The notes under the pieces were generated by a model. It was given only the letters and a program-made list of their open reading frames with translations, did no database searches and was not told the origin of the DNA. This document shows, in pieces, positions 1-64,000 of a DNA stretch of 64,000 nucleotides (position 1 is its first letter; the number at the start of each line of letters is the position of its first letter). Location of the stretch: positions 3,100,001-3,164,000 of the forward strand of contig NZ_JAGTUT010000001.1 in the NCBI RefSeq assembly GCF_025685605.1. The letters run 5' to 3'. The stretch comes from Granulicella arctica (GTDB taxonomy: Bacteria > Acidobacteriota > Terriglobia > Terriglobales > Acidobacteriaceae). A program made the translations under genes and the position numbers.

Positions 1-98
1 GATCGATGTCGATAGTTCCAGCACAACCCGATACTAGCAAGCTGAGCGAGATCGTTACCCTGCTAAACTTGCGTCATCGCTCCTACTCCCGAGACCCA

Positions 99-1043
99 AT
101 GCCCATCGTAGAACTCGAACACGTCCGTAAGGCTTACGACACCAAAGTCGCTGTTTCCGACCTCAGCTTCAAGATCGAACCGGGCACTATGTTCGGCCTA
201 CTCGGCCCTAACGGCTCCGGTAAGACCTCCACAATCCGCATGATGATCGGCATTACCGTGCCGGACTCTGGTGCTGTTTCGCTCTTCGGCAAGCCGTTCA
301 CCCGCGACGCTCTGAAGCGCGTCGGGTACCTACCCGAGGAGCGCGGCCTCTACAAGAAGATGAAAGTCATGGACCAGCTCATCTTTCTTGGTCAACTCCA
401 CGGTCTCGATGCCACCGTTGCCAGCAAGCGCGCCCACGCCTGGTGCGAGCGCCTTCAGATTACCGAGGCTATCCCGAAGAAGACGGAAGAGTTGTCAAAG
501 GGCATGCAGCAGAAGATCCAGTTCATCTCGACCCTTCTCCATGACCCGGAACTGATCATCATGGATGAGCCCTTCAGCGGCCTTGACCCCGTCAACGCGA
601 CTCTGCTGATCGACACCCTGATCGACCTTCGCAAATCAGGCAAGACCATCCTCTTCTCGACTCATCGGATGGATCAGGTGGAGAAGATGTGCGACGCCAT
701 CGCCATCATCCATCGTAGCCACCTCGTCCTCTCCGGTTCCATGCGCGACATCAAAGCAAGCTACCCGCGGAACCGTGTTCAGATCAACTTCAGCGGCGAT
801 GCCTCGTTCCTTCAGCACCCTTCGATCGAGGAGTACAAGGACTACAGCGGCCGCGCTGAGATAAAGCTGCGACCAGCGGTCAGCGGAGATCCGGACGCCC
901 AGCCTCTCCTCGCCGAGGCGATCGCTCGTGGCACACGCATCTCCCGTTTCGAGGTCACTGAACCGACACTCGAAGAGATCTTCATCGAAAAGGTTGGCGC
1001 GGAAAATATCGCCAACGCCGCAGGAGGAAACGTCGATGCATAA
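99..1043 (+). CDS. ABC transporter ATP-binding protein, NatA-like
   Basis: ATPase subunit of an ABC-2 type exporter, working with the permease encoded next. The 314-residue product has Walker A GPNGSGKT at 36-43, a variant signature LSKGM at 132-136, Walker B LIIMDE at 152-157 and the switch His at 189, followed by a C-terminal DUF4162-like domain from about 230. The open frame reaches back to position 6, but the family homology begins at MPIVELEHV, so the ATG at 99 is preferred; no good Shine-Dalgarno supports either start. The signature has Lys in place of the usual second Gly, as in many NatA-like proteins. Its last codons overlap the permease start by 8 nt, which implies translational coupling. 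The substrate (Na+, drug or peptide) cannot be read from the sequence. Confidence 0.93.
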   Translation: MPIVELEHVRKAYDTKVAVSDLSFKIEPGTMFGLLGPNGSGKTSTIRMMIGITVPDSGAVSLFGKPFTRDALKRVGYLPEERGLYKKMKVMDQLIFLGQLHGLDATVASKRAHAWCERLQITEAIPKKTEELSKGMQQKIQFISTLLHDPELIIMDEPFSGLDPVNATLLIDTLIDLRKSGKTILFSTHRMDQVEKMCDAIAIIHRSHLVLSGSMRDIKASYPRNRVQINFSGDASFLQHPSIEEYKDYSGRAEIKLRPAVSGDPDAQPLLAEAIARGTRISRFEVTEPTLEEIFIEKVGAENIANAAGGNVDA

Positions 1044-2274
1044 TGTGTGGCTGATCGCCCAACGCGAATACCTTGAGCGTATCCGTACCAAGAGCTTCCT
1101 CGTCATGACCATCCTGATCCCGCTGCTTATGGGGGGCGGCATCTTCGGCAGCGCCTATCTTGGTGGCAAATCACAGTCGAATTCGCACATTGCTATCGTC
1201 TCGAAGGACATCCAGGTCGCCGAAGATCTGCAGGCGGAACTCGAGCATGGCAAGCACAGCAAGATGGTCGTTGATATCATCTCTCCACCAGCGGCTGACA
1301 CGCGTCACGTCCTCGATGGCGAGTTGGCGGATAAGCAACTCGACGGCTATCTCTGGATCACGCCCGGAGCCAACAGTGGGGCTCGTCCTTCGTTCGCCTG
1401 GACTCCAAAATCCAAAGCCGACATCGTTACCAAGGGAACCATTTCGACCGCGCTCCGCACCGTACTCACCCGCGAGAGCCTGACCCACCAGGGTATGGTT
1501 GCCTCCGATGTTGATGCCCTGATGCAACCGGTCGATCTCGACAACTCGCAGGCAGGTAAGAACGATGATTCTGAAACTGCGTTCTTCAGCGCCTATGCGC
1601 TCTTTTTCCTGATGTACTTTGTCATCATGCTGTACGGGATGAACGTGGCGCGCTCGATCATCGAAGAAAAAACCTCACGTGTCTTCGAGGTGTTGCTTGC
1701 TACGATCCGTCCCGAGGAGATGATGGCCGGCAAGGTCATCGGCGTTGGCTCGGTTGGACTGACGCAGGTCGGTATCTGGCTACTGACCGCGATCATTCTT
1801 ACAAGCACATCGCTTGTCGCTCACTTCACCGGCTCAGACGTTCATGTGCCTCTCAGCGCCATGCAGATCGGTTTTTTCATCGTCTTCTTCCTGCTTGGCT
1901 ACCTGCTCTACTCGTCGATTGCCGCTGCACTCGGAGCGATGACCAACTCTGAGCAGGAACTTCAACAGCTCAACATGTTCCTCGTCATGCCACTTGCCCT
2001 TTGCATGTTTTCGCTCAGCGTAGTTATTCCGAACCCTGATGGCGCAGCCGCGACGGTGCTTTCATTTATTCCTTTCTGCACGCCGCTGATCATGTATCTG
2101 CGAATCTCGATGGGGCATCCCTCCGGCGTCCAAATCGCTTCGTCGATCGCCCTGATGATTGTCACCATCTACGGCATCCTTTGGATTGCGAGCCGCATCT
2201 ACCGCGTCGGCATCTTGATGTACGGGAAGAAGCCCAGCCTGCCTGAGATCATTCGTTGGCTGAAGTACAGCTAA
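1036..2274 (+). CDS. ABC-2 type permease, NatB-like
   Basis: Membrane partner of the preceding ATPase. The 412-residue protein has one N-terminal membrane helix (about 18-40), a soluble extracytoplasmic stretch (about 45-190) and a C-terminal block of roughly six helices. Between them lies the conserved cytoplasmic segment EEKTSRVFEVLLATIRPEEM, typical of the NatB/ABC2_membrane_3 family. The start at 1036 is fixed by an AGGAGG-type ribosome site at 1022-1028 and overlaps the ATPase stop. The longer frame from 928 is only the antecedent reading frame inside the ATPase gene. Likely role: ATP-driven export of ions or small toxic molecules; the substrate is unknown. Confidence 0.92.
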   Translation: MHNVWLIAQREYLERIRTKSFLVMTILIPLLMGGGIFGSAYLGGKSQSNSHIAIVSKDIQVAEDLQAELEHGKHSKMVVDIISPPAADTRHVLDGELADKQLDGYLWITPGANSGARPSFAWTPKSKADIVTKGTISTALRTVLTRESLTHQGMVASDVDALMQPVDLDNSQAGKNDDSETAFFSAYALFFLMYFVIMLYGMNVARSIIEEKTSRVFEVLLATIRPEEMMAGKVIGVGSVGLTQVGIWLLTAIILTSTSLVAHFTGSDVHVPLSAMQIGFFIVFFLLGYLLYSSIAAALGAMTNSEQELQQLNMFLVMPLALCMFSLSVVIPNPDGAAATVLSFIPFCTPLIMYLRISMGHPSGVQIASSIALMIVTIYGILWIASRIYRVGILMYGKKPSLPEIIRWLKYS

Positions 2275-2330
2275 GGCATCCCTTGCTCCGCCGTTCTCAT
2301 CCGTCTTACAAGACACATAAGGAGTACGGC

Positions 2331-2552
2331 ATGAGTGATCTCACAAGCAAGATTGAACACCAGGTAGAGCATGACCCCCACGGACCGCACGATCCCAACG
2401 AGATCAATCCCAAGCTCGCTTCGGATATTGCCTACTGGGCGAAGGAGTTCGGTGTTACAGGACAACTCCTTCACGAGGCTATTCGGGTTCACGGAACGCA
2501 TGTTGAAAAGGTGCGCGCCGCGTTGGCTCATCATCAAGTAAGCCTGACATAA
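2331..2552 (+). CDS. DUF3606 family small protein
   Basis: A 73-residue cytosolic protein matching the DUF3606 pattern: a DI..WAKEFGVT..LL.EAI core, then GT....VRAAL near the C-terminus. Function unknown; the family is widespread in soil Proteobacteria and Acidobacteria. The ATG at 2331 is preceded by AAGGA at 2319-2323, so the longer frame from 2256, which overlaps the permease, is not used. The N-terminus is rich in His, Asp and Pro. It lies 56 nt after the permease and could be co-transcribed with it. Confidence 0.8.
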   Translation: MSDLTSKIEHQVEHDPHGPHDPNEINPKLASDIAYWAKEFGVTGQLLHEAIRVHGTHVEKVRAALAHHQVSLT

Positions 2553-2584
2553 GCTCCACCAACTCCTGGAGTTGCGGCCACGGG

Positions 2585-2590
2585 TAGACT
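2585..2590 (+). promoter_or_regulatory. -10-like TAGACT, possibly leaderless start of DUF374 gene
   Basis: TAGACT lies 7 nt before the GTG start at 2598, so transcription from it would begin at or next to the start codon. No convincing -35 is visible. Similar TAGACT or TACACT boxes lie before the genes at 9129, 15789 and 34992. Confidence 0.3.
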
Positions 2591-2597
2591 CATACTC

Positions 2598-3248
2598 GTG
2601 GCCTTTACCGTTAAACAGCGGATTGTTCTCGCGGTCGTACCGCGTATCACGGCGCTACTGATTCGACTGCTTGGCATGACCCTCAGGTATGAAGATCGTA
2701 CCGAAGCGGGTGTCACTCCGGGCTACGCGATTCCCGGACCGTTCGTCTTTGCTTTCTGGCATCGATCCCTACTGGCTTGCGCCCATCGCTTCCGCGGTCT
2801 AGATATTGCGATCCTCATCAGCCGCAGCTTCGACGGGGAACTCATCGCTCGCACGGTAGAACTCCTCGGATTCACAGCCGTTCGTGGCTCCAGCAATCGA
2901 GGTGGACCTACGGGTCTTCGTCAGATGGAACGGGCCTATCAGGACGGTCATCGCTGCGCTATCACAGCGGACGGGCCACGCGGACCGGTCTTCGTGGCCA
3001 AGCCCGGAACTGCCCAGCTGGCCCAGCTTGTCGGGGCCTGGGTCGGGACCTTCTACGTGTTGCCGGTTCGGGCTTGGGAGCTGCGCTCCTGGGATCGCTT
3101 TCTCATTCCCAAGCCGTTCTCTCGTGTTGTTATTACCTGGCCTGCCCACATTCCGGCGACAGAGGTTACCGAGGGTTCTGTTCAGGCTGCACTCGAGCAG
3201 GCCGTTGCAATGGCAGGTCCAAACTTTACTGAAAGCGTGGTCGATTGA
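2598..3248 (+). CDS. DUF374 family lysophospholipid acyltransferase-like protein
   Basis: A 216-residue member of the LPLAT superfamily, DUF374 branch, thought to acylate lipid A-type or phospholipid acceptors at the inner membrane. Visible hallmarks are a hydrophobic N-terminus, FAFWHRSLL near residues 52-60, a conserved SRSFDGE block, an R.GS..RGG..GL core and ITADGPRGP near 130. The GTG start at 2598 gives the N-terminal membrane helix. The stop overlaps the queA ATG (TGATG), so the two genes are probably cotranscribed. The precise acyl donor and acceptor are not known for this branch. Confidence 0.82.
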
Positions 3249-4414
3249 TGCCCAATATTCCTGAATTCCCCGGTTTCGGCGAGATGTCTACTCAGGCACC
3301 TGCGGAGCTCGTCTCAGACTACGACTTCGACCTGCCGGAAGAGCTTATCGCCCAGGCGCCGCCGGGGGTTCGCGGCTCAAGCCGTATGCTCGCGATGGAT
3401 CGGTCGAGTGGTGTTTGTACGGATGATCACTTCACCAATCTGCCTGACTATCTGCGAGCGGGCGATCTCGTAATTCTCAACGATAGCCGGGTCATTCCCG
3501 GACGGCTCTTTGCAACCCGTGGCGGTCTTAAGACTCAGGCTAACTCTCCCGACCCAACCGGCCAGATCGAGGTTTTGCTGGTCCGCCAGGTCACGGCCGA
3601 TCAATGGACGGCGCTCGTTCGCCCCGCACGCAAGGTCGTCGTTGGCGAGAAGTTGTTCTTCTGTGCACCCGGCGAGACGACACCGCTGCTTGAAGCTCAG
3701 GTCATCATGGTCTCGGAGTATGGCGAGCGGACGCTGCGCTTTGCCCCGACAGCGGATTTCTGGGGCGTCCTCGACCGTATCGGCCACATGCCGCTTCCGC
3801 CTTACATCCACCGGGGCGATACTGCGGAGGACCGTCATCGGTATCAGACCGTATTCGCCGACACGCCTGGCTCCGCTGCGGCACCAACGGCCGGCCTGCA
3901 CTTTACTCCTGAGATGATCGATCGGCTGAAGGCGAAAGGAGTGCAGGTCGAGAAGGTGACTCTTCATGTAGGCCTGGGCACCTTCCAGCCTGTCCGCGTC
4001 GACTTCCTTGCGCAGATCAGCCTGCACGGCGAGCGATACTCGGTTTCGCAGTCGACCGCCGATGCAATTCGCGCAACCTATGAGAGCGGAGGTCGCATCA
4101 TTGCTGTCGGCACGACGGTTGCTCGCACCCTTGAGGCGATCACAACGCCTCAATTCCTTTTCGGGCCCTCAAACGGAAGTGTCACCTCGCTCTTTCGCAG
4201 CCCACTCGCAGGGACCACGGAGATCTTTATCCGGCCAGGTCATAACTTCAGGATCATCAGCGGTCTTCTCACCAACTTCCACCTACCCAAATCGACCCTT
4301 CTAATGCTCGTCAGCGCGTTTGCGGGACGGGAGAACGTGCTCGCCGCTTATGCACATGCGGTCGAGGAGCGGTATCGATTCTTTAGCTACGGCGACTGCA
4401 TGCTCATCCTTTAG
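3248..4414 (+). CDS. queA: tRNA preQ1(34) S-adenosylmethionine ribosyltransferase-isomerase
   Basis: QueA transfers and isomerises the ribosyl group of S-adenosylmethionine onto preQ1 at tRNA position 34, giving epoxyqueuosine. The protein (about 388 residues) shows the family blocks in order: [12 protein letters not shown] at the N-terminus, [57 protein letters not shown] and [19 protein letters not shown] near the C-terminus. A shorter start at 3284 (MSTQAPAEL) fits the usual family length equally well. A 60-residue loop around [12 protein letters not shown] is a little longer than in E. coli. It follows the DUF374 gene with overlapping codons and precedes polA by 39 nt. Confidence 0.95.
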
Positions 4415-4453
4415 TCAGTGTGACTTCCCGCCACCGAGTACCATCAAATCAAC

Positions 4454-7396
4454 ATGGCCGCTACCAAGAACACGACCGAAAAGCCTCCCATCTACCTGCT
4501 CGACTCGATGGCCTTCATCTTCCGCGCGTACCACGCGATGCAGCGACAGCGTCCGATGTCCACGCGCACTGGCATTCCGACGGCTGCGACCTACGTCTTC
4601 GTCAATATGATCAACAAGCTGCGGAAGGACTTTGCGCCGCAGTATCTCGCAGCCATCTACGACGTCGGCGCGCCAGTTCATCGCAATGAACTCGCTACGC
4701 AGATGAAGGATGTGCAGAAGTTCAATATCAAGACGCAGGCCTTCGAGACCATCGAATACGGTGGCTACAAGGCTAACCGCGCCGAGACTCCGCCTGACCT
4801 GATCCAGCAGCAGCCTTACATCCGTCGGGCTCTTGAGGCCTTTCGCATCCCGATCCTCTACTACGAGGGGTTCGAAGCGGACGACGTGATTGGAACGCTG
4901 AGCTGCAAGCTGGCTGCGCTTGGCCACAAGGTCTACGTCGTCTCGTCCGACAAGGACATGATGCAGCTTGTCAACGCGGACGTGTCTATCCTGAATCCTA
5001 CGAAGGACAACCTGATCCTTGATGCTGCGGGCGTTGAGGCTGCGCTTGGCGTTCCGCCGGAGCGCGTGATTGACGTAATGGCTCTGCGCGGCGACTCGAT
5101 CGATAACATTCCTGGAGCTCCTGGAATCGGCGACAAAGGTTCGGTCGAACTTATCCTCCAGTTCGGGACCGTTGAGGCTGCGCTCGACCGTGCTGACGAG
5201 GTGAAGAAGAAGACGTATCGCGAGTCGCTCCAGAACAACCGCGACAACATCCTGCTGTCTAAGGAGCTTGTAACGATCCACACGAGCGTGCCGATCGAGT
5301 ACTCGCTTGACGCGATGAAGACGCAACCAGTTGACAATGCCGCATGTCGACAACTTTTCTCGGAGCTTGAGTTCACCACGCTGCTGAAGGACCTTCCGCC
5401 GGATGTCGATAATGCTGTCATCAGCTACAACCTCAAGCCTTCGGATGCCGAGATTGCCGCTCTCCTGGCTGACGCTCGCAGCATCGATCCTGAGACGGAA
5501 CAGCCTCGTGGTCTGGCTGTGGCAATCTTTGAAGATGCTCGCGCAATTGCGGAGGAGATCGCCGCTGAGGCTGATTCTGAAGCGCCTGAGCCTGAACCAC
5601 CTCCTGCTGAGAATATGAATCTTTTCGGCGCTCCTGAGCCGCTTCTCCCGCTTGTCTCGATTACGGCGCCAACGCACGATGTAGCCTGCAACTTTGGCCT
5701 TGCGATCACGGATCATGCAGCTATCCAGGTTACGCTCGACGCTCCTGGAGTGAAGGAAGCGCTGGCCGATCCGACGCTGCCGAAGGATGTTCACGACCTC
5801 AAGGCTGTGCTGCGAGCGCTTGCTCCGCATGACGTAAAGCTTGCCGGAGTTCGCGATGACGTGATGCTGTTGAGCTACCTCGTCAATCCGACGCACGGCT
5901 CGCATACGTTGCCTGACATTGCTGCTCGCACGACGAGCCGAGCGCTTGTGCATCAGCCGACCAAAGACAATCCGAACGATCCGAAGCGCTTGCCTGAAGC
6001 TGCTGCGGCGATTATTCGGCTTGCCTCTGCGCTGGGAACGCAGATTGGCGAGGCGGGAACGTTCGAGCACCATATTCCCAAGGACGAGCCAACGCTTGGT
6101 GGGGCGATGACGACGGAGATGCTGTTCGCAACTCCTGTGACCGCTCATGTTGAGGATGCTGCGCAGTCGCCGCTGTGGAAGGTCTACGACACGATCGACA
6201 AGCCGCTTGTTCCGGTGTTGCTACGTATGGAACAGGCCGGTGTCTGCGTCGATCCGGGTTTTCTGCGCACCATGTCATCGCGGCTTGCGGTTGGTGTCGA
6301 TACGCTCGCTGAGCGCATCTACGCGGACTCTGGACATCGCTTCAACATCAACTCCCCGAAGCAGCTTGGCGATGTGCTGTTCAACCGGATGGATCTGCCG
6401 AAGCCGATGAAGTACGGCAAAGGCAAGGTTGTCTCTACAGCGCAGGATGTTCTTGAAGAGCTTGCTCTTGTGCATCCGATTGCGGCGCTGGTAATTGAGC
6501 ATCGGCAGTTGCAGAAGCTCAAGTCGACCTACCTCGACGCGCTGCCGCAGCTTGCGGATGCAGAGGGTCGAATCCACACGACCTTCAACCAGGTTGGAAC
6601 GGCGACTGGACGACTCTCGAGCACGAACCCGAATCTGCAGAATATTCCGATCCGCACGGCGATCGGGCGTGAGATTCGTGCGGCGTTTATCGCTGCTCCT
6701 GGCAACGTGCTAATGTCGGCTGACTATTCGCAGATTGAACTGCGGCTGATGGCGCACTTCTCGCAGGATCCGTTGCTGCTGGATGCGTATCGGACCGGCA
6801 AAGACATTCATACGCTGACCGCTGCGGAGGTCTTCGGCGTCGATCCGGAGACGATGGATAAGGAGACGCGCGCTCGGGCGAAGGCGGTCAACTTTGGTAT
6901 CGTTTATGGCATCAGTCCGTTCGGTCTTGCGGCGCAGTTGAACATCGATCAGAAGGTTGCGAAGACATATATCGAGACCTACTTCGACCGCTACAAGGGC
7001 GTTCGCGGCTTCATCGATCAGACGCTTGAGACGGTTCGTCGCGAACAGGCTGTGAAGACCTACTTTGGCCGCGTTCGGCCGATTCCGGATATAGGCTCGC
7101 GCAACCCGAACATGCGTGGATTCGCTGAGCGGACTGCGGTGAACACGCCGCTGCAGGGAACGGCTGCGGATCTGATCAAGCTGGCGATGATCAAGCTCGA
7201 CAGCGAGATGACGCGGCTGAAGATGCGCTCGCGCATGACCCTGCAGGTGCATGATGAACTGCTTTTCGATGTTGTGCCAGACGAGGTCTCCGCGATGGAG
7301 ACACTCGTGAAGCAGGAGATGGAGCATGTGGCTGAATTTTCGATCCCGATTGTTGCCGATGTTGGTGTCGGAGCGAACTGGCGAGATATTAAGTAA
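4454..7396 (+). CDS. polA: DNA polymerase I
   Basis: Repair and Okazaki-fragment polymerase of 980 residues. The N-terminal 5'-3' nuclease domain (about 10-300) has Asp-rich metal motifs such as YYEGFEADDVIGTL and VSSDKDMMQLV. The C-terminal polymerase domain (about 590-980) has motif A DYSQIELR, motif B RAKAVNFGIVYG and motif C VHDELLFDV. The middle 3'-5' exonuclease-like domain (about 330-560) is present in length, but I cannot find the DxE of Exo I, the Asp of Exo II (here DLKAVLRAL) or the YxxxD of Exo III, so proofreading is probably lost. An Ala/Glu/Pro-rich linker sits at about 355-395. No Shine-Dalgarno is obvious before the ATG at 4454. Confidence 0.97.
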   Translation: MAATKNTTEKPPIYLLDSMAFIFRAYHAMQRQRPMSTRTGIPTAATYVFVNMINKLRKDFAPQYLAAIYDVGAPVHRNELATQMKDVQKFNIKTQAFETIEYGGYKANRAETPPDLIQQQPYIRRALEAFRIPILYYEGFEADDVIGTLSCKLAALGHKVYVVSSDKDMMQLVNADVSILNPTKDNLILDAAGVEAALGVPPERVIDVMALRGDSIDNIPGAPGIGDKGSVELILQFGTVEAALDRADEVKKKTYRESLQNNRDNILLSKELVTIHTSVPIEYSLDAMKTQPVDNAACRQLFSELEFTTLLKDLPPDVDNAVISYNLKPSDAEIAALLADARSIDPETEQPRGLAVAIFEDARAIAEEIAAEADSEAPEPEPPPAENMNLFGAPEPLLPLVSITAPTHDVACNFGLAITDHAAIQVTLDAPGVKEALADPTLPKDVHDLKAVLRALAPHDVKLAGVRDDVMLLSYLVNPTHGSHTLPDIAARTTSRALVHQPTKDNPNDPKRLPEAAAAIIRLASALGTQIGEAGTFEHHIPKDEPTLGGAMTTEMLFATPVTAHVEDAAQSPLWKVYDTIDKPLVPVLLRMEQAGVCVDPGFLRTMSSRLAVGVDTLAERIYADSGHRFNINSPKQLGDVLFNRMDLPKPMKYGKGKVVSTAQDVLEELALVHPIAALVIEHRQLQKLKSTYLDALPQLADAEGRIHTTFNQVGTATGRLSSTNPNLQNIPIRTAIGREIRAAFIAAPGNVLMSADYSQIELRLMAHFSQDPLLLDAYRTGKDIHTLTAAEVFGVDPETMDKETRARAKAVNFGIVYGISPFGLAAQLNIDQKVAKTYIETYFDRYKGVRGFIDQTLETVRREQAVKTYFGRVRPIPDIGSRNPNMRGFAERTAVNTPLQGTAADLIKLAMIKLDSEMTRLKMRSRMTLQVHDELLFDVVPDEVSAMETLVKQEMEHVAEFSIPIVADVGVGANWRDIK

Positions 7397-7426
7397 GCTC
7401 TGTGGAGCTAACGGCATCGAATCTGT

Positions 7427-9013
7427 GTGCGCTCTGCAAAGATAAAGCTTTCACTCAATCCCGTCGTGCCGAACCGCCTTCGCGGCTGGTCGAATCCGGT
7501 CGTTCCGGGCGATCATCCTGATCCAACCATTGTGCAGGTTGGTGATACGTTCTGGGCTTCGGCGACCTCGGGCGAATGGTCGCCGCAATTTCCACTCTTC
7601 CGTTCCACCGACCTTGTGGATTGGACGCCTTCGGGCTCAATCTTTCCACAACAGCCAGCCTGGGCTGAAGGGGCTTTCTGGGCTCCTGAGCTGGTGCACG
7701 ATGAGGTCAGCGGTCGATGCTTCGTCTGGTATGTGGCGAAGAAGCGTGGTGGTCCGCTTTGCATTGCGATGGCTACTGCGCCGACGCTTGCTGGTCCTTA
7801 TGTCGATCATGGACCGATGGTCTGTGAGCAGGATGGCTCGATCGATCCGTGCTTTGCGCGGGATGAGCATGGCAAGCCATTCCTGATCTGGAAAGAGGAT
7901 GGCAACTCGCAGAATCGTCCCACGCCGATCTGGGCTCAGCAGCTTTCAGAGGACTTCTTGCACCTTGTGGGCGAGAAGACCAAGTTGATCGTCAACGATC
8001 AGCCGTGGGAAGAGGGAGTTGTTGAAGGGCCCTATATTCTGCGCCACGATGGTCGTTTCTACATGTTCTATGCGGGCAATTCCTGTTGCGGCAAGGAGTG
8101 CAAATACGCAGAGGGTGTTGCGCGCACTGATCGCCTGCTTGGACCGTGGGAGAAGTTTCCCGGGAATCCGCTGATTGCGGCGAACGATAAGTGGCGTTGT
8201 CCAGGACACGGAACTGCTGTGCATGCGCAGGGTCGCGATGGCAAAGCTGCGCAGGATTACCTGCTGTATCACGCGTATCCAGCTGCGAGCACGATCTATG
8301 TTGGCCGTGAAGCGGTACTTGACGCGATTACGTGGTCAGAGCCTGAGAGCGACGGTAAACCTGGCTGGCCGAGCGTGAACGCTGGAACTGGTCCGGGCGA
8401 GCCTGTGAAGGTTTCTCCTATCGACTTTGTGGATGATTTTGAATCACCGATGCTTGGCTCGTCGTGGCAGTGGCCGGTGAACACCAATCCTGATCTGGTG
8501 CTAGATGGTGGTTCGCTTACGCTTGGCATTCCGCTGCATTCGCCGCTTGGTGCTGGTCCTGTTGAGTCGGCGATGATTGCTGTTCCGCGACCTGCTGGAC
8601 TGCACTATCGGGCTTCGGTTGCGCTGGATCTGGCTGTTGATTCCGACTCGCGGCTGTGGTCCGGTCTTGCGATCGTGGGCGATCCGTTTAACACCATTGG
8701 GCTTGGTGTTCGGGGAGATCGGCTTACGCTTTGGCAGCGACGTGGTGCAACGCAGGCTGTTCTGTGGCAGATTGCGGCTCCGGTTGGTCGAGCGATTTAT
8801 CTCCGTTCGACGAGCTTTGGTGCGGAGCATCATCTGCAGTTTTATTTTTCGGTTGATGGCGAAATGTGGCAAGTTGCGGGCGATCCTTACGATGCGTCGG
8901 ATCTTCCGGCGTGGGATCGCGGGTTGCGGATCGGGTTGATGCTTGAGGGTCCTCAGGGGCTGCGTGCGACGTTTCGAGGGTTTGAACTCTGTGCGGATTC
9001 TGTCCTGATCTGA
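7427..9013 (+). CDS. Glycoside hydrolase family 43-type protein with C-terminal beta-sandwich
   Basis: Predicted alpha-L-arabinofuranosidase/beta-xylosidase-like enzyme of 528 residues. The N-terminal five-bladed propeller (about 20-320) carries the GH43 triad: base Asp32 in HPDPT, pKa-modulating Asp140 in SIDPCF and acid Glu200 in VVEGPYI. Residues from about 335 form a second beta-rich domain resembling the DUF1349/GH43 C2 type. No signal peptide is seen, so it would act in the cytoplasm on imported oligosaccharides unless exported by another route. It begins with GTG 30 nt after polA, yet has no functional link to it. The substrate cannot be decided from sequence alone. Confidence 0.82.
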   Translation: MRSAKIKLSLNPVVPNRLRGWSNPVVPGDHPDPTIVQVGDTFWASATSGEWSPQFPLFRSTDLVDWTPSGSIFPQQPAWAEGAFWAPELVHDEVSGRCFVWYVAKKRGGPLCIAMATAPTLAGPYVDHGPMVCEQDGSIDPCFARDEHGKPFLIWKEDGNSQNRPTPIWAQQLSEDFLHLVGEKTKLIVNDQPWEEGVVEGPYILRHDGRFYMFYAGNSCCGKECKYAEGVARTDRLLGPWEKFPGNPLIAANDKWRCPGHGTAVHAQGRDGKAAQDYLLYHAYPAASTIYVGREAVLDAITWSEPESDGKPGWPSVNAGTGPGEPVKVSPIDFVDDFESPMLGSSWQWPVNTNPDLVLDGGSLTLGIPLHSPLGAGPVESAMIAVPRPAGLHYRASVALDLAVDSDSRLWSGLAIVGDPFNTIGLGVRGDRLTLWQRRGATQAVLWQIAAPVGRAIYLRSTSFGAEHHLQFYFSVDGEMWQVAGDPYDASDLPAWDRGLRIGLMLEGPQGLRATFRGFELCADSVLI

Positions 9014-9034
9014 CATTGAGGCGGGCGAGACTGG

Positions 9035-9046
9035 TAGACTTATAGC
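9035..9046 (+). promoter_or_regulatory. Candidate -10 region of TPR protein gene
   Basis: TAGACT followed directly by TATAGC lies about 85 nt before the GTG at 9129. A TTGAGG at 9016-9021 could be a -35 for the second box (19-nt spacing). This is motif evidence only. Confidence 0.3.
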
Positions 9047-9128
9047 TTGCGCGAGCACTGCTCGCCAAACTCCGTGCGGCAAAGCCCACGCGAATCTTTG
9101 AAGCGCATCGAAGGAAGACTCAGCCACC

Positions 9129-9872
9129 GTGGATCAGCAGACTAAAGCAGCTTTGAAGCAGAACGACGCGTTCGTCACGACTACCTCGCATGGCCTGGAA
9201 TGGGCGAGCGAAAACCGCAAGTCCGTTATTGTGACGGTTTCGTTGCTACTGCTGGTGATTGTGATCATCGTGCTTGCCGGCGTGTTCTACAACAAGCGTT
9301 CGAATGCTGCTTCGGTGGCGTTTGGTTCGGCGATGCAGGCGTATCAGACGCCAATTGCGGCTCCTGGGCAGCAGGTTCCCCCCGGCGTGAAGACCTTCGC
9401 TTCGGTTCCGGATCGCGCGAAGGCTGCAAACGACCTCTTTATGGCTTGCGCGAACCAGTACAACATGACGCCCGATGGTAAGGTTTGCCGGTATTTTGGC
9501 GGCTTGACGTACATTGAGCAGGGGCAGAATGGACCTGCTGAAGATGCGTTGAAGTCGGTTGCGAGCGGCTGGAACAGCGATCTCGGCGCGTTGGCGAAGC
9601 TCTCGCTGGCTCAGCTTTACCGTGGATCGAACCGTGATCCGCAGGCAATCGAGATCTATAACCAGCTTGCCGCGAAGCCGACAACGACGGTTCCTGCCGG
9701 ACTTGCGAAGCTGCAGCTTGCTGATCTTTACACGTCTGAAGGCAAGGTCGATCAGGCGAAGAAGATCTACGCAGAGTTGAAGGATAAGGACGCTAAAGGC
9801 GCAGCAGGGCTGATCGCGGCTCAGAAGCTTAATCCAACGGCGCCTGCTGGTCCGGGGGCTCAGCAGCAGTAG
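9129..9872 (+). CDS. Membrane-anchored tetratricopeptide-like protein (YfgM-like)
   Basis: A 247-residue protein with a cytoplasmic N-terminus of about 30 residues, one membrane helix (about 31-55) and an extracytoplasmic alpha-helical region with TPR-like units (about 115-225, for example GALAKLSLAQLYRGSNRDPQ and GLAKLQLADLYTSEGKVDQA). The layout is that of YfgM/TPR_21 proteins, which in Enterobacteria associate with the SecYEG chaperone PpiD; that role is known for the family and only inferred here. The start is GTG at 9129, which keeps the charged N-terminus. The C-terminus is a Pro/Ala/Gln tail. A terminator follows 25 nt downstream. Confidence 0.75.
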   Translation: MDQQTKAALKQNDAFVTTTSHGLEWASENRKSVIVTVSLLLLVIVIIVLAGVFYNKRSNAASVAFGSAMQAYQTPIAAPGQQVPPGVKTFASVPDRAKAANDLFMACANQYNMTPDGKVCRYFGGLTYIEQGQNGPAEDALKSVASGWNSDLGALAKLSLAQLYRGSNRDPQAIEIYNQLAAKPTTTVPAGLAKLQLADLYTSEGKVDQAKKIYAELKDKDAKGAAGLIAAQKLNPTAPAGPGAQQQ

Positions 9873-9897
9873 TTTTCCTTTCGATTTTCAGATAGAG

Positions 9898-9920
9898 AGC
9901 GCTCCTTCGGGGGCGCTTTT
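9898..9920 (+). terminator. Rho-independent terminator
   Basis: An 8-bp stem (AGCGCTCC / GGGGCGCT, one G-U pair) closed by a TTCG tetraloop and followed by TTTT. It ends transcription of the TPR protein gene and separates it from the convergent gene. Confidence 0.8.
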
Positions 9921-9926
9921 CTGCGT

Positions 9927-10568
9927 TCAGCCGTGTGATTCGTAGTCGGGTTCGATGTTGGGTGGGCAGAGGGTGAGGAGTCGGTTGAGTTCGTAGGGGT
10001 TGTGGTTGACGGAGGTTCGTTTTCTGGCGGCTCTGGCGTCGATTTCTGCGGTGGCTTTGTCGTATTGGTCGTGTTGTTCCTGCTGGAGGGCGAGGTCCTG
10101 GGTGTGGCGGAAGCGGGCGGGGGAGGTGCGTGCCTGGCCTGGTTCGAGGGGTGCTTCGGGGTCTTCGGCGGGGGCGAGGGGGCCGTGGACGGGGTCCATG
10201 ACGACGTGCTGGACGGGAGTCTTGGTGAGGTCGGGGGTGGTGAGCGGTTCGGGGTCGGGGGGCAGGTTGGAGCCGACGACCTGGAGGCCGTAGAGGAGGA
10301 GTCCTGCGGTTTTGGTGTCGATGCGGCCGGCGGCGAGGCGGCGGAGGACTTCGCCGAGGGCGCGGCGGAGGGCGGGGCGGTCCTCGGGGATGTCGAGGTG
10401 GAAGTCTTCGGTCTCGCAGGGGGTGCGGCGGGGTGGGCGCGGGGCGGGGATGCGGCTGGTGTGGTGGTAGTAGCAGAAGTTCTCTTCGCGGAGGCTGGGG
10501 CTGCCGCACTGGTGGCCCTGGGTGAAGAGGTGGCGGCAGCGGTGGGTGCGGGCTTCGGGCAGACTCAT
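9927..10568 (-). CDS. Hypothetical Cys-rich protein, acidobacterial paralogue family
   Basis: A 213-residue protein with an N-terminal Cys/His cluster: C11-R-H13, C21-G-S-P, then F-C32-Y-Y-H35-H36, which could bind a metal. A second conserved-looking block is AAGRIDTKTAGLLLYGLQV (about 80-100), followed by a Pro-rich region and a charged C-terminus. From memory, proteins with a CRH....G..C..P.L....FCY.H head followed by a GLLLYGLQ block are common and often multicopy in Acidobacteria; no function is known. An AGGAG ribosome site precedes the ATG at 10568. Long Gly- or Pro-rich frames on both strands overlap it, but only this frame has motif-like, non-repetitive composition. Expression is not proven. 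Confidence 0.72.
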   Translation of the reverse strand: MSLPEARTHRCRHLFTQGHQCGSPSLREENFCYYHHTSRIPAPRPPRRTPCETEDFHLDIPEDRPALRRALGEVLRRLAAGRIDTKTAGLLLYGLQVVGSNLPPDPEPLTTPDLTKTPVQHVVMDPVHGPLAPAEDPEAPLEPGQARTSPARFRHTQDLALQQEQHDQYDKATAEIDARAARKRTSVNHNPYELNRLLTLCPPNIEPDYESHG

Positions 10569-11040
10569 GTGGTACTCCTATCCCCCCGTACCTGAGTACG
10601 AAAGTGTTCAAACGAAAGGACTTGGTGGGGTACCTGTCGGTACGTGGCTGGGGTGCATGTTTTGGGGCACGCAAAAAGGCCCGGCTGGTGGCCGGGCCTT
10701 TTGCTTTTTACCTCTATTAACAGAATAGCAGGTTGGGGGGTATCTCCCTGCCAACTTTGTTGGCTACATTCTAAAGGGGTTAGGAGGTCTGGGGCTTGAC
10801 ACGCTTTTTGCTGGTGTTTTTGGAGGTTCATTCTTTTCAGGGGCGGAAAGGCCAATGAATATGGGCGAATGCTGGGTCGTTCGGAATGACAGATTTCGCC
10901 GACGATTTCCAAGTGTCGCGCATTACACTGTTGTGCCACGAAGTTGCTCAGATCTACGATGAACGTCGGCCGGGTTCTCGCCCCGGCCAAACTTCCGATT
11001 TGTGCGAGACCTGGAAACGTCCGTTATCGAAGGTGGACCT
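10569..11040. other. Intergenic region without a recognised gene
   Basis: It contains the start region of the Cys-rich gene, a perfect 12-bp-stem hairpin (listed separately), and a GCCAAC-TTT-GTTGGC inverted repeat at 10750-10764 that could be an operator or small hairpin. There is also a lone TTGACA at 10796-10801 with no matching -10. No coding frame with convincing composition was found. Confidence 0.5.
10674..10702. terminator. Perfect 12-bp hairpin with A and T flanks (bidirectional terminator-like)
   Basis: The arms AAAAGGCCCGGC and GCCGGGCCTTTT are exact reverse complements around a 5-nt loop, with a further T-rich stretch (GCTTTTTA) after it. It has the form of a strong bidirectional terminator, yet no gene ends next to it: it lies about 105 nt upstream of a minus-strand start codon. 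Confidence 0.6.
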
Positions 11041-11475
11041 ATGAAAAGCACTAGCGATATTCGAGTTACTACAATTCCGGCCATTCGGTATACCGATCCT
11101 GATCGAGCGATCGAATGGCTTAAGACTGCGCTCGGGTTTACGGAGAAGGTGGTTTATCGCAACACGGCGGGCATCGTCGAGCATGCAGAACTCGCGTTTG
11201 GCAACGGCATGGTCATGATCGGGACTGCGGGACGCAACGAACAAACGGCCCACTGGTTTGTGCAGCCGCACTCGGTTGGCGCGGTAACGGCTTCTGTCTA
11301 CCTGATCGTGGCGGATTGTGGTCCGGCGTGGGTCTCGGCAAAGGGAGCCGGAGCCGAGATACTGCAGGAGATGGAGACCAAGAGCTAGGGAGGAAAATCC
11401 TTCATCGTCCGTGACCCTGAGGGGCAGATATGGTCGGTGGGGGAGTATGACCCGTGGTCTTCTGAGAGTGCCTGA
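11041..11475 (+). pseudogene. VOC (glyoxalase/bleomycin resistance-like) protein interrupted by in-frame TAG
   Basis: The frame from ATG 11041 encodes a VOC-fold protein: IPAIRYTDPDRAIEWLKTALGF at the start, then paired beta-alpha-beta units. It stops at TAG 11386-11388 after 115 residues. Translation of the same frame beyond the stop gives GGKSFIVRDPEGQIWSVGEY and ends at TGA 11473-11475. This is the expected C-terminal VOC motif (F.V.DPEG..W..GEY), including the metal-ligand Glu region. The stop therefore replaces one residue (Tyr in many homologues) without a frameshift. Either the gene is a recent nonsense pseudogene, the TAG is read through, or there is a sequencing error. A GGTGG-like ribosome site precedes the ATG. 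Confidence 0.8.
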
Positions 11476-11678
11476 GCAGGGGGCTACGGTTGCCTTCTGG
11501 AGAGCCCGCTTGCGTGCCAGTCCGTGACCAAGGTCGTGTGCGGCTTTGAGGGAAACGCTGGGATGAGTGGCTTCACGATGAGGTGTCGGCGCATGTTGCT
11601 GGACTATCAGCAGGCTCCTGCGCCGGCCGCCGAACGGATCCGACGCAGAAGATAGTTGCTGCACCTTGAGAGGGTGAG

Positions 11679-12116
11679 TTATCTGAGGATGGGAGGGCCG
11701 AGGGGGGTGACATGGAAGCGGGCCGTCAAGGCAGCGAAGTCGATGTCGCCACCTTTCGCGATGATGACCAAGGCCTCTTCGCAGCCGCCGGGCGTGGCGG
11801 TGAACAGGAGCCGGACCGGCTTGTCGCTTGCATTGCCCCAGGCGTGCGGGATGCCGCGCTTCATCTCTACGGTTTGACCTGCTGTAGCCTCGAGAGTTGT
11901 TTCGCCGAGGACGACTCGGGCAGAGCCTTCGAGGACGAGGAGGTACTCGTCTTCCCGCTCATGAACATGCAAGGGCGTGCTGTCGCCGGGATCGGCTACG
12001 ATCTCAACGACTGAATACGCTCCGTCGGTCGATGCTGCAGGGACGCGAACACAGAAACGCTCGCCGGGTCTTGCCGTGAGCCACTTGGCTTCGTTGTTAT
12101 TGGTCGTTTGTTGCAT
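11679..12116 (-). CDS. Cupin domain protein
   Basis: A small single-domain cupin (145 residues from the ATG at 12116; an open frame extends to 12197). The metal-binding motif 1 is visible as H50-V-H52 with Glu57, and motif 2 as GIPHAW with His91. The middle strand block EYLLVLEGSARVVLGE is typical of cupin_2 proteins. The substrate is unknown; such proteins are isomerases, dioxygenases or sugar-binding sensors. An AGGA sits 13 nt before the 12116 start, a loose spacing, so the longer start is possible. It is transcribed divergently from the antiporter. Confidence 0.82.
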   Translation of the reverse strand: MQQTTNNNEAKWLTARPGERFCVRVPAASTDGAYSVVEIVADPGDSTPLHVHEREDEYLLVLEGSARVVLGETTLEATAGQTVEMKRGIPHAWGNASDKPVRLLFTATPGGCEEALVIIAKGGDIDFAALTARFHVTPLGPPILR

Positions 12117-12302
12117 GTCGATTTCAACTTCCTGTTTCGTCAAAAAACCGCCTTTTAGGTACTGGACCAGCCCTTTAAAGTTGCTCGATCCTTGCAAAGG
12201 ATACCAACCGCCGCTGGTGGAAGGTGTCTTTTGCTTGTCATGGATGCGTTTCGAACGAACAGCTCTCGATGGGTTGGAATCGGGTAGGCTCGGGTTGTAG
12301 CT

Positions 12303-13550
12303 ATGACGACGCTTGCACTGATCAGTATTATCGTGACCGCGGCAGCCTTGTTTGGCTGGCTGAGCGTTCGGGTGTGCCGGCTTCCGATCACGATTGGCAC
12401 GATGCTGCTTACCGTGATCTCGTCCGTGATGATGATCGGGTTAGAGAACACGTTTCCGGGCGTGCATGCATGGGCAGTGACGCTGGTGGGGCGGATTCGG
12501 TTCGAGGACCTGATTCTGCATGGGCTGCTGGGGCTGCTGCTGTTTGCGGGGGCGTTCCTGCTGGACCTTGTGTACCTGTCCCGGGAGAAGCTTTCGGTCG
12601 GCCTGCTTTCGGTGATTGGAACGCTTCTCTCCACGGCGGCGATAGCCTTTGTGATGCATTGGACGCTGCCGCTTTTTGGGATTGCGGCTCCGTGGATCGA
12701 ATGTCTTTTCTTCGGGGCGCTGATCTCGCCTACTGATCCGGTGGCGGTGCTGGAGATGCTGCATCGGGTGGGCGTGCCGAAGAATATCCAGGCGCAGCTT
12801 GCTGGAGAATCGTTGTTCAATGATGGCATTGGAGCGGTGCTGTTTCTTGCGGTGCTGGAGGCTTCGCGGGGCGCGGCTCCTTCGGTTGGGCATATCGGTG
12901 TGCTGCTACTGGTGAAGTCTGGTGGAGGGCTATTGCTGGGCGTTGCGCTGGCGTGGATCGCCTCTGAGCTGATGCGGCGGGTTGAGGCGTACCAGATTGA
13001 GATCCTGCTTACGCTTTCGCTGGCTCTGGGAGGTTATGCGCTGGCGGAGACGCTGCGGCTGTCGGCTCCGCTGGAGGCTGTGGCTGCCGGGCTGGCGCTT
13101 CGCCGGTTCAACATGAACCATGCGCATGCCGAGATCGCCCATGAGTCGCTGGACCGATTCTGGAGGGTGGTTGATGAGGTGCAGAACGCGGTGCTGTTCG
13201 TGCTGCTGGGCTTTGAGGTGCTGGTGATCCCGTTTACGCGACGGACGTTTGAGTCGGGGGGACTGGCGATTGTGTCTGTGATTGTGGTGCGCGTTCTTGT
13301 GGTGCTGCTGGTGCTTGGGCTGGTGCGGATGCTGCAGCGTGGGCATAAATCTTCACTGCTCACCTTGAGCTGGGGCGGGCTGCGGGGTGGTCTGTCGATT
13401 GCGCTGGCACTTTCGGTGCCGGATTTGCAGAGTCATACGTGGATCCTTGGTACGACTTATCTTGTAGTGGTGTTCTCGGTGGTGCTGCAGGGCGGGACGC
13501 TGGATCTGTTTCTCAAACGGGTTGGTAGGTTTGGTGTGGGAGAGGGTTAG
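12303..13550 (+). CDS. CPA1-family Na+/H+ antiporter (NhaP-type)
   Basis: A 415-residue polytopic inner-membrane protein with about 11-12 helices. The core motif ISPTDPVAVLEM (about 141-152) and the ion-binding ND pair in AGESLFNDGIG (Asn173-Asp174) identify a monovalent cation:proton antiporter of the CPA1/NhaP type. It would exchange Na+ or K+ for H+ in pH and salt homeostasis. The late SWGGLRGGLSIALALSVP block near 375 is also diagnostic. The C-terminus is short, without a large cytoplasmic regulatory domain. The gene begins with ATG and has a TAGGCT box at 12285-12290 just upstream. Confidence 0.93.
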   Translation: MTTLALISIIVTAAALFGWLSVRVCRLPITIGTMLLTVISSVMMIGLENTFPGVHAWAVTLVGRIRFEDLILHGLLGLLLFAGAFLLDLVYLSREKLSVGLLSVIGTLLSTAAIAFVMHWTLPLFGIAAPWIECLFFGALISPTDPVAVLEMLHRVGVPKNIQAQLAGESLFNDGIGAVLFLAVLEASRGAAPSVGHIGVLLLVKSGGGLLLGVALAWIASELMRRVEAYQIEILLTLSLALGGYALAETLRLSAPLEAVAAGLALRRFNMNHAHAEIAHESLDRFWRVVDEVQNAVLFVLLGFEVLVIPFTRRTFESGGLAIVSVIVVRVLVVLLVLGLVRMLQRGHKSSLLTLSWGGLRGGLSIALALSVPDLQSHTWILGTTYLVVVFSVVLQGGTLDLFLKRVGRFGVGEG

Positions 13551-13846
13551 CGCGGATCGGTGGGATGAGGCGGATTCGTTTGGATGAGAGCGATCAGGTT
13601 TAGATGGGTGATGGCGGCCGGGGCTAGAGCCCCCTATCGTTTGGGAAGTATTTGCAGGACTAAAGCCTGCGCTCCCACCGGTGTGCGGGTCACGGCGAAT
13701 CGCGAGATGCTCGCTCGGGTGACGGGATTTGTGGTGGGGTGGGGGAGGAGACGCAGGTTCCCTTCGGGAATGACAACCAGAACGGCAAGGGCAAGGGCAA
13801 CCGCAGGTCCTTCGACTTCGCTCAGGAGGACAGGTTTGTGGGTTGT
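13551..13846. repeat. Intergenic palindromic repeat cluster
   Basis: About 300 nt between convergent genes without a credible gene. It has several short hairpins: GGGGC-TAGA-GCCCC, TTCCC-TTC-GGGAA at 13758-13770, and a second unit ending in CTTCGCTCAGGAGGACA. The last two share a GCAGGT(T/C)CC beginning and a (T/G)GACA end, and an AAGGGC triplet array lies between them. I believe this type of sequence is repeated in intergenic regions of Acidobacteriaceae genomes, but no second copy exists in this window. Confidence 0.45.
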
Positions 13847-15070
13847 TTAGTGGTCGTGGTCGCCGGGGTGGAGGGTGGCTGCGGTGGAGTTGCTGCTGAT
13901 GTGGCTTTGGGTCGCGTTGGGCTGGTGGGGGGTGGAGCGGAGGTTGGCTACGCGGCGCCACTGGTCGGTCTTGCGGGGCTCGGTGATCCAGAGGGGCATG
14001 TTGAGGCCGAGATAGTGGCCGAGTGCCTGGGCGTTGGGCTCGTACATGGCGCGGAGCTGGCTGAGTCGGTCGGCTGAGTCGGGGTCGCCGCAGAGCTGGA
14101 TCTCGGTGGGGCGGAGGGCGGCGCAGAGGCGGCGAAAGTCGTTGGGGGCGAGGCGGTCCTGCGGGGTGGCCGCGAGGAGCTTGATTTTGGGGTCGAGCTT
14201 GAAGATGTGGCCGAGGTCGACGATGGCGTGGCGGGCCATGGCGAAGGTGAGTTGGGCCTGACGGGTGGGGACGCGGTGGGCGGCGTCGGGGAGCTGGGAG
14301 GCGATGAGGAGGGCGCAGGCGTCGAGGATGGCGACGAGGGCGGAGAGCCAGGACTGGTTGTCGTGCTGGGAGCGGTAGTAGCAAAGGATGGGGTAGGAGA
14401 CGTGGGATTCGAGGAGTTCGGCGGCCCATCGCTCCCACTCGGCGAGGAGGATGACGAGGGCTTCGTCGCCGCCGTCGAAGCCGTGGCGGGAGAGGAGTTC
14501 GGCGGCGGTGGGGGGTGAGCCGGCGCGGGCGTCGAGGAGGGCTACGGAGACCTCGCGGTGGGAGAAGGCTCCGTAGAGGACGGGGAGGTAGCCGACGACG
14601 AGGGCGACGAGGCCGAGGCCTACTCCCGACTCGAAGATGATGACGGCGCGAGCGACGGGGAGGCGGGGGACGACGTCGCCGAGACCGAGGGTGAAGAGGG
14701 TGGTGCCGGAGACGTAGAGGTCGGTCCATATCTCAAAGCGCATGCCACGGAACTGGGTCATCATGGCGTCGTTGAAGGGGGAGCCGAGGGCGAAGTAGAT
14801 GAAAGCAAAGCCGTTGATGAGGAGGAAGGCCCAGACGACGAGGAGGAGCAGAAGGGAGAGCGGACCGTAGATGGAGTAGAACTGCTCCCGCTGTTTGTCG
14901 TCGGAGATGCGGCGGGCGAGGGCGGCCCATGGGGTCCAGGTAACGATGTAGAAGAGGCTGGTGATGCGAAAGCGGCCTGCGGGGCGACGCGGGAGGATGA
15001 TGGTCTGGAAGGCGTCGAGCACGACGCCGAGGACGAGCAGGATGCCGAAGATCATGGCGAGAGAGTGCAC
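13847..15070 (-). CDS. Ion channel-like membrane protein (two-helix K+ channel type)
   Basis: A 407-residue protein. The N-terminal part has about four hydrophobic helices, and a pore-loop-like segment TTLFTLGLGDVVP at 123-135 matches the K+ channel filter pattern TxGxGD, with Leu in place of the usual Tyr. Residues from about 175 form a cytoplasmic helical domain with no recognised motif, and the C-terminus is His/Asn-rich. It resembles the Ion_trans_2/potassium channel proteins of Acidobacteria. Strand choice is supported by real membrane helices here, whereas the opposite and shifted frames give only Arg/Pro or Glu/Gly repeats. It faces away from the response regulator. Confidence 0.75.
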   Translation of the reverse strand: MHSLAMIFGILLVLGVVLDAFQTIILPRRPAGRFRITSLFYIVTWTPWAALARRISDDKQREQFYSIYGPLSLLLLLVVWAFLLINGFAFIYFALGSPFNDAMMTQFRGMRFEIWTDLYVSGTTLFTLGLGDVVPRLPVARAVIIFESGVGLGLVALVVGYLPVLYGAFSHREVSVALLDARAGSPPTAAELLSRHGFDGGDEALVILLAEWERWAAELLESHVSYPILCYYRSQHDNQSWLSALVAILDACALLIASQLPDAAHRVPTRQAQLTFAMARHAIVDLGHIFKLDPKIKLLAATPQDRLAPNDFRRLCAALRPTEIQLCGDPDSADRLSQLRAMYEPNAQALGHYLGLNMPLWITEPRKTDQWRRVANLRSTPHQPNATQSHISSNSTAATLHPGDHDH

Positions 15071-15373
15071 GGCAACTCCGGGGCAGGTGGTGGGCTGCTG
15101 GTTTACCTTATCAAACGGTAGGAAGCAGGGTTATTTGCGATAGGCTGCAGCAAAGTGCGCCGTGATGGCGTGGCGTGAACATGCTGAAAAAATTGTTCGC
15201 AATGTGCTCTGCGTCACTGACAGCGGCCCGGGAGATGAGTTTTTATAAGGATATTAGATTTCTTAGTTGAACGGGCCCGGGTTACGATCTACAAAGAAGT
15301 GCCTGCTGCCCTGATTCGTTTCGATCCTACCTGCCCTTTTCTACTGAAGCATGTGTGATTTGAGGAGCTATTT
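15071..15373. other. Divergent intergenic region
   Basis: It separates the channel gene (leftwards) from the response regulator (rightwards). It holds an AT-rich stretch around 15239-15270 and a GGGCCCGGG palindromic core near 15273, plausible promoter and operator DNA. No clear -35/-10 pair or gene was found. Confidence 0.4.
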
Positions 15374-15742
15374 ATGCAGCGCATTCTTGTGGTGGACGAC
15401 GAGAGGCTTGTCGCGGATACCCTTACGCTGATCTTCAACAAGCATGGGTTTGAGGCGAGGGCTGTGTATTCGGCAGAGGATGGTATTGTGGCGGCGCGGA
15501 GCTTCAAGCCGGAGCTGCTGCTGTGCGATATCAGTATGCCGGGACGGGATGGCACGGAGCTGATGCAGCAGGTCAGCCTGGAGCTGCCGGATTGCCGGAT
15601 CCTGGTGCTGACAGGGAACTACTCCAACCTGAAGCGGGTGCGGGAGCAGAGCCAAATGATGAGCCGACCAGCGAATATTCTGACGAAGCCGTGCCAGCCT
15701 GCGGAACTGCTGCGCCAGGCTGGGGCATTGCTTGCCAGCTGA
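15374..15742 (+). CDS. Single-domain response regulator
   Basis: A 122-residue CheY-like receiver without an output domain. Acidic pocket Asp8-Asp9, phospho-acceptor Asp52 in LLCDISMPG, Thr80 in LVLTG and Lys105 in LTKP are all in place, so it should be phosphorylatable. No histidine kinase is adjacent, so its partner is unknown. A GAGGAG ribosome site lies about 8 nt before the ATG. It could act as a phosphate shuttle or by protein-protein contact. Confidence 0.92.
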   Translation: MQRILVVDDERLVADTLTLIFNKHGFEARAVYSAEDGIVAARSFKPELLLCDISMPGRDGTELMQQVSLELPDCRILVLTGNYSNLKRVREQSQMMSRPANILTKPCQPAELLRQAGALLAS

Positions 15743-15773
15743 CCCTGCTGATGGTTTGAGCCGCTCGCTGCGA

Positions 15774-15779
15774 TAGACT
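15774..15779 (+). promoter_or_regulatory. -10-like TAGACT before xseA
   Basis: TAGACT ends 9 nt before the xseA ATG at 15789, which would give a leaderless or near-leaderless message. The -35 region (TGGTTT at 15752-15757, 16-nt spacing) is weak. Confidence 0.3.
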
Positions 15780-15788
15780 CGAAGCGAT

Positions 15789-17303
15789 ATGGCGGAAGGC
15801 GACAAGACTCCGGATACGTTTGCCAGCTTGTACTTCAGCAGCAAGCGGCCACGTGCGAAACAGGCTGATTTGTTTGGACCGCCGGTGCAGGTGCCGGTGG
15901 TGCCAGCTGCGCCTGCTGTGACTCCGCGTGAGGTTGCGGTGCCTGCGTCTCCGATCAAGGCTGCGGTGGTGGAGCGACAGCCGGTGACGGTGCGGGCGCT
16001 GGTGGCTTCGATCCGGTTGCAGCTGGAGCGGCAGCATGTTGCGGTGTGGGTCGAGGGGGAGATTTCTAACTGTCGTCCGGCGGCTTCGGGCCATCTGTAT
16101 TTCACGCTGAAGGATGGTGAGGCGCAGCTTGGGGTGGTGATGTTCCGGCGGGAGGCGCAGCTTTCGGGGGTGCGGCCGAAGGATGGCGACCAGGTCGAGC
16201 TGCGGGGGCGCATCTCCGTATACGAGTCGCGGGGCCAGCTGCAATTGATTGCGGAGACGATGGAGCTGCGGGGGGCGGGTGCGCTGGAGGCGGCGTTCAA
16301 GCGGCTGAAGGCGAAGTTGAAGGCTGAGGGGCTGTTTGAGGAGGCGCGGAAGAGAGCGCTGCCTGCGTTTCCGAAGTGCATTGGTGTGGTGAGCTCGCGG
16401 CAGGGCGCGGTGATCGAGGACATTGTGCACGTGGTGCGGCGGAGGCATGCGCGGCTGAACCTGCTGCTTTACCCGGCTGCGATGCAGGGGGCGCGGTGTG
16501 CGGCTGAGGTGGCGGCAGGGATTCAGTGGTTCAATAAACACCCGGAGCGGGTGGACCTGATTATTCTTGCGCGGGGCGGCGGGTCGATTGAGGACCTGGC
16601 GGGTTTCAACGATGAGGGGCTGGCGCGGGTGATTGCGGCTTCGGCGCTGCCGGTGGTTTCAGCAATTGGGCACGAGGTGGACTTTACGATTGCTGACTTT
16701 GTGGCGGACCTGCGGGCGGCGACGCCCTCGGCTGCGGCGGAGATGGTGACGGCGGCGCAGCATCGGATCGAGGAGCGGGTGCTGGGGCTGGAGCGGCGGG
16801 TGCAGCGGGGGATTCAGTTCCAGATGATGCAGGCGCGAGCGAGGTTTGGAAGGCTGTCGGCGGAGGCTGTGCTGCGGCGACTGCGGGATGCGGTGAGCCG
16901 TCGGGACCAGCGGATCGATGAGCTTACGGTGCGGCTTGAGACGGCTTTGGAGCGGCGGATGCGGGGGCGGCAGGCTAGTCTTGGCGCAGTGCTCGAGCGG
17001 CTGCGGCGGCAGGGGCCTACGGTGCGGCTGGCTGCTTCGCGGCGAAGGCTTGAGCGGGCGGATGAGGGTTTGGGACGCGTGAAGGTGGCGATGATTGCGA
17101 CGCGGCTGGGCAGGGTGGAGCGAGTGACGGCGCGGCTGCAGGGACTTTCGCCGGTGGCGGTGTTGAGTCGAGGGTATGCGCTGGTGTATTCGGCGGAGGG
17201 TGTGTTGTTGCGGGATGCGGGCGAGGTTGCTGCGGGCCAGGAGATTCGGGCGCGGCTGGGTAGGGGAAGCATCAGAGCTAAGGTTGAGGACATTACGAGA
17301 TGA
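15789..17303 (+). CDS. xseA: Exodeoxyribonuclease VII large subunit
   Basis: Catalytic subunit of ExoVII, which degrades single-stranded DNA into acid-soluble oligonucleotides. The 504-residue protein has an N-terminal OB-fold (about 70-170, with VWVEGEISNCRPAASGHLYF), then the nuclease core with VVSSRQGAVIEDI, the Gly-rich ILARGGGSIEDL and AIGHEVDFTI.D.VADLRAATPSAAAE, and a coiled-coil C-terminus rich in Arg. The first 65 residues are an Ala/Pro/Val-rich extension not seen in E. coli XseA. The small subunit gene xseB is not adjacent. It overlaps glmM by ATGA. Confidence 0.95.
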   Translation: MAEGDKTPDTFASLYFSSKRPRAKQADLFGPPVQVPVVPAAPAVTPREVAVPASPIKAAVVERQPVTVRALVASIRLQLERQHVAVWVEGEISNCRPAASGHLYFTLKDGEAQLGVVMFRREAQLSGVRPKDGDQVELRGRISVYESRGQLQLIAETMELRGAGALEAAFKRLKAKLKAEGLFEEARKRALPAFPKCIGVVSSRQGAVIEDIVHVVRRRHARLNLLLYPAAMQGARCAAEVAAGIQWFNKHPERVDLIILARGGGSIEDLAGFNDEGLARVIAASALPVVSAIGHEVDFTIADFVADLRAATPSAAAEMVTAAQHRIEERVLGLERRVQRGIQFQMMQARARFGRLSAEAVLRRLRDAVSRRDQRIDELTVRLETALERRMRGRQASLGAVLERLRRQGPTVRLAASRRRLERADEGLGRVKVAMIATRLGRVERVTARLQGLSPVAVLSRGYALVYSAEGVLLRDAGEVAAGQEIRARLGRGSIRAKVEDITR

Positions 17304-18658
17304 AGAAGCTGTTTGGTACGGACGGGATTCGCGGTGTCTCGGGTGTGTATCCGCTGGATGCGGCGACGATTTATACGGTGGGTTTGGCGTTGGCGCATCA
17401 CCTGGGGGACTCGCCGCGCGTGGTGATGGGGATGGATACGCGGGAGTCGAGCGAAGGCATTGCGGCGATGCTGACGGCTGGGCTGGTGGCTGGCGGGGCT
17501 ACGGTCGAGAGCGCGGGGGTGATAACGACGCCTGCGGTGGCGTACCTGGCGGCGGCGCATGGGTTTGCGGTGGGGGTGGTGATCTCGGCTTCGCATAATC
17601 CGTGGGAGGATAACGGGATCAAGCTGTTTGGGCCGGATGGCTATAAGCTGCCGGATGCTACGGAGATGGCGATCGAGGCGGAGATCTTTCGGCGGATCGA
17701 GGGTGGGGCTGGGTTCGATCCCACCCTTCACGGTGAGGCTGTAAAGGATGGGGCACCCGAAGTGAATGAGGGGGATCGGGCGGAGTACGTTCGGTTTCTG
17801 CTGGCGGCTGTGCCGGGGTTGTCGCTGGATAACAAGAGGATTGTGATTGATTGCGCGAATGGGGCGGCCTCGGCGGTGGCTCCGCAGTTATTTGCGGGGC
17901 TTGGCGGCGAGGTGGTGATTACGCATGCGAGTCCGGATGGACGGAATATCAATGAAGGGTGCGGTGCGCTGCATGCGGCTGTGGTTGCGGCTGAGGTGGT
18001 GAAGCACAGGGCCGACCTGGGGATTACGTTCGACGGCGATGCGGATCGGGCGCTATTTGCGGATGAGCATGGGGTGGTGGTGAACGGGGATGCGGTGCTG
18101 CTGCTGGCGGCTCGCGATCTGCAGGAGCGGGGGCTGCTGGTGGGGGCTACGGTGGTGGCGACGACGATGTCGAATATGGGGCTGGAGGCGGCGCTGAAGC
18201 GCAGCGGGATTGCGATGCTGCGCGCTCCGGTGGGGGACAAGTATGTGCTGGAGCAGATGCTGGCTACGGGGGCGGCGCTGGGTGGGGAGCAGTCGGGGCA
18301 CATTATCTTTTCGGGTCGGTCGACTACTGGCGATGGGTTACTGACGGCGCTGCTGCTGCTGGATATTATTCATCGCTCGGGCAAGTCGCTGGGGGCGTTG
18401 ACGGCAGATCTGAAGACGTTTCCGCAGGTGATTGTGAATGTGAAGGTGCGGGAGAAGCTGCCGCTTGAGGCGATGCCTGCGGTGGTGACGGCGATTGGTG
18501 CGGCTGAGGATGCGCTCAAGGATTCGGGGCGGGTGGTGATCCGTTACTCGGGAACGGAGAAGCTGGCGCGGGTAATGATTGAGGCGGAGTCGGAGGGGCT
18601 GATGCGGGAGCATGCGGAGGCAATTGCGGGGGCGATTCGCGAGGAGATTGGGGTGTAG
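17300..18658 (+). CDS. glmM: Phosphoglucosamine mutase
   Basis: Converts glucosamine-6-phosphate to glucosamine-1-phosphate, on the route to UDP-GlcNAc for peptidoglycan, lipid A and the amino sugars of the downstream polysaccharide locus. The 452-residue protein has the N-terminal FGTDGIRG, the phosphoserine loop ISASHNPWEDNG (Ser near 95), the metal loop DGDADRA near 243 and the C-terminal phosphate-binding RYSGTEKLARVM. Four-domain length is normal. The start ATG overlaps the xseA stop (ATGA), so translation is coupled. Confidence 0.96.
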   Translation: MKKLFGTDGIRGVSGVYPLDAATIYTVGLALAHHLGDSPRVVMGMDTRESSEGIAAMLTAGLVAGGATVESAGVITTPAVAYLAAAHGFAVGVVISASHNPWEDNGIKLFGPDGYKLPDATEMAIEAEIFRRIEGGAGFDPTLHGEAVKDGAPEVNEGDRAEYVRFLLAAVPGLSLDNKRIVIDCANGAASAVAPQLFAGLGGEVVITHASPDGRNINEGCGALHAAVVAAEVVKHRADLGITFDGDADRALFADEHGVVVNGDAVLLLAARDLQERGLLVGATVVATTMSNMGLEAALKRSGIAMLRAPVGDKYVLEQMLATGAALGGEQSGHIIFSGRSTTGDGLLTALLLLDIIHRSGKSLGALTADLKTFPQVIVNVKVREKLPLEAMPAVVTAIGAAEDALKDSGRVVIRYSGTEKLARVMIEAESEGLMREHAEAIAGAIREEIGV

Positions 18659-18697
18659 TGGAGGCACGGATGTGGGTGTGCGAGATCAGGCTAGAGG

Positions 18698-18734
18698 CTT
18701 ATCGCGGATTGTCGCGGAGGAACGCGGATAAGTG
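18698..18734 (+). repeat. Copy 1 of a short GC-rich dispersed repeat
   Basis: The motif (T)CGCGGAT-N4-GCGGA-N2-AACGCGGATAAG occurs here between glmM and the rhodanese gene. Two related copies lie downstream of the rhodanese gene. It is REP-like in size and position. Confidence 0.6.
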
Positions 18735-18825
18735 TAGAGGCCTAAGAAAGATAAGGGCCAGGGATTAGAAGAAGAATCGTTTTTGGGTAGGGCTGCTCCA
18801 ATGGTGTGAACCCCGGAGGATGACA

Positions 18826-19278
18826 ATGCTTATCTGGATCGTGGTTGGTGCGGTGGTGGGTGCGCTGGTTTATGGCGCGATATGGTGGCGTCGGCGAGAG
18901 CAGGGACGCTTGTTGCTGGCGAAGCACTCCATCGAGGCGGAGGAGCTTCATGGGATTCTTGCGGGGGAGTCGCGGCCCCGGCTGTATGACGTGCGGCAAC
19001 CGCTTGATCTGCTGGCTTACTCGGAGATTATTCCGGGGTCGGAGCGTATTTCGCCTAAGGACATTCGGGCTAATCCGTCGTTGATTCCAATGGATGTGGA
19101 TGCGGTGGTGTACTGCACGTGTCCAGATGACGAGACGGCGCGGGAGATCGTGAACAAGGCACTGGCATTGAGTTTTACGCGGGTGCGGATTTTGCGGGGT
19201 GGGCTGGCGGCGTGGAAGGCTGGCGGGTATCCGGTGGAGCGGTATACGACGGCGTTCCATCTGGATACGCCGGTATAG
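18826..19278 (+). CDS. Membrane-anchored rhodanese domain protein
   Basis: A 150-residue protein with one N-terminal membrane helix (about 1-22) and a rhodanese-like domain (about 35-145). The active-site loop is VVYCTCPDDETA with Cys97 and Cys99. GGLAAWKAGGYPV near the end is the typical rhodanese closing motif. It would carry sulfane sulfur or act as a thiol redox protein at the membrane. GGAGG at 18815-18819 abuts the ATG at 18820 but has good spacing (6 nt) to the ATG at 18826, so the latter is chosen. Short GC-rich repeats lie on both sides. Confidence 0.88.
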   Translation: MLIWIVVGAVVGALVYGAIWWRRREQGRLLLAKHSIEAEELHGILAGESRPRLYDVRQPLDLLAYSEIIPGSERISPKDIRANPSLIPMDVDAVVYCTCPDDETAREIVNKALALSFTRVRILRGGLAAWKAGGYPVERYTTAFHLDTPV

Positions 19279-19285
19279 ATGAAGC

Positions 19286-19326
19286 TCTACCGCGGATTTC
19301 CATGGATGAACGCGGATCAGGTGCAA
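19286..19326 (+). repeat. Copy 2 of the short GC-rich repeat
   Basis: TACCGCGGAT-N7-GATGAACGCGGATCAGGTG, related to copy 1. It begins 7 nt after the rhodanese stop and is in inverted orientation to copy 3. Confidence 0.6.
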
Positions 19327-19373
19327 CGCTTCATGCAGATTAGAGCAACTCAGGCAAACTGCTGTACCTAATC

Positions 19374-19411
19374 GCACCTTATCCGCGTGACTCCGCCACG
19401 ATCCGCAGTGG
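19374..19411 (-). repeat. Copy 3 (inverted) of the short GC-rich repeat
   Basis: Read on the minus strand: CACTGCGGAT-N4-GCGGAGTCACGCGGATAAGGTG. With copy 2 it can form an imperfect long hairpin between the convergent rhodanese and membrane-protein genes, so it may serve as terminator or mRNA stabiliser. Confidence 0.6.
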
Positions 19412-19414
19412 CTC

Positions 19415-20509
19415 TTAGGCTGCTTGTGAGTAGGCGGGGTGGTGGGGCTCTTCGGCGTGGAGTCGGGTGGTGCGCTGAATGAGGCGTTCGGCTATGGACT
19501 CTTCGGTGATGAGGATGGCGGCGCAGGCCATGTAGGGGATGAGTTCGCCAAAGATGCGGGTCTCGATGAGAATGCCGTAGACGAACATGAAGGCGAACCA
19601 GATAGGCAGTACCCAGAGCCAGGCGCGGAGTTCGGTGCTGCGGAGGTGGCGGCGCAGAATGAGGACGATGGGGAAGAGGTAGCCACAGGCTCCAAGCATC
19701 TGCGGCCACGCGCGCGGGGAGATGAGGAAGCCTAGATTTTGCGGGATACGTGAGTAGAACTCTGAGGGATTGTGCGCAAAGATGTGGCGGACGGCTACCT
19801 GCCAGGAGAGCCAGTAGAGGGCGAGCGGGATGACGACGGCGAGGACTCTTGCGGAGTAGAGGCGAGTCCAGTCGGGACGATTATCGCGGCGTTGGTTGTG
19901 GAAGAGTTCGGAGATGGCGTAGATGGGGAGCAGGAGCAGGGTGGTTTCGCGGTTGAGGGTAGCGACGAGGAAGACGGCGGCAAAGATCCAGACGGGCTTG
20001 TGGCAGTAGATGAGCCAGAGGGCGATGGAGAAGAAGGCGAGTGAGGGCAGGTCGTAGATGAAGCGGAAGTTCTGGATGGTGTGGAGGATGTAGGTCGTGA
20101 CGCAGAGGACGAGGACCATCGGGTAAACGAGCGGGGTAAGCAGGTGAAGTCGGCTGGCTCGTCTGTAAATGCTGGTGGCGACGAGGCCTGCGGTGACGAT
20201 GCAGGCGAAGTCGATGAGGGCCTGGACGAGGACCTCGGGCTGCATGGGCCGCGGGAACCAGTAGATGTTCGCGTGCATGAGGGTGGAGATGTGGGTGACC
20301 CACTGCTGATTGTGCGCCCAGCGCATGACGGGCATCATGAGGAGGCGTCCCTGGAAGGGCATGCGCTCCGTGCCTTGTTCGTAGGCGCTGGTGAGGACGT
20401 AGGGGCGGACCTGCCAGAGGTAGCACCAGACGAACTGGACTGTCGCGAGGAGGTATAGGGCGACCATGCCGAGGCGCTTGTACCTTGCGATCTTGAGCCC
20501 ATTGCGCAT
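19415..20509 (-). CDS. Polytopic membrane protein, GT-C-like
   Basis: A 364-residue protein with about eight or nine hydrophobic helices. Features: an N-terminal helix (about 12-30), a PFQGRLLMMPVMRW segment in the first periplasmic loop, RFIYDLPSLAFFSIAL in the middle and ATLNRETTLLLLP near 190. The FQ.R.L....-NRET pattern recalls lipid-linked-sugar-dependent membrane glycosyltransferases, but no defining catalytic motif is certain, so function is left open. Strand choice rests on helix content; the overlapping plus-strand frames are Glu/Gly/Asp-rich shadows. Confidence 0.7.
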   Translation of the reverse strand: MRNGLKIARYKRLGMVALYLLATVQFVWCYLWQVRPYVLTSAYEQGTERMPFQGRLLMMPVMRWAHNQQWVTHISTLMHANIYWFPRPMQPEVLVQALIDFACIVTAGLVATSIYRRASRLHLLTPLVYPMVLVLCVTTYILHTIQNFRFIYDLPSLAFFSIALWLIYCHKPVWIFAAVFLVATLNRETTLLLLPIYAISELFHNQRRDNRPDWTRLYSARVLAVVIPLALYWLSWQVAVRHIFAHNPSEFYSRIPQNLGFLISPRAWPQMLGACGYLFPIVLILRRHLRSTELRAWLWVLPIWFAFMFVYGILIETRIFGELIPYMACAAILITEESIAERLIQRTTRLHAEEPHHPAYSQAA

Positions 20510-20583
20510 CGCTCTGTAGGATGCGGATCTTACGAATTTGTTGGAGCTGCAGGCGCGTGGGTTTTATGTGGTGAACATGTAGG

Positions 20584-20611
20584 CGGGCGAAGGAGAGATC
20601 TCCTTCGCCCG
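20584..20611 (-). terminator. Hairpin downstream of the beta-propeller gene
   Basis: CGGGCGAAGGAG and CTCCTTCGCCCG form a perfect 12-bp stem with a 4-nt AGAT loop. It lies 17 nt beyond the stop at 20628 of the minus-strand gene. No T-tract follows on either strand, so it may be a stabiliser or a Rho-assisted terminator. Confidence 0.55.
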
Positions 20612-20627
20612 TTCTGTTGAAGGCGCG

Positions 20628-22694
20628 TTAGGGGGCGAGGACGAAGGCTATGGCGGCCGAGGCGTCGTACTGGGTCTGGCTGCCCCAGCCGTTCTGGGTG
20701 GTGGCGGCGACGTAGACGTACTCCGCGAAGCCGGCTACGGAGCAGTTGCCGAGGAGGGTTGCCGCCGTCTCGCTGATCGGCGAGACGAGGGTGCTGACGG
20801 GGCCGCTGATGCTGGGCGGGGTGAGAGTAGCTACTCCCTTGATGAGGGTGAAGGAGTAGTTCGCGAAGTTGTTGGGGTGGGAGCCGGTGAAGGCCATGAC
20901 GACGGGAAGGGCGTTGAAGCCGGTGTATTTGAGGATGCCGCAGGTGGGGTTGGCGGGATTGCCGTTGAGGGTGGGCTGGCTGATGCCGGCGACGCAGGGG
21001 TTGTTGTCGACGAGGATGGTGAGGGCCGGCGTGGTGGCTACGGCTGCGCCGGTGGCGGTGATGAATTCGAGGACGATGGTGTTTTTGCCGTTGGGCAGAA
21101 CGGTGGAGTCGAGGAAGGCTCCCAGGGAGGGGTTGTACCAGAGGAAGAGCTCGCTGACGGGGTGGACGGGGAGGTAGCCGGGCTTGCCGTTGATGACGGT
21201 GGTGGGGGTGGTAACGGCGGTGTACTGGGTGCCGTTCCAGTGCTCGTCGGTGATGGGTGCGGTGTCGATGAGTTCGAGGGTGGTGAGGGCGGCGTCCTTG
21301 TAGACGAGGACGCGGTAGAAGGCTGCGCCGTCGTTGGCGGCGAGCTGGTGGTTGACCATGAGGGGCAGGGTTCCGCCGAAGGGGACGTTCTTGACCTGGT
21401 AGAAGTAGGTCGGATCGACGGTGGTGTCGGCGAGGCCGGTGGGCTGGACCTTGTCGAAGGGGACGAAGCCGATGCCCATGAGGAGCGGGCCGCTGGCGAG
21501 GAAGGGTGCAAGGGCTACGCTCTGGAGGTCGGAGTTGCAGCAGACGAGGAGCTGGCTCGGGTTGGCGAGGGCTACGCTTGACGGCCGGAAGGCGAGGCCA
21601 GTGACGACGACGGTCGATGTGGCGGGCGTGGCGGTGAGGTCGATGCGGGAGATGCGGTTGGCGGGGTCCCGCTCGGCGATGAAGAGTGCGCTCTGACCGG
21701 CGTCGGCCCAGGTGAGATGGAAGGGCGCGATGAGATTGGAGGCGACGAGCTTGCGGGTTCCGTCGGCGAGGGTGATGCGAGAGATGGTGCCGGTGCCGAC
21801 GGTGCCGCCTGCGTTCTGCTCGGCGACGTAGGCGTACTGGAGGTCGGCGGAGAGGACGAGCCCGGTGGCTCCGTGGAGGGTGTTGAGGACGGAGTGCTTC
21901 GGCGAGGACGGAGTGAGGGCGAAGCGGTAGAGGTTGCCGGTGCCCGCGGGGCTGAACTCGACGACGTAGGCGTTGTTGTGGGCCTCATCGAGGGCGAGTT
22001 GCTGCGGGTTGACGAGGCCGGTGGCGATGACGGTAGCGGCGGAGCGGTTGGCGGAGGTGAGGGCGATCTTGACGAGATCGCCGGACTCTTCGAGGACGTA
22101 GGCGTGGGTGTCATCGGCGGCTACTTCTATGTCTTCGGGAAGGCTGTAGCCGGTGCCGATGACGTTGTAGGCCTGGGCGAGCTTGTAGGTGACCCACTGG
22201 ATCTGGAGGTCGTAGCCGTAAGCGACTACGAGGACCTTGGCAAAGTTGCCGGCGTTGGTGTGGACGGCGAAGACATCGCCGGGGACGAGCTTATTGGTTG
22301 GATCAGCGTTGGCTGGGATCGGTGTGGTGCCATAGGTGAGCGACTGAAGGCTGCTGGCCGTGACGGAGGCGAAGGGAACGACGCCGAGGTTGACGATCTT
22401 TGCGCCGTCGTATGGGTTCATGCTGCGGATGACGGTGGTTTGCTGGTCCCAGAAGAGGTCCCATGTGGTGCCGACGATGGGGCCGGTGACGGATTCTACG
22501 CCGGCATCGAGGTCGAAGAGGTAGGTTCCTTTGAGGACGACGGTGCCCTGCGAGACGATGGTGGCGTTGGGGAAGAGGTCGAAGGTGGAGAGTTTGCCGC
22601 CGTACTCGACGAAGACGAGCTGGTTGTGGGACTGGCGGAAGTCGGAGCCGATGGCCGCGGCGAGGCCACCGACAAGTTCGATAGGGGTAGGCAT
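20628..22694 (-). CDS. Beta-propeller (NHL/SMP-30-like) hypothetical protein
   Basis: A 688-residue protein of unknown function. Residues of about 170-400 contain repeated blade-like segments (for example LPEDIEVAADDTHAYVLEES, NPQQLALDEAHNNAYVVEF, GATGLVLSADLQYAYVAEQ, APFHLTWADAGQSALFIAER), each about 45-55 residues, pointing to a beta-propeller of about six blades. The N-terminal MPTPIELVGGLAAAIGSDFRQ start repeats the same theme and carries no signal peptide. The C-terminal 250 residues are beta-rich with no recognised domain. It could be a scaffold or a contractile-injection-type cargo; nothing nearby supports one choice. Confidence 0.72.
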   Translation of the reverse strand: MPTPIELVGGLAAAIGSDFRQSHNQLVFVEYGGKLSTFDLFPNATIVSQGTVVLKGTYLFDLDAGVESVTGPIVGTTWDLFWDQQTTVIRSMNPYDGAKIVNLGVVPFASVTASSLQSLTYGTTPIPANADPTNKLVPGDVFAVHTNAGNFAKVLVVAYGYDLQIQWVTYKLAQAYNVIGTGYSLPEDIEVAADDTHAYVLEESGDLVKIALTSANRSAATVIATGLVNPQQLALDEAHNNAYVVEFSPAGTGNLYRFALTPSSPKHSVLNTLHGATGLVLSADLQYAYVAEQNAGGTVGTGTISRITLADGTRKLVASNLIAPFHLTWADAGQSALFIAERDPANRISRIDLTATPATSTVVVTGLAFRPSSVALANPSQLLVCCNSDLQSVALAPFLASGPLLMGIGFVPFDKVQPTGLADTTVDPTYFYQVKNVPFGGTLPLMVNHQLAANDGAAFYRVLVYKDAALTTLELIDTAPITDEHWNGTQYTAVTTPTTVINGKPGYLPVHPVSELFLWYNPSLGAFLDSTVLPNGKNTIVLEFITATGAAVATTPALTILVDNNPCVAGISQPTLNGNPANPTCGILKYTGFNALPVVMAFTGSHPNNFANYSFTLIKGVATLTPPSISGPVSTLVSPISETAATLLGNCSVAGFAEYVYVAATTQNGWGSQTQYDASAAIAFVLAP

Positions 22695-22892
22695 GGTGGT
22701 GCTCCAATCTGGATGAGGCGAAGGTGTCTGCGAGAGGCGCGGAGCGGTGCTGCTTCCTTGTAGGAGCAGGGCGTCCGGCTTCGTTCAGATTTGTAGGTGG
22801 GGGCCCGTGGCCTGGCGTTGCGTGCGAGCACGATACACCCGATCCGTTACGTGTGGATAGTGGGTTGGGGCGGGGAATCGTTACAGGGGTTG

Positions 22893-22921
22893 TTGCGGGG
22901 GTGGGGTGTATCCGATACGCT
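22893..22921 (+). promoter_or_regulatory. Candidate sigma70 promoter giving a leaderless mRNA
   Basis: TTGCGG (22893-22898), a 17-nt spacer, then TACGCT (22916-22921). The expected transcription start (about 22928) coincides with the ATG at 22929. Confidence 0.4.
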
Positions 22922-22928
22922 AAAGGAT

Positions 22929-23390
22929 ATGTATGAAGACTTCACGGTAACTGACCGCTGGACTGATGAATCACTCCGCATTATGTGGAAGGGAACCGTG
23001 GTGGCCATTGCCACGCGGCATGCCGATGCGACCGATGTGCGCTTCTCCGTCAACGGACGCCCGGTGTGGATCGCGATGCCGAACGTGGCCTGGGTCGAGC
23101 AGAAGCGGCGTACCGGCAAGGTGATTACGGACTATCTGGCGGCGCAGACGGCTGGACGCTATCTGAAGATGGCGGTGGAGTCCGGCTACGACAATGGGCG
23201 TGAGATGTACACGATGACCGTGGACGAGGTTCTGGACCATGCGGCTGCCGTGGTGAAGGAGGCTGGTGGGACGATGCAGCTTCCGACGCTGCCGGTGATC
23301 AACGAGAACATCGAGCCCGAGGTGGAGCTGGGACGGCTGCCAGCGGATAATCAGGGCGCGGTGAAGCCGGTTGACCACATGGTGCTTTAG
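22929..23390 (+). CDS. Conserved-looking hypothetical protein
   Basis: A 153-residue cytosolic protein that I do not recognise. It begins MYEDFTVTDRWTDESLRI and continues with a beta-rich section (VAIATRHADATDVRFSVNGRPVWIAMP), a helical middle with a K.ITDYLAAQTAGRYL stretch and an acidic C-terminus. Codon use and composition are like neighbouring real genes, and the minus-strand frames look artificial. The ATG at 22929 is chosen because homology-like composition starts there; the upstream 44 codons are non-coding in character. A strong hairpin follows the gene. Confidence 0.72.
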   Translation: MYEDFTVTDRWTDESLRIMWKGTVVAIATRHADATDVRFSVNGRPVWIAMPNVAWVEQKRRTGKVITDYLAAQTAGRYLKMAVESGYDNGREMYTMTVDEVLDHAAAVVKEAGGTMQLPTLPVINENIEPEVELGRLPADNQGAVKPVDHMVL

Positions 23391-23431
23391 AGCGCGGTGT
23401 TTCGCAGAGGTCAAAAGTGACTGGGTTTATG

Positions 23432-23464
23432 GATGCCCCTATCTCGAGTGGAGATAGGGGCATC
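23432..23464. terminator. Bidirectional hairpin terminator
   Basis: GATGCCCCTATCTC and GAGATAGGGGCATC form a perfect 14-bp stem with a GAGTG loop, placed between two convergent genes. No long T-tract is present. Confidence 0.65.
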
Positions 23465-23471
23465 TTCAGGT

Positions 23472-24515
23472 TTAGGCGTTTAGGCTTGCCATGTCGATGA
23501 CGAAGCGATATTTGACGTCGCTCTTGATGACGCGCTCGTAGGCTTCGTCGAGCTTCTGGACTGTGGTGAGTTCGATGTCGGAGACGATGTTGTGCTCGGC
23601 ACAGTAGTCGAGCATCTCCTGCGTTTCTTTCATGCCGCCGATCATGGAACCCGCCAGAGAACGGCGGTTGGTGACCATGGCGAAGGGTGAGATGGGGAGT
23701 TCGACCTCGGGGAGACCGACAAGGCAGAGGGTTCCGTTGAGGCGCAGGAGCTTGAGGTAGTCGTTGAGGTTGTGGGGGGCCGAGACGCAGTCGACGATGA
23801 AGTCGAGTGAACCGGCGTGCTTCGCCATATCGTCTGGATTTTTGGTGATGACGACCTCATCGGCACCGAGCTTTTTGGCGTCAGCGACCTTGCTCTCCGA
23901 GGTGGTGAACTGGACGACGTGCGCGCCGAGGGAGTGGGCGAACTTGAGGGCCATGTGGCCGAGGCCACCGAGGCCGACTACGCCGACTTTGCTGCTGGGA
24001 CCGACGTTCCAATGGCGCAGGGGCGACCAGGTGGTGATGCCTGCACAGAGGAGCGGGGCGACGGCTGCGAGGTTGAGCTTGGGAGAGATGCTGTAGACGT
24101 AGTGCTCGGGTGCGACGATGTTGTTGGCGTAGCCGCCGTAGGTGGGGTTACCGGCGTAGTCCTTGGCGTTGTAGGTGCCGACCATGCCCTTGGTGCAGTA
24201 GGGCTCGGCTCCGGCGAGACAGTTCTCGCAGGCCATACAGGTCTCTACAGTGACGCCTACACCGGCGAGGTCGCCGACTTTGAACTTGGAGACTTCATTG
24301 CCGACTGCAGTGACCTTGCCGACGATCTCGTGGCCGGGAACCATGGGGTAGATGGAGCCGCCCCACTCGTCGCGGGCCTGGTGGATGTCAGAGTGGCAGA
24401 TGCCGGAGTAGAGGATCTCGACGACGACGTCTTTGGGGCCGGGCTCGCGGCGCTCGAAGTCGAAGGGGGTGAGGGAGGAGGTCTTGGTGAGGGCGGCGTA
24501 ACCTTTGGATTTCAT
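23472..24515 (-). CDS. Zinc-dependent NAD(P) alcohol dehydrogenase (YahK/CAD type)
   Basis: Medium-chain dehydrogenase of 347 residues that oxidises alcohols or reduces aldehydes. Catalytic zinc ligands lie in GICHSDIH and PGHEIVG. The four-Cys structural zinc loop is CMACENCLAGAEPYC, and the Rossmann motif is GLGGLGHMA (about 175). The pattern fits YahK/cinnamyl-alcohol-dehydrogenase-like aldehyde reductases, which prefer NADPH; cofactor choice is inferred. AGGAG lies just before the ATG at 24515. No metabolic operon surrounds it. Confidence 0.95.
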   Translation of the reverse strand: MKSKGYAALTKTSSLTPFDFERREPGPKDVVVEILYSGICHSDIHQARDEWGGSIYPMVPGHEIVGKVTAVGNEVSKFKVGDLAGVGVTVETCMACENCLAGAEPYCTKGMVGTYNAKDYAGNPTYGGYANNIVAPEHYVYSISPKLNLAAVAPLLCAGITTWSPLRHWNVGPSSKVGVVGLGGLGHMALKFAHSLGAHVVQFTTSESKVADAKKLGADEVVITKNPDDMAKHAGSLDFIVDCVSAPHNLNDYLKLLRLNGTLCLVGLPEVELPISPFAMVTNRRSLAGSMIGGMKETQEMLDYCAEHNIVSDIELTTVQKLDEAYERVIKSDVKYRFVIDMASLNA

Positions 24516-24583
24516 GGGGCTCCTGATGAGGTGGCGTGTGAGAAGAGTGATATTAGAAAGATGCTCAACGATGCAGGATCGAC

Positions 24584-25627
24584 TTATCCCGGTCCAAATG
24601 AAAAGTTGACTTTAATCGTCGTGTCGACGCTGACGCGCTGTCCGTTCAGAACGTAGGGTTTATAGGTCCACTGCCTAACGGCCACAAGCGATGCAATGGC
24701 CAAATCTGCATCCGGTGTGGAGATGATCTTGAGGCGATGAACACGCCCGTCCCGACCGATCAACGCTCCTAAGGTGACTGTGCCGGAGACGTGGTTGAGC
24801 TTTGCCCGGGCGGGATAGAACGGGGTTACCTTCTTAAGATTGTTGCCGGCTATAACGCTCCCAGCTATTGAAGGAGTCGTTTCTTCGATCCTGACGAGTT
24901 CCGAGGCAGCCTGAAAATCAGAGGACGTCAACGCTTCAGTATTCAGCTTTTCGATGTGAGCCTTGATGACTGGAAGATTATCGAGGCTAATCGTTTGATT
25001 GGTGGCGACATGTTTTCCTTGAAATGTACCGATGGTGTTATGCGTCACGACAATTGTTCCGCTGTCGATTCTCAAGCGAAGAGAGGTCTTGTCTCGATCC
25101 AGACAGACCGTAGGAAAGAGGCCTAAGGGCGGATAAGCCAGATTTGTAAGTGGCTGATCGAGCATGATGCAGTCAAGGGGAACCTTTGACATATCCAGCT
25201 TGCGGAGATCAGGTTTAGATCCCTCGACTTCTTCAGAGTCGGGCATCGGATGTACTGTCTGCGCTTGAACTGCCTCCATCATTTCGGGCGGAAAAATATC
25301 CGGCGATGCTTTGTAGAAGCCCTGCTCCTTGAGTAGTTCCGTGTTGTTGTAGGACTTGCTGGTGTAGACGATTCGATGCAGGCTCGGGCTTGCCCACCAC
25401 TCTTCGATTGTTCCAGCTTCCATGGACTGTCCCTGAGCATCCAGGAGCTGGAAGCTGAGGAGCAGGTGCCACGGCTTAAGACCCGCCTGATCGAGAGAGC
25501 TTTCGAGACTCGCCTGACGCAGACGTTCCCGTAACTCTTGCGGGCGCTGCGCTGCGATTGTTGAAGCGAGCAAAGGCAGGGCGAAGGCGAACATAAGTTT
25601 CAGGCAAGACGAACGCTGAGATGTCAT
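24584..25627 (-). CDS. TonB C-terminal domain protein (energy transducer-like)
   Basis: A 347-residue exported protein with an N-terminal signal peptide ending near ASTIAAQ. A middle region of about 200 residues has no known domain. The C-terminal TonB_C domain (about 265-345) reads YPARAKLNHVSGTVTLGALI, then GRDGRVHRLKIISTPDADLA and VRQWTYKPYVLNGQRV. Such stand-alone TonB_C proteins are abundant in Acidobacteria. The ATG at 25627 is preferred over TTG 25636. It starts 11 nt after the apt stop, in an operon with apt and acylphosphatase. Unlike true TonB there is no Pro-rich spacer or uncleaved anchor. Confidence 0.85.
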   Translation of the reverse strand: MTSQRSSCLKLMFAFALPLLASTIAAQRPQELRERLRQASLESSLDQAGLKPWHLLLSFQLLDAQGQSMEAGTIEEWWASPSLHRIVYTSKSYNNTELLKEQGFYKASPDIFPPEMMEAVQAQTVHPMPDSEEVEGSKPDLRKLDMSKVPLDCIMLDQPLTNLAYPPLGLFPTVCLDRDKTSLRLRIDSGTIVVTHNTIGTFQGKHVATNQTISLDNLPVIKAHIEKLNTEALTSSDFQAASELVRIEETTPSIAGSVIAGNNLKKVTPFYPARAKLNHVSGTVTLGALIGRDGRVHRLKIISTPDADLAIASLVAVRQWTYKPYVLNGQRVSVDTTIKVNFSFGPG

Positions 25628-25638
25628 TTGCGACAATC

Positions 25639-26175
25639 TTACTCGTCGTAGTGGAGGAGGCTAAGGACATCGTACTCCTGGAATTTTGCGCGGCCTTTGA
25701 GGAAGTCGAGTTCGATGGCGAAACCGAGGCCTACGATCTCTCCGCCTAGCTGGCGGACGAGCTGGACGGTGGCCTGCATGGTGCCGCCGGTGGCGAGGAG
25801 GTCGTCGACGATGAGGACGCGCTGGCCGGGTTCGATGGCGTCGAGGTGGATTTCGAGGGCGTCGGTGCCGTACTCGAGATCGTAGGAGACGCGGGCGGTC
25901 TTGGCGGGGAGCTTCTTGGGCTTGCGGACGGGGACGAAGCCTGCGTTGAGGCGATAGGCGAGGGCGGGTCCGAAGATGAAGCCGCGGGCTTCGATGCCGA
26001 GGACGAGGTCGATATCCTTGCCGATGTAGTAAGCGGCGAAGGCGTCGATGAGCTGGGCGAAGCCTGCCTTATCTTTGAGCAGGGTGGTGATGTCGTAGAA
26101 GAGGATGCCCTCTTTGGGGAAGTCGGGGACGGTTCGGACGAGACTCTTTAGTGGCTCGCAGTTGATGGCACTCAT
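25639..26175 (-). CDS. apt: Adenine phosphoribosyltransferase
   Basis: Salvages adenine with PRPP to AMP. The 178-residue length is typical. The N-terminal [18 protein letters not shown] block, the [11 protein letters not shown] motif and the PRPP loop [14 protein letters not shown] are all present. The start codon directly abuts the acylphosphatase stop at 26176, and the TonB_C gene follows after 11 nt, so the three are probably one transcript. Confidence 0.97.
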
Positions 26176-26457
26176 TTACCAGGCTCCTTCTATTTCGAAC
26201 GGGCCGAGGTTCGCGCCTTCGTTCTCTTCAAGTTCATGTTCGAGCACGCGATCGACGCGGCTTCCGCGGGATCCTTTGTGCAGCGCTGTCTTCAGGTCGT
26301 TCAATTCTTCCGGCTTGCCTGCGGCGACGATCTCGACGTGTCCATCGGCGGTGTTGCGGACCCAGCCACGCAGGCCTATCTCAGCGGCCTCGCGATGGAC
26401 GAACCATCGGAACCCGACACCCTGCACGCGGCCTTTGACGAGGAAGTGGAGGACCAT
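26176..26457 (-). CDS. Acylphosphatase
   Basis: A 93-residue enzyme that hydrolyses carboxyl-phosphate bonds. The phosphate loop VQGVGFRWFV holds the catalytic Arg, and the catalytic Asn lies in GWVRNTADGHVEI. ATG 26457 gives the usual family length; the frame is open to 26496. No clear Shine-Dalgarno is seen for either start. It is the first gene of the operon with apt and the TonB_C gene. Confidence 0.92.
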   Translation of the reverse strand: MVLHFLVKGRVQGVGFRWFVHREAAEIGLRGWVRNTADGHVEIVAAGKPEELNDLKTALHKGSRGSRVDRVLEHELEENEGANLGPFEIEGAW

Positions 26458-26724
26458 ACCAATAATCAGTGTCGCAGAGCCGCAGCGCTCATGCAAGGTG
26501 AGGCAAAACGGACAACCTTACAGGCTGATTCATGCGTCTGTCTATAAAAAGCTACGGTGATCGGAACAAATATAACCAGCACCGGAAACTTTCTACGTAG
26601 CAGGCGTACGCAGTAGGCAAGATGTCGTCATGCTGTAATCCGTAATGCGAGGTATTGAACTGTCAGGCCGCGATATCGGCGTGATGAGTCGATTTCCTCC
26701 CTTTTACTCAGGAGATGGGTCCCC

Positions 26725-27345
26725 ATGTTGAAGTCCAAGTCGTCGATGATGAAGTGCGTTCTGAACGTGTGCCTTGTTGCTGCCGCCTCTGCGGTTGGCC
26801 ATGCACAGATCTACAAGCTGCACAATGCAGACGTCGGCATTGCTGCTACTGGCCAGTTCACTACGCCGCTGACGAGCAATGGAATCGTGAACCAAAATAC
26901 AACGATGTCGCCGGGGCTGGTGTTCACGCTACGCGATCATCCAGTGGCATGGGCAGGCGTGGAGTTGAACTACGGCTTTACGCGTTATTCGCAGCGTTAT
27001 ACATATACCAATGGTGGAGCGACGGGAACAATCGGCGATTCGAATAGTGTTCATGAAGCGACCGCAGCGTACCTGTTTCATCCGCACTTCCGCCATCTGC
27101 AGCCCTTTGTAGGGATTGGTGGCGGCGCACTGGACTTTATGCCGACGCAGGGACAGAACCAGTGGCGTGGTGCCGGACTGCTTGAAGCTGGATTGGATAT
27201 TCCTACGCGCAACCCACACTTCGGCTTTCGCGTTCAGGGACGCAGCCTTTATTATCGTGCTCCTAATTTCGATATCAAGGGTGGATCCTCGCAGAGCTGG
27301 GTGGTAACGACGCAGCCTTCGGGCGGTGCGTATATCCGCTTCTAA
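26725..27345 (+). CDS. Outer-membrane beta-barrel protein (OmpA-like fold)
   Basis: A 206-residue exported protein. The signal peptide ends at VGHA-Q (about residue 27). The mature part alternates hydrophobic and polar residues as in an 8-stranded barrel and ends in ...GGAYIRF, with the C-terminal aromatic residue needed for outer-membrane insertion. An AGGAG ribosome site lies 11 nt upstream of the ATG at 26725. The specific function is unknown. It stands alone between divergent apt-operon DNA and a terminator. Confidence 0.82.
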   Translation: MLKSKSSMMKCVLNVCLVAAASAVGHAQIYKLHNADVGIAATGQFTTPLTSNGIVNQNTTMSPGLVFTLRDHPVAWAGVELNYGFTRYSQRYTYTNGGATGTIGDSNSVHEATAAYLFHPHFRHLQPFVGIGGGALDFMPTQGQNQWRGAGLLEAGLDIPTRNPHFGFRVQGRSLYYRAPNFDIKGGSSQSWVVTTQPSGGAYIRF

Positions 27346-27380
27346 ACATGGCGGACTGTAGGGCTGCCTCTAGGCAGAGA

Positions 27381-27417
27381 AACGGGCAGCGTCTTTCGAC
27401 TCTGCCCGTTGTATTTT
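27381..27417 (+). terminator. Rho-independent terminator
   Basis: AACGGGCAG and CTGCCCGTT form a 9-bp stem with a 12-nt loop, followed by GTATTTT. It ends the barrel gene and faces the convergent regulator gene. Confidence 0.7.
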
Positions 27418-27430
27418 GTGCAGGCGATCG

Positions 27431-28800
<1,370 letters not shown>

Positions 28801-28804
<4 letters not shown>

Positions 28805-31209
28805 AGGGTGCTCCCAACGGTGAGGGCTGGTTGTGATTCGGTGGTGTCGGCGAGGGAGGCGGTGCGGAGTTCGAGGATGAACTTTGCGCCTGCGGGGACA
28901 TTCTTCTCGGCGCGGATGGTGCCTTCGTGCTCCTGGATGATCTTGCCGGCGATGGCGAGGCCGAGGCCGGTGCCGCGCTGCTTGGTGGAGAAGTAGGGGA
29001 GGAAGAGGCGTTCGCGCATCTCGTCGGTGAGGCCGGAGCCGGTGTCGGCGATGGTGAGCTCGACCATGCCGCTGTCGAGCAGCGAGGTGGTGATGCGCAG
29101 TTCGCGGAGAAGGCTTTGCTGCATGGCCTCGGCTGCGTTGTCGATGAGGTTGCCGAGGGCTCGCTTGAGTGCTTCGGGATCGGCCATCACGAGGGGCAGG
29201 GCAGGATCGAACTTCTTGACGAGGCGCAGGTTCTGGAGGCGTCCGGCGAACATGGCGAGCGAGTTTTCGACGATGGTGTTGAGGTCGGCGGGGCGAGGGC
29301 GTGCGGTAGGGAACTCGGCGAGGGCGGCGAACTGGTCGACGAGCGAGCGCATGCTCTCGACGGAGGAAGTAATGACCTCGCTGCAGCGGCGGATGACTGC
29401 GATCGACGTCGACGTGGTGCCATCGGCGACCATGACATCTTCCATGCGGCCGATGTGCCGATGGATCTGCTCGGCGCTGAGAGAGATCGGGGTGAGGGGA
29501 TTCTTGATCTCGTGAGCGACGCGGCGGGCGACCTCTTTCCATGCGGATTGCTTCTGGGCCTGGAGAAGTTCGGTAGCGTTTTCGAGGACGACGACGTAGC
29601 CGAGGTGGACGCGCTCGCCGGTCTCGAGGAGGGCTACGGTGGCGAGGAGGTTGAGGACGCCAGTGCCGTTTCCGTTGGGCTTACTCATCTCCATCTCGCC
29701 TGACGCGGAGCCCATACGGTGGCTTCGCTTCATAAGGCGGTCGAGGGCTTCGGTGACCTCTGCGGGGAAGACCTCTTCCATGGGCATGCCGAGGAAGGGG
29801 CGCTGGCCACCGGGGTCCATCATCTCGCTGAGGGCCCGGTTGGCGAGGACGACGTTGCGGCTGACGTCGAGTGTAGCGACGCCGTTGGGGATGGTCTGGA
29901 GCATGGTTTCGAGCTCGCCGCGACGAGCTTCGAGGGCAGCGTTGGCGCGGCTTAGCTGGATGGTGGACTCTTCGACGGCGTGGCGGCTGCCTTCAAGGTC
30001 GGCGGCCATGTGGTTGAAGCTGCGAACGAGTTCTTCAAGCTCTTCGGTGGCGCTTTCGCCGACGCGGTGGGCATAGTCGCCGGCGGCTATGGCTTCCATG
30101 GCGTCGGCAAGGGCTTCGACGGGGCGGGTGACTTGTTTTGAGAGATGGAGGGCAAGCCAGCTTGTGGCGAAGAGGGCGAGGCTGGTCATCATGAGGAGCA
30201 GCCACATATAGGTGTTGCGAATGAGGCGCCGGCTGCGGAAGAGCTTCCAGTAGTCGTCGGCTGCCTTGCGGAGGCGGGTCATGGTGTCGGACATGCCATA
30301 AGGCATGGGCAGGCCGACGACGACGGAGCCGCCGGTGTTGAGGACCGAGGCGCCGAGGGCGTAGTCGGTCTTACCGAGCGAGAACATGGGCTCGTCGCTG
30401 CGTTGGGCCGCAGTGAGAATTGCGGCGTCTTTGGCGGTACTTAGCTCGAGGGTTGCTGCGTTTGAAGCGTCGGCTACGTCCGGCTTGGGGGCAATGTCGT
30501 TCTCGTCGGAGGTGTCGGAATGCTCGGGGAGCCAGGGTTTGAGCCTGGCGGTGGTTCCGGGCTGCTCGGGTAGGTGGAAGGCGGCGATGGCCTGGCCATC
30601 GTGATAGACAACGACGAAACCACCTTGCAGTGTGCCTTCGTGATGGCGAAGGACTTGAAGGATATCGGATAGAGTGTCGGGGGAGATACCGGCGGTGCCG
30701 ACCTTCTGGCCTTTCGTGCCCATCAGCTTGAGTGCGGGCAGACTGGTGGCGATGGAGTCGGCTTCGACGCGGGCGTTCGCGGCGGTGTATTGCGCGAGTT
30801 CGAGGGCCATGCGGTTGCTATCGTCGCGCATCTGGGTGACGGGTTGCGAGAACCAACGATCGACGGCGCGGTTCATCAGATCGTAGCTGAAGGCGAACAT
30901 GAAGGCGATGGGGATGAGGCTGACGAGGACGGCTCCCCAGAGCATGCGGGTGCGAAGACGCTTGCCCATAACGCGGCTGCTCTGGTCGGCGTAGAGCTTG
31001 AGGACGTTCCGGACGAGCAGCACAAGAACGCCGACGAAGAGCACGAAGGCCATGGCTGAAAGGCCGGTGAAGACGACAATCTGCTCAGTTGTGGCGGGAT
31101 TGAGGAAATTCTTGAAGGCGTTCATCGACGCGAGGACGAGGAACAGCACCAGCAGGCAGGTCCCGAGCAGGATGACTGCGACCTTCCGTTGATGCGCGCT
31201 TGCCGTCAT
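28801..31209 (-). CDS. NtrY-like membrane sensor histidine kinase
   Basis: An 802-residue sensor paired with the following regulator. It has about three N-terminal membrane helices (about 12-110), a long periplasmic sensor domain (about 125-340) and another membrane helix (about 345-370). Then come a HAMP domain with RPVEALADAMEAIAAGDY, a PAS domain (about 450-560) and HisKA with phospho-His in RRVAHEIKNPLTPI. The ATPase domain follows with N-box LIDNAAEAM and G-box TGSGLTDE and GTGLGLAI. ATG 31209 is preferred over 31227 because GGAGA lies 5 nt before it. The signal is unknown; NtrYX systems respond to nitrogen or redox state. Confidence 0.94.
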
Positions 31210-31229
31210 GCCGTCTCCATAATGCACCG

Positions 31230-31260
31230 ATTATAGGACGCGGCATGACGGCTGGTGTCA
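31230..31260 (-). promoter_or_regulatory. Candidate promoter of the sensor kinase operon
   Basis: On the minus strand a perfect TATAAT at 31235-31230 lies about 21 nt before the kinase ATG. TGACAC at 31260-31255 is a possible -35 (19-nt spacing). It overlaps the end of the alanine dehydrogenase gene. Confidence 0.45.
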
Positions 31261-32382
31261 CTTTGCGGCGCTAAGCAGATCGCTGACGGGGGTCCAATCT
31301 CGCGATTGTGCCTGGGCCACAGCTTCGTAGGTAAGAACGCCGTTGTAGGTGTTGACGCCCTCAGCGATGCCTTTGTCTTCCTGGATGGCTGCGACGGCTC
31401 CCATGCGGGCGAGTTTGAGGAGGTAGGGGAAGGTGGCATTGGTGAGCGCAAGCGTGGAGGTGTTGGGGACGGCGGCGGGCATGTTGGTGACGCAATAGTG
31501 GACGACGCCGTTGACCTCGTAGGAGGGGTCGCTGTGGGTGGTGGGGCGTGCGGTTTCGATGCAGCCGCCCTGATCGATGGCGACGTCAACGATGACTGCG
31601 CCTTTCTTCATCTTTGCGACCATGGCCTTGGTGACAATCTTGGGAGCAGCCGCGCCTGGAATGAGGACGCCGCCGATGACGAGGTCGGCTTCGCAGACGG
31701 CCTTCTCGACGTTGTAGCTGTTGCTGTACACGGTGTAGACGCGGCCACCGAAGATGTCGTCGAGCTCGCGGAGACGGTTGAGGCTGTTGTCGAGCAGGGT
31801 GACCTTCGCGCCCATGCCGAGGGCGATCTTCGCTGCGTTGGTGCCGACGATACCGCCGCCAATGACGCAGACGTTGCCGGGTGCTACGCCGGGGACGCCG
31901 CCGAGGAGGACGCCGCGACCGCCGTGCTCCTTCTCGAGATAGGCCGCGCCGACCTGGACGCTCATGCGGCCGGCGACTTCGCTCATCGGAATGAGGAGTG
32001 GGAGGGCTCCGAAGCGATCGCGAACGGTCTCGTAGGCGATGCCGGTGACCTTCTTCTCAAGGAGCGCGTTGGTGAGATCGACGATGGGTGCGAGGTGGAG
32101 ATAGGTGAAGAGGACGAGGCCTTCGCGGAAGTGACGATACTCTTTTTCGGTCGGCTCCTTGACCTTGACGATCATGTCGGCGAGACGCCAGACGTCGTAG
32201 GCTGAGCCGACGATCTCTGCGCCGGATGCCTGGTATTCGTCGTCGGGCATGGCGGAAAGAGCGCCTGCGTTCGTCTCGACCAGCACCTTATGGCCTGCCT
32301 CTACCAGAGCTTTTGCGCCTGCCGGGGTTACGCCCACGCGGCTTTCGTGATCTTTTACTTCCTTGGGTACACCGATGATCAT
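31258..32382 (-). CDS. ald: Alanine dehydrogenase
   Basis: Catalyses reversible NAD-dependent deamination of L-alanine to pyruvate. The 374-residue protein starts [20 protein letters not shown] and holds the catalytic Lys75 (KVKEP) and His96 (TYLHLA), at exactly the canonical positions. The NAD fold motif [20 protein letters not shown] lies near 170-190. It is complete. It sits upstream of the ntrYC-like pair on the same strand, and a separate promoter appears to serve that pair. Confidence 0.97.
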
Positions 32383-32502
32383 TTTCAGTCCCTCAGTCTC
32401 AATTGTATGAGAGGTTTCGATTTGTCATGGTGTGAGACGGCGTGGGTATACTTCGATTACTAAAGACCAGCCGATTGATGGGCAGCGGAGCCCGGTACCC
32501 GT

Positions 32503-33696
32503 ATGAGTTCGCCAGCACGCTTCTTCTCTCCAATCAATTTCAGGATGCGGTTCCCCGCGCTGGATGGGATGCGTGGGTTTGCGCTGATTATTGTGTTTCT
32601 GACCCACTACAGCGGCGGCCTGGGGCAGGGAGCCGTCGGCCACATCATCAAGCGGATGCGCGATATGGGCTGGGTGAGTGTGGATCTGTGGTTCGTGCTG
32701 TCAGGCTTCCTGATCACGGGCATTCTTTTTGACACGCGGGGCGATTCTCATTTTTTGAAGCGATTTTTTGCTCGGCGTGTGATTCGAATCTTGCCGATTT
32801 TCTACCTCGTGGTGGTGATCGTTCTTCTGTTGACACCGATTTTGCACTACCGGCTTCGGTGGCCGCAGAGCATGTTCCTCATCTATGTTGGCAACTTCTT
32901 CACGATCTACGATCCGACGCTGATGCTAATTCGGAGTTCGATTTCGCCGGTGTTCAACGTGTCGTTCGGTCACTTCTGGTCGCTGTGTATTGAGGAGCAG
33001 TTTTATCTTGTTTGGCCATTTTTCGTGCTTTGGATACCGAACCGGGTGAGGCTGATCCAGACGGCTGCCGGCATATCGGTGTTGACCCTGCTGGTGCGTA
33101 CCTATGTAGTGTGGGTATACCGTAGTCCGATCGCAGAGACGTGGACGTTTCATACCCTGCCGTTTCGGCTGGATACGATGCTGATGGGCGGTGTGCTTGC
33201 GCTGGTGTTGCGAGGGCAGATCGTGGATGGCTGGCAGCGAGCCTGCAGATGGGTTTTCCTGACCGCGTGCTTCCTTCTGGCGGTTATCTTGATGCTGCCG
33301 CAGCTTTATCGCTCGTTGATGATTCAGTCTGTGGGGCTGAGTATCGTTGCGCTTGCGTGCGTGGGATTGATCGGCGGCACGTTGCGGGACGGCTCGCTGC
33401 CGTTTCGACTCTTCTCGAACAGAACGCTGCGGTACCTGGGCAAGTATAGCTACGGCTTCTATATTTTTCACGTGCTTTACTCGACCGCCTGGAGTTCCTT
33501 GCGGATCTACATGTCGCGGCGGCTGCACTCGGTCGACCTGGCCATTTTGTTTTGCATCTTTGCGTGCTTTCCTATGACGCTGATGCTGGCGAAGTTGAGC
33601 TATGACCTGTTCGAGGTTCGATTTTTAAGGCTCAAGAAACACTTTGAATATGATTCAGAGATGGCGACGCATCAGCACGCGTTCACGACGGAGTGA
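32503..33696 (+). CDS. Acyltransferase 3 family membrane protein, copy 1
   Basis: A 397-residue inner-membrane O-acyltransferase (OafA/YrhL-like) with about ten helices. It shows the N-terminal LDGMRGFALIIVFLTHY motif with the conserved Arg and His, the FFVLSGFLITGIL-type signature (here LWFVLSGFLITGIL) and RRVIRILPIFYLV. It is likely to acetylate a surface glycan. It is followed by a close tandem paralogue overlapping at GTGA. No SGNH domain is fused. Confidence 0.92.
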   Translation: MSSPARFFSPINFRMRFPALDGMRGFALIIVFLTHYSGGLGQGAVGHIIKRMRDMGWVSVDLWFVLSGFLITGILFDTRGDSHFLKRFFARRVIRILPIFYLVVVIVLLLTPILHYRLRWPQSMFLIYVGNFFTIYDPTLMLIRSSISPVFNVSFGHFWSLCIEEQFYLVWPFFVLWIPNRVRLIQTAAGISVLTLLVRTYVVWVYRSPIAETWTFHTLPFRLDTMLMGGVLALVLRGQIVDGWQRACRWVFLTACFLLAVILMLPQLYRSLMIQSVGLSIVALACVGLIGGTLRDGSLPFRLFSNRTLRYLGKYSYGFYIFHVLYSTAWSSLRIYMSRRLHSVDLAILFCIFACFPMTLMLAKLSYDLFEVRFLRLKKHFEYDSEMATHQHAFTTE

Positions 33697-34895
33697 GTCT
33701 TTTGGCTGCACCTGCACGCTATTTCGAGCCAGTCGATTTTCGGACTAACTTCCCGGCGTTGGGAGGAATTCGCGCATTTGCGCTGACGCTGATATTTTTT
33801 GTCCACTATGGCGGCGGTTTTACGGGAGGCAGAGCCGTCCGGCTGCTGGAGTGGGTTCGGGAGCAGTGCTGGTTCTCGCTCGACCTTACGTTTGTGCTGT
33901 CGGGGTTTCTGATTACGGGGATTCTCTACGACACGCAGGCGGACTCACATTTCTTCAAACGCTTCTTTGGGCGGCGGGCGATCCGTATCCTGCCGATCTT
34001 TTACCTGGTCGCTATTGTGCTTTTGCTGCTGACGCCGATTGTGCACTACAGGTGGCGATGGATGCAGTTGACGTTCCTGATCTATATCGGGAACTTCTTT
34101 GCGACGAGCAACTTGAGTTTGTATGTGATTCCGAGTGCGGTGCATCCGAGGGCCTCGGTTTTGATCAGTCATTTCTGGTCGCTGTATGTAGAGGAGCAGT
34201 TTTATCTGTTCTGGCCGCTGATCGTCTGGTGGGTGCGGGACCGGGCGCGTGTGCTTTGGATCGCGATTGGGCTATGCGCGATTTCGTTTATTGCCCGAAC
34301 GATTGTTGTCTATAGCCTTCATAGCGTTGTGGCGGAGCGTTGGACGAACCATACTTTGCCGTTTCGGCTGGATACGATCCTCATGGGCGGGATACTGGCG
34401 CTGCTGCTGCGAGGGGAACGGGCGGATCAGTGGCAGCGTGCCTGCCGGTGGATATTTCTGGCTGCGACGATGGTGGTGATGACGATCCTGCTGCTGCCGT
34501 CGGGGTTTGGGGCGGCGCTGACGCGATCGGTAGGGGTGCTCTTTGTGGCGGTTGCGTCGGCCGGGCTGGTGGGATGCACGCTACGGGCGGGGTCGGTGGC
34601 CTACCGGTTCTTCGGGATGCGGCCGCTGCGCTACTTTGGCCGGTACAGCTATGGGTTTTTTATCCTGCATATCCTCTTCTTTGAGGAGTGGATACGGCTT
34701 CGCCTCTACCTTGCGCACAAACTGGATTCCGGGAATCTCGCTGTCGTTGTCACATTTCTGATTACGTTCGCCTGTGTCTTTCTAGCGGCAAAGCTGAGCT
34801 ACGACCTCTATGAGGTCCGGTTTTTGAGGCTGAAGCGACATTTTCCTTACGATCTGGAGTCAGCTGCCCATAAACATGGCTACCGGCTGAAGTGA
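33693..34895 (+). CDS. Acyltransferase 3 family membrane protein, copy 2
   Basis: A 400-residue tandem paralogue of the preceding gene. Matching blocks are FPALGGIRAFALTLIFFVHY, LTFVLSGFLITGILYDTQAD, FKRFFGRRAIRILPIFYLVA and HTLPFRLDTILMGG. The LDG of copy 1 is LGG here, and the conserved Arg and His remain. The GTG start overlaps the stop of copy 1 (GTGA); no ribosome site is needed if translation is coupled. Likely O-acylation of a surface polysaccharide. Confidence 0.92.
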   Translation: MSLLAAPARYFEPVDFRTNFPALGGIRAFALTLIFFVHYGGGFTGGRAVRLLEWVREQCWFSLDLTFVLSGFLITGILYDTQADSHFFKRFFGRRAIRILPIFYLVAIVLLLLTPIVHYRWRWMQLTFLIYIGNFFATSNLSLYVIPSAVHPRASVLISHFWSLYVEEQFYLFWPLIVWWVRDRARVLWIAIGLCAISFIARTIVVYSLHSVVAERWTNHTLPFRLDTILMGGILALLLRGERADQWQRACRWIFLAATMVVMTILLLPSGFGAALTRSVGVLFVAVASAGLVGCTLRAGSVAYRFFGMRPLRYFGRYSYGFFILHILFFEEWIRLRLYLAHKLDSGNLAVVVTFLITFACVFLAAKLSYDLYEVRFLRLKRHFPYDLESAAHKHGYRLK

Positions 34896-34950
34896 AGGGA
34901 GTCGTCTTCGGGAGGTGAAATCCCCGAGATTTTCCTCTACTCGGAGGCGG

Positions 34951-34956
34951 TACACT
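34951..34956 (+). promoter_or_regulatory. -10-like TACACT before mreB
   Basis: TACACT lies 35 nt before the mreB ATG, with a T-rich stretch about 15-17 nt upstream as a weak -35. Confidence 0.3.
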
Positions 34957-34991
34957 AATCGAAGCGCCCTAGTCAGGAATCGAACCTTCTC

Positions 34992-36056
34992 ATGTCATCG
35001 AACGGCTTTCAAATGCGGTACTCGCGCATCCACAACATGCGCTCGCTCTTCAGCCTTTTCTCCAGCGATCTTGCCATCGACCTTGGCACCGCGAATACGC
35101 TTGTGTTTGCCCATGGTAAGGGCATTATCGTCAATGAGCCGTCGATTATCGCGGTGAATAAGATCACGAACGAGGTTGAGGCTGTCGGTAAAGAGGCCAA
35201 AGAGATGCTTGGGCGTACGCCGGGCAACATTGTGGCCATTAAGCCGATGAAGGACGGCGTTATTGCTGACTTTCGGCATACCGAGAAGATGTTGAACTAC
35301 TTCATCCAGAAGGCGCATAACCGCAAGATGATGGTGCATCCGCGGATCGTGATTGGGGTTCCATCCGAGATTACGCAGGTAGAAAAGCGTGCTGTTATGG
35401 ATTCGGCTTACCGGGCCAAGGCCTCCGAGGTGCATCTCGTGGAGCAGGCTATGGTCGCGGCGATTGGGGCCGGGCTGCCGATTACGGAGCCGGGCGGCAA
35501 CATGGTCGTCGATATTGGTGGCGGCACGACGGATATCGCGGTGATCTCGCTGGCGGGCATCGTGTATTCGCGGTCGGTTCGTATGGCTGGAAATCAGATG
35601 GACGAAGCCGTAATGACGTATCTGAAGCGGAAATACAACCTGCTGATCGGTGAGCGGACGGCAGAGCAGATCAAGATTGTGCTGGGTTCGGCGTATCCGC
35701 TGGACAAGCCGATCCACATGGAAGTGAAGGGCCGGAACCTGATCGAAGGCGTTCCGAAGACGATTACGATTGAGGATTCGGAGATCCGCGAGGCCCTGGG
35801 TGAGTGCATTGCGACGATTATCAATGCGATCCGAGTCGCGCTTGAGCGGACGCCGCCGGAGCTTTCGGCCGATATTTCTGATCGCGGCATCGTGCTGACG
35901 GGTGGTGGAGCGCTGATCAAGAATCTGGATAAGCGGATTCGTGAGGAGACAGGCTTGCCGGTATCGATTGCGGACGATCCGCTTGCAAGCGTGGTGCTTG
36001 GTACAGGCAAGATGCTGAGCGACTTCAAACTGCTGCGCAAGATTTCGATTGACTAG
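34992..36056 (+). CDS. mreB: Rod shape-determining protein MreB
   Basis: An actin-like filament protein that positions the peptidoglycan elongation complex under the inner membrane. In 354 residues it shows the phosphate-1 loop DLGTANTLV, the connector and phosphate-2 motif VVDIGGGTTDIAV and the adenosine motif LTGGGALIKNLD. The N-terminus has about 15 extra residues before the usual start (MRSLFSLFSSDLAIDLG would give the common length). AGGA lies 13 nt before the 34992 ATG. mreC and mreD, often next in line, are not present downstream. Confidence 0.97.
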   Translation: MSSNGFQMRYSRIHNMRSLFSLFSSDLAIDLGTANTLVFAHGKGIIVNEPSIIAVNKITNEVEAVGKEAKEMLGRTPGNIVAIKPMKDGVIADFRHTEKMLNYFIQKAHNRKMMVHPRIVIGVPSEITQVEKRAVMDSAYRAKASEVHLVEQAMVAAIGAGLPITEPGGNMVVDIGGGTTDIAVISLAGIVYSRSVRMAGNQMDEAVMTYLKRKYNLLIGERTAEQIKIVLGSAYPLDKPIHMEVKGRNLIEGVPKTITIEDSEIREALGECIATIINAIRVALERTPPELSADISDRGIVLTGGGALIKNLDKRIREETGLPVSIADDPLASVVLGTGKMLSDFKLLRKISID

Positions 36057-36551
36057 ATCGTGGTTTGTTGAGTCTGCTCGATGCGTTCGGCTGTTCGCTT
36101 TACCCTGTTTTGAGTAGGTTAGCAGGCGGAATGACTCTGTTAGCTACGGCTGGTCTGACCGGTGCGGCGGACCTTTCGGCGCGCTAAACTCATTTTCCAG
36201 ATGGGAAGTGACGCGACTTGTTGTCGCTTCGCTGGACAGGTCCAGCCGCTTGTAGTCTCGGTGCCTTTGCGTGTGAACCCGGTTGGGCGGGTGGCGCGGA
36301 ACGCGGCGAGCCTTGTTGGAATCTACTTCTGACTGGTGCCGTTCCGACAATCTGGGTTTGCGTCAATGATGCCAGAACTGTGACGCATGCGTTTTCTGCA
36401 TGGCAAGGTTATGCAGAGGTTTGCACATATTGCACTGTGCCGCGCTGAATATTGCCTGCAAAGTGCCTCTTGAGGCGCTTTTTCGATTTGGTACGCAACG
36501 TGCAAATTGGGTTTCAGGTGCGAGTTGCTGCATCGCATTCGGAGCCCTCCC
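36057..36551. other. Long intergenic region between mreB and the wbpA-like gene
   Basis: About 500 nt with no convincing coding frame. It ends in a strong intrinsic terminator (36460-36483) only 70 nt before the next gene. It could hold an untranslated leader or a small RNA. I compared it by eye with RNase P RNA and tmRNA hallmarks and saw none. Confidence 0.5.
36460..36483 (+). terminator. Intrinsic terminator or attenuator upstream of the wbpA-like gene
   Basis: AAAGTGCCTC and GAGGCGCTTT pair with a single G-U over 9-10 bp around a very short loop, ending in TTTTT. It sits about 400 nt after mreB and 69 nt before the next start codon. Confidence 0.65.
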
Positions 36552-37931
36552 ATGATCTGTGCATCACCTTTGCTGGAAAATACCAGCCTGCCGATTAGTA
36601 CGCAGAAGCGCCTTGAGCGTCTAGAAAACCATACCGCGAAGGTCGGTGTGATTGGCCTTGGCTATGTAGGACTTCCACTGTCGATGTTGCTTGCCGAAGC
36701 GGGCTTCAAGGTTACCGGGTTCGATATCGACATGACGAAGGTCGAGGACCTGACGGCTGGTCGAACTTATATTCGGCGCATCCCGCAGGAAGAGATTCAG
36801 TGCGCGCTCGGGCGCGGTTTCAAGGCCACGAACGACTTCGCGCATATCTCGGATATGGATGCGGTGATCATGTGTGTGCCGACGCCGCTCCGTGAGCATC
36901 GGGAGCCGGACCTGAGCTTTGTTGAGGAGACGTCGCGTTCGATTGCGCCGTGGCTCCGTGAGGGGCAACTGGTCATTCTGGAGAGCACGACGTATCCAGG
37001 GACGACGGAAGAGTTGGTCATCCCGATCCTCGAGGCGGAAAACCTACGCGGACTGAAGGCGCAAGGACCCGGAGTGCCGGAGGAGCAGGAGGTCTTCTAC
37101 GTCGCGTTCTCACCAGAGCGGGAAGACCCAGGGAACGATACGATTGCGCGCCGAGATATCCCGAAGGTGGTTGGCGGGCACGAGGCGATCGCAACGGAGA
37201 TGGCAGCGGTTTTGTATGAGGGGATCTTTACGCGAGCGGTTCGTGTGTCGTCGACGCGGGTGGCGGAGATGACGAAGCTGCTGGAGAATATCTATCGCTG
37301 CGTAAACATCGCGCTGGTGAACGAGCTAAAGCTGCTCTCGTTGAAGATGGATGTGGACATATGGGAGGTGATCGACGCTGCGGCTACGAAGCCGTTCGGC
37401 TTTCATCCCTTCTTTCCGGGACCAGGGCTTGGTGGCCACTGCATTCCGATTGACCCGTTTTACCTTAGCTGGAAGGCGAAGGAGTTCGACTTCAATCTGC
37501 GCTTTATTGAACTTGCAGGTGAGGTGAACGAGGCGATGCCGGGTCATGTCGTTAACTACGTGGCGGAAGGTCTAAACAAGCACAACAAGGCGATGAACGG
37601 GGCGAAGGTCCTGATGTTGGGAATGGCGTACAAGCGCGACATTGACGACCTGCGCGAGTCGCCCTCTTTGCGGACGATGGAGTTGCTCCGGGAGCGTGGC
37701 TGCGATGTCGTTTATAACGATCCTTACGTGCCGATGGTGGGTAAGGGGCGCAAGTACAACCTGAACATGAGAAGTACACCGCTTGAGAATCTGGACCAGT
37801 ATGACTGCGTTCTGATTATGACGGACCACTCAGACTACGACTACAAGCAGATTGTCGAGAGTTCGGTGCTGGTGGTCGATACGCGAAACGCTACGAAGGG
37901 CATTCGCTCAAGGAAGATTGTTCGCTGCTGA
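36552..37931 (+). CDS. wbpA: UDP-N-acetyl-hexosamine 6-dehydrogenase (WbpA-like)
   Basis: A two-fold NAD-dependent oxidation turns the 6-OH of UDP-GlcNAc (or UDP-ManNAc) into a uronic acid. The 459-residue protein has the Rossmann motif VGVIGLGYVGLPLS, the ESTTYPGTT and FSPEREDPGN blocks typical of UDP-HexNAc dehydrogenases, the catalytic Cys in GGHCIPIDP and the C-terminal GMAYKRDIDDLRESP. ATG 36552 has GGAG 7 nt upstream and is preferred over the frame from 36507. It is the first step of the WbpA-B-E-D route whose other genes lie at 46.6-49.3 kb. Substrate choice between UDP-GlcNAc and UDP-ManNAc is inferred from that context. Confidence 0.9.
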   Translation: MICASPLLENTSLPISTQKRLERLENHTAKVGVIGLGYVGLPLSMLLAEAGFKVTGFDIDMTKVEDLTAGRTYIRRIPQEEIQCALGRGFKATNDFAHISDMDAVIMCVPTPLREHREPDLSFVEETSRSIAPWLREGQLVILESTTYPGTTEELVIPILEAENLRGLKAQGPGVPEEQEVFYVAFSPEREDPGNDTIARRDIPKVVGGHEAIATEMAAVLYEGIFTRAVRVSSTRVAEMTKLLENIYRCVNIALVNELKLLSLKMDVDIWEVIDAAATKPFGFHPFFPGPGLGGHCIPIDPFYLSWKAKEFDFNLRFIELAGEVNEAMPGHVVNYVAEGLNKHNKAMNGAKVLMLGMAYKRDIDDLRESPSLRTMELLRERGCDVVYNDPYVPMVGKGRKYNLNMRSTPLENLDQYDCVLIMTDHSDYDYKQIVESSVLVVDTRNATKGIRSRKIVRC

Positions 37932-38013
37932 AGCACTGATCGTGGAGCAGTGAAAGATCAGCCGGGCCGTGCAAGAGATAGATCGAGCGTTGACGCTTAG
38001 GGATGTGAGAATC

Positions 38014-41000
38014 ATGCTGAATTTAAAGAATGTACTATCGCGCCGCAACTCGTGTGGGATGGCGTTCCTCTTTGTTTTCGCGCTGTGCTGCGTTGGCAGA
38101 GCCGGGTTGGCACAGTGCAGTGCTCCTGCGAATGCAATCGTGGCGGAGAACTGTCTGACCGGTAATCCGTCGAGCGAATGGGACCTGAATACACCGGATG
38201 GTGGAGACCCGACGATTCAGGGTTTTGCCACGGACATCAGCGTGAACCAAGGCGGCACAGTTACGTTCAAAATTAATACGACTGCGCTTGCGTATACGCT
38301 CTCGATCTATCGGGTGGGCTACTACGGTGGGCTCGGAGCACGCAAGGTGGCCAATCTCTCCGTGTCCCTTCCGCAGGCGCAGAGCCAGCCAGCCTGCATG
38401 ACGGATGCCAGCGTTGGCCTTGTGGACTGCGGTAACTGGGCGGTGTCCGCGACGTGGCAGGTGCCGGCGACGGCTGTCTCCGGCGTCTACTTCGCGCACT
38501 TAGTTCGAACCGATACTGGCGGCGACAGTCATGTCGTCTTCGTCGTGCGTAACGATACGAGTCACTCAGCCATTCTTTACCAGACCTCGGATGAGACGTG
38601 GCAGGCCTACAACTACTATGGCGGAGGAAGCCTGTATGGTCCTGCGTCTCCGAATTTTAATCTGAGTGCGCGTTCGTACAAGGTGAGCTACAACCGGCCA
38701 TTCTTGACGCGCGGTTTCGCGCAGGAGTCGGACACGTGGCTGTTCGGTCCCGAGTTCCCGATGATTCAGTGGCTTGAGCAGAACGGCTACGATGTGACCT
38801 ACTCTACGGGCGTCGATGCGACCCGGAGCGGGACGTTGATCCAGAATCACAAGCTGTATATGGACTCAGGCCATGATGAATACTGGGCTGGTACTCAGCG
38901 AACGAACGTCCAGGCGGCGCGCGATGCGGGTGTAAACCTGGCGTTCTTTAGCGGCAACACTATGTTCTGGAAGACGCGTTGGGAAAACAGCATTGATGGG
39001 ACGAATACTCCGAATCGAACACTGGTCTGTTACAAGGAGACGCTTGCATTTGCAAAGATCGATCCGAGCGACCCTCCCACGTGGACGGGAACCTACCGTG
39101 ATCCGAGCTTCAGTCCGCCTGCTGATGGGGGTATTCCGGAGAATGCGGTGACCGGTACGTTGTTCGTAGTCAACGGGACCGGTGCTGACAACGACGGAAG
39201 CCTGACGATGAAAATTCCCGCGGCTGAAGGCGCGATGCGCTTCTGGCGCAACACTGCTGCGGCGACCCTTGGTACGAATGCGACCCTCACCTTGCCTCCT
39301 GGTTCGATTGGATACGAATGGGATACGGATGCTGATAATGGTTTCCGTCCTGCCGGTCTGTTCGACTTGTCGAGTTCGTCGTACACGCTAACCTCGGACC
39401 TGTTGCTTGACTATGGTGCAACCTATGGGGCGGGTAATGCTGTGCACCACATGACGTTTTATCGTGCACCGAGCGGCGCGCTGGTGTTCAGTGCAGGGAC
39501 GATCAACTGGTCGTGGGGCCTGAACAGCAATCATCAGAATCCATTCAACTTCACGACGCCGGCTCCTAGTGCGACGATGCAGCAGGCAACGGTAAATCTT
39601 TTTGCTGACATGGGCGTGCAGCCAACAACGCTGCAGGCAGGTATTGTGGCGGCAACGGCGTCTACAGATGTGACGCCGCCTACCTCTAGCATTACATCGC
39701 CGGCCGCTGGTGCCGCTCTGAATGCGGGAAGCACGGTGACGGTGACGGGAACGGCGCACGATGTCGGGGGCGTGGTTGCAGCAGTGGAATTCTCCAGTGA
39801 CAATGGAACGACATGGCATCCTGCAACTGGACGAGCGACCTGGACCTATACCTGGACGCCATCGGTAGTCGGTTCGACGACGCTTCTGAGCAGGGCAGTA
39901 GACGATAGCGGCAATCTTGAAGCGCAGCACAACGGACAGCTCGTAACGGTATCCCCGCAAGTATGTCCGTGCGGCGGCTTCAATGCTTCCGCTGCTCCCG
40001 TAAATGCTGACAGTGGTGATGGAACAGCGGTTGAGGTTGGGATGAAATTCCGAGCAGACTCAAACGGTTCTGTTCTGGGTGTGCGGTTTTACAAGGCTGC
40101 CGCAAACACGGGACAGCACGTAGGGCACATCTGGTCGAGCAGTGGAACGCAGCTAGGTACCGCCAACTTTGTCGGCGAGAGTGCCTCGGGCTGGCAGGCG
40201 GTGAACTTCTCGGCACCGATACCGGTTGTTGCGAACACGACCTACGTAGTGTCGTACTTTGCACCAGCGGGGCACTACTCCGCTGACCAATATGCGTTCC
40301 AGCAAACAGGCATCGACGATCCACCGGTCCATATCCTGGCGAACGGGGTCGACGGTCCGGATGGTGTGTTTACTTATGGTACGACCGGCGGATTTCCGTC
40401 GTCCGGCAACCTTGCGACGAACTACTGGGTTGATGTGATTTACACCTCGTCCAACACGTATAACATGTCCGGAACGGTGAGCGGCTATGGAGGCGTGGGG
40501 GCCACGTTGACCCTGAGCGGACCAGAGTCTTCGGCCGCCGTCGCAGATGCCAATGGTGCGTTTACCTTCAGCGGCCTGGTCAATGGAACGTACAGTGTTA
40601 CACCGAGCAACCCTGGTGTCACGTTTACCCCAGCCGCTCAGACGGTGGTGATCAACGGGGGTGTTGTTACCGGGGTGAACTTTACAGCCGTCGTAACCAA
40701 TCCGCTGAGCATCGCAGGAACGATAAGCGGCGGCGGCGGTGTGACAGTCAACTTGACTGGATCAACGACCGCAACGACGACTACAAACGCTTCCGGAAAT
40801 TATTCCTTCACGGGTTTACTTGGTGGGACGTTTACAGTAACGCCTATCCTTACGGGTTACAGCTTTACTCCGGGTTCGCAGACCGTGACGCTGTCTGGAA
40901 GCAGCGCCAGTGCGGTGAATTTTGCTGGCGTGCTCTGTAACTGCTCGTCCATCTGGCAACCCTCCGCCGTGCCGGGTTTGATCGATGCAAACGACGCGAC

Positions 41001-43596
41001 ACCGGTTGAACTGGGAGTCAAGTTCCGGGCTGATAGTGCGGGGCTGATCACCGGCGTGAGGTTCTACAAGGCTGGCGCGAACACAGGAACACATATTGGA
41101 CATTTGTGGACGAGTGCGGGTGTGCAGCTTGGCAGCGCAACATTCACGAATGAGTCAGCGTCTGGCTGGCAGAGTGTCACCTTTGCATCACCGATTTCAG
41201 TGCAGGCCAATACGACGTATATTGCGTCCTACTTTACGCCGACTGGCCACTACTCCGCCGACACCAATTATTTTGCAACAGCAGGAGTCGATAGCCCGCC
41301 GCTGCATGCGCTAGCCAACGGAGTTGATGGCGCGAACGGGGTATATCTCTATACGTCGAGCGGTGCATTTCCGACAAACACCTATGCTTCTACAAACTAC
41401 TGGGTCGATGTTGTGTATGTGCCTGCGCAGGCCTATCCACTTACAGGGACGGTAGCCGGTGGAGCGGGGGCAACGGTCGCCCTTATGAGCACGGCAGGTG
41501 CGACGGTTGCAACGACCGTGGCGGATGGTTCGGGTAATTATTCCTTCACCGCGTATTCGGGAACCTATTCAGTCATCCCTTCGCTTAGCGGCACTGTCTT
41601 TACTCCCGGCAATCAGAATGTCACGGTAGGGTCGGCTGCGCTGACGGGCGTGAACTTCTCAGTGCCAACGATCTGTCCCTGCACCACGATCTGGCCGGGA
41701 TCGGTGCAGCCTGGCACAATCGATTCAGCCGATACACAGCCGTACGAGCTGGGCGTAAAGATCACCGCCGACTCGGACGGATACATTCTCGGAATACGCT
41801 TCTATAAGAGTGCAGCTAATGCAGGAGCGCACCTGGGTAATCTCTGGTCGACGACCGGAACGCTGCTTGCGTCGGCGAGCTTCACGAGTGAGAGCGGTTC
41901 AGGCTGGCAGCAGGTCTTCTTTGGAAGCCCTGTGGCGGTGACAGCAGGGACGACGTATGTCGCTTCCTACTTTACCCCGGTGGGACGTTACTCTTCCGAC
42001 TCTGCATTCTTCGCTAGTGCCGGAGTCGACACGCCACCACTGCATGCTCTTTCGAACGGTGCGGGCGCTGGAGACGGAGTCTTCCTGAACGCTGCGACAA
42101 GCGGCTTCCCGACATCGTCCTATAACGCCACGAACTACTGGGTGGATGCGATCTACGCGAAGCCTTCGACACACAGCATCGGTGGGACGATCACCGGAGC
42201 CGTTGTATCAGGAGTGAGCGTGGCACTGAGCGGAGCGTCGAGTGCTACGGCGGTTACCAATGCGTCGGGCTCTTATAGCTTCAGTGGATTGGTTGACGGC
42301 AACTACACGGTAAAGGCAAGCGGTGCAGGGCTGGCGTTTACTCCTGCAACGCAGGCGGTTACCGTGAGCGGGTCTCACCAACTCGGTGTAAATTTTGTGG
42401 ATACTGCTGTGACGGCGTCTTACGTGGTGTCTGGCGTAGTCACCGGCGGTGCAGGAGTGACGGTCGCGCTGACGGGCGCGGCCACGGCGAGTACAACTAC
42501 AAACGCTTCGGGAGCCTACAGCTTCCCCTCAGTGGCGAATGGATCGTATGTAATCACGCCATCGAGCACGCTCTACACAATAGCTCCTGCGAGTGAGTCG
42601 ATCATTGTGAACGGGGCGAATCTTACGGCCGCTGCATTCAAGGCGACGTTGATCACTTACTCGATTAGTGGAACGATCACCTCGGGATCTGGAGCTACGG
42701 TCAAACTGAGTGGCGCGGCTACCGCAACAATGACAGCGAGCAGCACGGGCGCTTACAGTTTTGCGGGCCTTGCTAATGGTAGTTATACGGTGACCCCGAC
42801 GAAGTCTGGCACCACGTACCTGCCAGCCAGTACGGCGATCACTCTAAACAATGCGAATGCCACGGCAAACTTTGCACCGGCATTTACCATTTCAGGTACG
42901 ATCAGCGGCGCAGGCGGATCTGGAGCTACGGTTGCTCTGAGTGGTGCGGCGACCGCAACGACGACAGCGAGCAGTACCGGGGCGTATAGCTTTCCAGGTC
43001 ACGTGAACGGTTCCTATACGGTCACGCCGAGTAAGACGGGTTACACCTTCACTCCGGTGGCCACGACAGTGACCGTCAATGGCGCGAATGCCACGGCGAA
43101 CTTTACGTCGGCGGTGAAGACCTACACGATCACGGGCACTATCAGCGGTGCTGGTGGTTCGGGAGCCAGCGTCAAACTGACCGGCGCTGCAACGGCGACC
43201 GTTACGGCAACGAGCGCTGGTGTCTATACCTTCACGGGAGTGGCGAACGGCAGCTACACGGTGACACCAACGAAGGCGGGCTTTACGTTTACGCCTGCGA
43301 GCACAGCGATCGTCGTCAACGGAGCGAACGGCACTGCGAACTTCACGGCCGTGGCACAGACGTTTACGCTCTCAGGAACGATCTCGGGAGCAGGCGGGTC
43401 TGGGGCGACGGTCAAGCTGAGTGGCGCCAGCACTGCGACCGTGGTGGCCAGCGCGTCGGGGGCGTATAGCTTCACCGGCTTGGCAGCCGGTGCGTACACC
43501 GTTACGCCAACAAAGTCCGGTCACATCATCCTGCCATCGTCGCAGTCCACTACGATCAAGACCGCAAACGTAGCACTTAACTTTCTCTCATTCTAG
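38014..43596 (+). CDS. Giant secreted DMFase-like / DUF4082 / repeat protein
   Basis: A 1860-residue exported protein; the signal peptide ends near GLAQ (about 34). Domains in order: an N,N-dimethylformamidase beta-subunit-like region (about 40-530, with GYYGGLGARKV, the DSGHDEYW motif and FFSGNTMFW), one Ig-like domain (about 555-640), and three DUF4082 domains (about 650-812, 975-1135, 1222-1382), each with VGMKFRAD or a close variant, GVRFYK and TNYWVD. They are separated by CarboxypepD-like modules. A C-terminal array of six more modules of about 76-83 residues follows, with core S(I/L)SGTI.G....V.LSGA and AYSFTGL.NGSYTVTP. It lacks an outer-membrane or sortase anchor. It lies between wbpA-like and amino-sugar genes, so a surface adhesin or matrix role is inferred; amidase activity is unproven. 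Confidence 0.88.
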   Translation: MLNLKNVLSRRNSCGMAFLFVFALCCVGRAGLAQCSAPANAIVAENCLTGNPSSEWDLNTPDGGDPTIQGFATDISVNQGGTVTFKINTTALAYTLSIYRVGYYGGLGARKVANLSVSLPQAQSQPACMTDASVGLVDCGNWAVSATWQVPATAVSGVYFAHLVRTDTGGDSHVVFVVRNDTSHSAILYQTSDETWQAYNYYGGGSLYGPASPNFNLSARSYKVSYNRPFLTRGFAQESDTWLFGPEFPMIQWLEQNGYDVTYSTGVDATRSGTLIQNHKLYMDSGHDEYWAGTQRTNVQAARDAGVNLAFFSGNTMFWKTRWENSIDGTNTPNRTLVCYKETLAFAKIDPSDPPTWTGTYRDPSFSPPADGGIPENAVTGTLFVVNGTGADNDGSLTMKIPAAEGAMRFWRNTAAATLGTNATLTLPPGSIGYEWDTDADNGFRPAGLFDLSSSSYTLTSDLLLDYGATYGAGNAVHHMTFYRAPSGALVFSAGTINWSWGLNSNHQNPFNFTTPAPSATMQQATVNLFADMGVQPTTLQAGIVAATASTDVTPPTSSITSPAAGAALNAGSTVTVTGTAHDVGGVVAAVEFSSDNGTTWHPATGRATWTYTWTPSVVGSTTLLSRAVDDSGNLEAQHNGQLVTVSPQVCPCGGFNASAAPVNADSGDGTAVEVGMKFRADSNGSVLGVRFYKAAANTGQHVGHIWSSSGTQLGTANFVGESASGWQAVNFSAPIPVVANTTYVVSYFAPAGHYSADQYAFQQTGIDDPPVHILANGVDGPDGVFTYGTTGGFPSSGNLATNYWVDVIYTSSNTYNMSGTVSGYGGVGATLTLSGPESSAAVADANGAFTFSGLVNGTYSVTPSNPGVTFTPAAQTVVINGGVVTGVNFTAVVTNPLSIAGTISGGGGVTVNLTGSTTATTTTNASGNYSFTGLLGGTFTVTPILTGYSFTPGSQTVTLSGSSASAVNFAGVLCNCSSIWQPSAVPGLIDANDATPVELGVKFRADSAGLITGVRFYKAGANTGTHIGHLWTSAGVQLGSATFTNESASGWQSVTFASPISVQANTTYIASYFTPTGHYSADTNYFATAGVDSPPLHALANGVDGANGVYLYTSSGAFPTNTYASTNYWVDVVYVPAQAYPLTGTVAGGAGATVALMSTAGATVATTVADGSGNYSFTAYSGTYSVIPSLSGTVFTPGNQNVTVGSAALTGVNFSVPTICPCTTIWPGSVQPGTIDSADTQPYELGVKITADSDGYILGIRFYKSAANAGAHLGNLWSTTGTLLASASFTSESGSGWQQVFFGSPVAVTAGTTYVASYFTPVGRYSSDSAFFASAGVDTPPLHALSNGAGAGDGVFLNAATSGFPTSSYNATNYWVDAIYAKPSTHSIGGTITGAVVSGVSVALSGASSATAVTNASGSYSFSGLVDGNYTVKASGAGLAFTPATQAVTVSGSHQLGVNFVDTAVTASYVVSGVVTGGAGVTVALTGAATASTTTNASGAYSFPSVANGSYVITPSSTLYTIAPASESIIVNGANLTAAAFKATLITYSISGTITSGSGATVKLSGAATATMTASSTGAYSFAGLANGSYTVTPTKSGTTYLPASTAITLNNANATANFAPAFTISGTISGAGGSGATVALSGAATATTTASSTGAYSFPGHVNGSYTVTPSKTGYTFTPVATTVTVNGANATANFTSAVKTYTITGTISGAGGSGASVKLTGAATATVTATSAGVYTFTGVANGSYTVTPTKAGFTFTPASTAIVVNGANGTANFTAVAQTFTLSGTISGAGGSGATVKLSGASTATVVASASGAYSFTGLAAGAYTVTPTKSGHIILPSSQSTTIKTANVALNFLSF
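42172..43596 (+). repeat. Tandem in-frame repeat array (about 225-250 nt units)
   Basis: Six consecutive coding repeats begin near 42172, 42421, 42658, 42882, 43122 and 43363. Each encodes a CarboxypepD-like beta module. The last four are the most alike (GTISGAGGSGA.V.LSGA). Confidence 0.85.
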
Positions 43597-43625
43597 CTTT
43601 CATAATTTCAAATGATTGGGGCACT

Positions 43626-43663
43626 GCGGCCCTTGCCGACTAAGGTAAGGGTCGTAGCGCCGC
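43626..43663. terminator. Hairpin between convergent genes
   Basis: CCCTTGCC-GACTAA-GGTAAGGG (one G-U), extended by outer GCGG/CCGC pairs. It lies between the giant gene and the convergent aminotransferase. No T-tract. Confidence 0.4.
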
Positions 43664-43685
43664 AAGAGCCTGATATCGAGACGAG

Positions 43686-44843
43686 TTACAGGGTGAAGTG
43701 CTGGATGGTCTCGATGATGTAGTCCTGGTCGGCCTCAGTCATCTGGTGAAAGAGGGGAAGGATCAGGCCAGTCTCGGTCGCGAGATTTGTGCGGGGTAGA
43801 GCTGCATCATTCGAGTCCGAGCGGTACGGGAGTTCGCGGTGGATTGCCATAATGGATCGCCTGGTGGAGATCGATCGATCGAGGAGGTACTGCATCAAGT
43901 GATCGCGCTGTGCGGCGACAGGCGGGAGAAGCCTGACCATGTAGGACTGGTAGTTCGGATTTGATTCTGCTGGAGTAGCTGGTGTGACCAGCCATGGAAG
44001 CATGCGCAGGCTTGCTGTGTATCGCTCCGCAAGGTGACGACGCCGCTGAAGGAAGGTATCAAGTCGTGCGAGTTGAATGACCCCAATGGCGGCCTGCATG
44101 TCGGTCATGCGGAAGTTGAATCCTACTTCGTCGTAGGTCTCCGTGCTGATGCTGGTGGCATTATGACGTGTCACATCGGAGAGGCTCATGGCGTGCTGGC
44201 GAAGTCGGCGCAGGCGCTCGGCGAGAGCGGGATCGTTGGTCGTGATCATGCCGCCCTCGCCAGTGGTCAGGATCTTCCGTGGATGGAAGCTGAAGCACGT
44301 GAGGTTTCCGAGATTGCCGATATGCGCGCCGTTGTAGGTCGCCCCGATGGCACAGGCCGCGTCCTCAATGACGGGCAGGTCGTATCTCGCAGCGACCTCC
44401 ATGATCGCGTCCATATTTGCTGGTAGACCAACCTGATGGACAACGAGGATCGCCTTCGTGCGAGGGGACACCAGCTTTCCTATTTCGTCGGCATCGAGAT
44501 TGTAGGTGGCGAGATCAATATCGCCAAAGACTGGCGTTGCGCCTGTGTGTACGATTGCATTCGCCGTTGCGATGAAAGACAGACTGGGGCAGATGACATC
44601 ATCGCCACTGCCGATGCCGAGTACGAGGAGAGCGAGTTGCAGGGCCGTGGTGCAGGACGAGACGGCCACAGCGTGCTCGCATCCGACGTAGGCAGCGAAC
44701 TGTCGTTCGAACTCGATAACGCGCGGACCCTGGGTAACCCAGCCGGAGCGGAGGACGTCGAGTACGGCTTGCTCTTCTTCAACGCCGATGTAGGGTCGAG
44801 CTACGGGGATCATGGACTGCGGTGGTGCGATGAGTGTGCTCAT
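43686..44843 (-). CDS. DegT/DnrJ/EryC1 family aminotransferase
   Basis: A PLP-dependent sugar aminotransferase (385 residues) that would aminate a keto-sugar nucleotide, similar to ArnB or perosamine synthase. It has SSCTTALQLALLVLGIGSGD near the N-terminus, the Asp/His block PVIEDAACAIGA and the PLP-Lys in FSFHPRKILTTGEGG. ATG 44843 is chosen because GGAG lies 7 nt upstream and it overlaps the epimerase stop (ATGA). It is the last gene of the six-gene minus-strand sugar operon. Position of amination (C3 or C4) is not determined. Confidence 0.93.
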   Translation of the reverse strand: MSTLIAPPQSMIPVARPYIGVEEEQAVLDVLRSGWVTQGPRVIEFERQFAAYVGCEHAVAVSSCTTALQLALLVLGIGSGDDVICPSLSFIATANAIVHTGATPVFGDIDLATYNLDADEIGKLVSPRTKAILVVHQVGLPANMDAIMEVAARYDLPVIEDAACAIGATYNGAHIGNLGNLTCFSFHPRKILTTGEGGMITTNDPALAERLRRLRQHAMSLSDVTRHNATSISTETYDEVGFNFRMTDMQAAIGVIQLARLDTFLQRRRHLAERYTASLRMLPWLVTPATPAESNPNYQSYMVRLLPPVAAQRDHLMQYLLDRSISTRRSIMAIHRELPYRSDSNDAALPRTNLATETGLILPLFHQMTEADQDYIIETIQHFTL

Positions 44844-45829
44844 ACGGAGGCTCCGACGCAGGCGGCCGTATCTGCTTTGGCAGTGTGACGCCAAGCTATG
44901 AGAGAGCGAAGTCCGGCCTCGAGATCAGTTTTTGCTCGGAAGTTGAGCAGACGTTCGGCCTTGTCGATCGCAGCGAGTCGGGTCTGGACGTTGTTTACCT
45001 TGCGGCTCACGTGATACTCCGGCTGTAATGAAGAACCGGTGACCTTTAGGAGGAGATGACAGAGTTCGTTGAGTGTGGTCTGAAGACCGAATCCGACGTT
45101 GAAGACTTCGTCGGTGATATCGGCAACGAGGCCGGCGACATTGGCCCGGGCGACGTCCTCTACAAAGACGAAGTCCATCGACTGCTTTCCATCGCCAAAG
45201 ATCTTTGGTGGCTGACCTGCTTCGATGGCGTCGATCCAACGGATAAGTACTTCTGTATAGAAGCCGTCGAGGTCCATGCGAGGTCCGTAGATATTGAAGT
45301 AGCGGAAGGCGACGTAAGGTAGTTGGAACATCTCGTAGTAGGAACGGAGCATCTGCTCGTTTGCGATCTTTCCAGCTCCGTAGAGAGTCCGGTTATTAAA
45401 GGGATGCGCCTCGTCCATCGGAAGATAGGAAGGATCGCCATAGACGGATGCTGACGAGGCAGCGACGATCTTTTTGACGTTATGGCGAACCGCACTTTCG
45501 AGGACGTTGAGGGTGCCCCCCATCAAAACCTCGACGGCCTCGCGGGGAGCTTCGGCGCAACGAGTGATGCGCAACGCTGCCTGGTGAAAGACGTAGTCAA
45601 CGCCGCGCGTCGCTTCGTCTACAGCTTCGGCGTCACGGATATCTCCTTCCATCACGACGACACGACCTTTGCGGCGCGTTTCTTCCAGGTTTCGTAGATT
45701 GCCGCGAACGAAGTTGTCGAGAACGCGGATCTCTGCGGCACCGGCATCAAGCAGAAGGTCGGCCGTGGTGCTTCCGACAAATCCTGCTCCGCCTGTGATG
45801 AGTATGGTTGCTCCGTGTATTGGGTTCAT
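44840..45829 (-). CDS. NAD-dependent epimerase/dehydratase
   Basis: An extended SDR enzyme acting on a nucleotide sugar (329 residues). Rossmann motif TGGAGFVGS, catalytic Tyr-Lys as YGAGK, Ser in SSASVYGD, and RYFNIYGPRM. It resembles UDP-glucose 4-epimerase or dTDP-/UDP-sugar dehydratase-type proteins; the exact reaction cannot be assigned. It precedes the aminotransferase with an ATGA overlap, so the two probably supply successive steps of one amino sugar. Confidence 0.93.
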   Translation of the reverse strand: MNPIHGATILITGGAGFVGSTTADLLLDAGAAEIRVLDNFVRGNLRNLEETRRKGRVVVMEGDIRDAEAVDEATRGVDYVFHQAALRITRCAEAPREAVEVLMGGTLNVLESAVRHNVKKIVAASSASVYGDPSYLPMDEAHPFNNRTLYGAGKIANEQMLRSYYEMFQLPYVAFRYFNIYGPRMDLDGFYTEVLIRWIDAIEAGQPPKIFGDGKQSMDFVFVEDVARANVAGLVADITDEVFNVGFGLQTTLNELCHLLLKVTGSSLQPEYHVSRKVNNVQTRLAAIDKAERLLNFRAKTDLEAGLRSLIAWRHTAKADTAACVGASV

Positions 45830-45917
45830 CGTTTCTCTTTCTGGGTTTCTGAATAAATTGTTCTACATGGCATCGTGCCCTGATGCTTGCCGTCGGAATG
45901 AGTACAGTGGGTTGAAC

Positions 45918-46598
45918 TTACTGGCGATACCGTATGATCCGCGCCGGGACTCCCGCTACGACCGCATATTCAGGGACATCCGACGTCACAACAGCGCCTG
46001 CGCCGACGATGGAATGCGCACCGACATGAACTCCGGGAAGAATGGTTGCGTTGGTGCCGATGTCGGCGCCAAAGCCGATGACGACCGCCTTGATCTCGAG
46101 ATCGGTTTTAATGATGGGCGTGTCGAGTGGCAGACCAGTATGTGACGATCCGAGAACTTTGGCTCCGGGGCCCCATCCAACATAATCCTCGATAACGAGG
46201 TTTCGAGCGTCGAAGTAGGATTGAGGTCCAATCCAGACGTGACTGCCGATTCTGCAGGTGCCATCGAAGCGCCCCTGAATCATGGTCTGTGCGCCGAGGA
46301 AGACGGCATCTCCAATCTCGAAGGTTTCAGGGTGCTTGACGACGACATCAGCTTCTACTCGCAGCCCGTGTCCAACGGAGGCGCACATGGCCTGGTAGAT
46401 GCTTGTGAGTTGAAGGGAATCAAATGAAGAGGCCGCGCCTCGATAGCGAGCGTGCATCGCCAGGAGTTCAGTCAGCGTGAAATGCGCTCTTAGATGAGCG
46501 GCGTAATCGCGCTGCCACATGGGATCTTTGGTGATCTCGGCGCTTCCGAAGACGGCCTGGACCGTCCGCAAACCGATCTCTTCGAGGCTAGCAGGCAT
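45918..46598 (-). CDS. Left-handed beta-helix acyltransferase (WbbJ-like)
   Basis: A 226-residue hexapeptide-repeat acyltransferase. An N-terminal helical region (about 1-75) precedes repeats from about 90 on (IGDAVFLGAQTMIQGRFDGT, IGFGADIGTNATILPGVHV) and ends AVVAGVPARIIRY. It would O- or N-acetylate a sugar or sugar nucleotide. It overlaps the preceding aminotransferase by 11 nt. A gap of 88 nt separates it from the next gene. Confidence 0.9.
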   Translation of the reverse strand: MPASLEEIGLRTVQAVFGSAEITKDPMWQRDYAAHLRAHFTLTELLAMHARYRGAASSFDSLQLTSIYQAMCASVGHGLRVEADVVVKHPETFEIGDAVFLGAQTMIQGRFDGTCRIGSHVWIGPQSYFDARNLVIEDYVGWGPGAKVLGSSHTGLPLDTPIIKTDLEIKAVVIGFGADIGTNATILPGVHVGAHSIVGAGAVVTSDVPEYAVVAGVPARIIRYRQ

Positions 46599-47694
46599 GG
46601 CAACTCTCCATCAGTTCGAGGGCGATGTGCGAGATAGCCTCGGTGCGAAGTCCAGGGTACATAGGCAAGGAGATAATGCGGTCCTTGAGGCGCTCGGTGA
46701 TGGGAAGATCGCCGAGGCTATAGCCAAGCGAACGGTATGCCTCCTGGAGGTGGAGCGGGGTGGGATAGTGGAGACCAGTCTCGATGCCTGCATCGGTGAG
46801 TTGCTGTCGCAGTAGGTCGCGATTATCAGACTGAATAACGTAGAGATGATAGACGTGGTGGGCACCGCTTCGTTCAGAGGGAAGTGTGACGTCCAGATCT
46901 TTGAGCGCGTGGGTGTAGGTTGCTGCTGCTTCGCGGCGCTGATCGTTCCAGCGGTCGAGGTGCTTCAGTTTTACGGAGAGAAAACCACCCTGGAGACCAT
47001 CCATGCGCATGTTCAAGCCTGGGAAGATATGCTCGTAGCGCTTTGAAGAGCCATGGTCACGCCACAGGCGAATCTTCCGGGCGAGCGCGTCGTCGTTCGT
47101 GGTGACTGCGCCACCTTCCCCACAGGCACCGAGGTTCTTACCTGGATAGAAGCTGAAGCACCCGGCAACTCCGAATGAACCTGCCTTCTGCCCGTTGTAC
47201 TCGGCGCCGTGAGCCTGGCAGGCATCCTCGACGACCGCAAGACCATGGCGATCTGCGATAGCGATGATTTGGCTCATGGCGGCGACTTGGCCATAAAGAT
47301 CAACCGGAATGATGGCGCGAGTTCGTGGGGTAATGGCGGCTTCGATGAGGTCGGGATCCATCGTGTAATAGACCGGATCAATATCGATGAAGACCGGAGT
47401 GGCACCCACAGCAGTGATCGCCTCCGCGGTGGCGATGAAGGTGTGTGCGACTGTGATCACTTCATCGCCAGGTCCAACACCAAGCGAGGCGAGGACAAGC
47501 TGAAGCGCTGCTGTGCCGCTATTCAGTGCGATGCAATGCGTGGTGCCGGTATAGGCTGCGAACTCCTGTTCGAAGCGAACGACCTCCGGTCCGAGAACGA
47601 ACGTAGAGTCGCGAAGCACTCTCTCGAAGACGCTGCGCAACTCATCCTCGATTCCAGAGTGGAGACTATGCAGGTCGACAAACGGGACTTTCAT
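46588..47694 (-). CDS. wbpE: DegT family aminotransferase (WbpE-like)
   Basis: A PLP-dependent enzyme of 368 residues, predicted to aminate C3 of the 3-keto-UDP-GlcNAc-uronic acid made by the WbpB-like enzyme. It has LNSGTAALQLVLASLGVGPGD, VVEDACQAHGAEYNG and the PLP-Lys in FSFYPGKNLGACGEGG. Assignment to WbpE rests on its position between WbpD-like and WbpB-like genes. Its ATG overlaps the WbpD-like stop (ATGA). Confidence 0.9.
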   Translation of the reverse strand: MKVPFVDLHSLHSGIEDELRSVFERVLRDSTFVLGPEVVRFEQEFAAYTGTTHCIALNSGTAALQLVLASLGVGPGDEVITVAHTFIATAEAITAVGATPVFIDIDPVYYTMDPDLIEAAITPRTRAIIPVDLYGQVAAMSQIIAIADRHGLAVVEDACQAHGAEYNGQKAGSFGVAGCFSFYPGKNLGACGEGGAVTTNDDALARKIRLWRDHGSSKRYEHIFPGLNMRMDGLQGGFLSVKLKHLDRWNDQRREAAATYTHALKDLDVTLPSERSGAHHVYHLYVIQSDNRDLLRQQLTDAGIETGLHYPTPLHLQEAYRSLGYSLGDLPITERLKDRIISLPMYPGLRTEAISHIALELMESCHAC

Positions 47695-48239
47695 GACCTC
47701 TCCAATCGTCGTACGTGGCGGGCGGGATTTCCGGCCACAATGGTATTTGGCGGAACGCTGCGGGTGACGACGCTTCCGGCACCGACGATCGCATCTTCAC
47801 CGATGGTGATGCCGCACAGGATAGTGCTGCCGGTGCCAATGGATGCGCCACGTCTGACCTCCGTGCCGACGACCTGCCAATCAGCCTCGGTTTGAGACCG
47901 GCCCGAGGCAGTGGTGGCGCGGGGATAGCGATCGTTGATGAACGAGACATTGTGGCCGATGAAGACGTCGTCTTCGATTTGCACGCCTTCGCAGATAAAG
48001 GTATGACTCGACACCTTCACGTTTCGTCCAAGGGTGACGTTCTTCTGAATCTCGACGAAGGCGCCTATTTTGCTGTTATCGCCGATCGAACAACCGTAGA
48101 GATTAACGAAGGCGAAGAGACGAACGTTTTCACCCAGGATGACGTCGTTTGCGATCCGGCTGTACTCCGGCATCGCCGCGGACCGCGATTGGAGAGCGAG
48201 GGCGGAGAGTTCGGGGCCGGCTTCCAGAGTCTGAGGCAT
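47691..48239 (-). CDS. wbpD: N-acetyltransferase, left-handed beta-helix (WbpD-like)
   Basis: A 182-residue hexapeptide acetyltransferase predicted to acetylate the 3-amino group of UDP-2-acetamido-3-amino-2,3-dideoxy-glucuronate. The diagnostic block DDVFIGHNVSFINDRYPRAT is that of WbpD-type enzymes, and repeats IGTGSTILCGITIGEDAIVG and the ending AGNPARHVRRL fit the fold. The first 22 residues are an extra segment; the internal ATG giving MPEYSRIANDV may be the true start. It directly follows the WbpB-like stop. Confidence 0.9.
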   Translation of the reverse strand: MPQTLEAGPELSALALQSRSAAMPEYSRIANDVILGENVRLFAFVNLYGCSIGDNSKIGAFVEIQKNVTLGRNVKVSSHTFICEGVQIEDDVFIGHNVSFINDRYPRATTASGRSQTEADWQVVGTEVRRGASIGTGSTILCGITIGEDAIVGAGSVVTRSVPPNTIVAGNPARHVRRLERS

Positions 48240-49283
48240 CTAGGCGGCTCCCTGGCTCAGCATGAGATCGGAGGCCTCGAGTTCAACAAGCTTGCCGCGC
48301 TGCTTCATGGAACGCGAGGCGCACTCTAAAATTTCAACGATGCGCAGACCTGCCTGGCCGCCAGTAAGCGGTTCTTTGCCGGTCTGGATGCAGTCGAGGA
48401 AGTGTTGTATTTCGACCTTCAGAGCTTCAGAGACGTCAAGTTGCGGAGCAAACATATCGCCAGATCGATAGCCTACGAGGGCTTTGTAGAGGGAATCGGT
48501 GCCGCTATTAAGAGTGATGCCCTTGTCGTAGATCTTGACCTTCTCACTCGGTTCCATATCGTCGTAGACGATCATCTGCTTGCTGCCGCCGACGAGAGTG
48601 CGGCGAACTTTGACCGGCGAGAGCCAATTGACGTTAAGGTGCGCAATAAGATTGCCCTCAAAAAACATGGTGATGTAGGCAAGGTTTTCGGTGCCGCCGA
48701 ACTGGTGGTTGATACCTGTAGCGGAGACGGCGCAGGGACCGGAGGGAAGTATGTAGTCCATGATTGCGAGGTCATGTACGGCAAGATCCCAGATGACATC
48801 GACATCCCTCTGAAAGAGCCCGAGATTGATGCGGGTGGAATCGTAGTAGAGGATGTCGCCGAGCTTGCCAGAGGTGACAATCTCCTTCATCTTGCGAACG
48901 GCCCCAGTGTAGACAAAGGTGTGATCTACCATGAGCGTCAGGTTGCGGCGTGCCGCTTCATCGATGAGGCGCCGAGCCTGCTCTGAGGTGGAGGTCATCG
49001 GTTTTTCGAGCATGACATGCTTGCCGCTGCGCAAGGCCCGGAGCGCAAGATCGAAGTGGGTCGAGACGGGGGTCGCAATCGCGATCGCATCAATCGCTGG
49101 GTTATCGAATAGATCTTGAACATCCGTAGTTGTCTCAACGGACGGATAGCGGCTGGTCACTTCAGCCAGTCGTTCTGTTCGCATGTCGCTGACTGCAACG
49201 ACGCGAGCTTGAGGAACTTCAAAGAGATTTCTTACGAGGTTTGGCCCCCAGTAGCCGTAACCGATTACGCCGAACTTGATCAT
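48240..49283 (-). CDS. wbpB: Gfo/Idh/MocA oxidoreductase (WbpB-like)
   Basis: NAD-dependent oxidoreductase (347 residues) that would oxidise C3 of the UDP-GlcNAc-uronate. It has the N-terminal FGVIGYGYWGPNLVRN, the EKP motif (HVMLEKPMTS) and the catalytic His in WDLAVHDLAIMDYI. ATG 49283 has GGAG 5 nt upstream; the frame could start at GTG 49289, but that is too close to the site. It is the first gene of the minus-strand operon, so its promoter lies in the divergent region to the right. Confidence 0.92.
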   Translation of the reverse strand: MIKFGVIGYGYWGPNLVRNLFEVPQARVVAVSDMRTERLAEVTSRYPSVETTTDVQDLFDNPAIDAIAIATPVSTHFDLALRALRSGKHVMLEKPMTSTSEQARRLIDEAARRNLTLMVDHTFVYTGAVRKMKEIVTSGKLGDILYYDSTRINLGLFQRDVDVIWDLAVHDLAIMDYILPSGPCAVSATGINHQFGGTENLAYITMFFEGNLIAHLNVNWLSPVKVRRTLVGGSKQMIVYDDMEPSEKVKIYDKGITLNSGTDSLYKALVGYRSGDMFAPQLDVSEALKVEIQHFLDCIQTGKEPLTGGQAGLRIVEILECASRSMKQRGKLVELEASDLMLSQGAA

Positions 49284-49660
49284 GTTCACTCCAATAGCTA
49301 CGAAAGCAGAGGTGGTCCACAGAAGGTCGGGATCGCTCAGTCTGCATCCGTGATGGCTGGAGTTGAAGCACGTCTGTGACCAAAGTCCAAAGAGTCACTG
49401 GTAGCGCTGATTCGGTCGCGACGAGCGCAACTCTTCGGTTGTTCTCACTTTTATCGCCTGGGGTGGTGCGACCGAAAGATGTCGTTTCACGAGACAACGA
49501 CTTGCACAGTGCGCAAAACGGTGCAGAATCTGCAGCAGCATCTGGGTCACGCCGAGAAGTTTCATTCGTTGGAGTTCCGGAGTTAAAGCCCGAGTCGCGC
49601 AACCATCTCCGCATTGGCCACTCATGTGCACTGTATTTGAGCGAGGTCCTGGACGAACGA
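49284..49660. promoter_or_regulatory. Divergent control region of the polysaccharide locus
   Basis: About 375 nt between the wbpB-like operon (leftwards) and the export operon (rightwards). GTCGTT-N9-AACGAC at 49481-49501 is an inverted repeat that could bind a regulator or form a hairpin. No clear promoter hexamers were identified. Confidence 0.4.
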
Positions 49661-50320
49661 ATGATTTTCTTGGCTAAACAACGGTTGAGCATGCTGGCGG
49701 CTCTTCTATTTGCTGCGGGAACCTGCTGCGATGCACAAAATGCAGCGATCGCCACAGCAGATTCTTCACAGCCAGTAGAGGCCAGTCACCGTGCTGAGCC
49801 GTCAACTGACAGCGGTCCTACGATCCCGAGCCAGTTGTTTTCCGGAGAGACGTCACACTTTGCCTTGGGAATCGCGGATGTAATTCATGTGAGCGTATGG
49901 AAGAACCCGGAGCTCTCACAGAGCGTGATGATCGGTCCGGACGGATTCGTGTCATTACCACTTCTGGGCGACATCCACGTCGCCGGGATGACGGCGGATG
50001 CACTGGCGCGCATGTTGACGACCCGGCTCTCCGCCTACGTGGTGAGCGCCCAGGTAACGGTGAGCGTTGTCGATATTAGAAGCCGCCAGGTGTTTGTAAC
50101 CGGACAGGTTGGAAAGCCGGGTGGCTATGCATTGATCGTACCGACGACAATTCTGCAATTGATTGCAGAGGCAGGCGGCCTTAACGCCTTTGCCGAACGC
50201 AAAAATATTCTCATCCTAAGAAAGAATGAGCGATTGAAATTCAACTATGTAAGTGCGATCCACGGAGACCTAAAGCAGAATATACCTCTACAACCCGGTG
50301 ATACGGTCATCGTTCCATAG
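49661..50320 (+). CDS. Polysaccharide export protein (Wza/GumB-like)
   Basis: A 219-residue exported protein of the outer-membrane polysaccharide channel type. The signal peptide ends near CCDAQ (about 25). The Poly_export domain (about 65-145) has LGIADVIHVSVWKNPELSQS and PLLGDIHVAGMTADAL, and a SLBB-type domain follows (VFVTGQVGKPGGYAL). No clean lipobox is present, unlike Wza. ATG 49661 places the signal peptide correctly; the open frame from 49376 is not supported. It is the first gene of the export operon. Confidence 0.92.
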   Translation: MIFLAKQRLSMLAALLFAAGTCCDAQNAAIATADSSQPVEASHRAEPSTDSGPTIPSQLFSGETSHFALGIADVIHVSVWKNPELSQSVMIGPDGFVSLPLLGDIHVAGMTADALARMLTTRLSAYVVSAQVTVSVVDIRSRQVFVTGQVGKPGGYALIVPTTILQLIAEAGGLNAFAERKNILILRKNERLKFNYVSAIHGDLKQNIPLQPGDTVIVP

Positions 50321-50328
50321 GAGGAACA

Positions 50329-51663
50329 GTGCATCACCTATGTCGTAGAGTTCTTCTCTTACTTGGCTTCTTAGGCTGTTTCTGTAACGCCGTTGTGTCT
50401 GGGCAGCAGACAACACAGACGTCGACGAGCACGACTGTGGCGGATGCCGATGAGCATCTGACTGCAGCTACAGGCCCAGTAGACGTGATCCAAGGGAATG
50501 AAGAGTACCAGCCACCGGTATACGCGACGGCTCTGGACGGAAGCGGCTTGATCTCCATGCGAGACTCCCAGCATGTCCGCTTGTTCTATGGCGCGACGGT
50601 TGCGGGCGGGTGGGATAGTGCGCCAAGTGGCCAGGCAGGGGACACGCCTCTGGCGTTCTACACGGTGAGTCCCTCCGTAGGCTTGCAGATCAACCGTGCT
50701 CGCCTGCAGACCGTTATTCAATATCAAAGAACGATGACTGGCTATAGCTCGAGTTCCTATACCAATCAAGCGGTGAATGTTGCGTCAGTCAAGCTGGTCG
50801 GTACAGAGAGTGAACGTCTGCAGTGGGGATTCAAGATGTCGGAAAGCTCTGGCAATGACGCAACACGCTTCCTGGCCCCACAGCAGACCGTAGCGGTGGG
50901 TGGTGTATCTGCTGTAGATCCAGGTTCTTCACTCTATCTGCAGAACGCAGGAAACACGACGTACCTGGATGCGGGCGCAGATGTTCGGTACCGCACCAGC
51001 GAACGCGGCGCACTGGTTGCGCAAATCGACAGTGTCTACAGCCGCTACTCCGGGCTCCAGCAGACCAATGGGCTTACGTCGGCTATCTTCAGCTACGAGC
51101 GGACTGTGAGACCAGCCCTGACGATCGACGGTTATGGGCAAGTATCGCGCTACTACGGCAACATCAGTTGTTCGAGCTTTGGCATCGGGATGGGACTGAA
51201 ATGGGAGCGGAATCAGCGAGAGTCGCTCACGCTGAGTGGAGGACCCCAACTCAATACCACTGCCTGCGAGAAACAGCAGGGCGTCAATTTCAGTGCTAAC
51301 TTCAGTATGGCTCTGACGGGTCGCTCCCACATGTATGTACTAGCATCTCGCCAGCCAGCTACTTCCTATATCGGCCCGGGCTTATGGCAGACCAGCGTTG
51401 CCGCGGGCTACCAGCGCCAGATTGGAAATCGGGGATCGTTAAATGTTGATTTGGGACGATTGGATAGTGAGGCCTCTGCTTTGACTTCTTCGTACCGAGG
51501 GACGTACGTGGCGTGTGTCTACAACCGCCAGCTCAGGTCGGAGCTGAACGCCTCGCTGAGCTATCGCGGTTATCTCGGCGAGGGCGACGGAGCTAACGTT
51601 CAGCGCAATGTAGTCCTGCTATCCCTCTCCTGGTCACCTACGACGGGGCACATCTTTCGTTAA
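50329..51663 (+). CDS. Outer-membrane beta-barrel protein of the export operon
   Basis: A 444-residue exported protein; signal peptide about 1-25 (ending VVSGQ). The mature part has many alternating beta-strand segments over the last 380 residues and ends SLSWSPTTGHIFR. It resembles the uncharacterised barrels that accompany Wza and Wzz genes in Acidobacteria and could be a Wzi-like surface anchor or a secretion pore; this is inferred from place. It starts with GTG at 50329 with GAGG 4 nt upstream and lies 8 nt after the export gene. Confidence 0.82.
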   Translation: MHHLCRRVLLLLGFLGCFCNAVVSGQQTTQTSTSTTVADADEHLTAATGPVDVIQGNEEYQPPVYATALDGSGLISMRDSQHVRLFYGATVAGGWDSAPSGQAGDTPLAFYTVSPSVGLQINRARLQTVIQYQRTMTGYSSSSYTNQAVNVASVKLVGTESERLQWGFKMSESSGNDATRFLAPQQTVAVGGVSAVDPGSSLYLQNAGNTTYLDAGADVRYRTSERGALVAQIDSVYSRYSGLQQTNGLTSAIFSYERTVRPALTIDGYGQVSRYYGNISCSSFGIGMGLKWERNQRESLTLSGGPQLNTTACEKQQGVNFSANFSMALTGRSHMYVLASRQPATSYIGPGLWQTSVAAGYQRQIGNRGSLNVDLGRLDSEASALTSSYRGTYVACVYNRQLRSELNASLSYRGYLGEGDGANVQRNVVLLSLSWSPTTGHIFR

Positions 51664-51687
51664 GAGATAAGTTGCACGGAGCACTCT

Positions 51688-53226
51688 ATGGATCATCGAC
51701 AAGCATCGGACAATCCGCCTGGCCTCTCTCTTGGGCAGCATATGGCCACGATCAAGGACGCTGGGGCGATGCTGATCCTGGCATCCAGCGTAATGGCATT
51801 CATCGGCACAGTCGGCGTTTCGCTGGTCCCCAACGTCTATCGAGCGACTACGACGATCCTTGTAGATCCACAGAAGATTCCGGAACGTTATGTTTCTTCG
51901 ACGGTGACCTCTGATCCAAATGGCAGGATGAATACCTTATCGCAGCAAGTATTGAGCACCTCACGGCTTCAGGAGATTGTCGACAAAGATAATCTCTACC
52001 CGCAATGGCGGGCGACACACTCCCGGGAGGAGGTTCTGGACTACATGCGGGAGCACACGAAGATCGAGCTCAAACAAAGCCCCGAACCGGAGCAGGGCCT
52101 GAGCAGCTTCAGCATCGCATATGAGGACAAAGACAGGGCCTTAGTTGCAAAGATTGCGAACGATTTGGCAAGCAGCTTCATCGACTGGAACCTTAAGGCG
52201 CGTCAACAACAGGCACTTGGGACGACGCAGTTCCTCTCGAGCGAGTTGGAACAAGCCAAGGAGAGCCTGGAGAAGCAGGAAGCACAACTCGAGCAGTTTC
52301 GGAGAGGACATGCAGGGGCGACTCCGGATCAATTGGGCGGAAACATTCAGGCACTCTCACGTCTGCAAACTGAGGAGCAGGCCAACCTTGATGCGATCAG
52401 CCGGCTTGATCAGGAACGCATCATGCTCACACAAGCCAAGCCCCCGGAGCAGCGCGATCCGGCCGCCCTGACAGAACGCGGTCGACTGATGGTTGAACGA
52501 CGCCGTCTTGAGACAGAACGATGGAACTTGAAGAGGCAGTTCACCGATACCTATCCTGATGTGATCGCAGTCAACGCTCAGCTAAAGGCATTGGATGTCC
52601 GGCTGGCTGGCATGCCTGAAGATCCGGTCGGCACGGCGTCTGCGCTAGACCCGAACGCGGAGCTTCGACTCTCCCTGATCGACAAAGAGATGCAGAGACG
52701 CCGCGAGATGGAGGCGTCGATGAGCAGCCAGGGTAACTCGTATCAAGCTAAAGTCGATTCTGTTCCGGTGCTCGAAACACAGCTTGCGGAGCTAACGCGA
52801 AACTATGAGGCGTCGCGTCAGAACTACCAGTCCCTGCTCGACAAGACCTTTTCGGCGGGAATGTCGGAGCAGTTGGAGCGGAAGCAGCAGGCCGAGCGCT
52901 TTACGGTTCTAGACTTTGCGAAGGCACCCGAGAAGCCCATAAGGCCGAAGCGCCTTCCGCTGTTCGCAATTGTCCTGCTGGCAGCGCTGATCATTCCTGC
53001 AGGAATCACTGTCGGGTTACAAATACTGAACGGGACAGTGAAATCCGAGGTCGAGCTGAAGACTATGCTGCCCTTCAAGATTCCAGTGTTGGGATCCATT
53101 CCGCCGATTGACAGCCATTTTGATATTCGTCATCGACGACTGCGGAGCATTCAATTGCTGACGGTCTCCGCACTCACGTGCGGATTGCTGGTGATATTCC
53201 TTCTAAAGACGAGGCCAATCCTGTGA
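51688..53226 (+). CDS. Chain-length determinant protein (Wzz/GumC-like)
   Basis: A 512-residue polysaccharide co-polymerase with a membrane helix at about 26-48, a periplasmic Wzz domain starting YRATTTILVDPQ, a long coiled coil (about 170-400, with ELEQAKESLEKQEAQLEQFR), and the Pro-rich PEKPIRPKRLP motif before the second membrane helix (about 425-447). A third hydrophobic segment lies at the C-terminus. There is no fused kinase; the CpsD-like ATPase is encoded next, with a GTGA overlap. Confidence 0.93.
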   Translation: MDHRQASDNPPGLSLGQHMATIKDAGAMLILASSVMAFIGTVGVSLVPNVYRATTTILVDPQKIPERYVSSTVTSDPNGRMNTLSQQVLSTSRLQEIVDKDNLYPQWRATHSREEVLDYMREHTKIELKQSPEPEQGLSSFSIAYEDKDRALVAKIANDLASSFIDWNLKARQQQALGTTQFLSSELEQAKESLEKQEAQLEQFRRGHAGATPDQLGGNIQALSRLQTEEQANLDAISRLDQERIMLTQAKPPEQRDPAALTERGRLMVERRRLETERWNLKRQFTDTYPDVIAVNAQLKALDVRLAGMPEDPVGTASALDPNAELRLSLIDKEMQRRREMEASMSSQGNSYQAKVDSVPVLETQLAELTRNYEASRQNYQSLLDKTFSAGMSEQLERKQQAERFTVLDFAKAPEKPIRPKRLPLFAIVLLAALIIPAGITVGLQILNGTVKSEVELKTMLPFKIPVLGSIPPIDSHFDIRHRRLRSIQLLTVSALTCGLLVIFLLKTRPIL

Positions 53227-53993
53227 ATTCCGCGATAGAGATTACGCGTGGTATGTCTGAGCGTAGAGTTGACGGCATGGCGTTTCCTGTCCTTGGCTGG
53301 CACGACATCAAGCTGGAGCCTGCTAGAAATTCCAAGCTGGTTTATGTTACCGAGCCTGAGGGTCTAGCCGTCGAACAATACAAAATTCTTCGCGGGCGAC
53401 TCTGCACCATGCGGCCCAAGGGTGGTGTGATGCTTGTGACCAGCCCGGGGCCGGGGGAGGGAAAGACGCTGACCTCCGTCAACTTAGCTTGGAGCCTTGC
53501 TGCGGCCGGACAGACGACGTGCCTTGTAGACCTTGACTTCAGGGCGCCAGGGGTTGGCCGCACTATAGATTATGTGTTCGAGGTCGACGGCGTTGAAGAT
53601 GTGCTTCTTGGCAGACGCAGTGTGGCGCAGTCTTTGCGTCACTTCGGCCCAGCGTCGCCCTACATTCTAGGGATCGTGCAGCGTCGTGCATCGCCGGGAC
53701 AGTTCCTGTCTCCTGCGCTGCTCACCCCACTCTTCGATGAGCTTCGGACGATGTTTCAGTGGGTCATCCTGGACTTTGCCCCGGTGATTCCGATGGCCGA
53801 TGTTGCCGAGGTCATCTCCGCGGTAGATGGAGCGTTGATGGTGGCGCGTGTAAAGAGGACGAGCAAGGCTCTTGTCGATCCGGCCCTGGAGGTGCTCGGA
53901 TCTAAGCTCTGGGGAGTAGTTGTCAACGACTCGCCCATCGATGGCAGCTCATACTACGGGTATTATGGCAAACAGTCCTCATCGAAACTATAG
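53223..53993 (+). CDS. CpsD/CapB-type tyrosine kinase-like ATPase
   Basis: A 256-residue P-loop protein that acts with the Wzz-like protein. Walker A SPGPGEGKT (about residue 70), Walker A' CLVDLDFRAPG and Walker B VILDFAPV. The C-terminal SSYYGYYGKQ resembles the Tyr-rich tail of BY-kinases but is short. The GTG start at 53223 overlaps the preceding stop (GTGA) and has GAGG 8 nt upstream; an earlier GTG at 53178 would lie within the Wzz gene. Autophosphorylation is predicted, not shown. Confidence 0.88.
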   Translation: MNSAIEITRGMSERRVDGMAFPVLGWHDIKLEPARNSKLVYVTEPEGLAVEQYKILRGRLCTMRPKGGVMLVTSPGPGEGKTLTSVNLAWSLAAAGQTTCLVDLDFRAPGVGRTIDYVFEVDGVEDVLLGRRSVAQSLRHFGPASPYILGIVQRRASPGQFLSPALLTPLFDELRTMFQWVILDFAPVIPMADVAEVISAVDGALMVARVKRTSKALVDPALEVLGSKLWGVVVNDSPIDGSSYYGYYGKQSSSKL

Positions 53994-54048
53994 GCCGCCG
54001 TGTCCTTTTGACACGACCGCAGTTCCTTTCAGGCGAGGGAGAGAACAC

Positions 54049-55224
54049 ATGTCCTACCTGGGACTGCGATATGTCACTATGCTTTCTCTTATATTTGCAA
54101 GTTTCCCGGCCATGTCGGTTCGTGCGCACGCTCAGATGCACGCCCACTCGGCTCCCCCAGCGGTGAGCGCCAGTCAGTCCAGGGATGCAGTCGCTACAAA
54201 GGACGTGCCTCCCGGAGTAATTCGGATCTACTTCATTGCGGCGGAAGAGGTGGACTGGGACTACTCCCCGAAGGGCAAGAATCTGGCCGGGGTACCGCAT
54301 ACCGAGAATGAGGATGATGAGTCCGGCGGCAGCGTTCACCGCGTGTACCACAAGGCTGTGTACAAGGAATACACGGATGCTACCTTCAAGACTTTGAAGA
54401 CGCGGCCGCAGCAGTGGGAGCATCTTGGGCTGCTCGGGCCCCTGATCCGCGCGGAGGTCGGCGATACAGTTCGTGTGACCTTCAAAAACAACACACACCT
54501 GTCGGTAACCATGCATCCGCACGGGCTGGAGTACAAGAAAGATGCAGAGGGCGCACTTTATCAGGACGGAACGCCACAGTCGGCAAAAGCCGATGACAAG
54601 ATCACTCCGGGTGGGACTTATGTATACCTATGGACAGTCCCGGAGAGCAGTGGCCCGGCAGAGATGGATGGAAGCTCCGTACTGTGGATGTACCATTCGC
54701 ACTTTGTTGAATCGACAGACATCAACACTGGGCTGGTTGGTCCTATTATCGTGACGGCACGTGGAAAAGCTCGCCCGGATGGCTCTCCTAAGGATGTAGA
54801 CCGGGAGTTCATCACAGATTTCTCCATCTTCGATGAGACGAATAGCTGGTTCTCTGAGAAGAACACCTCAAGACAGCCCAACTTTCGGAACTCAGCCAAC
54901 GACCCCGTTTTTCTCAAACAGAACACGCTCTACAGCATCAACGGCTATATCGAAGCGAATATGCCGTTAGTGACGATGCGAAAAGGTGAACGGGTGCGAT
55001 GGTATCTACTCTCCAACAGCAATGAAAACGACATTCACATGGCTCACTGGCATGGGAATACTGTTGTCTGGAACAAAATGCGAATGGACTCCGTTTTTCT
55101 TGGTCCGATGGCCATGGCAATCGCCGACATGGTTCCTGCCAATGAAGGGATTTGGCTCTTTCACTGCCATGTCGGCGAGCATTTTCTGGGTGGGATGGTC
55201 GGGCGATATCAGGTTCTTCCGTAA
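54049..55224 (+). CDS. Two-domain multicopper oxidase, ceruloplasmin-like
   Basis: A 391-residue exported oxidase; signal peptide about 1-27 (ending RAHA-Q). The N-terminal domain starts IRIYFIAAEEVDWDYSPKGK, a phrase shared with ceruloplasmin and hephaestin-type oxidases, and contains copper-binding MHPHGLEY and MYHSHF. The C-terminal domain has HMAHWHGN and HCHVGEHFLGGM (T1/T2/T3 Cys-His cluster with Met). Two cupredoxin domains suggest a trimer with copper sites between subunits, as in two-domain laccases. An MCO inside a polysaccharide locus is uncommon; it might oxidise Fe(II), Cu(I) or phenolic groups. GGGAG lies about 7 nt before the ATG. Confidence 0.93.
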   Translation: MSYLGLRYVTMLSLIFASFPAMSVRAHAQMHAHSAPPAVSASQSRDAVATKDVPPGVIRIYFIAAEEVDWDYSPKGKNLAGVPHTENEDDESGGSVHRVYHKAVYKEYTDATFKTLKTRPQQWEHLGLLGPLIRAEVGDTVRVTFKNNTHLSVTMHPHGLEYKKDAEGALYQDGTPQSAKADDKITPGGTYVYLWTVPESSGPAEMDGSSVLWMYHSHFVESTDINTGLVGPIIVTARGKARPDGSPKDVDREFITDFSIFDETNSWFSEKNTSRQPNFRNSANDPVFLKQNTLYSINGYIEANMPLVTMRKGERVRWYLLSNSNENDIHMAHWHGNTVVWNKMRMDSVFLGPMAMAIADMVPANEGIWLFHCHVGEHFLGGMVGRYQVLP

Positions 55225-55547
55225 GACTGCTAACCGATGTTAGTTTCCGTCAACTATATGCAGGCTCTTGCACATGCAACAGGCTGATGCAGTCGAGATG
55301 CCACATGGGACGAACGGCGCTCCGTTGAAATTGACAGCTATTTCGAAATACGACAAGACCCTTACAAAAACGGGCTGGCCATTGAATTGCTTAGTGAATA
55401 CCCGAACACCTTAGTTTGAATTGCTTTGCCTTGATGCATAAATGCAAAGCCTCACACGTAGGTACTTAAATTATCCACAGTGACTCGATGTGAGTCACGA
55501 TCGCGGAGTGTTGCCAGAATCGGCTCTGGCCCGCGTAAGGAACAATC
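55225..55547 (+). promoter_or_regulatory. Leader region of the NusG-like antiterminator gene
   Basis: A candidate promoter TTGAAT (55416-55421), N17, TAAATG (55439-55444) would give a leader of about 97 nt. Within the leader GTGACTC-GATGT-GAGTCAC (55480-55498) forms a perfect 7-bp hairpin. A further GCTTTGC/GCAAAGC pair (55423-55450) overlaps the promoter. The first half (55225-55410) has no recognised feature. Confidence 0.45.
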
Positions 55548-56117
55548 ATGGTTCGCCAAGTAGCGACAACTTCGGAGATCTCCCCACCCTACTTTTGCGA
55601 AGTCCGCGGATGGTATGCGGTCTATACCTATCCAAAGCATGAAGCTCGGGTGGCAAAGGAACTTAGCTCGAGAGAGATCACTAATTTCCTTCCTACGTTC
55701 GTGACGACCAGCCGCTGGAAGGACCGCACGGTTCAATTGGCAACACCTTTGTTTCCAGGGTATGTCTTCGCGCAGATCGAACCAGCGGAACGAAGCAAAA
55801 TTCTGATGACGAATGGTGTCGTACGAATACTTTCGTACAACGGCAAGCCTGCCCTGATTCCAGACTCGGAGATTGATGCCATTAAGCTCTGTCTCCGTAC
55901 TGGTAGCGCAAGGTCTGTGGTAGGCCCTATCGCCGTCGGCGAGCGCGTCCGCGTCCGATCCGGACCACTTGCAGGTCTCGAAGGCTTCATCTCACGATCT
56001 AAGACCTCGCGGTTGCTGCTCGTACCGATCTCGCTGCTCCATCAATCCGTATCAATCGAAGTTGATGCAGAGCTAATCGAAATTTTGCCTCCACTGCTGA
56101 AGGTTGGACAAGGTTGA
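55548..56117 (+). CDS. NusG paralogue, UpxY/RfaH-like transcription antiterminator
   Basis: A 189-residue protein with a NusG N-terminal domain (about 18-115; GWYAVYTYPKHEARVAKEL, PLFPGYVFAQIEP) and a KOW-like C-terminal domain (about 125-180; VGERVRVRSGPLAGLEGFI). Specialised paralogues of this kind let RNA polymerase read through long polysaccharide operons. It stands at the head of the glycosyltransferase part of the locus, so it likely controls the genes downstream. Start 55548 has AAGGA 6 nt upstream. Confidence 0.94.
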   Translation: MVRQVATTSEISPPYFCEVRGWYAVYTYPKHEARVAKELSSREITNFLPTFVTTSRWKDRTVQLATPLFPGYVFAQIEPAERSKILMTNGVVRILSYNGKPALIPDSEIDAIKLCLRTGSARSVVGPIAVGERVRVRSGPLAGLEGFISRSKTSRLLLVPISLLHQSVSIEVDAELIEILPPLLKVGQG

Positions 56118-56222
56118 CAAGGTGGCGGGCAGATCACTGCTGGCCGAAAAGCGAATAAGGCGATCAAGTCCGAAGTGGAACGACCATCACATGCACTATC
56201 AAGCAGAACAAAGGATCGTTGA

Positions 56223-57371
56223 ATGTCTACTCTGAAGTCGTTGTCTGCAAATCCGACGAGGAGGGCCTATGTACAGGAGGGTCGATCCATCGTTTCCAGA
56301 AAGAGTGCTCCAGCGCTCATCCTGTCAAGAGAACTCTTTTTGCAAATGTTGCGCGTGGAGCATCGTCGCACGGAACGATCAGGCCGCAATTTCATGCTTC
56401 TCCTCATAAGTAGTGTGGACTTCAGGCATGATCTGAAGGAAGTCTTCAGCCAGGGCATCGCTTCGACGGTTGCAAACAGCACCCGTGAGACGGACATCAT
56501 CGGCTGGTACGAGACTGGCAAGACCTTAGCGATCCTTGCAACAGAAATCGATCATTCCAAGGGGATGGCGATCGTAACGATACTACAGAAGGTCCGTAGC
56601 GCTCTTCAGCATGGTATGACGCAAGAGCGGTATGAACGACTTGATCTCTCGTACGAAATCTTTCCCAAGAACGCTGAGGAGCAGTCGAAAAGCCGAGGGG
56701 AGATTTCCAGGTTCCCGTTCATTCCGGGGAAAGATGGAGAGAAGTGGAGCAGGATGCTTAAACGCTCTGTAGACATAGCAGGGAGTTGTGCTGCTTTGCT
56801 TCTGCTCTCACCTGTGTTGCCGGTCATCGCTGCTTTAGTTAAGATCTCGTCGAAGGGCCCGGTTCTCTTTTGTCAGAAGCGCATTGGGCAACATGGCAGA
56901 GAGTTCATGTTCTATAAGTTTAGAACGATGTATGTGAACAATGATCCACGCATTCATGAGGACTACATTGCAAAGCTGATTTCAGGAGAGATCGAAGATA
57001 AAAGTAATGGAACCCTGTTCAAGATAGTCAATGATCCGAGGGTGACGCGTTTCGGCAGCTTCCTGCGAAGAACCAGCCTCGATGAACTCCCACAGTTCTT
57101 CAATGTGTTGCTGGATGACATGTCACTCGTTGGTCCGAGACCGCCGCTGCCCTATGAATTTGGACGGTATCAGGCGTGGCACCGACGAAGGGTACTCGAA
57201 CTAAAACCTGGACTTACAGGATTATGGCAAGTGCAAGGAAGATCGACAACAACCTTTGACGAGATGGTACGCATGGATCTTAGATACGCACGAAGCCGCT
57301 CCTTCTGGGTTGACCTGCACATTCTGTGTCAGACTCCGGGCGCAATGCTTTCAGGCCGCGGAGCCTGCTAA
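56223..57371 (+). CDS. Initiating sugar transferase (WbaP-type) with soluble N-terminal domain
   Basis: Transfers the first sugar phosphate to undecaprenyl phosphate at the inner membrane. The catalytic domain (about 180-375) has the membrane helix SVDIAGSCAALLLLSPVLPV, the KFRTM motif, RRTSLDELPQFFNV, SLVGPRPPLP and KPGLTGLWQVQGRS. The usual N-terminal membrane domain (four helices) is missing. Instead residues 35-175 form a soluble domain whose blocks LLISSVDF, ETDIIGWYETGKTLAIL and YEIFP recall a GGDEF-like cyclase fold, without the GGDEF sequence. AAAGGA precedes the ATG. The first sugar is unknown. Confidence 0.92.
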   Translation: MSTLKSLSANPTRRAYVQEGRSIVSRKSAPALILSRELFLQMLRVEHRRTERSGRNFMLLLISSVDFRHDLKEVFSQGIASTVANSTRETDIIGWYETGKTLAILATEIDHSKGMAIVTILQKVRSALQHGMTQERYERLDLSYEIFPKNAEEQSKSRGEISRFPFIPGKDGEKWSRMLKRSVDIAGSCAALLLLSPVLPVIAALVKISSKGPVLFCQKRIGQHGREFMFYKFRTMYVNNDPRIHEDYIAKLISGEIEDKSNGTLFKIVNDPRVTRFGSFLRRTSLDELPQFFNVLLDDMSLVGPRPPLPYEFGRYQAWHRRRVLELKPGLTGLWQVQGRSTTTFDEMVRMDLRYARSRSFWVDLHILCQTPGAMLSGRGAC

Positions 57372-57469
57372 GAAGCTCTTTTTCTGTTACGAGTTCCAGC
57401 GAGGCTTCTCCATCAATACCTCTAACGGACACTTTAGAACAACGTAGTAGCGGCTCGTAAGCGTTTGCA

Positions 57470-59065
57470 ATGAAGGAAGGTTATTTTGGGGTTAGCGCGA
57501 TGCCGGCGATAGCAACGGAGATACAGGAAGGCCTGCAGGCGTCAGAGCCAGGTACCGGCAGTTCGTATGGCCGCATATTGAAGTCTTCTGCTCTGGTAGG
57601 TGGGTCATCGGTATTAAACATCGCCATCGGCGTGGTTCGCACCAAGGTGATAGCGAGTCTACTTGGCCCGGCGGGATTCGGACTCTTCGGTCTTTACGGC
57701 TCTATCACAGGCTTAGTGCAAGCGGTTGCGGGCATGGGTGTTAACAGCAGCGGTGTCCGACAGATTGCTGAAGCTGCCGGCTCTAGCCAAACCACGGACG
57801 TCGGTCACATCGCCATGGTCCTTCGGCGCGTGTCACTCATCTCCGGCATTCTGGGTGGAGCAGTGCTGCTCGTGTTCGCGAGAGAGATATCAAACATAAC
57901 TTTTGGGAATGATCACCACGCAAGAGCAGTCGCGGGCCTGTCGGTTGTAGTGTTCTTCAGTCTGATCTCCGGCGGTCAGAGTGCTCTTATTCAGGGCTTA
58001 CGTCGCATCGGTGACCTTGCCAAGGTAGGCGTACTGGGCTCATTGCTCGGAACTCTCATCAGTATTCCCCTTGTCTACTTCTTCAGGGAGCGCGGTGTAG
58101 TTCCATCGCTCGCGTCAGTCGCAATCATGATGACTGCAACGTCCTGGTGGTATAGCAGAAAAGCCCGGACTCGGATACCAACCTCGCGGTTCGCCACTCT
58201 GACAAAAGAGGTCGGAAGCCTACTCAAGCTTGGGTTTGCGTTCATGGCCAGCAGTCTCCTGACACTCGGCGCTGCCTATCTGATTCGCATCATGCTTGTT
58301 CGGCGTGTCGGTTTTGAGGCTACTGGGCTGTATCAATCAGCCTGGACACTTGGCGGCTTATATGCGGGATTCATCCTTCAGGCAATGGGAGCCGACTTCT
58401 ATCCTCGACTCTCGGCACATGCTTCAGATAATACGATCTGCAATCGCCTTGTAAATGAGCAGACACATGTAGGGCTCCTCCTGGCCGGACCAGGCGTGCT
58501 CGCTACGTTGACATTCGCACCACTGGTCATTGCACTCTTCTACAGTGCTAAATTTGGGGGAGCTGTTCCTATACTTCGTTGGATATCTCTTGGCGCAATC
58601 CTTCAGGTGATGACCTGGCCGCTCGGCTTCATTATCATCGCAAAGGCGAGACAAGCCATCTTCATAGGATGCGAGATTGCCTGGACCATTGTGAGCCTTG
58701 GATTGGCGTGGATCGGCATAAGTTTCTTCGGCGCGGTGGGGGCGGGGATCGCCTTTTTCGGATCCTACGTTGTTCATGCAATCTTGCTGTATATGATTAC
58801 ATCGCAAATGAGCGGCTTCCGTTGGTCTTCCGCGAACAAGAAGATCAGCATCGGATTTACTGCCGCAATCGCAGTCGTATTCTTCGCGTTTCACCTAGCA
58901 CCCTTCACTGCTGCCGTGACCATCGGAGTAGTAGCAACACTTGGGAGTGCCATCTACTCCACTCGGGAACTGATCGGTCTCGTCGATCTTGCAGCGCTTC
59001 CTGCTGCTCTTAAAAATATTCTCCGCTTCACTGGTCTGGGGCGTATGCCAGGAGGCATCTCTTGA
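57470..59065 (+). CDS. Polysaccharide flippase (Wzx/MVF-like)
   Basis: A 531-residue inner-membrane protein with about 14 helices. It starts with a soluble 35-residue region (possible later start at 57500, MPAIATEI) and then GGSSVLNIAIGVVRTKVIASLLGPAGFGLFG, which matches the Wzx/O-antigen translocase family. It would flip lipid-linked repeat units to the periplasm. The stop overlaps the next start (TTGA). No strong Shine-Dalgarno for either start. Confidence 0.93.
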   Translation: MKEGYFGVSAMPAIATEIQEGLQASEPGTGSSYGRILKSSALVGGSSVLNIAIGVVRTKVIASLLGPAGFGLFGLYGSITGLVQAVAGMGVNSSGVRQIAEAAGSSQTTDVGHIAMVLRRVSLISGILGGAVLLVFAREISNITFGNDHHARAVAGLSVVVFFSLISGGQSALIQGLRRIGDLAKVGVLGSLLGTLISIPLVYFFRERGVVPSLASVAIMMTATSWWYSRKARTRIPTSRFATLTKEVGSLLKLGFAFMASSLLTLGAAYLIRIMLVRRVGFEATGLYQSAWTLGGLYAGFILQAMGADFYPRLSAHASDNTICNRLVNEQTHVGLLLAGPGVLATLTFAPLVIALFYSAKFGGAVPILRWISLGAILQVMTWPLGFIIIAKARQAIFIGCEIAWTIVSLGLAWIGISFFGAVGAGIAFFGSYVVHAILLYMITSQMSGFRWSSANKKISIGFTAAIAVVFFAFHLAPFTAAVTIGVVATLGSAIYSTRELIGLVDLAALPAALKNILRFTGLGRMPGGIS

Positions 59066-60078
59066 GAGGATATGAATTATCCGCATGCACCAGTCGTTTA
59101 GCGGAGACGGAAAGTGCTGCAGGAGTGGTTGTTCTCTCGATCATCATCATCAATTGGAACTCTTGTAAGTATCTCAGATCCTGTCTCAACAGTATTCGGA
59201 GTACAACAAGCGATTTAATCTACGAGGTTGTGGTTGTCGATAATGCTTCGTTTGATGGCTGTGCTGCAATGCTGGCATCAGAATTTCCCGAAACCATTTT
59301 GATTCAGAGTGAGCAAAATCTTGGTTTTGCAAAGGCCAATAATTTAGCTGTGAGCAAGAGTTCTGGCCGTAATCTACTTTTCTTAAACCCAGATACAGTT
59401 GTGATGGGATCTGCAATCAATAACTTAGTTATGGTTCTCGAGAATAGCCCAGAGATAGGAATGGTTGGCCCTCGCATTCTCAACTCGGATCTTTCTTTAC
59501 AAACAACCTGCATCATGCCCGTGCCGACAATCCTTAATCAGTTCCTGAATATCGATGTGCTTCGTAAATTTTATACCTGGCGAAGACTTGGATCCAGATT
59601 CGCACAAGGGAATGGCCCTATCAGTGTTGCTGCGATTTCAGGTGCCTGCATGATGGTCAAGCGGACTGCAATGGAAGAAATAGATCACTTCTGTGAAGAC
59701 TATTTTATGTACGTTGAGGATATTGATTTGTGTGTCCGAGTGAGGCAGGCAGGTTGGAAGGTCCATCACATTCGGTCGGCAGAGATCATTCATTTTGGAG
59801 GAGGATCAAGTGCACTACAGACATCTAATCAATTCAGTAGCATTATGATTTGTGAATCCGTATTGCAATTCTTTCTGCTAAGGCGGGGGCGATGGTATGC
59901 AGCGCTTTACCGGCCGACAATCGCTGCAACCGCACTCCTTCACATCATCATCCTTACACTTCTAGGCTTTTTCAGCCGGGAGCAACCACGCATGACTGTC
60001 CCAAAAGCGAAGTGGAGGAATTTACTTAGCTGGTCTCTTGGCCGAAGTGCATGGTCGACGGGCACAGGTGTTTCATGA
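59062..60078 (+). CDS. Family 2 glycosyltransferase (rhamnosyltransferase-like)
   Basis: A 338-residue GT-A enzyme. It has IIIINWNSCKYLRSCLNSI, the VVVVDNAS block with the first Asp, LNPDTVV for the second, and GACMMVKR plus EDYFMYVEDIDLCVRVRQAGW in the acceptor part, typical of WbbL-type rhamnosyltransferases. A C-terminal hydrophobic segment (about 275-300) may anchor it. It starts with TTG overlapping the flippase stop. It is AT-richer than the housekeeping genes. Confidence 0.93.
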   Translation: MRGYELSACTSRLAETESAAGVVVLSIIIINWNSCKYLRSCLNSIRSTTSDLIYEVVVVDNASFDGCAAMLASEFPETILIQSEQNLGFAKANNLAVSKSSGRNLLFLNPDTVVMGSAINNLVMVLENSPEIGMVGPRILNSDLSLQTTCIMPVPTILNQFLNIDVLRKFYTWRRLGSRFAQGNGPISVAAISGACMMVKRTAMEEIDHFCEDYFMYVEDIDLCVRVRQAGWKVHHIRSAEIIHFGGGSSALQTSNQFSSIMICESVLQFFLLRRGRWYAALYRPTIAATALLHIIILTLLGFFSREQPRMTVPKAKWRNLLSWSLGRSAWSTGTGVS

Positions 60079-60112
60079 TCGATAGATACTCACCTTTCTT
60101 ACTAGCCAAAGT

Positions 60113-61513
60113 ATGATCCTCATTGTCTGTTTTCAAATGTTTATCGTTTACAGTCTGATTGCCACGAGTCGTCGTGGTCTGGAAAACGCCCTACCATTGT
60201 TTTGTTTTTACCTCACGCTGATGCCTCTCGAATCGAGATTAATTATTCCGGGCGTCTTCGATCTCAACACAATGAGAATTTCCCTAACAACCCTTTTCCT
60301 ACTGTTCCTGATACAAAGAAAAGGGACTGCAAGGAAAGTGATTCCCCTGAAGAACCTCATGGTCCTTCACGGGACTTGGGCAATTTTCTCCGTATCCTAC
60401 TCGATCTCCTCAGCGACCAGTGCCAAGCAGATCATTTCTCAGGTTGTCGAGTACTACTTGATGTACTACATCTTCGTAAAGACGATATCGAGCAAACAGA
60501 CCCTACATTCGATCGTGTATGCCATGATGATGGCGGTTGGTGTGTGCTGCATCTTCAGCGTGATTGAAGTGTATGCAAAATGGAGTATCCTCCGAATTTT
60601 TCCATCCGATCTCTGGATCACCTATAACGGTGGAATCGACCCGCTCTATGTGGAGTGGGGTCGCGGCTTGCGAGTTCGCTCTACATTCCCTCATCCCATT
60701 CTCTTTGGGGATGCTTTAGCCATGAGCATTCCGCTTACGCTCTATCTGATTAGCATTTGGCAGGATCGGTTCCAGAGGAGAGTGCTGTGGGTCACACTGG
60801 CCCTGATGTTCTGGTCCCTCTACAAGACCACGAGCCGGGGTCCATGGATCGCTACGATCCTATGTTGTGGCTTGTTGTATTGTCTAATCCACAATCGGGT
60901 GCGGCGATATCTTCTAGTGATCATGGGAGTCGCAAGCTCGGCTCTTCTGGCGCGTCCTGGAGTCTTACAAACAGTCAAGGGTCTCTATCAATCATCAACC
61001 GATCCATCAAGTCCTGTCGGAGCTTCTTACCTATACCGTGATGCGCTCCTGACCTCCATCATCGAAGCTGTTGGGAAGGATCCGGGGCGGATGCTTCTCG
61101 GATTTGGTCTCGGAACATTTCGCGAAAAGGGACTTGACATACTCTTCCTAGGCTCCCTGCAGCATTGGTATACATGCGACAACAACTGGGCGGCGTTTCT
61201 GTACGAAACAGGCTATGTAGGACTAATCCTGATCGGTCTGCTGTTGCTCGCAGCGCTAAACATAGCCTTCAAAAGCTACCGACAGCGAAGTGGTCTGGAT
61301 TGGCAATTGAGTGGTGTGATCTTCATATCACTCTTAGGGTTTTACATTCTGCTCTACAGTGTTGCTGGATATAGCTGGGGTCAGCAGGGTTACATGGCTT
61401 GGATACTGATTGCGCTTGCAGGCAGCGCTCAACAAGGCGTTCGGATGGAGCGGTTTGCCGCCAAGACAAATTCGGCAAGCGTTGATGAGGAGATGATGCT
61501 TTATGCCACATGA
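60113..61513 (+). CDS. O-antigen ligase/polymerase-like membrane protein (Wzy/WaaL)
   Basis: A 466-residue inner-membrane protein with about 12 helices. The large periplasmic loop and the NNWAAFLYETGYVGLILIG motif near the end are of the Wzy_C/O-antigen ligase type. It presumably polymerises lipid-linked repeat units; ligase activity is the alternative. The next gene starts 11 nt inside its end. Confidence 0.9.
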   Translation: MILIVCFQMFIVYSLIATSRRGLENALPLFCFYLTLMPLESRLIIPGVFDLNTMRISLTTLFLLFLIQRKGTARKVIPLKNLMVLHGTWAIFSVSYSISSATSAKQIISQVVEYYLMYYIFVKTISSKQTLHSIVYAMMMAVGVCCIFSVIEVYAKWSILRIFPSDLWITYNGGIDPLYVEWGRGLRVRSTFPHPILFGDALAMSIPLTLYLISIWQDRFQRRVLWVTLALMFWSLYKTTSRGPWIATILCCGLLYCLIHNRVRRYLLVIMGVASSALLARPGVLQTVKGLYQSSTDPSSPVGASYLYRDALLTSIIEAVGKDPGRMLLGFGLGTFREKGLDILFLGSLQHWYTCDNNWAAFLYETGYVGLILIGLLLLAALNIAFKSYRQRSGLDWQLSGVIFISLLGFYILLYSVAGYSWGQQGYMAWILIALAGSAQQGVRMERFAAKTNSASVDEEMMLYAT

Positions 61514-62765
61514 AATATTCCCAAATACAGGAATTCGACCGATGCGGGTATGCATGCTCGCCTATACGTTTTACGAGAGCGACACTCGAATCCTTCAGTA
61601 CACAGCCGCACTTCGCGAGCAAGGGCATATCGTAGATGTCATTGCCCTCAAGCGAGATGCAAGCTTACCTTTATTTGAACCGCTCAACGGCGTCAACGTC
61701 CATCGTATTCAAGTCCGGAATGTGGACGAGCGTGGACTGTTCAGTTACGCCTTTAGGGTTGTGCGCTTTTGTTTTCATGCGGCATCTTATCTTCGAAAAA
61801 TGCATTCTGAGCATGCATACGATCTCGTTCATATCCACAATGTCCCAGACTTTCTCGTTTTTTCGGCTCTCCCTCTCAAGATGGACCGTGTCCCTGTGAT
61901 CCTGGACATCCATGACCTTCTTCCCGAGCTCTACGCGAGTAAGTTCAAGGCGAGCCGCACAGGGATGCTGTTCAAACTTCTAGTGTTGGTGGAGCGGATG
62001 TCAGCATCGTTAGCCAATCATGTAATTGTCGCAAATGACATTTGGTGCCGACGGCTGGCACAGCGCTCTGCCAATAATGAGAAATGCAGTGTCGTCAGGA
62101 ACAGGCCTGATATGAAGATCTTTGTAGCGCAGCGTTTGCGCCAGAGGTCTGTATCTGGAAAATTCACTATGATGTATCCGGGCTCCCTGAGTGATCATCA
62201 AGGCCTTGATGTGGCTGTTAGAGCATTTGCAGAGATAGCGAAGGAATTAGCCGACTGTGAATTTCACATATACGGAGAGGGCTCTGCAAAGAAATCTCTA
62301 ATAGAGCTGACAGCGTCTTTTGGTTTGTCGAATCAGATATTCTTCCACAATCCTTTGCCAAGCTGCGAGATTGCCAAGATCATGGCCTCATGTGATCTGG
62401 CTATAGAGCCGAAGCGTACAACATCCGCTTTCGGAAACGAAGCCCTAAGCACAAAAATCATGGAGTTCATGGCACTCGGAGTTCCGGTGATCGCCTGCCG
62501 AACAAAGATCCATACGCACTACTATGATGACTCTCTCATCGAGTACTACAGCAACGATGACCATGTAGAACTTGCCCAGTGCATGCTCCGGCTGAGACGA
62601 GATGCTGAACGGCGAGCAGAGTTAGTCCAAAATGCTCTTCAATACGTTGAAGTGAATACCTGGGACGCCAAGAAATATCAATACCTTGATCTGGTAGACA
62701 AGCTGTGTGGTTCGACTGAACTGGACTACAACGTGACGGTAGGTGACCAATGCCAAAATATGTAA
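61503..62765 (+). CDS. Family 4 glycosyltransferase
   Basis: A 420-residue GT-B enzyme. Donor-binding motifs are MMYPGSLSDHQGLDVAVRAF, HIYGEGSAKKSLIE and the E-x7-E-like AIEPKRTTSAFGNEALSTK, followed by MEFMALGVPVIA. The N-terminal 13 residues before MRVCMLAYTFYESDTR may be surplus (alternative start at 61542). Sugar specificity unknown. Confidence 0.93.
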   Translation: MPHEIFPNTGIRPMRVCMLAYTFYESDTRILQYTAALREQGHIVDVIALKRDASLPLFEPLNGVNVHRIQVRNVDERGLFSYAFRVVRFCFHAASYLRKMHSEHAYDLVHIHNVPDFLVFSALPLKMDRVPVILDIHDLLPELYASKFKASRTGMLFKLLVLVERMSASLANHVIVANDIWCRRLAQRSANNEKCSVVRNRPDMKIFVAQRLRQRSVSGKFTMMYPGSLSDHQGLDVAVRAFAEIAKELADCEFHIYGEGSAKKSLIELTASFGLSNQIFFHNPLPSCEIAKIMASCDLAIEPKRTTSAFGNEALSTKIMEFMALGVPVIACRTKIHTHYYDDSLIEYYSNDDHVELAQCMLRLRRDAERRAELVQNALQYVEVNTWDAKKYQYLDLVDKLCGSTELDYNVTVGDQCQNM

Positions 62766-63613
62766 TTATTACACCGGTTCGTGACGAAGAGGAATACATC
62801 GAGCGGACGATTCTCTCCGTAATTCGGCAGACCATCCTTCCGATCGAATGGATTATCGTGAACGACGGGTCGGTTGATGGTACCGGTGCAGTGATCGATC
62901 ACTACGGAGCCGATTTCCCATGGATCAAGGCAAGGCATCGTCCAAATCGTGGTTATCGTGAGGCGGGCGGAGGTGTCATCAACACGTTCTATGATGGGTA
63001 CGATCATCTGGAAAGTGAGAGTTGGGACTTTCTCGTGAAGCTTGATGGTGATTTAAGCTTTTCTGCAGATTATTTCGAACGCTGTTTTGATTGTTTTGAA
63101 TCAGACAAGCGTCTCGGCATAGGCGGCGGCGGGATATACCACGAGGTGGATGGGAAAGTGAAGTTGGAGTCACACCCGATGTTTCACGTGCGCGGAGCTA
63201 CCAAGATTTATAGACGTGAGTGTTGGAAGCAATTAGGAGGTCTTCTTCGGGCGCCGGGTTGGGACACGATCGACGAAGTCAAAGCAAATATGCTCGGCTG
63301 GAGAACGAGAACATTCGCCGAGCTCCGGGTGTCACATTACCGCTTTACTGGAGCTGCTGAAGGGGCTTGGAAGGATTCGGTGAAGAACGGTCGCGCTAAT
63401 TATGCCACGGGCTACCATCCCCTGTTCTTTCTGCTGAAGTGTGTTCGTCGAATCTACAAGAAGCCCTACCTGTCTGGCACCTTCGGACTTATGTGGGGTT
63501 TCCTGAGTGGTTACATTAAGAGCATTCCACGTGTGGAAGATGCAGAGCTCATCGCCTACACAAGAAAGCAACAATTGAGACGTCTCTGCCTGCTTGAAAG
63601 CATATGGAAGTGA
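62750..63613 (+). CDS. Family 2 glycosyltransferase
   Basis: A 287-residue GT-A enzyme with VIITPVRDEEEYIERTILSVIRQT at the start, IIVNDGSVDGT, and the Asp pair in VKLDGDLSF. A C-terminal hydrophobic patch (SGTFGLMWGFLSGYIKSI) may contact the membrane. It overlaps the preceding gene by 16 nt. Confidence 0.92.
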   Translation: MPKYVIITPVRDEEEYIERTILSVIRQTILPIEWIIVNDGSVDGTGAVIDHYGADFPWIKARHRPNRGYREAGGGVINTFYDGYDHLESESWDFLVKLDGDLSFSADYFERCFDCFESDKRLGIGGGGIYHEVDGKVKLESHPMFHVRGATKIYRRECWKQLGGLLRAPGWDTIDEVKANMLGWRTRTFAELRVSHYRFTGAAEGAWKDSVKNGRANYATGYHPLFFLLKCVRRIYKKPYLSGTFGLMWGFLSGYIKSIPRVEDAELIAYTRKQQLRRLCLLESIWK

Positions 63614-63658
63614 TCTGCTCCATCTTTACATTCTCGAGTTGCACAAGGTCGGATTTAT

Positions 63659-64000
63659 ATGAGTAGTCCTGCAATGATTAATAAGAAGGTGGTCCTTTTT
63701 GGGCAGACCGATTCCCGTAGCGAAAAGGTCCGGAAAGTCTTTGAGAACACCCCAAAGTATCTAGATCAACGTGGTGTGGATGTGCGCTGCCGCATGCACG
63801 CAGTGAACAACTTCTCCCGGAGAGTTCCGTGGACGGATCTTCTGGATATCGGTTGCGGTGATGGTTCTATCTCCCTGCAACTGCAGAACGCGGGGAAGCG
63901 CCTTACGCTCATGGATCTTTCGAGCGGGATGGTTCAGGCCGCGCAAAGGCACGTGCTTCCAGAGTTTGCCGATAATGTAAAGATCTACAACAAAAACTTC
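63659..64000 (+). CDS. SAM-dependent methyltransferase (truncated by window end)
   Basis: The first 114 codons of an open frame that runs off the window. Motif I LLDIGCGDGSISLQL (about 61-75) and the acidic MDLSSGMV (about 85-92) identify a class I methyltransferase. AAGG and GGA lie close before the ATG. The N-terminal 60 residues include a TDSRSEKVRKVFENTPKYL segment. It probably methylates a sugar of the polysaccharide; the acceptor is unknown. Confidence 0.85.
   Translation, partial: MSSPAMINKKVVLFGQTDSRSEKVRKVFENTPKYLDQRGVDVRCRMHAVNNFSRRVPWTDLLDIGCGDGSISLQLQNAGKRLTLMDLSSGMVQAAQRHVLPEFADNVKIYNKNF

Follow-up and report, generated by a model that had tools for sequence, protein, structure and literature searches.

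A candidate iron-dependent N-deacylase with lectin-like modules encoded in an exopolysaccharide locus of Granulicella arctica

What does a giant protein that joins a dimethylformamidase (DMFase)-like domain to Ig-like, DUF4082, and repeat modules do in an exopolysaccharide (EPS) locus? The question is posed by a forward-strand gene at 38014 to 43596 of the window, the 64,000-nucleotide stretch of the Granulicella arctica genome analyzed here (genome G000 of our set, contig 1, 3100001 to 3164000), to which all coordinates refer unless a locus is named. The gene lies in an open frame at 37969 to 43596, and its ATG at 38014 gives a protein of 1,860 aa (P0001). The N terminus reads by eye as a Sec-type signal peptide (residues 1 to 34, ending GLA/QC; 38014 to 38115), and the QC ending was likewise seen by eye in most relatives from the Acidobacteriaceae. 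It is followed by a DMFA2_C domain (PF20254; residues 95 to 508; 38296 to 39537; E value of 9.2e-102, 341.7 bits against a cutoff of 27), the predicted core of a DMFase/acylase-type iron amidohydrolase, and by a Big_7 Ig-like domain (residues 556 to 621; 39679 to 39876; E value of 1.5e-10). Pfam places DUF4082 (PF13313) in three stretches, above the cutoff (E value of 1.1e-144, 476.5 bits), and CarboxypepD_reg in nine, and local HMMs agree on three DUF4082 and nine CarboxypepD-like modules. These run, all on the forward strand, as DUF4082 copy 1 (residues 660 to 806; 39991 to 40431), two CarboxypepD-like modules (40456 to 40929), DUF4082 copy 2 (residues 985 to 1131; 40966 to 41406), one CarboxypepD-like module (41431 to 41664), DUF4082 copy 3 (residues 1231 to 1377; 41704 to 42144), and a repeat stalk of six tandem CarboxypepD-like modules (42169 to 43590). 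The coordinates and domain list of the initial annotation (a DMFase-like region, an Ig-like domain, three DUF4082 domains, and about nine CarboxypepD-like modules) were correct, and the secreted, surface-matrix type of protein that it proposed is supported by the signal-peptide-like N terminus together with the architecture. A chance open reading frame is ruled out by the DMFA2_C match (E value of 9e-102) and by relatives in several phyla, and matches to sulfite oxidase span the Ig domain only. A whole-genome scan identified P0001 as the sole DMFA2_C protein of the genome and placed all three genomic DUF4082 copies within it; the CE4 domain Polysacc_deac_1 (PF01522) had no Pfam match in the protein at an E value of ≤0.1.

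The enzyme domain was modeled with AlphaFold2 over residues 36 to 553 from an alignment of 34 relatives (mean pLDDT of 80.8, low at model residues 306 to 347). The model aligns with N-acetyl-(R)-beta-phenylalanine acylase (Z score of 28.9, root mean square deviation [rmsd] of 3.1, 420 residues aligned) and with dimethylformamidase (Z score of 28.3, rmsd of 3.2, 426 residues aligned), and ranks 1 to 9 of the 43 Foldseek matches at an E value of ≤0.001 are occupied by these two enzymes only. A profile search of PDB sequences recovered the same pair, with E values of 1e-14 for the acylase and 1.8e-8 for DMFase. Since one member of the superfamily is, going by its PDB entry name, an N-acetyl acylase, N-deacetylation is already known chemistry here. 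The next fold group is the human site-1 protease (S1P) ectodomain (Z score of 10.4, DMFA2_C model residues 41 to 517), and on this model a distant fold relation of DMFA2_C to S1P, outside the S1P protease domain, may exist.

According to its published description, DMFase coordinates Fe(III) through Y399, Y440, and E521, with H519 and N547 called essential (PMC7686228). We aligned the family profile to the wild-type, Y440A, and E521A DMFase chains and counted positions from there, which predicts Tyr199 (38608 to 38610; Y399 in DMFase), Tyr208 (38635 to 38637; Y440), and Glu289 (E521) as iron ligands, His287 (H519; 38872 to 38880 together with Glu289) as the catalytic residue, and Asn315 (38956 to 38958) as the counterpart of N547; the pairing of Y199 with Y399 relies on a weak local match to the Y440A chain together with the acylase alignment. 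All five residues are invariant in 34 of 34 alignment rows and also in 16 of 16 other proteins, most of them more remote and some with no detected DUF4082. Of two cysteines, C128 is conserved in 31 and C139 in 33 of the 34 rows, as suits an exported protein. We infer that the domain is catalytically competent, a conclusion that we consider well supported and hold with considerable confidence. The initial annotation had proposed that the protein binds or modifies an N-acylated polymer; modification is now the likelier half, given that the iron-hydrolase site is intact, with hydrolysis and a polymer substrate both predicted. The profile skips a stretch of ∼280 residues of DMFase and the acylase, and the pentraxin domain II of DMFase is missing from P0001. 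An ordinary role in dimethylformamide degradation was set aside on the grounds that the protein is exported, lacks the pentraxin domain, and lies in an EPS context. According to the same description, DMFase cleaves formamides only, is inactive on acetamide, and depends on its small subunit for activity (PMC7686228).

A model of DUF4082 built from 78 copies (pLDDT of 91.9) came closest to the lectin-like domain of Cwp84 and a mycobacteriophage central fibre (Z score of 11.8 each) and to PHR domains (11.1), and it also matched the binding domains of a polyvinyl alcohol esterase (8.2) and of acetyl xylan esterases (7.8); compared by sequence with PDB chains, DUF4082 had no match. The model predicts a lectin- or CBM-like beta-sandwich, with PHR and phage structural domains scoring alike, and the fold and context together make it plausible that DUF4082 holds a sugar or polymer. 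In Microtetraspora, the gene before that of the DMFA2_C protein encodes Ice_binding, Big_3_5, and DUF4082 domains (L033, 7005 to 8978, the locus on which Pfam was run; corresponding genes lie at 7127 in L034 and 7167 in L035), so DUF4082 is common to other surface proteins.

A contig scan with six peptide patterns, none containing any of the five active-site residues, picked out 43 loci with relatives in Acidobacteriota, Actinomycetota (Arthrobacter/Pseudarthrobacter, Microbispora, Nonomuraea, Microtetraspora, and others), Burkholderiales, Verrucomicrobiota, Poribacteria, and one Hyphomicrobiales contig. Local HMMs detected at least one DUF4082 beside the DMFA2_C-Big_7 core in 37 of the 43, and two of the remaining six leave the contig just after Big_7. 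CarboxypepD-like repeats are confined to the Acidobacteriaceae group, where they number 0 to 17 (3 to 17 where present). The core architecture is therefore DMFA2_C-Big_7-DUF4082, which spans Acidobacteriota, Actinomycetota, and Burkholderiales and to which the repeat stalk was added in one lineage. Of 396 evenly sampled Acidobacteriota genomes, 26 have DMFA2_C, 14 have DUF4082 over its cutoff, and 8 have both (Fisher P = 2.6e-7). DMFA2_C proteins that lack a DUF4082 profile match were mostly not near EPS genes at the loci examined, and the enzyme domain by itself thus does not indicate an EPS role; one such locus (L108, genome G349) has two EPS-type matches, and its genome holds one weak DUF4082 match on another contig.

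The main rival explanation is that P0001 is a structural matrix protein or adhesin in which DMFA2_C is inactive and persists as a fold only, while the repeats cross-link or anchor EPS. Its giant size, the lectin-like DUF4082 modules, and the variable repeat number of the Acidobacteriaceae proteins would all suit such a part, but some of the active-site residues would probably have been lost from a noncatalytic scaffold, and all five are invariant in both protein sets across several phyla; we regard this explanation as unlikely.

The genes around P0001 bear on what its substrate might be. A nucleotide-sugar 6-dehydrogenase of the WbpA/WecC type (36507 to 37931, forward strand; TIGR03026 above the cutoff) ends 82 bp upstream. 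Convergent with the giant gene, on the reverse strand, are genes for a DegT/PseC-type sugar aminotransferase (43686 to 44894), an SDR nucleotide-sugar epimerase (44840 to 45829), a 226-aa hexapeptide acyltransferase identified with Pfam (45918 to 46598), a WbpE/QdtB-type 3-aminotransferase with WbpE among its top matches (46588 to 47694), a WbpD/QdtC-type N-acetyltransferase that matches QdtC as well as an LPS acetyltransferase (47691 to 48239), and a Gfo/Idh/MocA dehydrogenase (48240 to 49289), probably a WbpB-type 3-dehydrogenase. The giant gene does lie, as had been claimed, between a WbpA-like dehydrogenase and an amino-sugar operon, comprising two DegT genes, the epimerase, two hexapeptide genes, and the Gfo/Idh gene. 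Four enzyme types of the WbpABDE pathway to 2,3-diacetamido uronic acid occur together (6-dehydrogenase, 3-dehydrogenase, 3-aminotransferase, and 3-N-acetyltransferase), the best equivalog of the Gfo/Idh protein being UDP-GlcNAc 3-dehydrogenase at a score below its cutoff. On the forward strand, Pfam matches identify a Wza-like polysaccharide export protein (Poly_export and SLBB; 49376 to 50320), a chain-length determinant (GNVR) and tyrosine-kinase-like ATPase (51688 to 53993), a multicopper oxidase (53920 to 55224), a NusG-family protein (55548 to 56117) that, within an EPS locus, is presumably a specialized antiterminator, and an initiating sugar transferase (Bac_transf) with a Wzx-type flippase (56223 to 59065). 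Genes at 59062, 61503, and 62750 resemble Pfam-identified glycosyltransferases of other loci and, with a gene at 60113, fill 59062 to 63613. Between the Wza- and Wzc-type genes, a secreted-looking protein with no Pfam match (50329 to 51663) is conserved with 40% identity at 14890 to 16263 of locus L120, and it is possibly an outer-membrane partner of export. These genes make up a complete-looking Wzx/Wzy-type EPS locus whose polymer would contain N-acylated amino sugars, and the gene content suggests that the sugar is plausibly a 2,3-diacetamido uronic acid. No CE4 deacetylase is encoded inside the window, the genome's two lying at 0.48 and 1.72 Mb.

These neighbors allow for an exported amidase that uses the same chemistry on another EPS bond, a uronamide, amino-acid amide, or N-formyl group instead of N-acetyl. 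The formamide-only activity of DMFase, as published (PMC7686228), and the uronic-acid-type dehydrogenase of the locus would be consistent with such a target. However, the locus encodes two hexapeptide acyltransferases, one of WbpD/QdtC type, the Pfam matches of the locus proteins scanned include no formyltransferase, and the nearest solved relative by both fold and sequence is an N-acetyl acylase; this alternative seems to us rather improbable. Acetyl as the group removed is itself a guess, made by analogy with the acylase relative and from the WbpD/QdtC-type gene.

Co-occurrence connects the giant protein to this cassette. Among 61 related genomes, the DUF4082-type giant protein is present in 7 (G000, G002, G011, G022, G025, G029, and G035), and the locus epimerase (76 to 100% identity) is found in exactly those 7 and at comparable identity in 0 of the 54 others, the only other match at an E value of ≤1e-60 being one of 40% identity in G059. 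The first DegT protein (64 to 100% identity) and the 226-aa hexapeptide protein (66 to 100%) occur in the same seven genomes and in G054 (61 and 57%, respectively); more distant DegT matches, of up to 41% identity, occur in further genomes. G054 has the amino-sugar cassette as well, together with a fragment of DUF4082 where a contig ends; a search of this genome for DMFA2_C found none. The multicopper oxidase is present in 6 of the 7 giant-protein genomes and in 0 of the 54 others. It also directly follows the giant gene in three relatives (L014, 6350 to 7573; L030, 16370 to 17659; L028, 16678 to 17955), with gaps of 19, 58, and 114 bp, and a second, oxidative tailoring step is possible. Physical linkage of the genes in six of the seven genomes means that co-transfer of one cassette may be a sufficient explanation there. 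In G022 they lie ∼457 kb apart (the EPS cassette is locus L120, G022:C1:2648000-2667999, and the giant protein is absent from that 20 kb), so one linked block does not account for the pairing in that genome; its sole DMFA2_C copy is a divergent, long-branch member.

We also counted linkage across 47 homologue loci and 40 control regions, using 19 window proteins as phmmer queries against all reading frames. Similarity to the DMFA2_C region was the basis for choosing the homologue loci, which are not independent (several are from Microbispora, Nonomuraea, and Arthrobacter); the controls were hand placed at round positions, 20 in four Acidobacteriota genomes and 20 in six Actinomycetota and Burkholderiales genomes, a set without Akkermansiaceae, gp6, or Poribacteria genomes. 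The window, L011 and L012 (the same records as L025 and L027), and L017 to L019 (no DUF4082) were left out of the counts; EPS matches occurred in 0 of the last 3. At least two window-type EPS proteins were encoded at 19 of the 47 homologue loci and at 0 of the 40 controls (Fisher P = 1.8e-6, a guide only, given that the loci are mutually related), and at least one at 28 of 47 and 5 of 40, respectively. An earlier count (24 of 47 against 1 of 40) was replaced, as its queries were partly drawn from the case loci and hence biased. The proposed tie to polysaccharide genes is supported both by co-occurrence and by linkage. The initial annotation had named homologues scattered away from such genes as counting against it, and in part this applies: at another 19 of the 47 loci, the window-derived queries found no EPS match. 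Several of these are short contigs, and they include Microtetraspora, some Nonomuraea, Nocardioides, Poribacteria, and several gp6 contigs.

Gene maps of individual loci were drawn from greedy ORF calls, which may choose wrong frames in GC-rich genomes. Acidobacteriaceae loci have the same DegT-epimerase-hexapeptide block, and in a deep-branching Acidobacteriota locus (L112) genes for Gfo/Idh, two hexapeptide proteins, DegT, and Wzx adjoin the DMFA2_C gene. WbpE- and Gfo-type genes occur at the locus of a Methylibium bin (L032), Wza- and GNVR-like genes at that of Rivibacter, ABC export and glycosyltransferase genes with one weak Wzy_C match at that of Akkermansiaceae, and a WecG-GT2 gene at five Arthrobacter/Pseudarthrobacter loci. 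A separate observation concerns a DAO-family FAD-dependent oxidoreductase with the motif HSGIYYKPGS, which we take to be LhgO-like; its gene lies within ∼4 kb of the giant gene in Acidobacteriaceae, Akkermansiaceae, and Arthrobacter (L013, L014, L015, L023, L025, L030, L036, and L046) and is often adjoined by one for a sigma-54 activator.

A scavenging or degradative enzyme for soil amides or glycans, unrelated to the cell's own EPS and linked to it through a shared mobile island, would account for the patchy spread (a DUF4082-type protein in 7 of 37 genomes of our genus sample, and DMFA2_C as given above for the phylum sample) and for the unlinked loci in part of the Actinomycetota. Yet linkage recurs in Acidobacteriaceae, deeper Acidobacteriota, Akkermansiaceae, Burkholderiales, and Actinomycetota, and co-occurrence survives without linkage in G022, and we consider this explanation quite improbable. 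That the Tyr-Tyr-Glu site merely holds iron in a matrix protein, an idea that could draw on the likening of the two-Tyr site of DMFase to ferric-binding proteins in its published description (PMC7686228), is very improbable, as H287 and N315, whose DMFase counterparts are called essential and are not ligands, are equally invariant.

The reading that we prefer, with a probability of about 0.52, is that of an exported Fe(III) N-deacylase whose lectin-like modules keep it attached to the EPS produced by its own locus. After export, P0001, as a two-Tyr, one-Glu Fe(III) amidohydrolase of the DMFase/acylase superfamily, would cleave N-acyl (probably acetyl) groups off amino sugars in the EPS. The Ig, DUF4082, and CarboxypepD-like modules would form a long arm, its lectin-like DUF4082 domains tethering the enzyme to the polymer; deacylation could then take place in the periplasm or matrix, on chains that are nascent or already deposited. 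This would probably yield free amines that alter charge and adhesion, as CE4-type deacetylases bring about for other polymers. For EPS as the substrate in particular, the genomic context gives somewhat better than even odds. A broader claim, that this is a new mechanistic class of exported two-Tyr, one-Glu iron polysaccharide de-N-acylases with their own lectin-like arm, serving as the dedicated tailoring enzyme of a mobile, multiphylum amino-sugar EPS cassette and making DUF4082 a new carbohydrate-binding family, is more tentative, and we place it somewhat short of an even chance.

To our knowledge, the polysaccharide N-deacetylases described so far are CE4-type or related metal enzymes. If our reading is correct, a tyrosinate-iron amidohydrolase acting on exported EPS would be new chemistry for polysaccharide N-deacylation, and the DMFA2_C family, named after the hydrolysis of an industrial solvent, would gain a natural class of substrates. 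DUF4082 would acquire a function as well, and a tailoring step would be identified for the EPS of Acidobacteriota, a little-understood soil polymer. In the open-access literature, as far as its text was available, we found no report of an EPS role for dimethylformamidase-type, DMFA2, or PF20254 proteins, and for DUF4082 we found a mention in a secretome table and nothing on EPS.

Among known systems, N-acetyl-(R)-beta-phenylalanine acylase (PDB 8huy and 8i5a) is the best match in fold and in PDB sequence, with the HxE motif and the first Tyr aligned; the two proteins are 20% identical, and the acylase has its own large inserted domain (chain residues of about 55 to 335 are skipped by the alignment), whereas P0001 has a signal peptide and Ig, DUF4082, and repeat modules. 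The large subunit of DMFase (PDB 6lvb) shares the fold, and its Y399, Y440, H519, E521, and N547 are all conserved in P0001 at 18% overall identity, but P0001 is exported and multimodular and has no pentraxin domain II. DMFA2_C proteins without detected DUF4082 share the Pfam domain and all five residues with P0001 but, at the loci examined, mostly lack EPS neighbors. HfsH, PgaB, and IcaB are CE4 polysaccharide N-deacetylases, and the task proposed here for P0001, N-deacetylating the EPS of its own locus, is the same as theirs, although fold and metal chemistry differ. For HfsH, one study reports effects on adhesion (PMC8449245).
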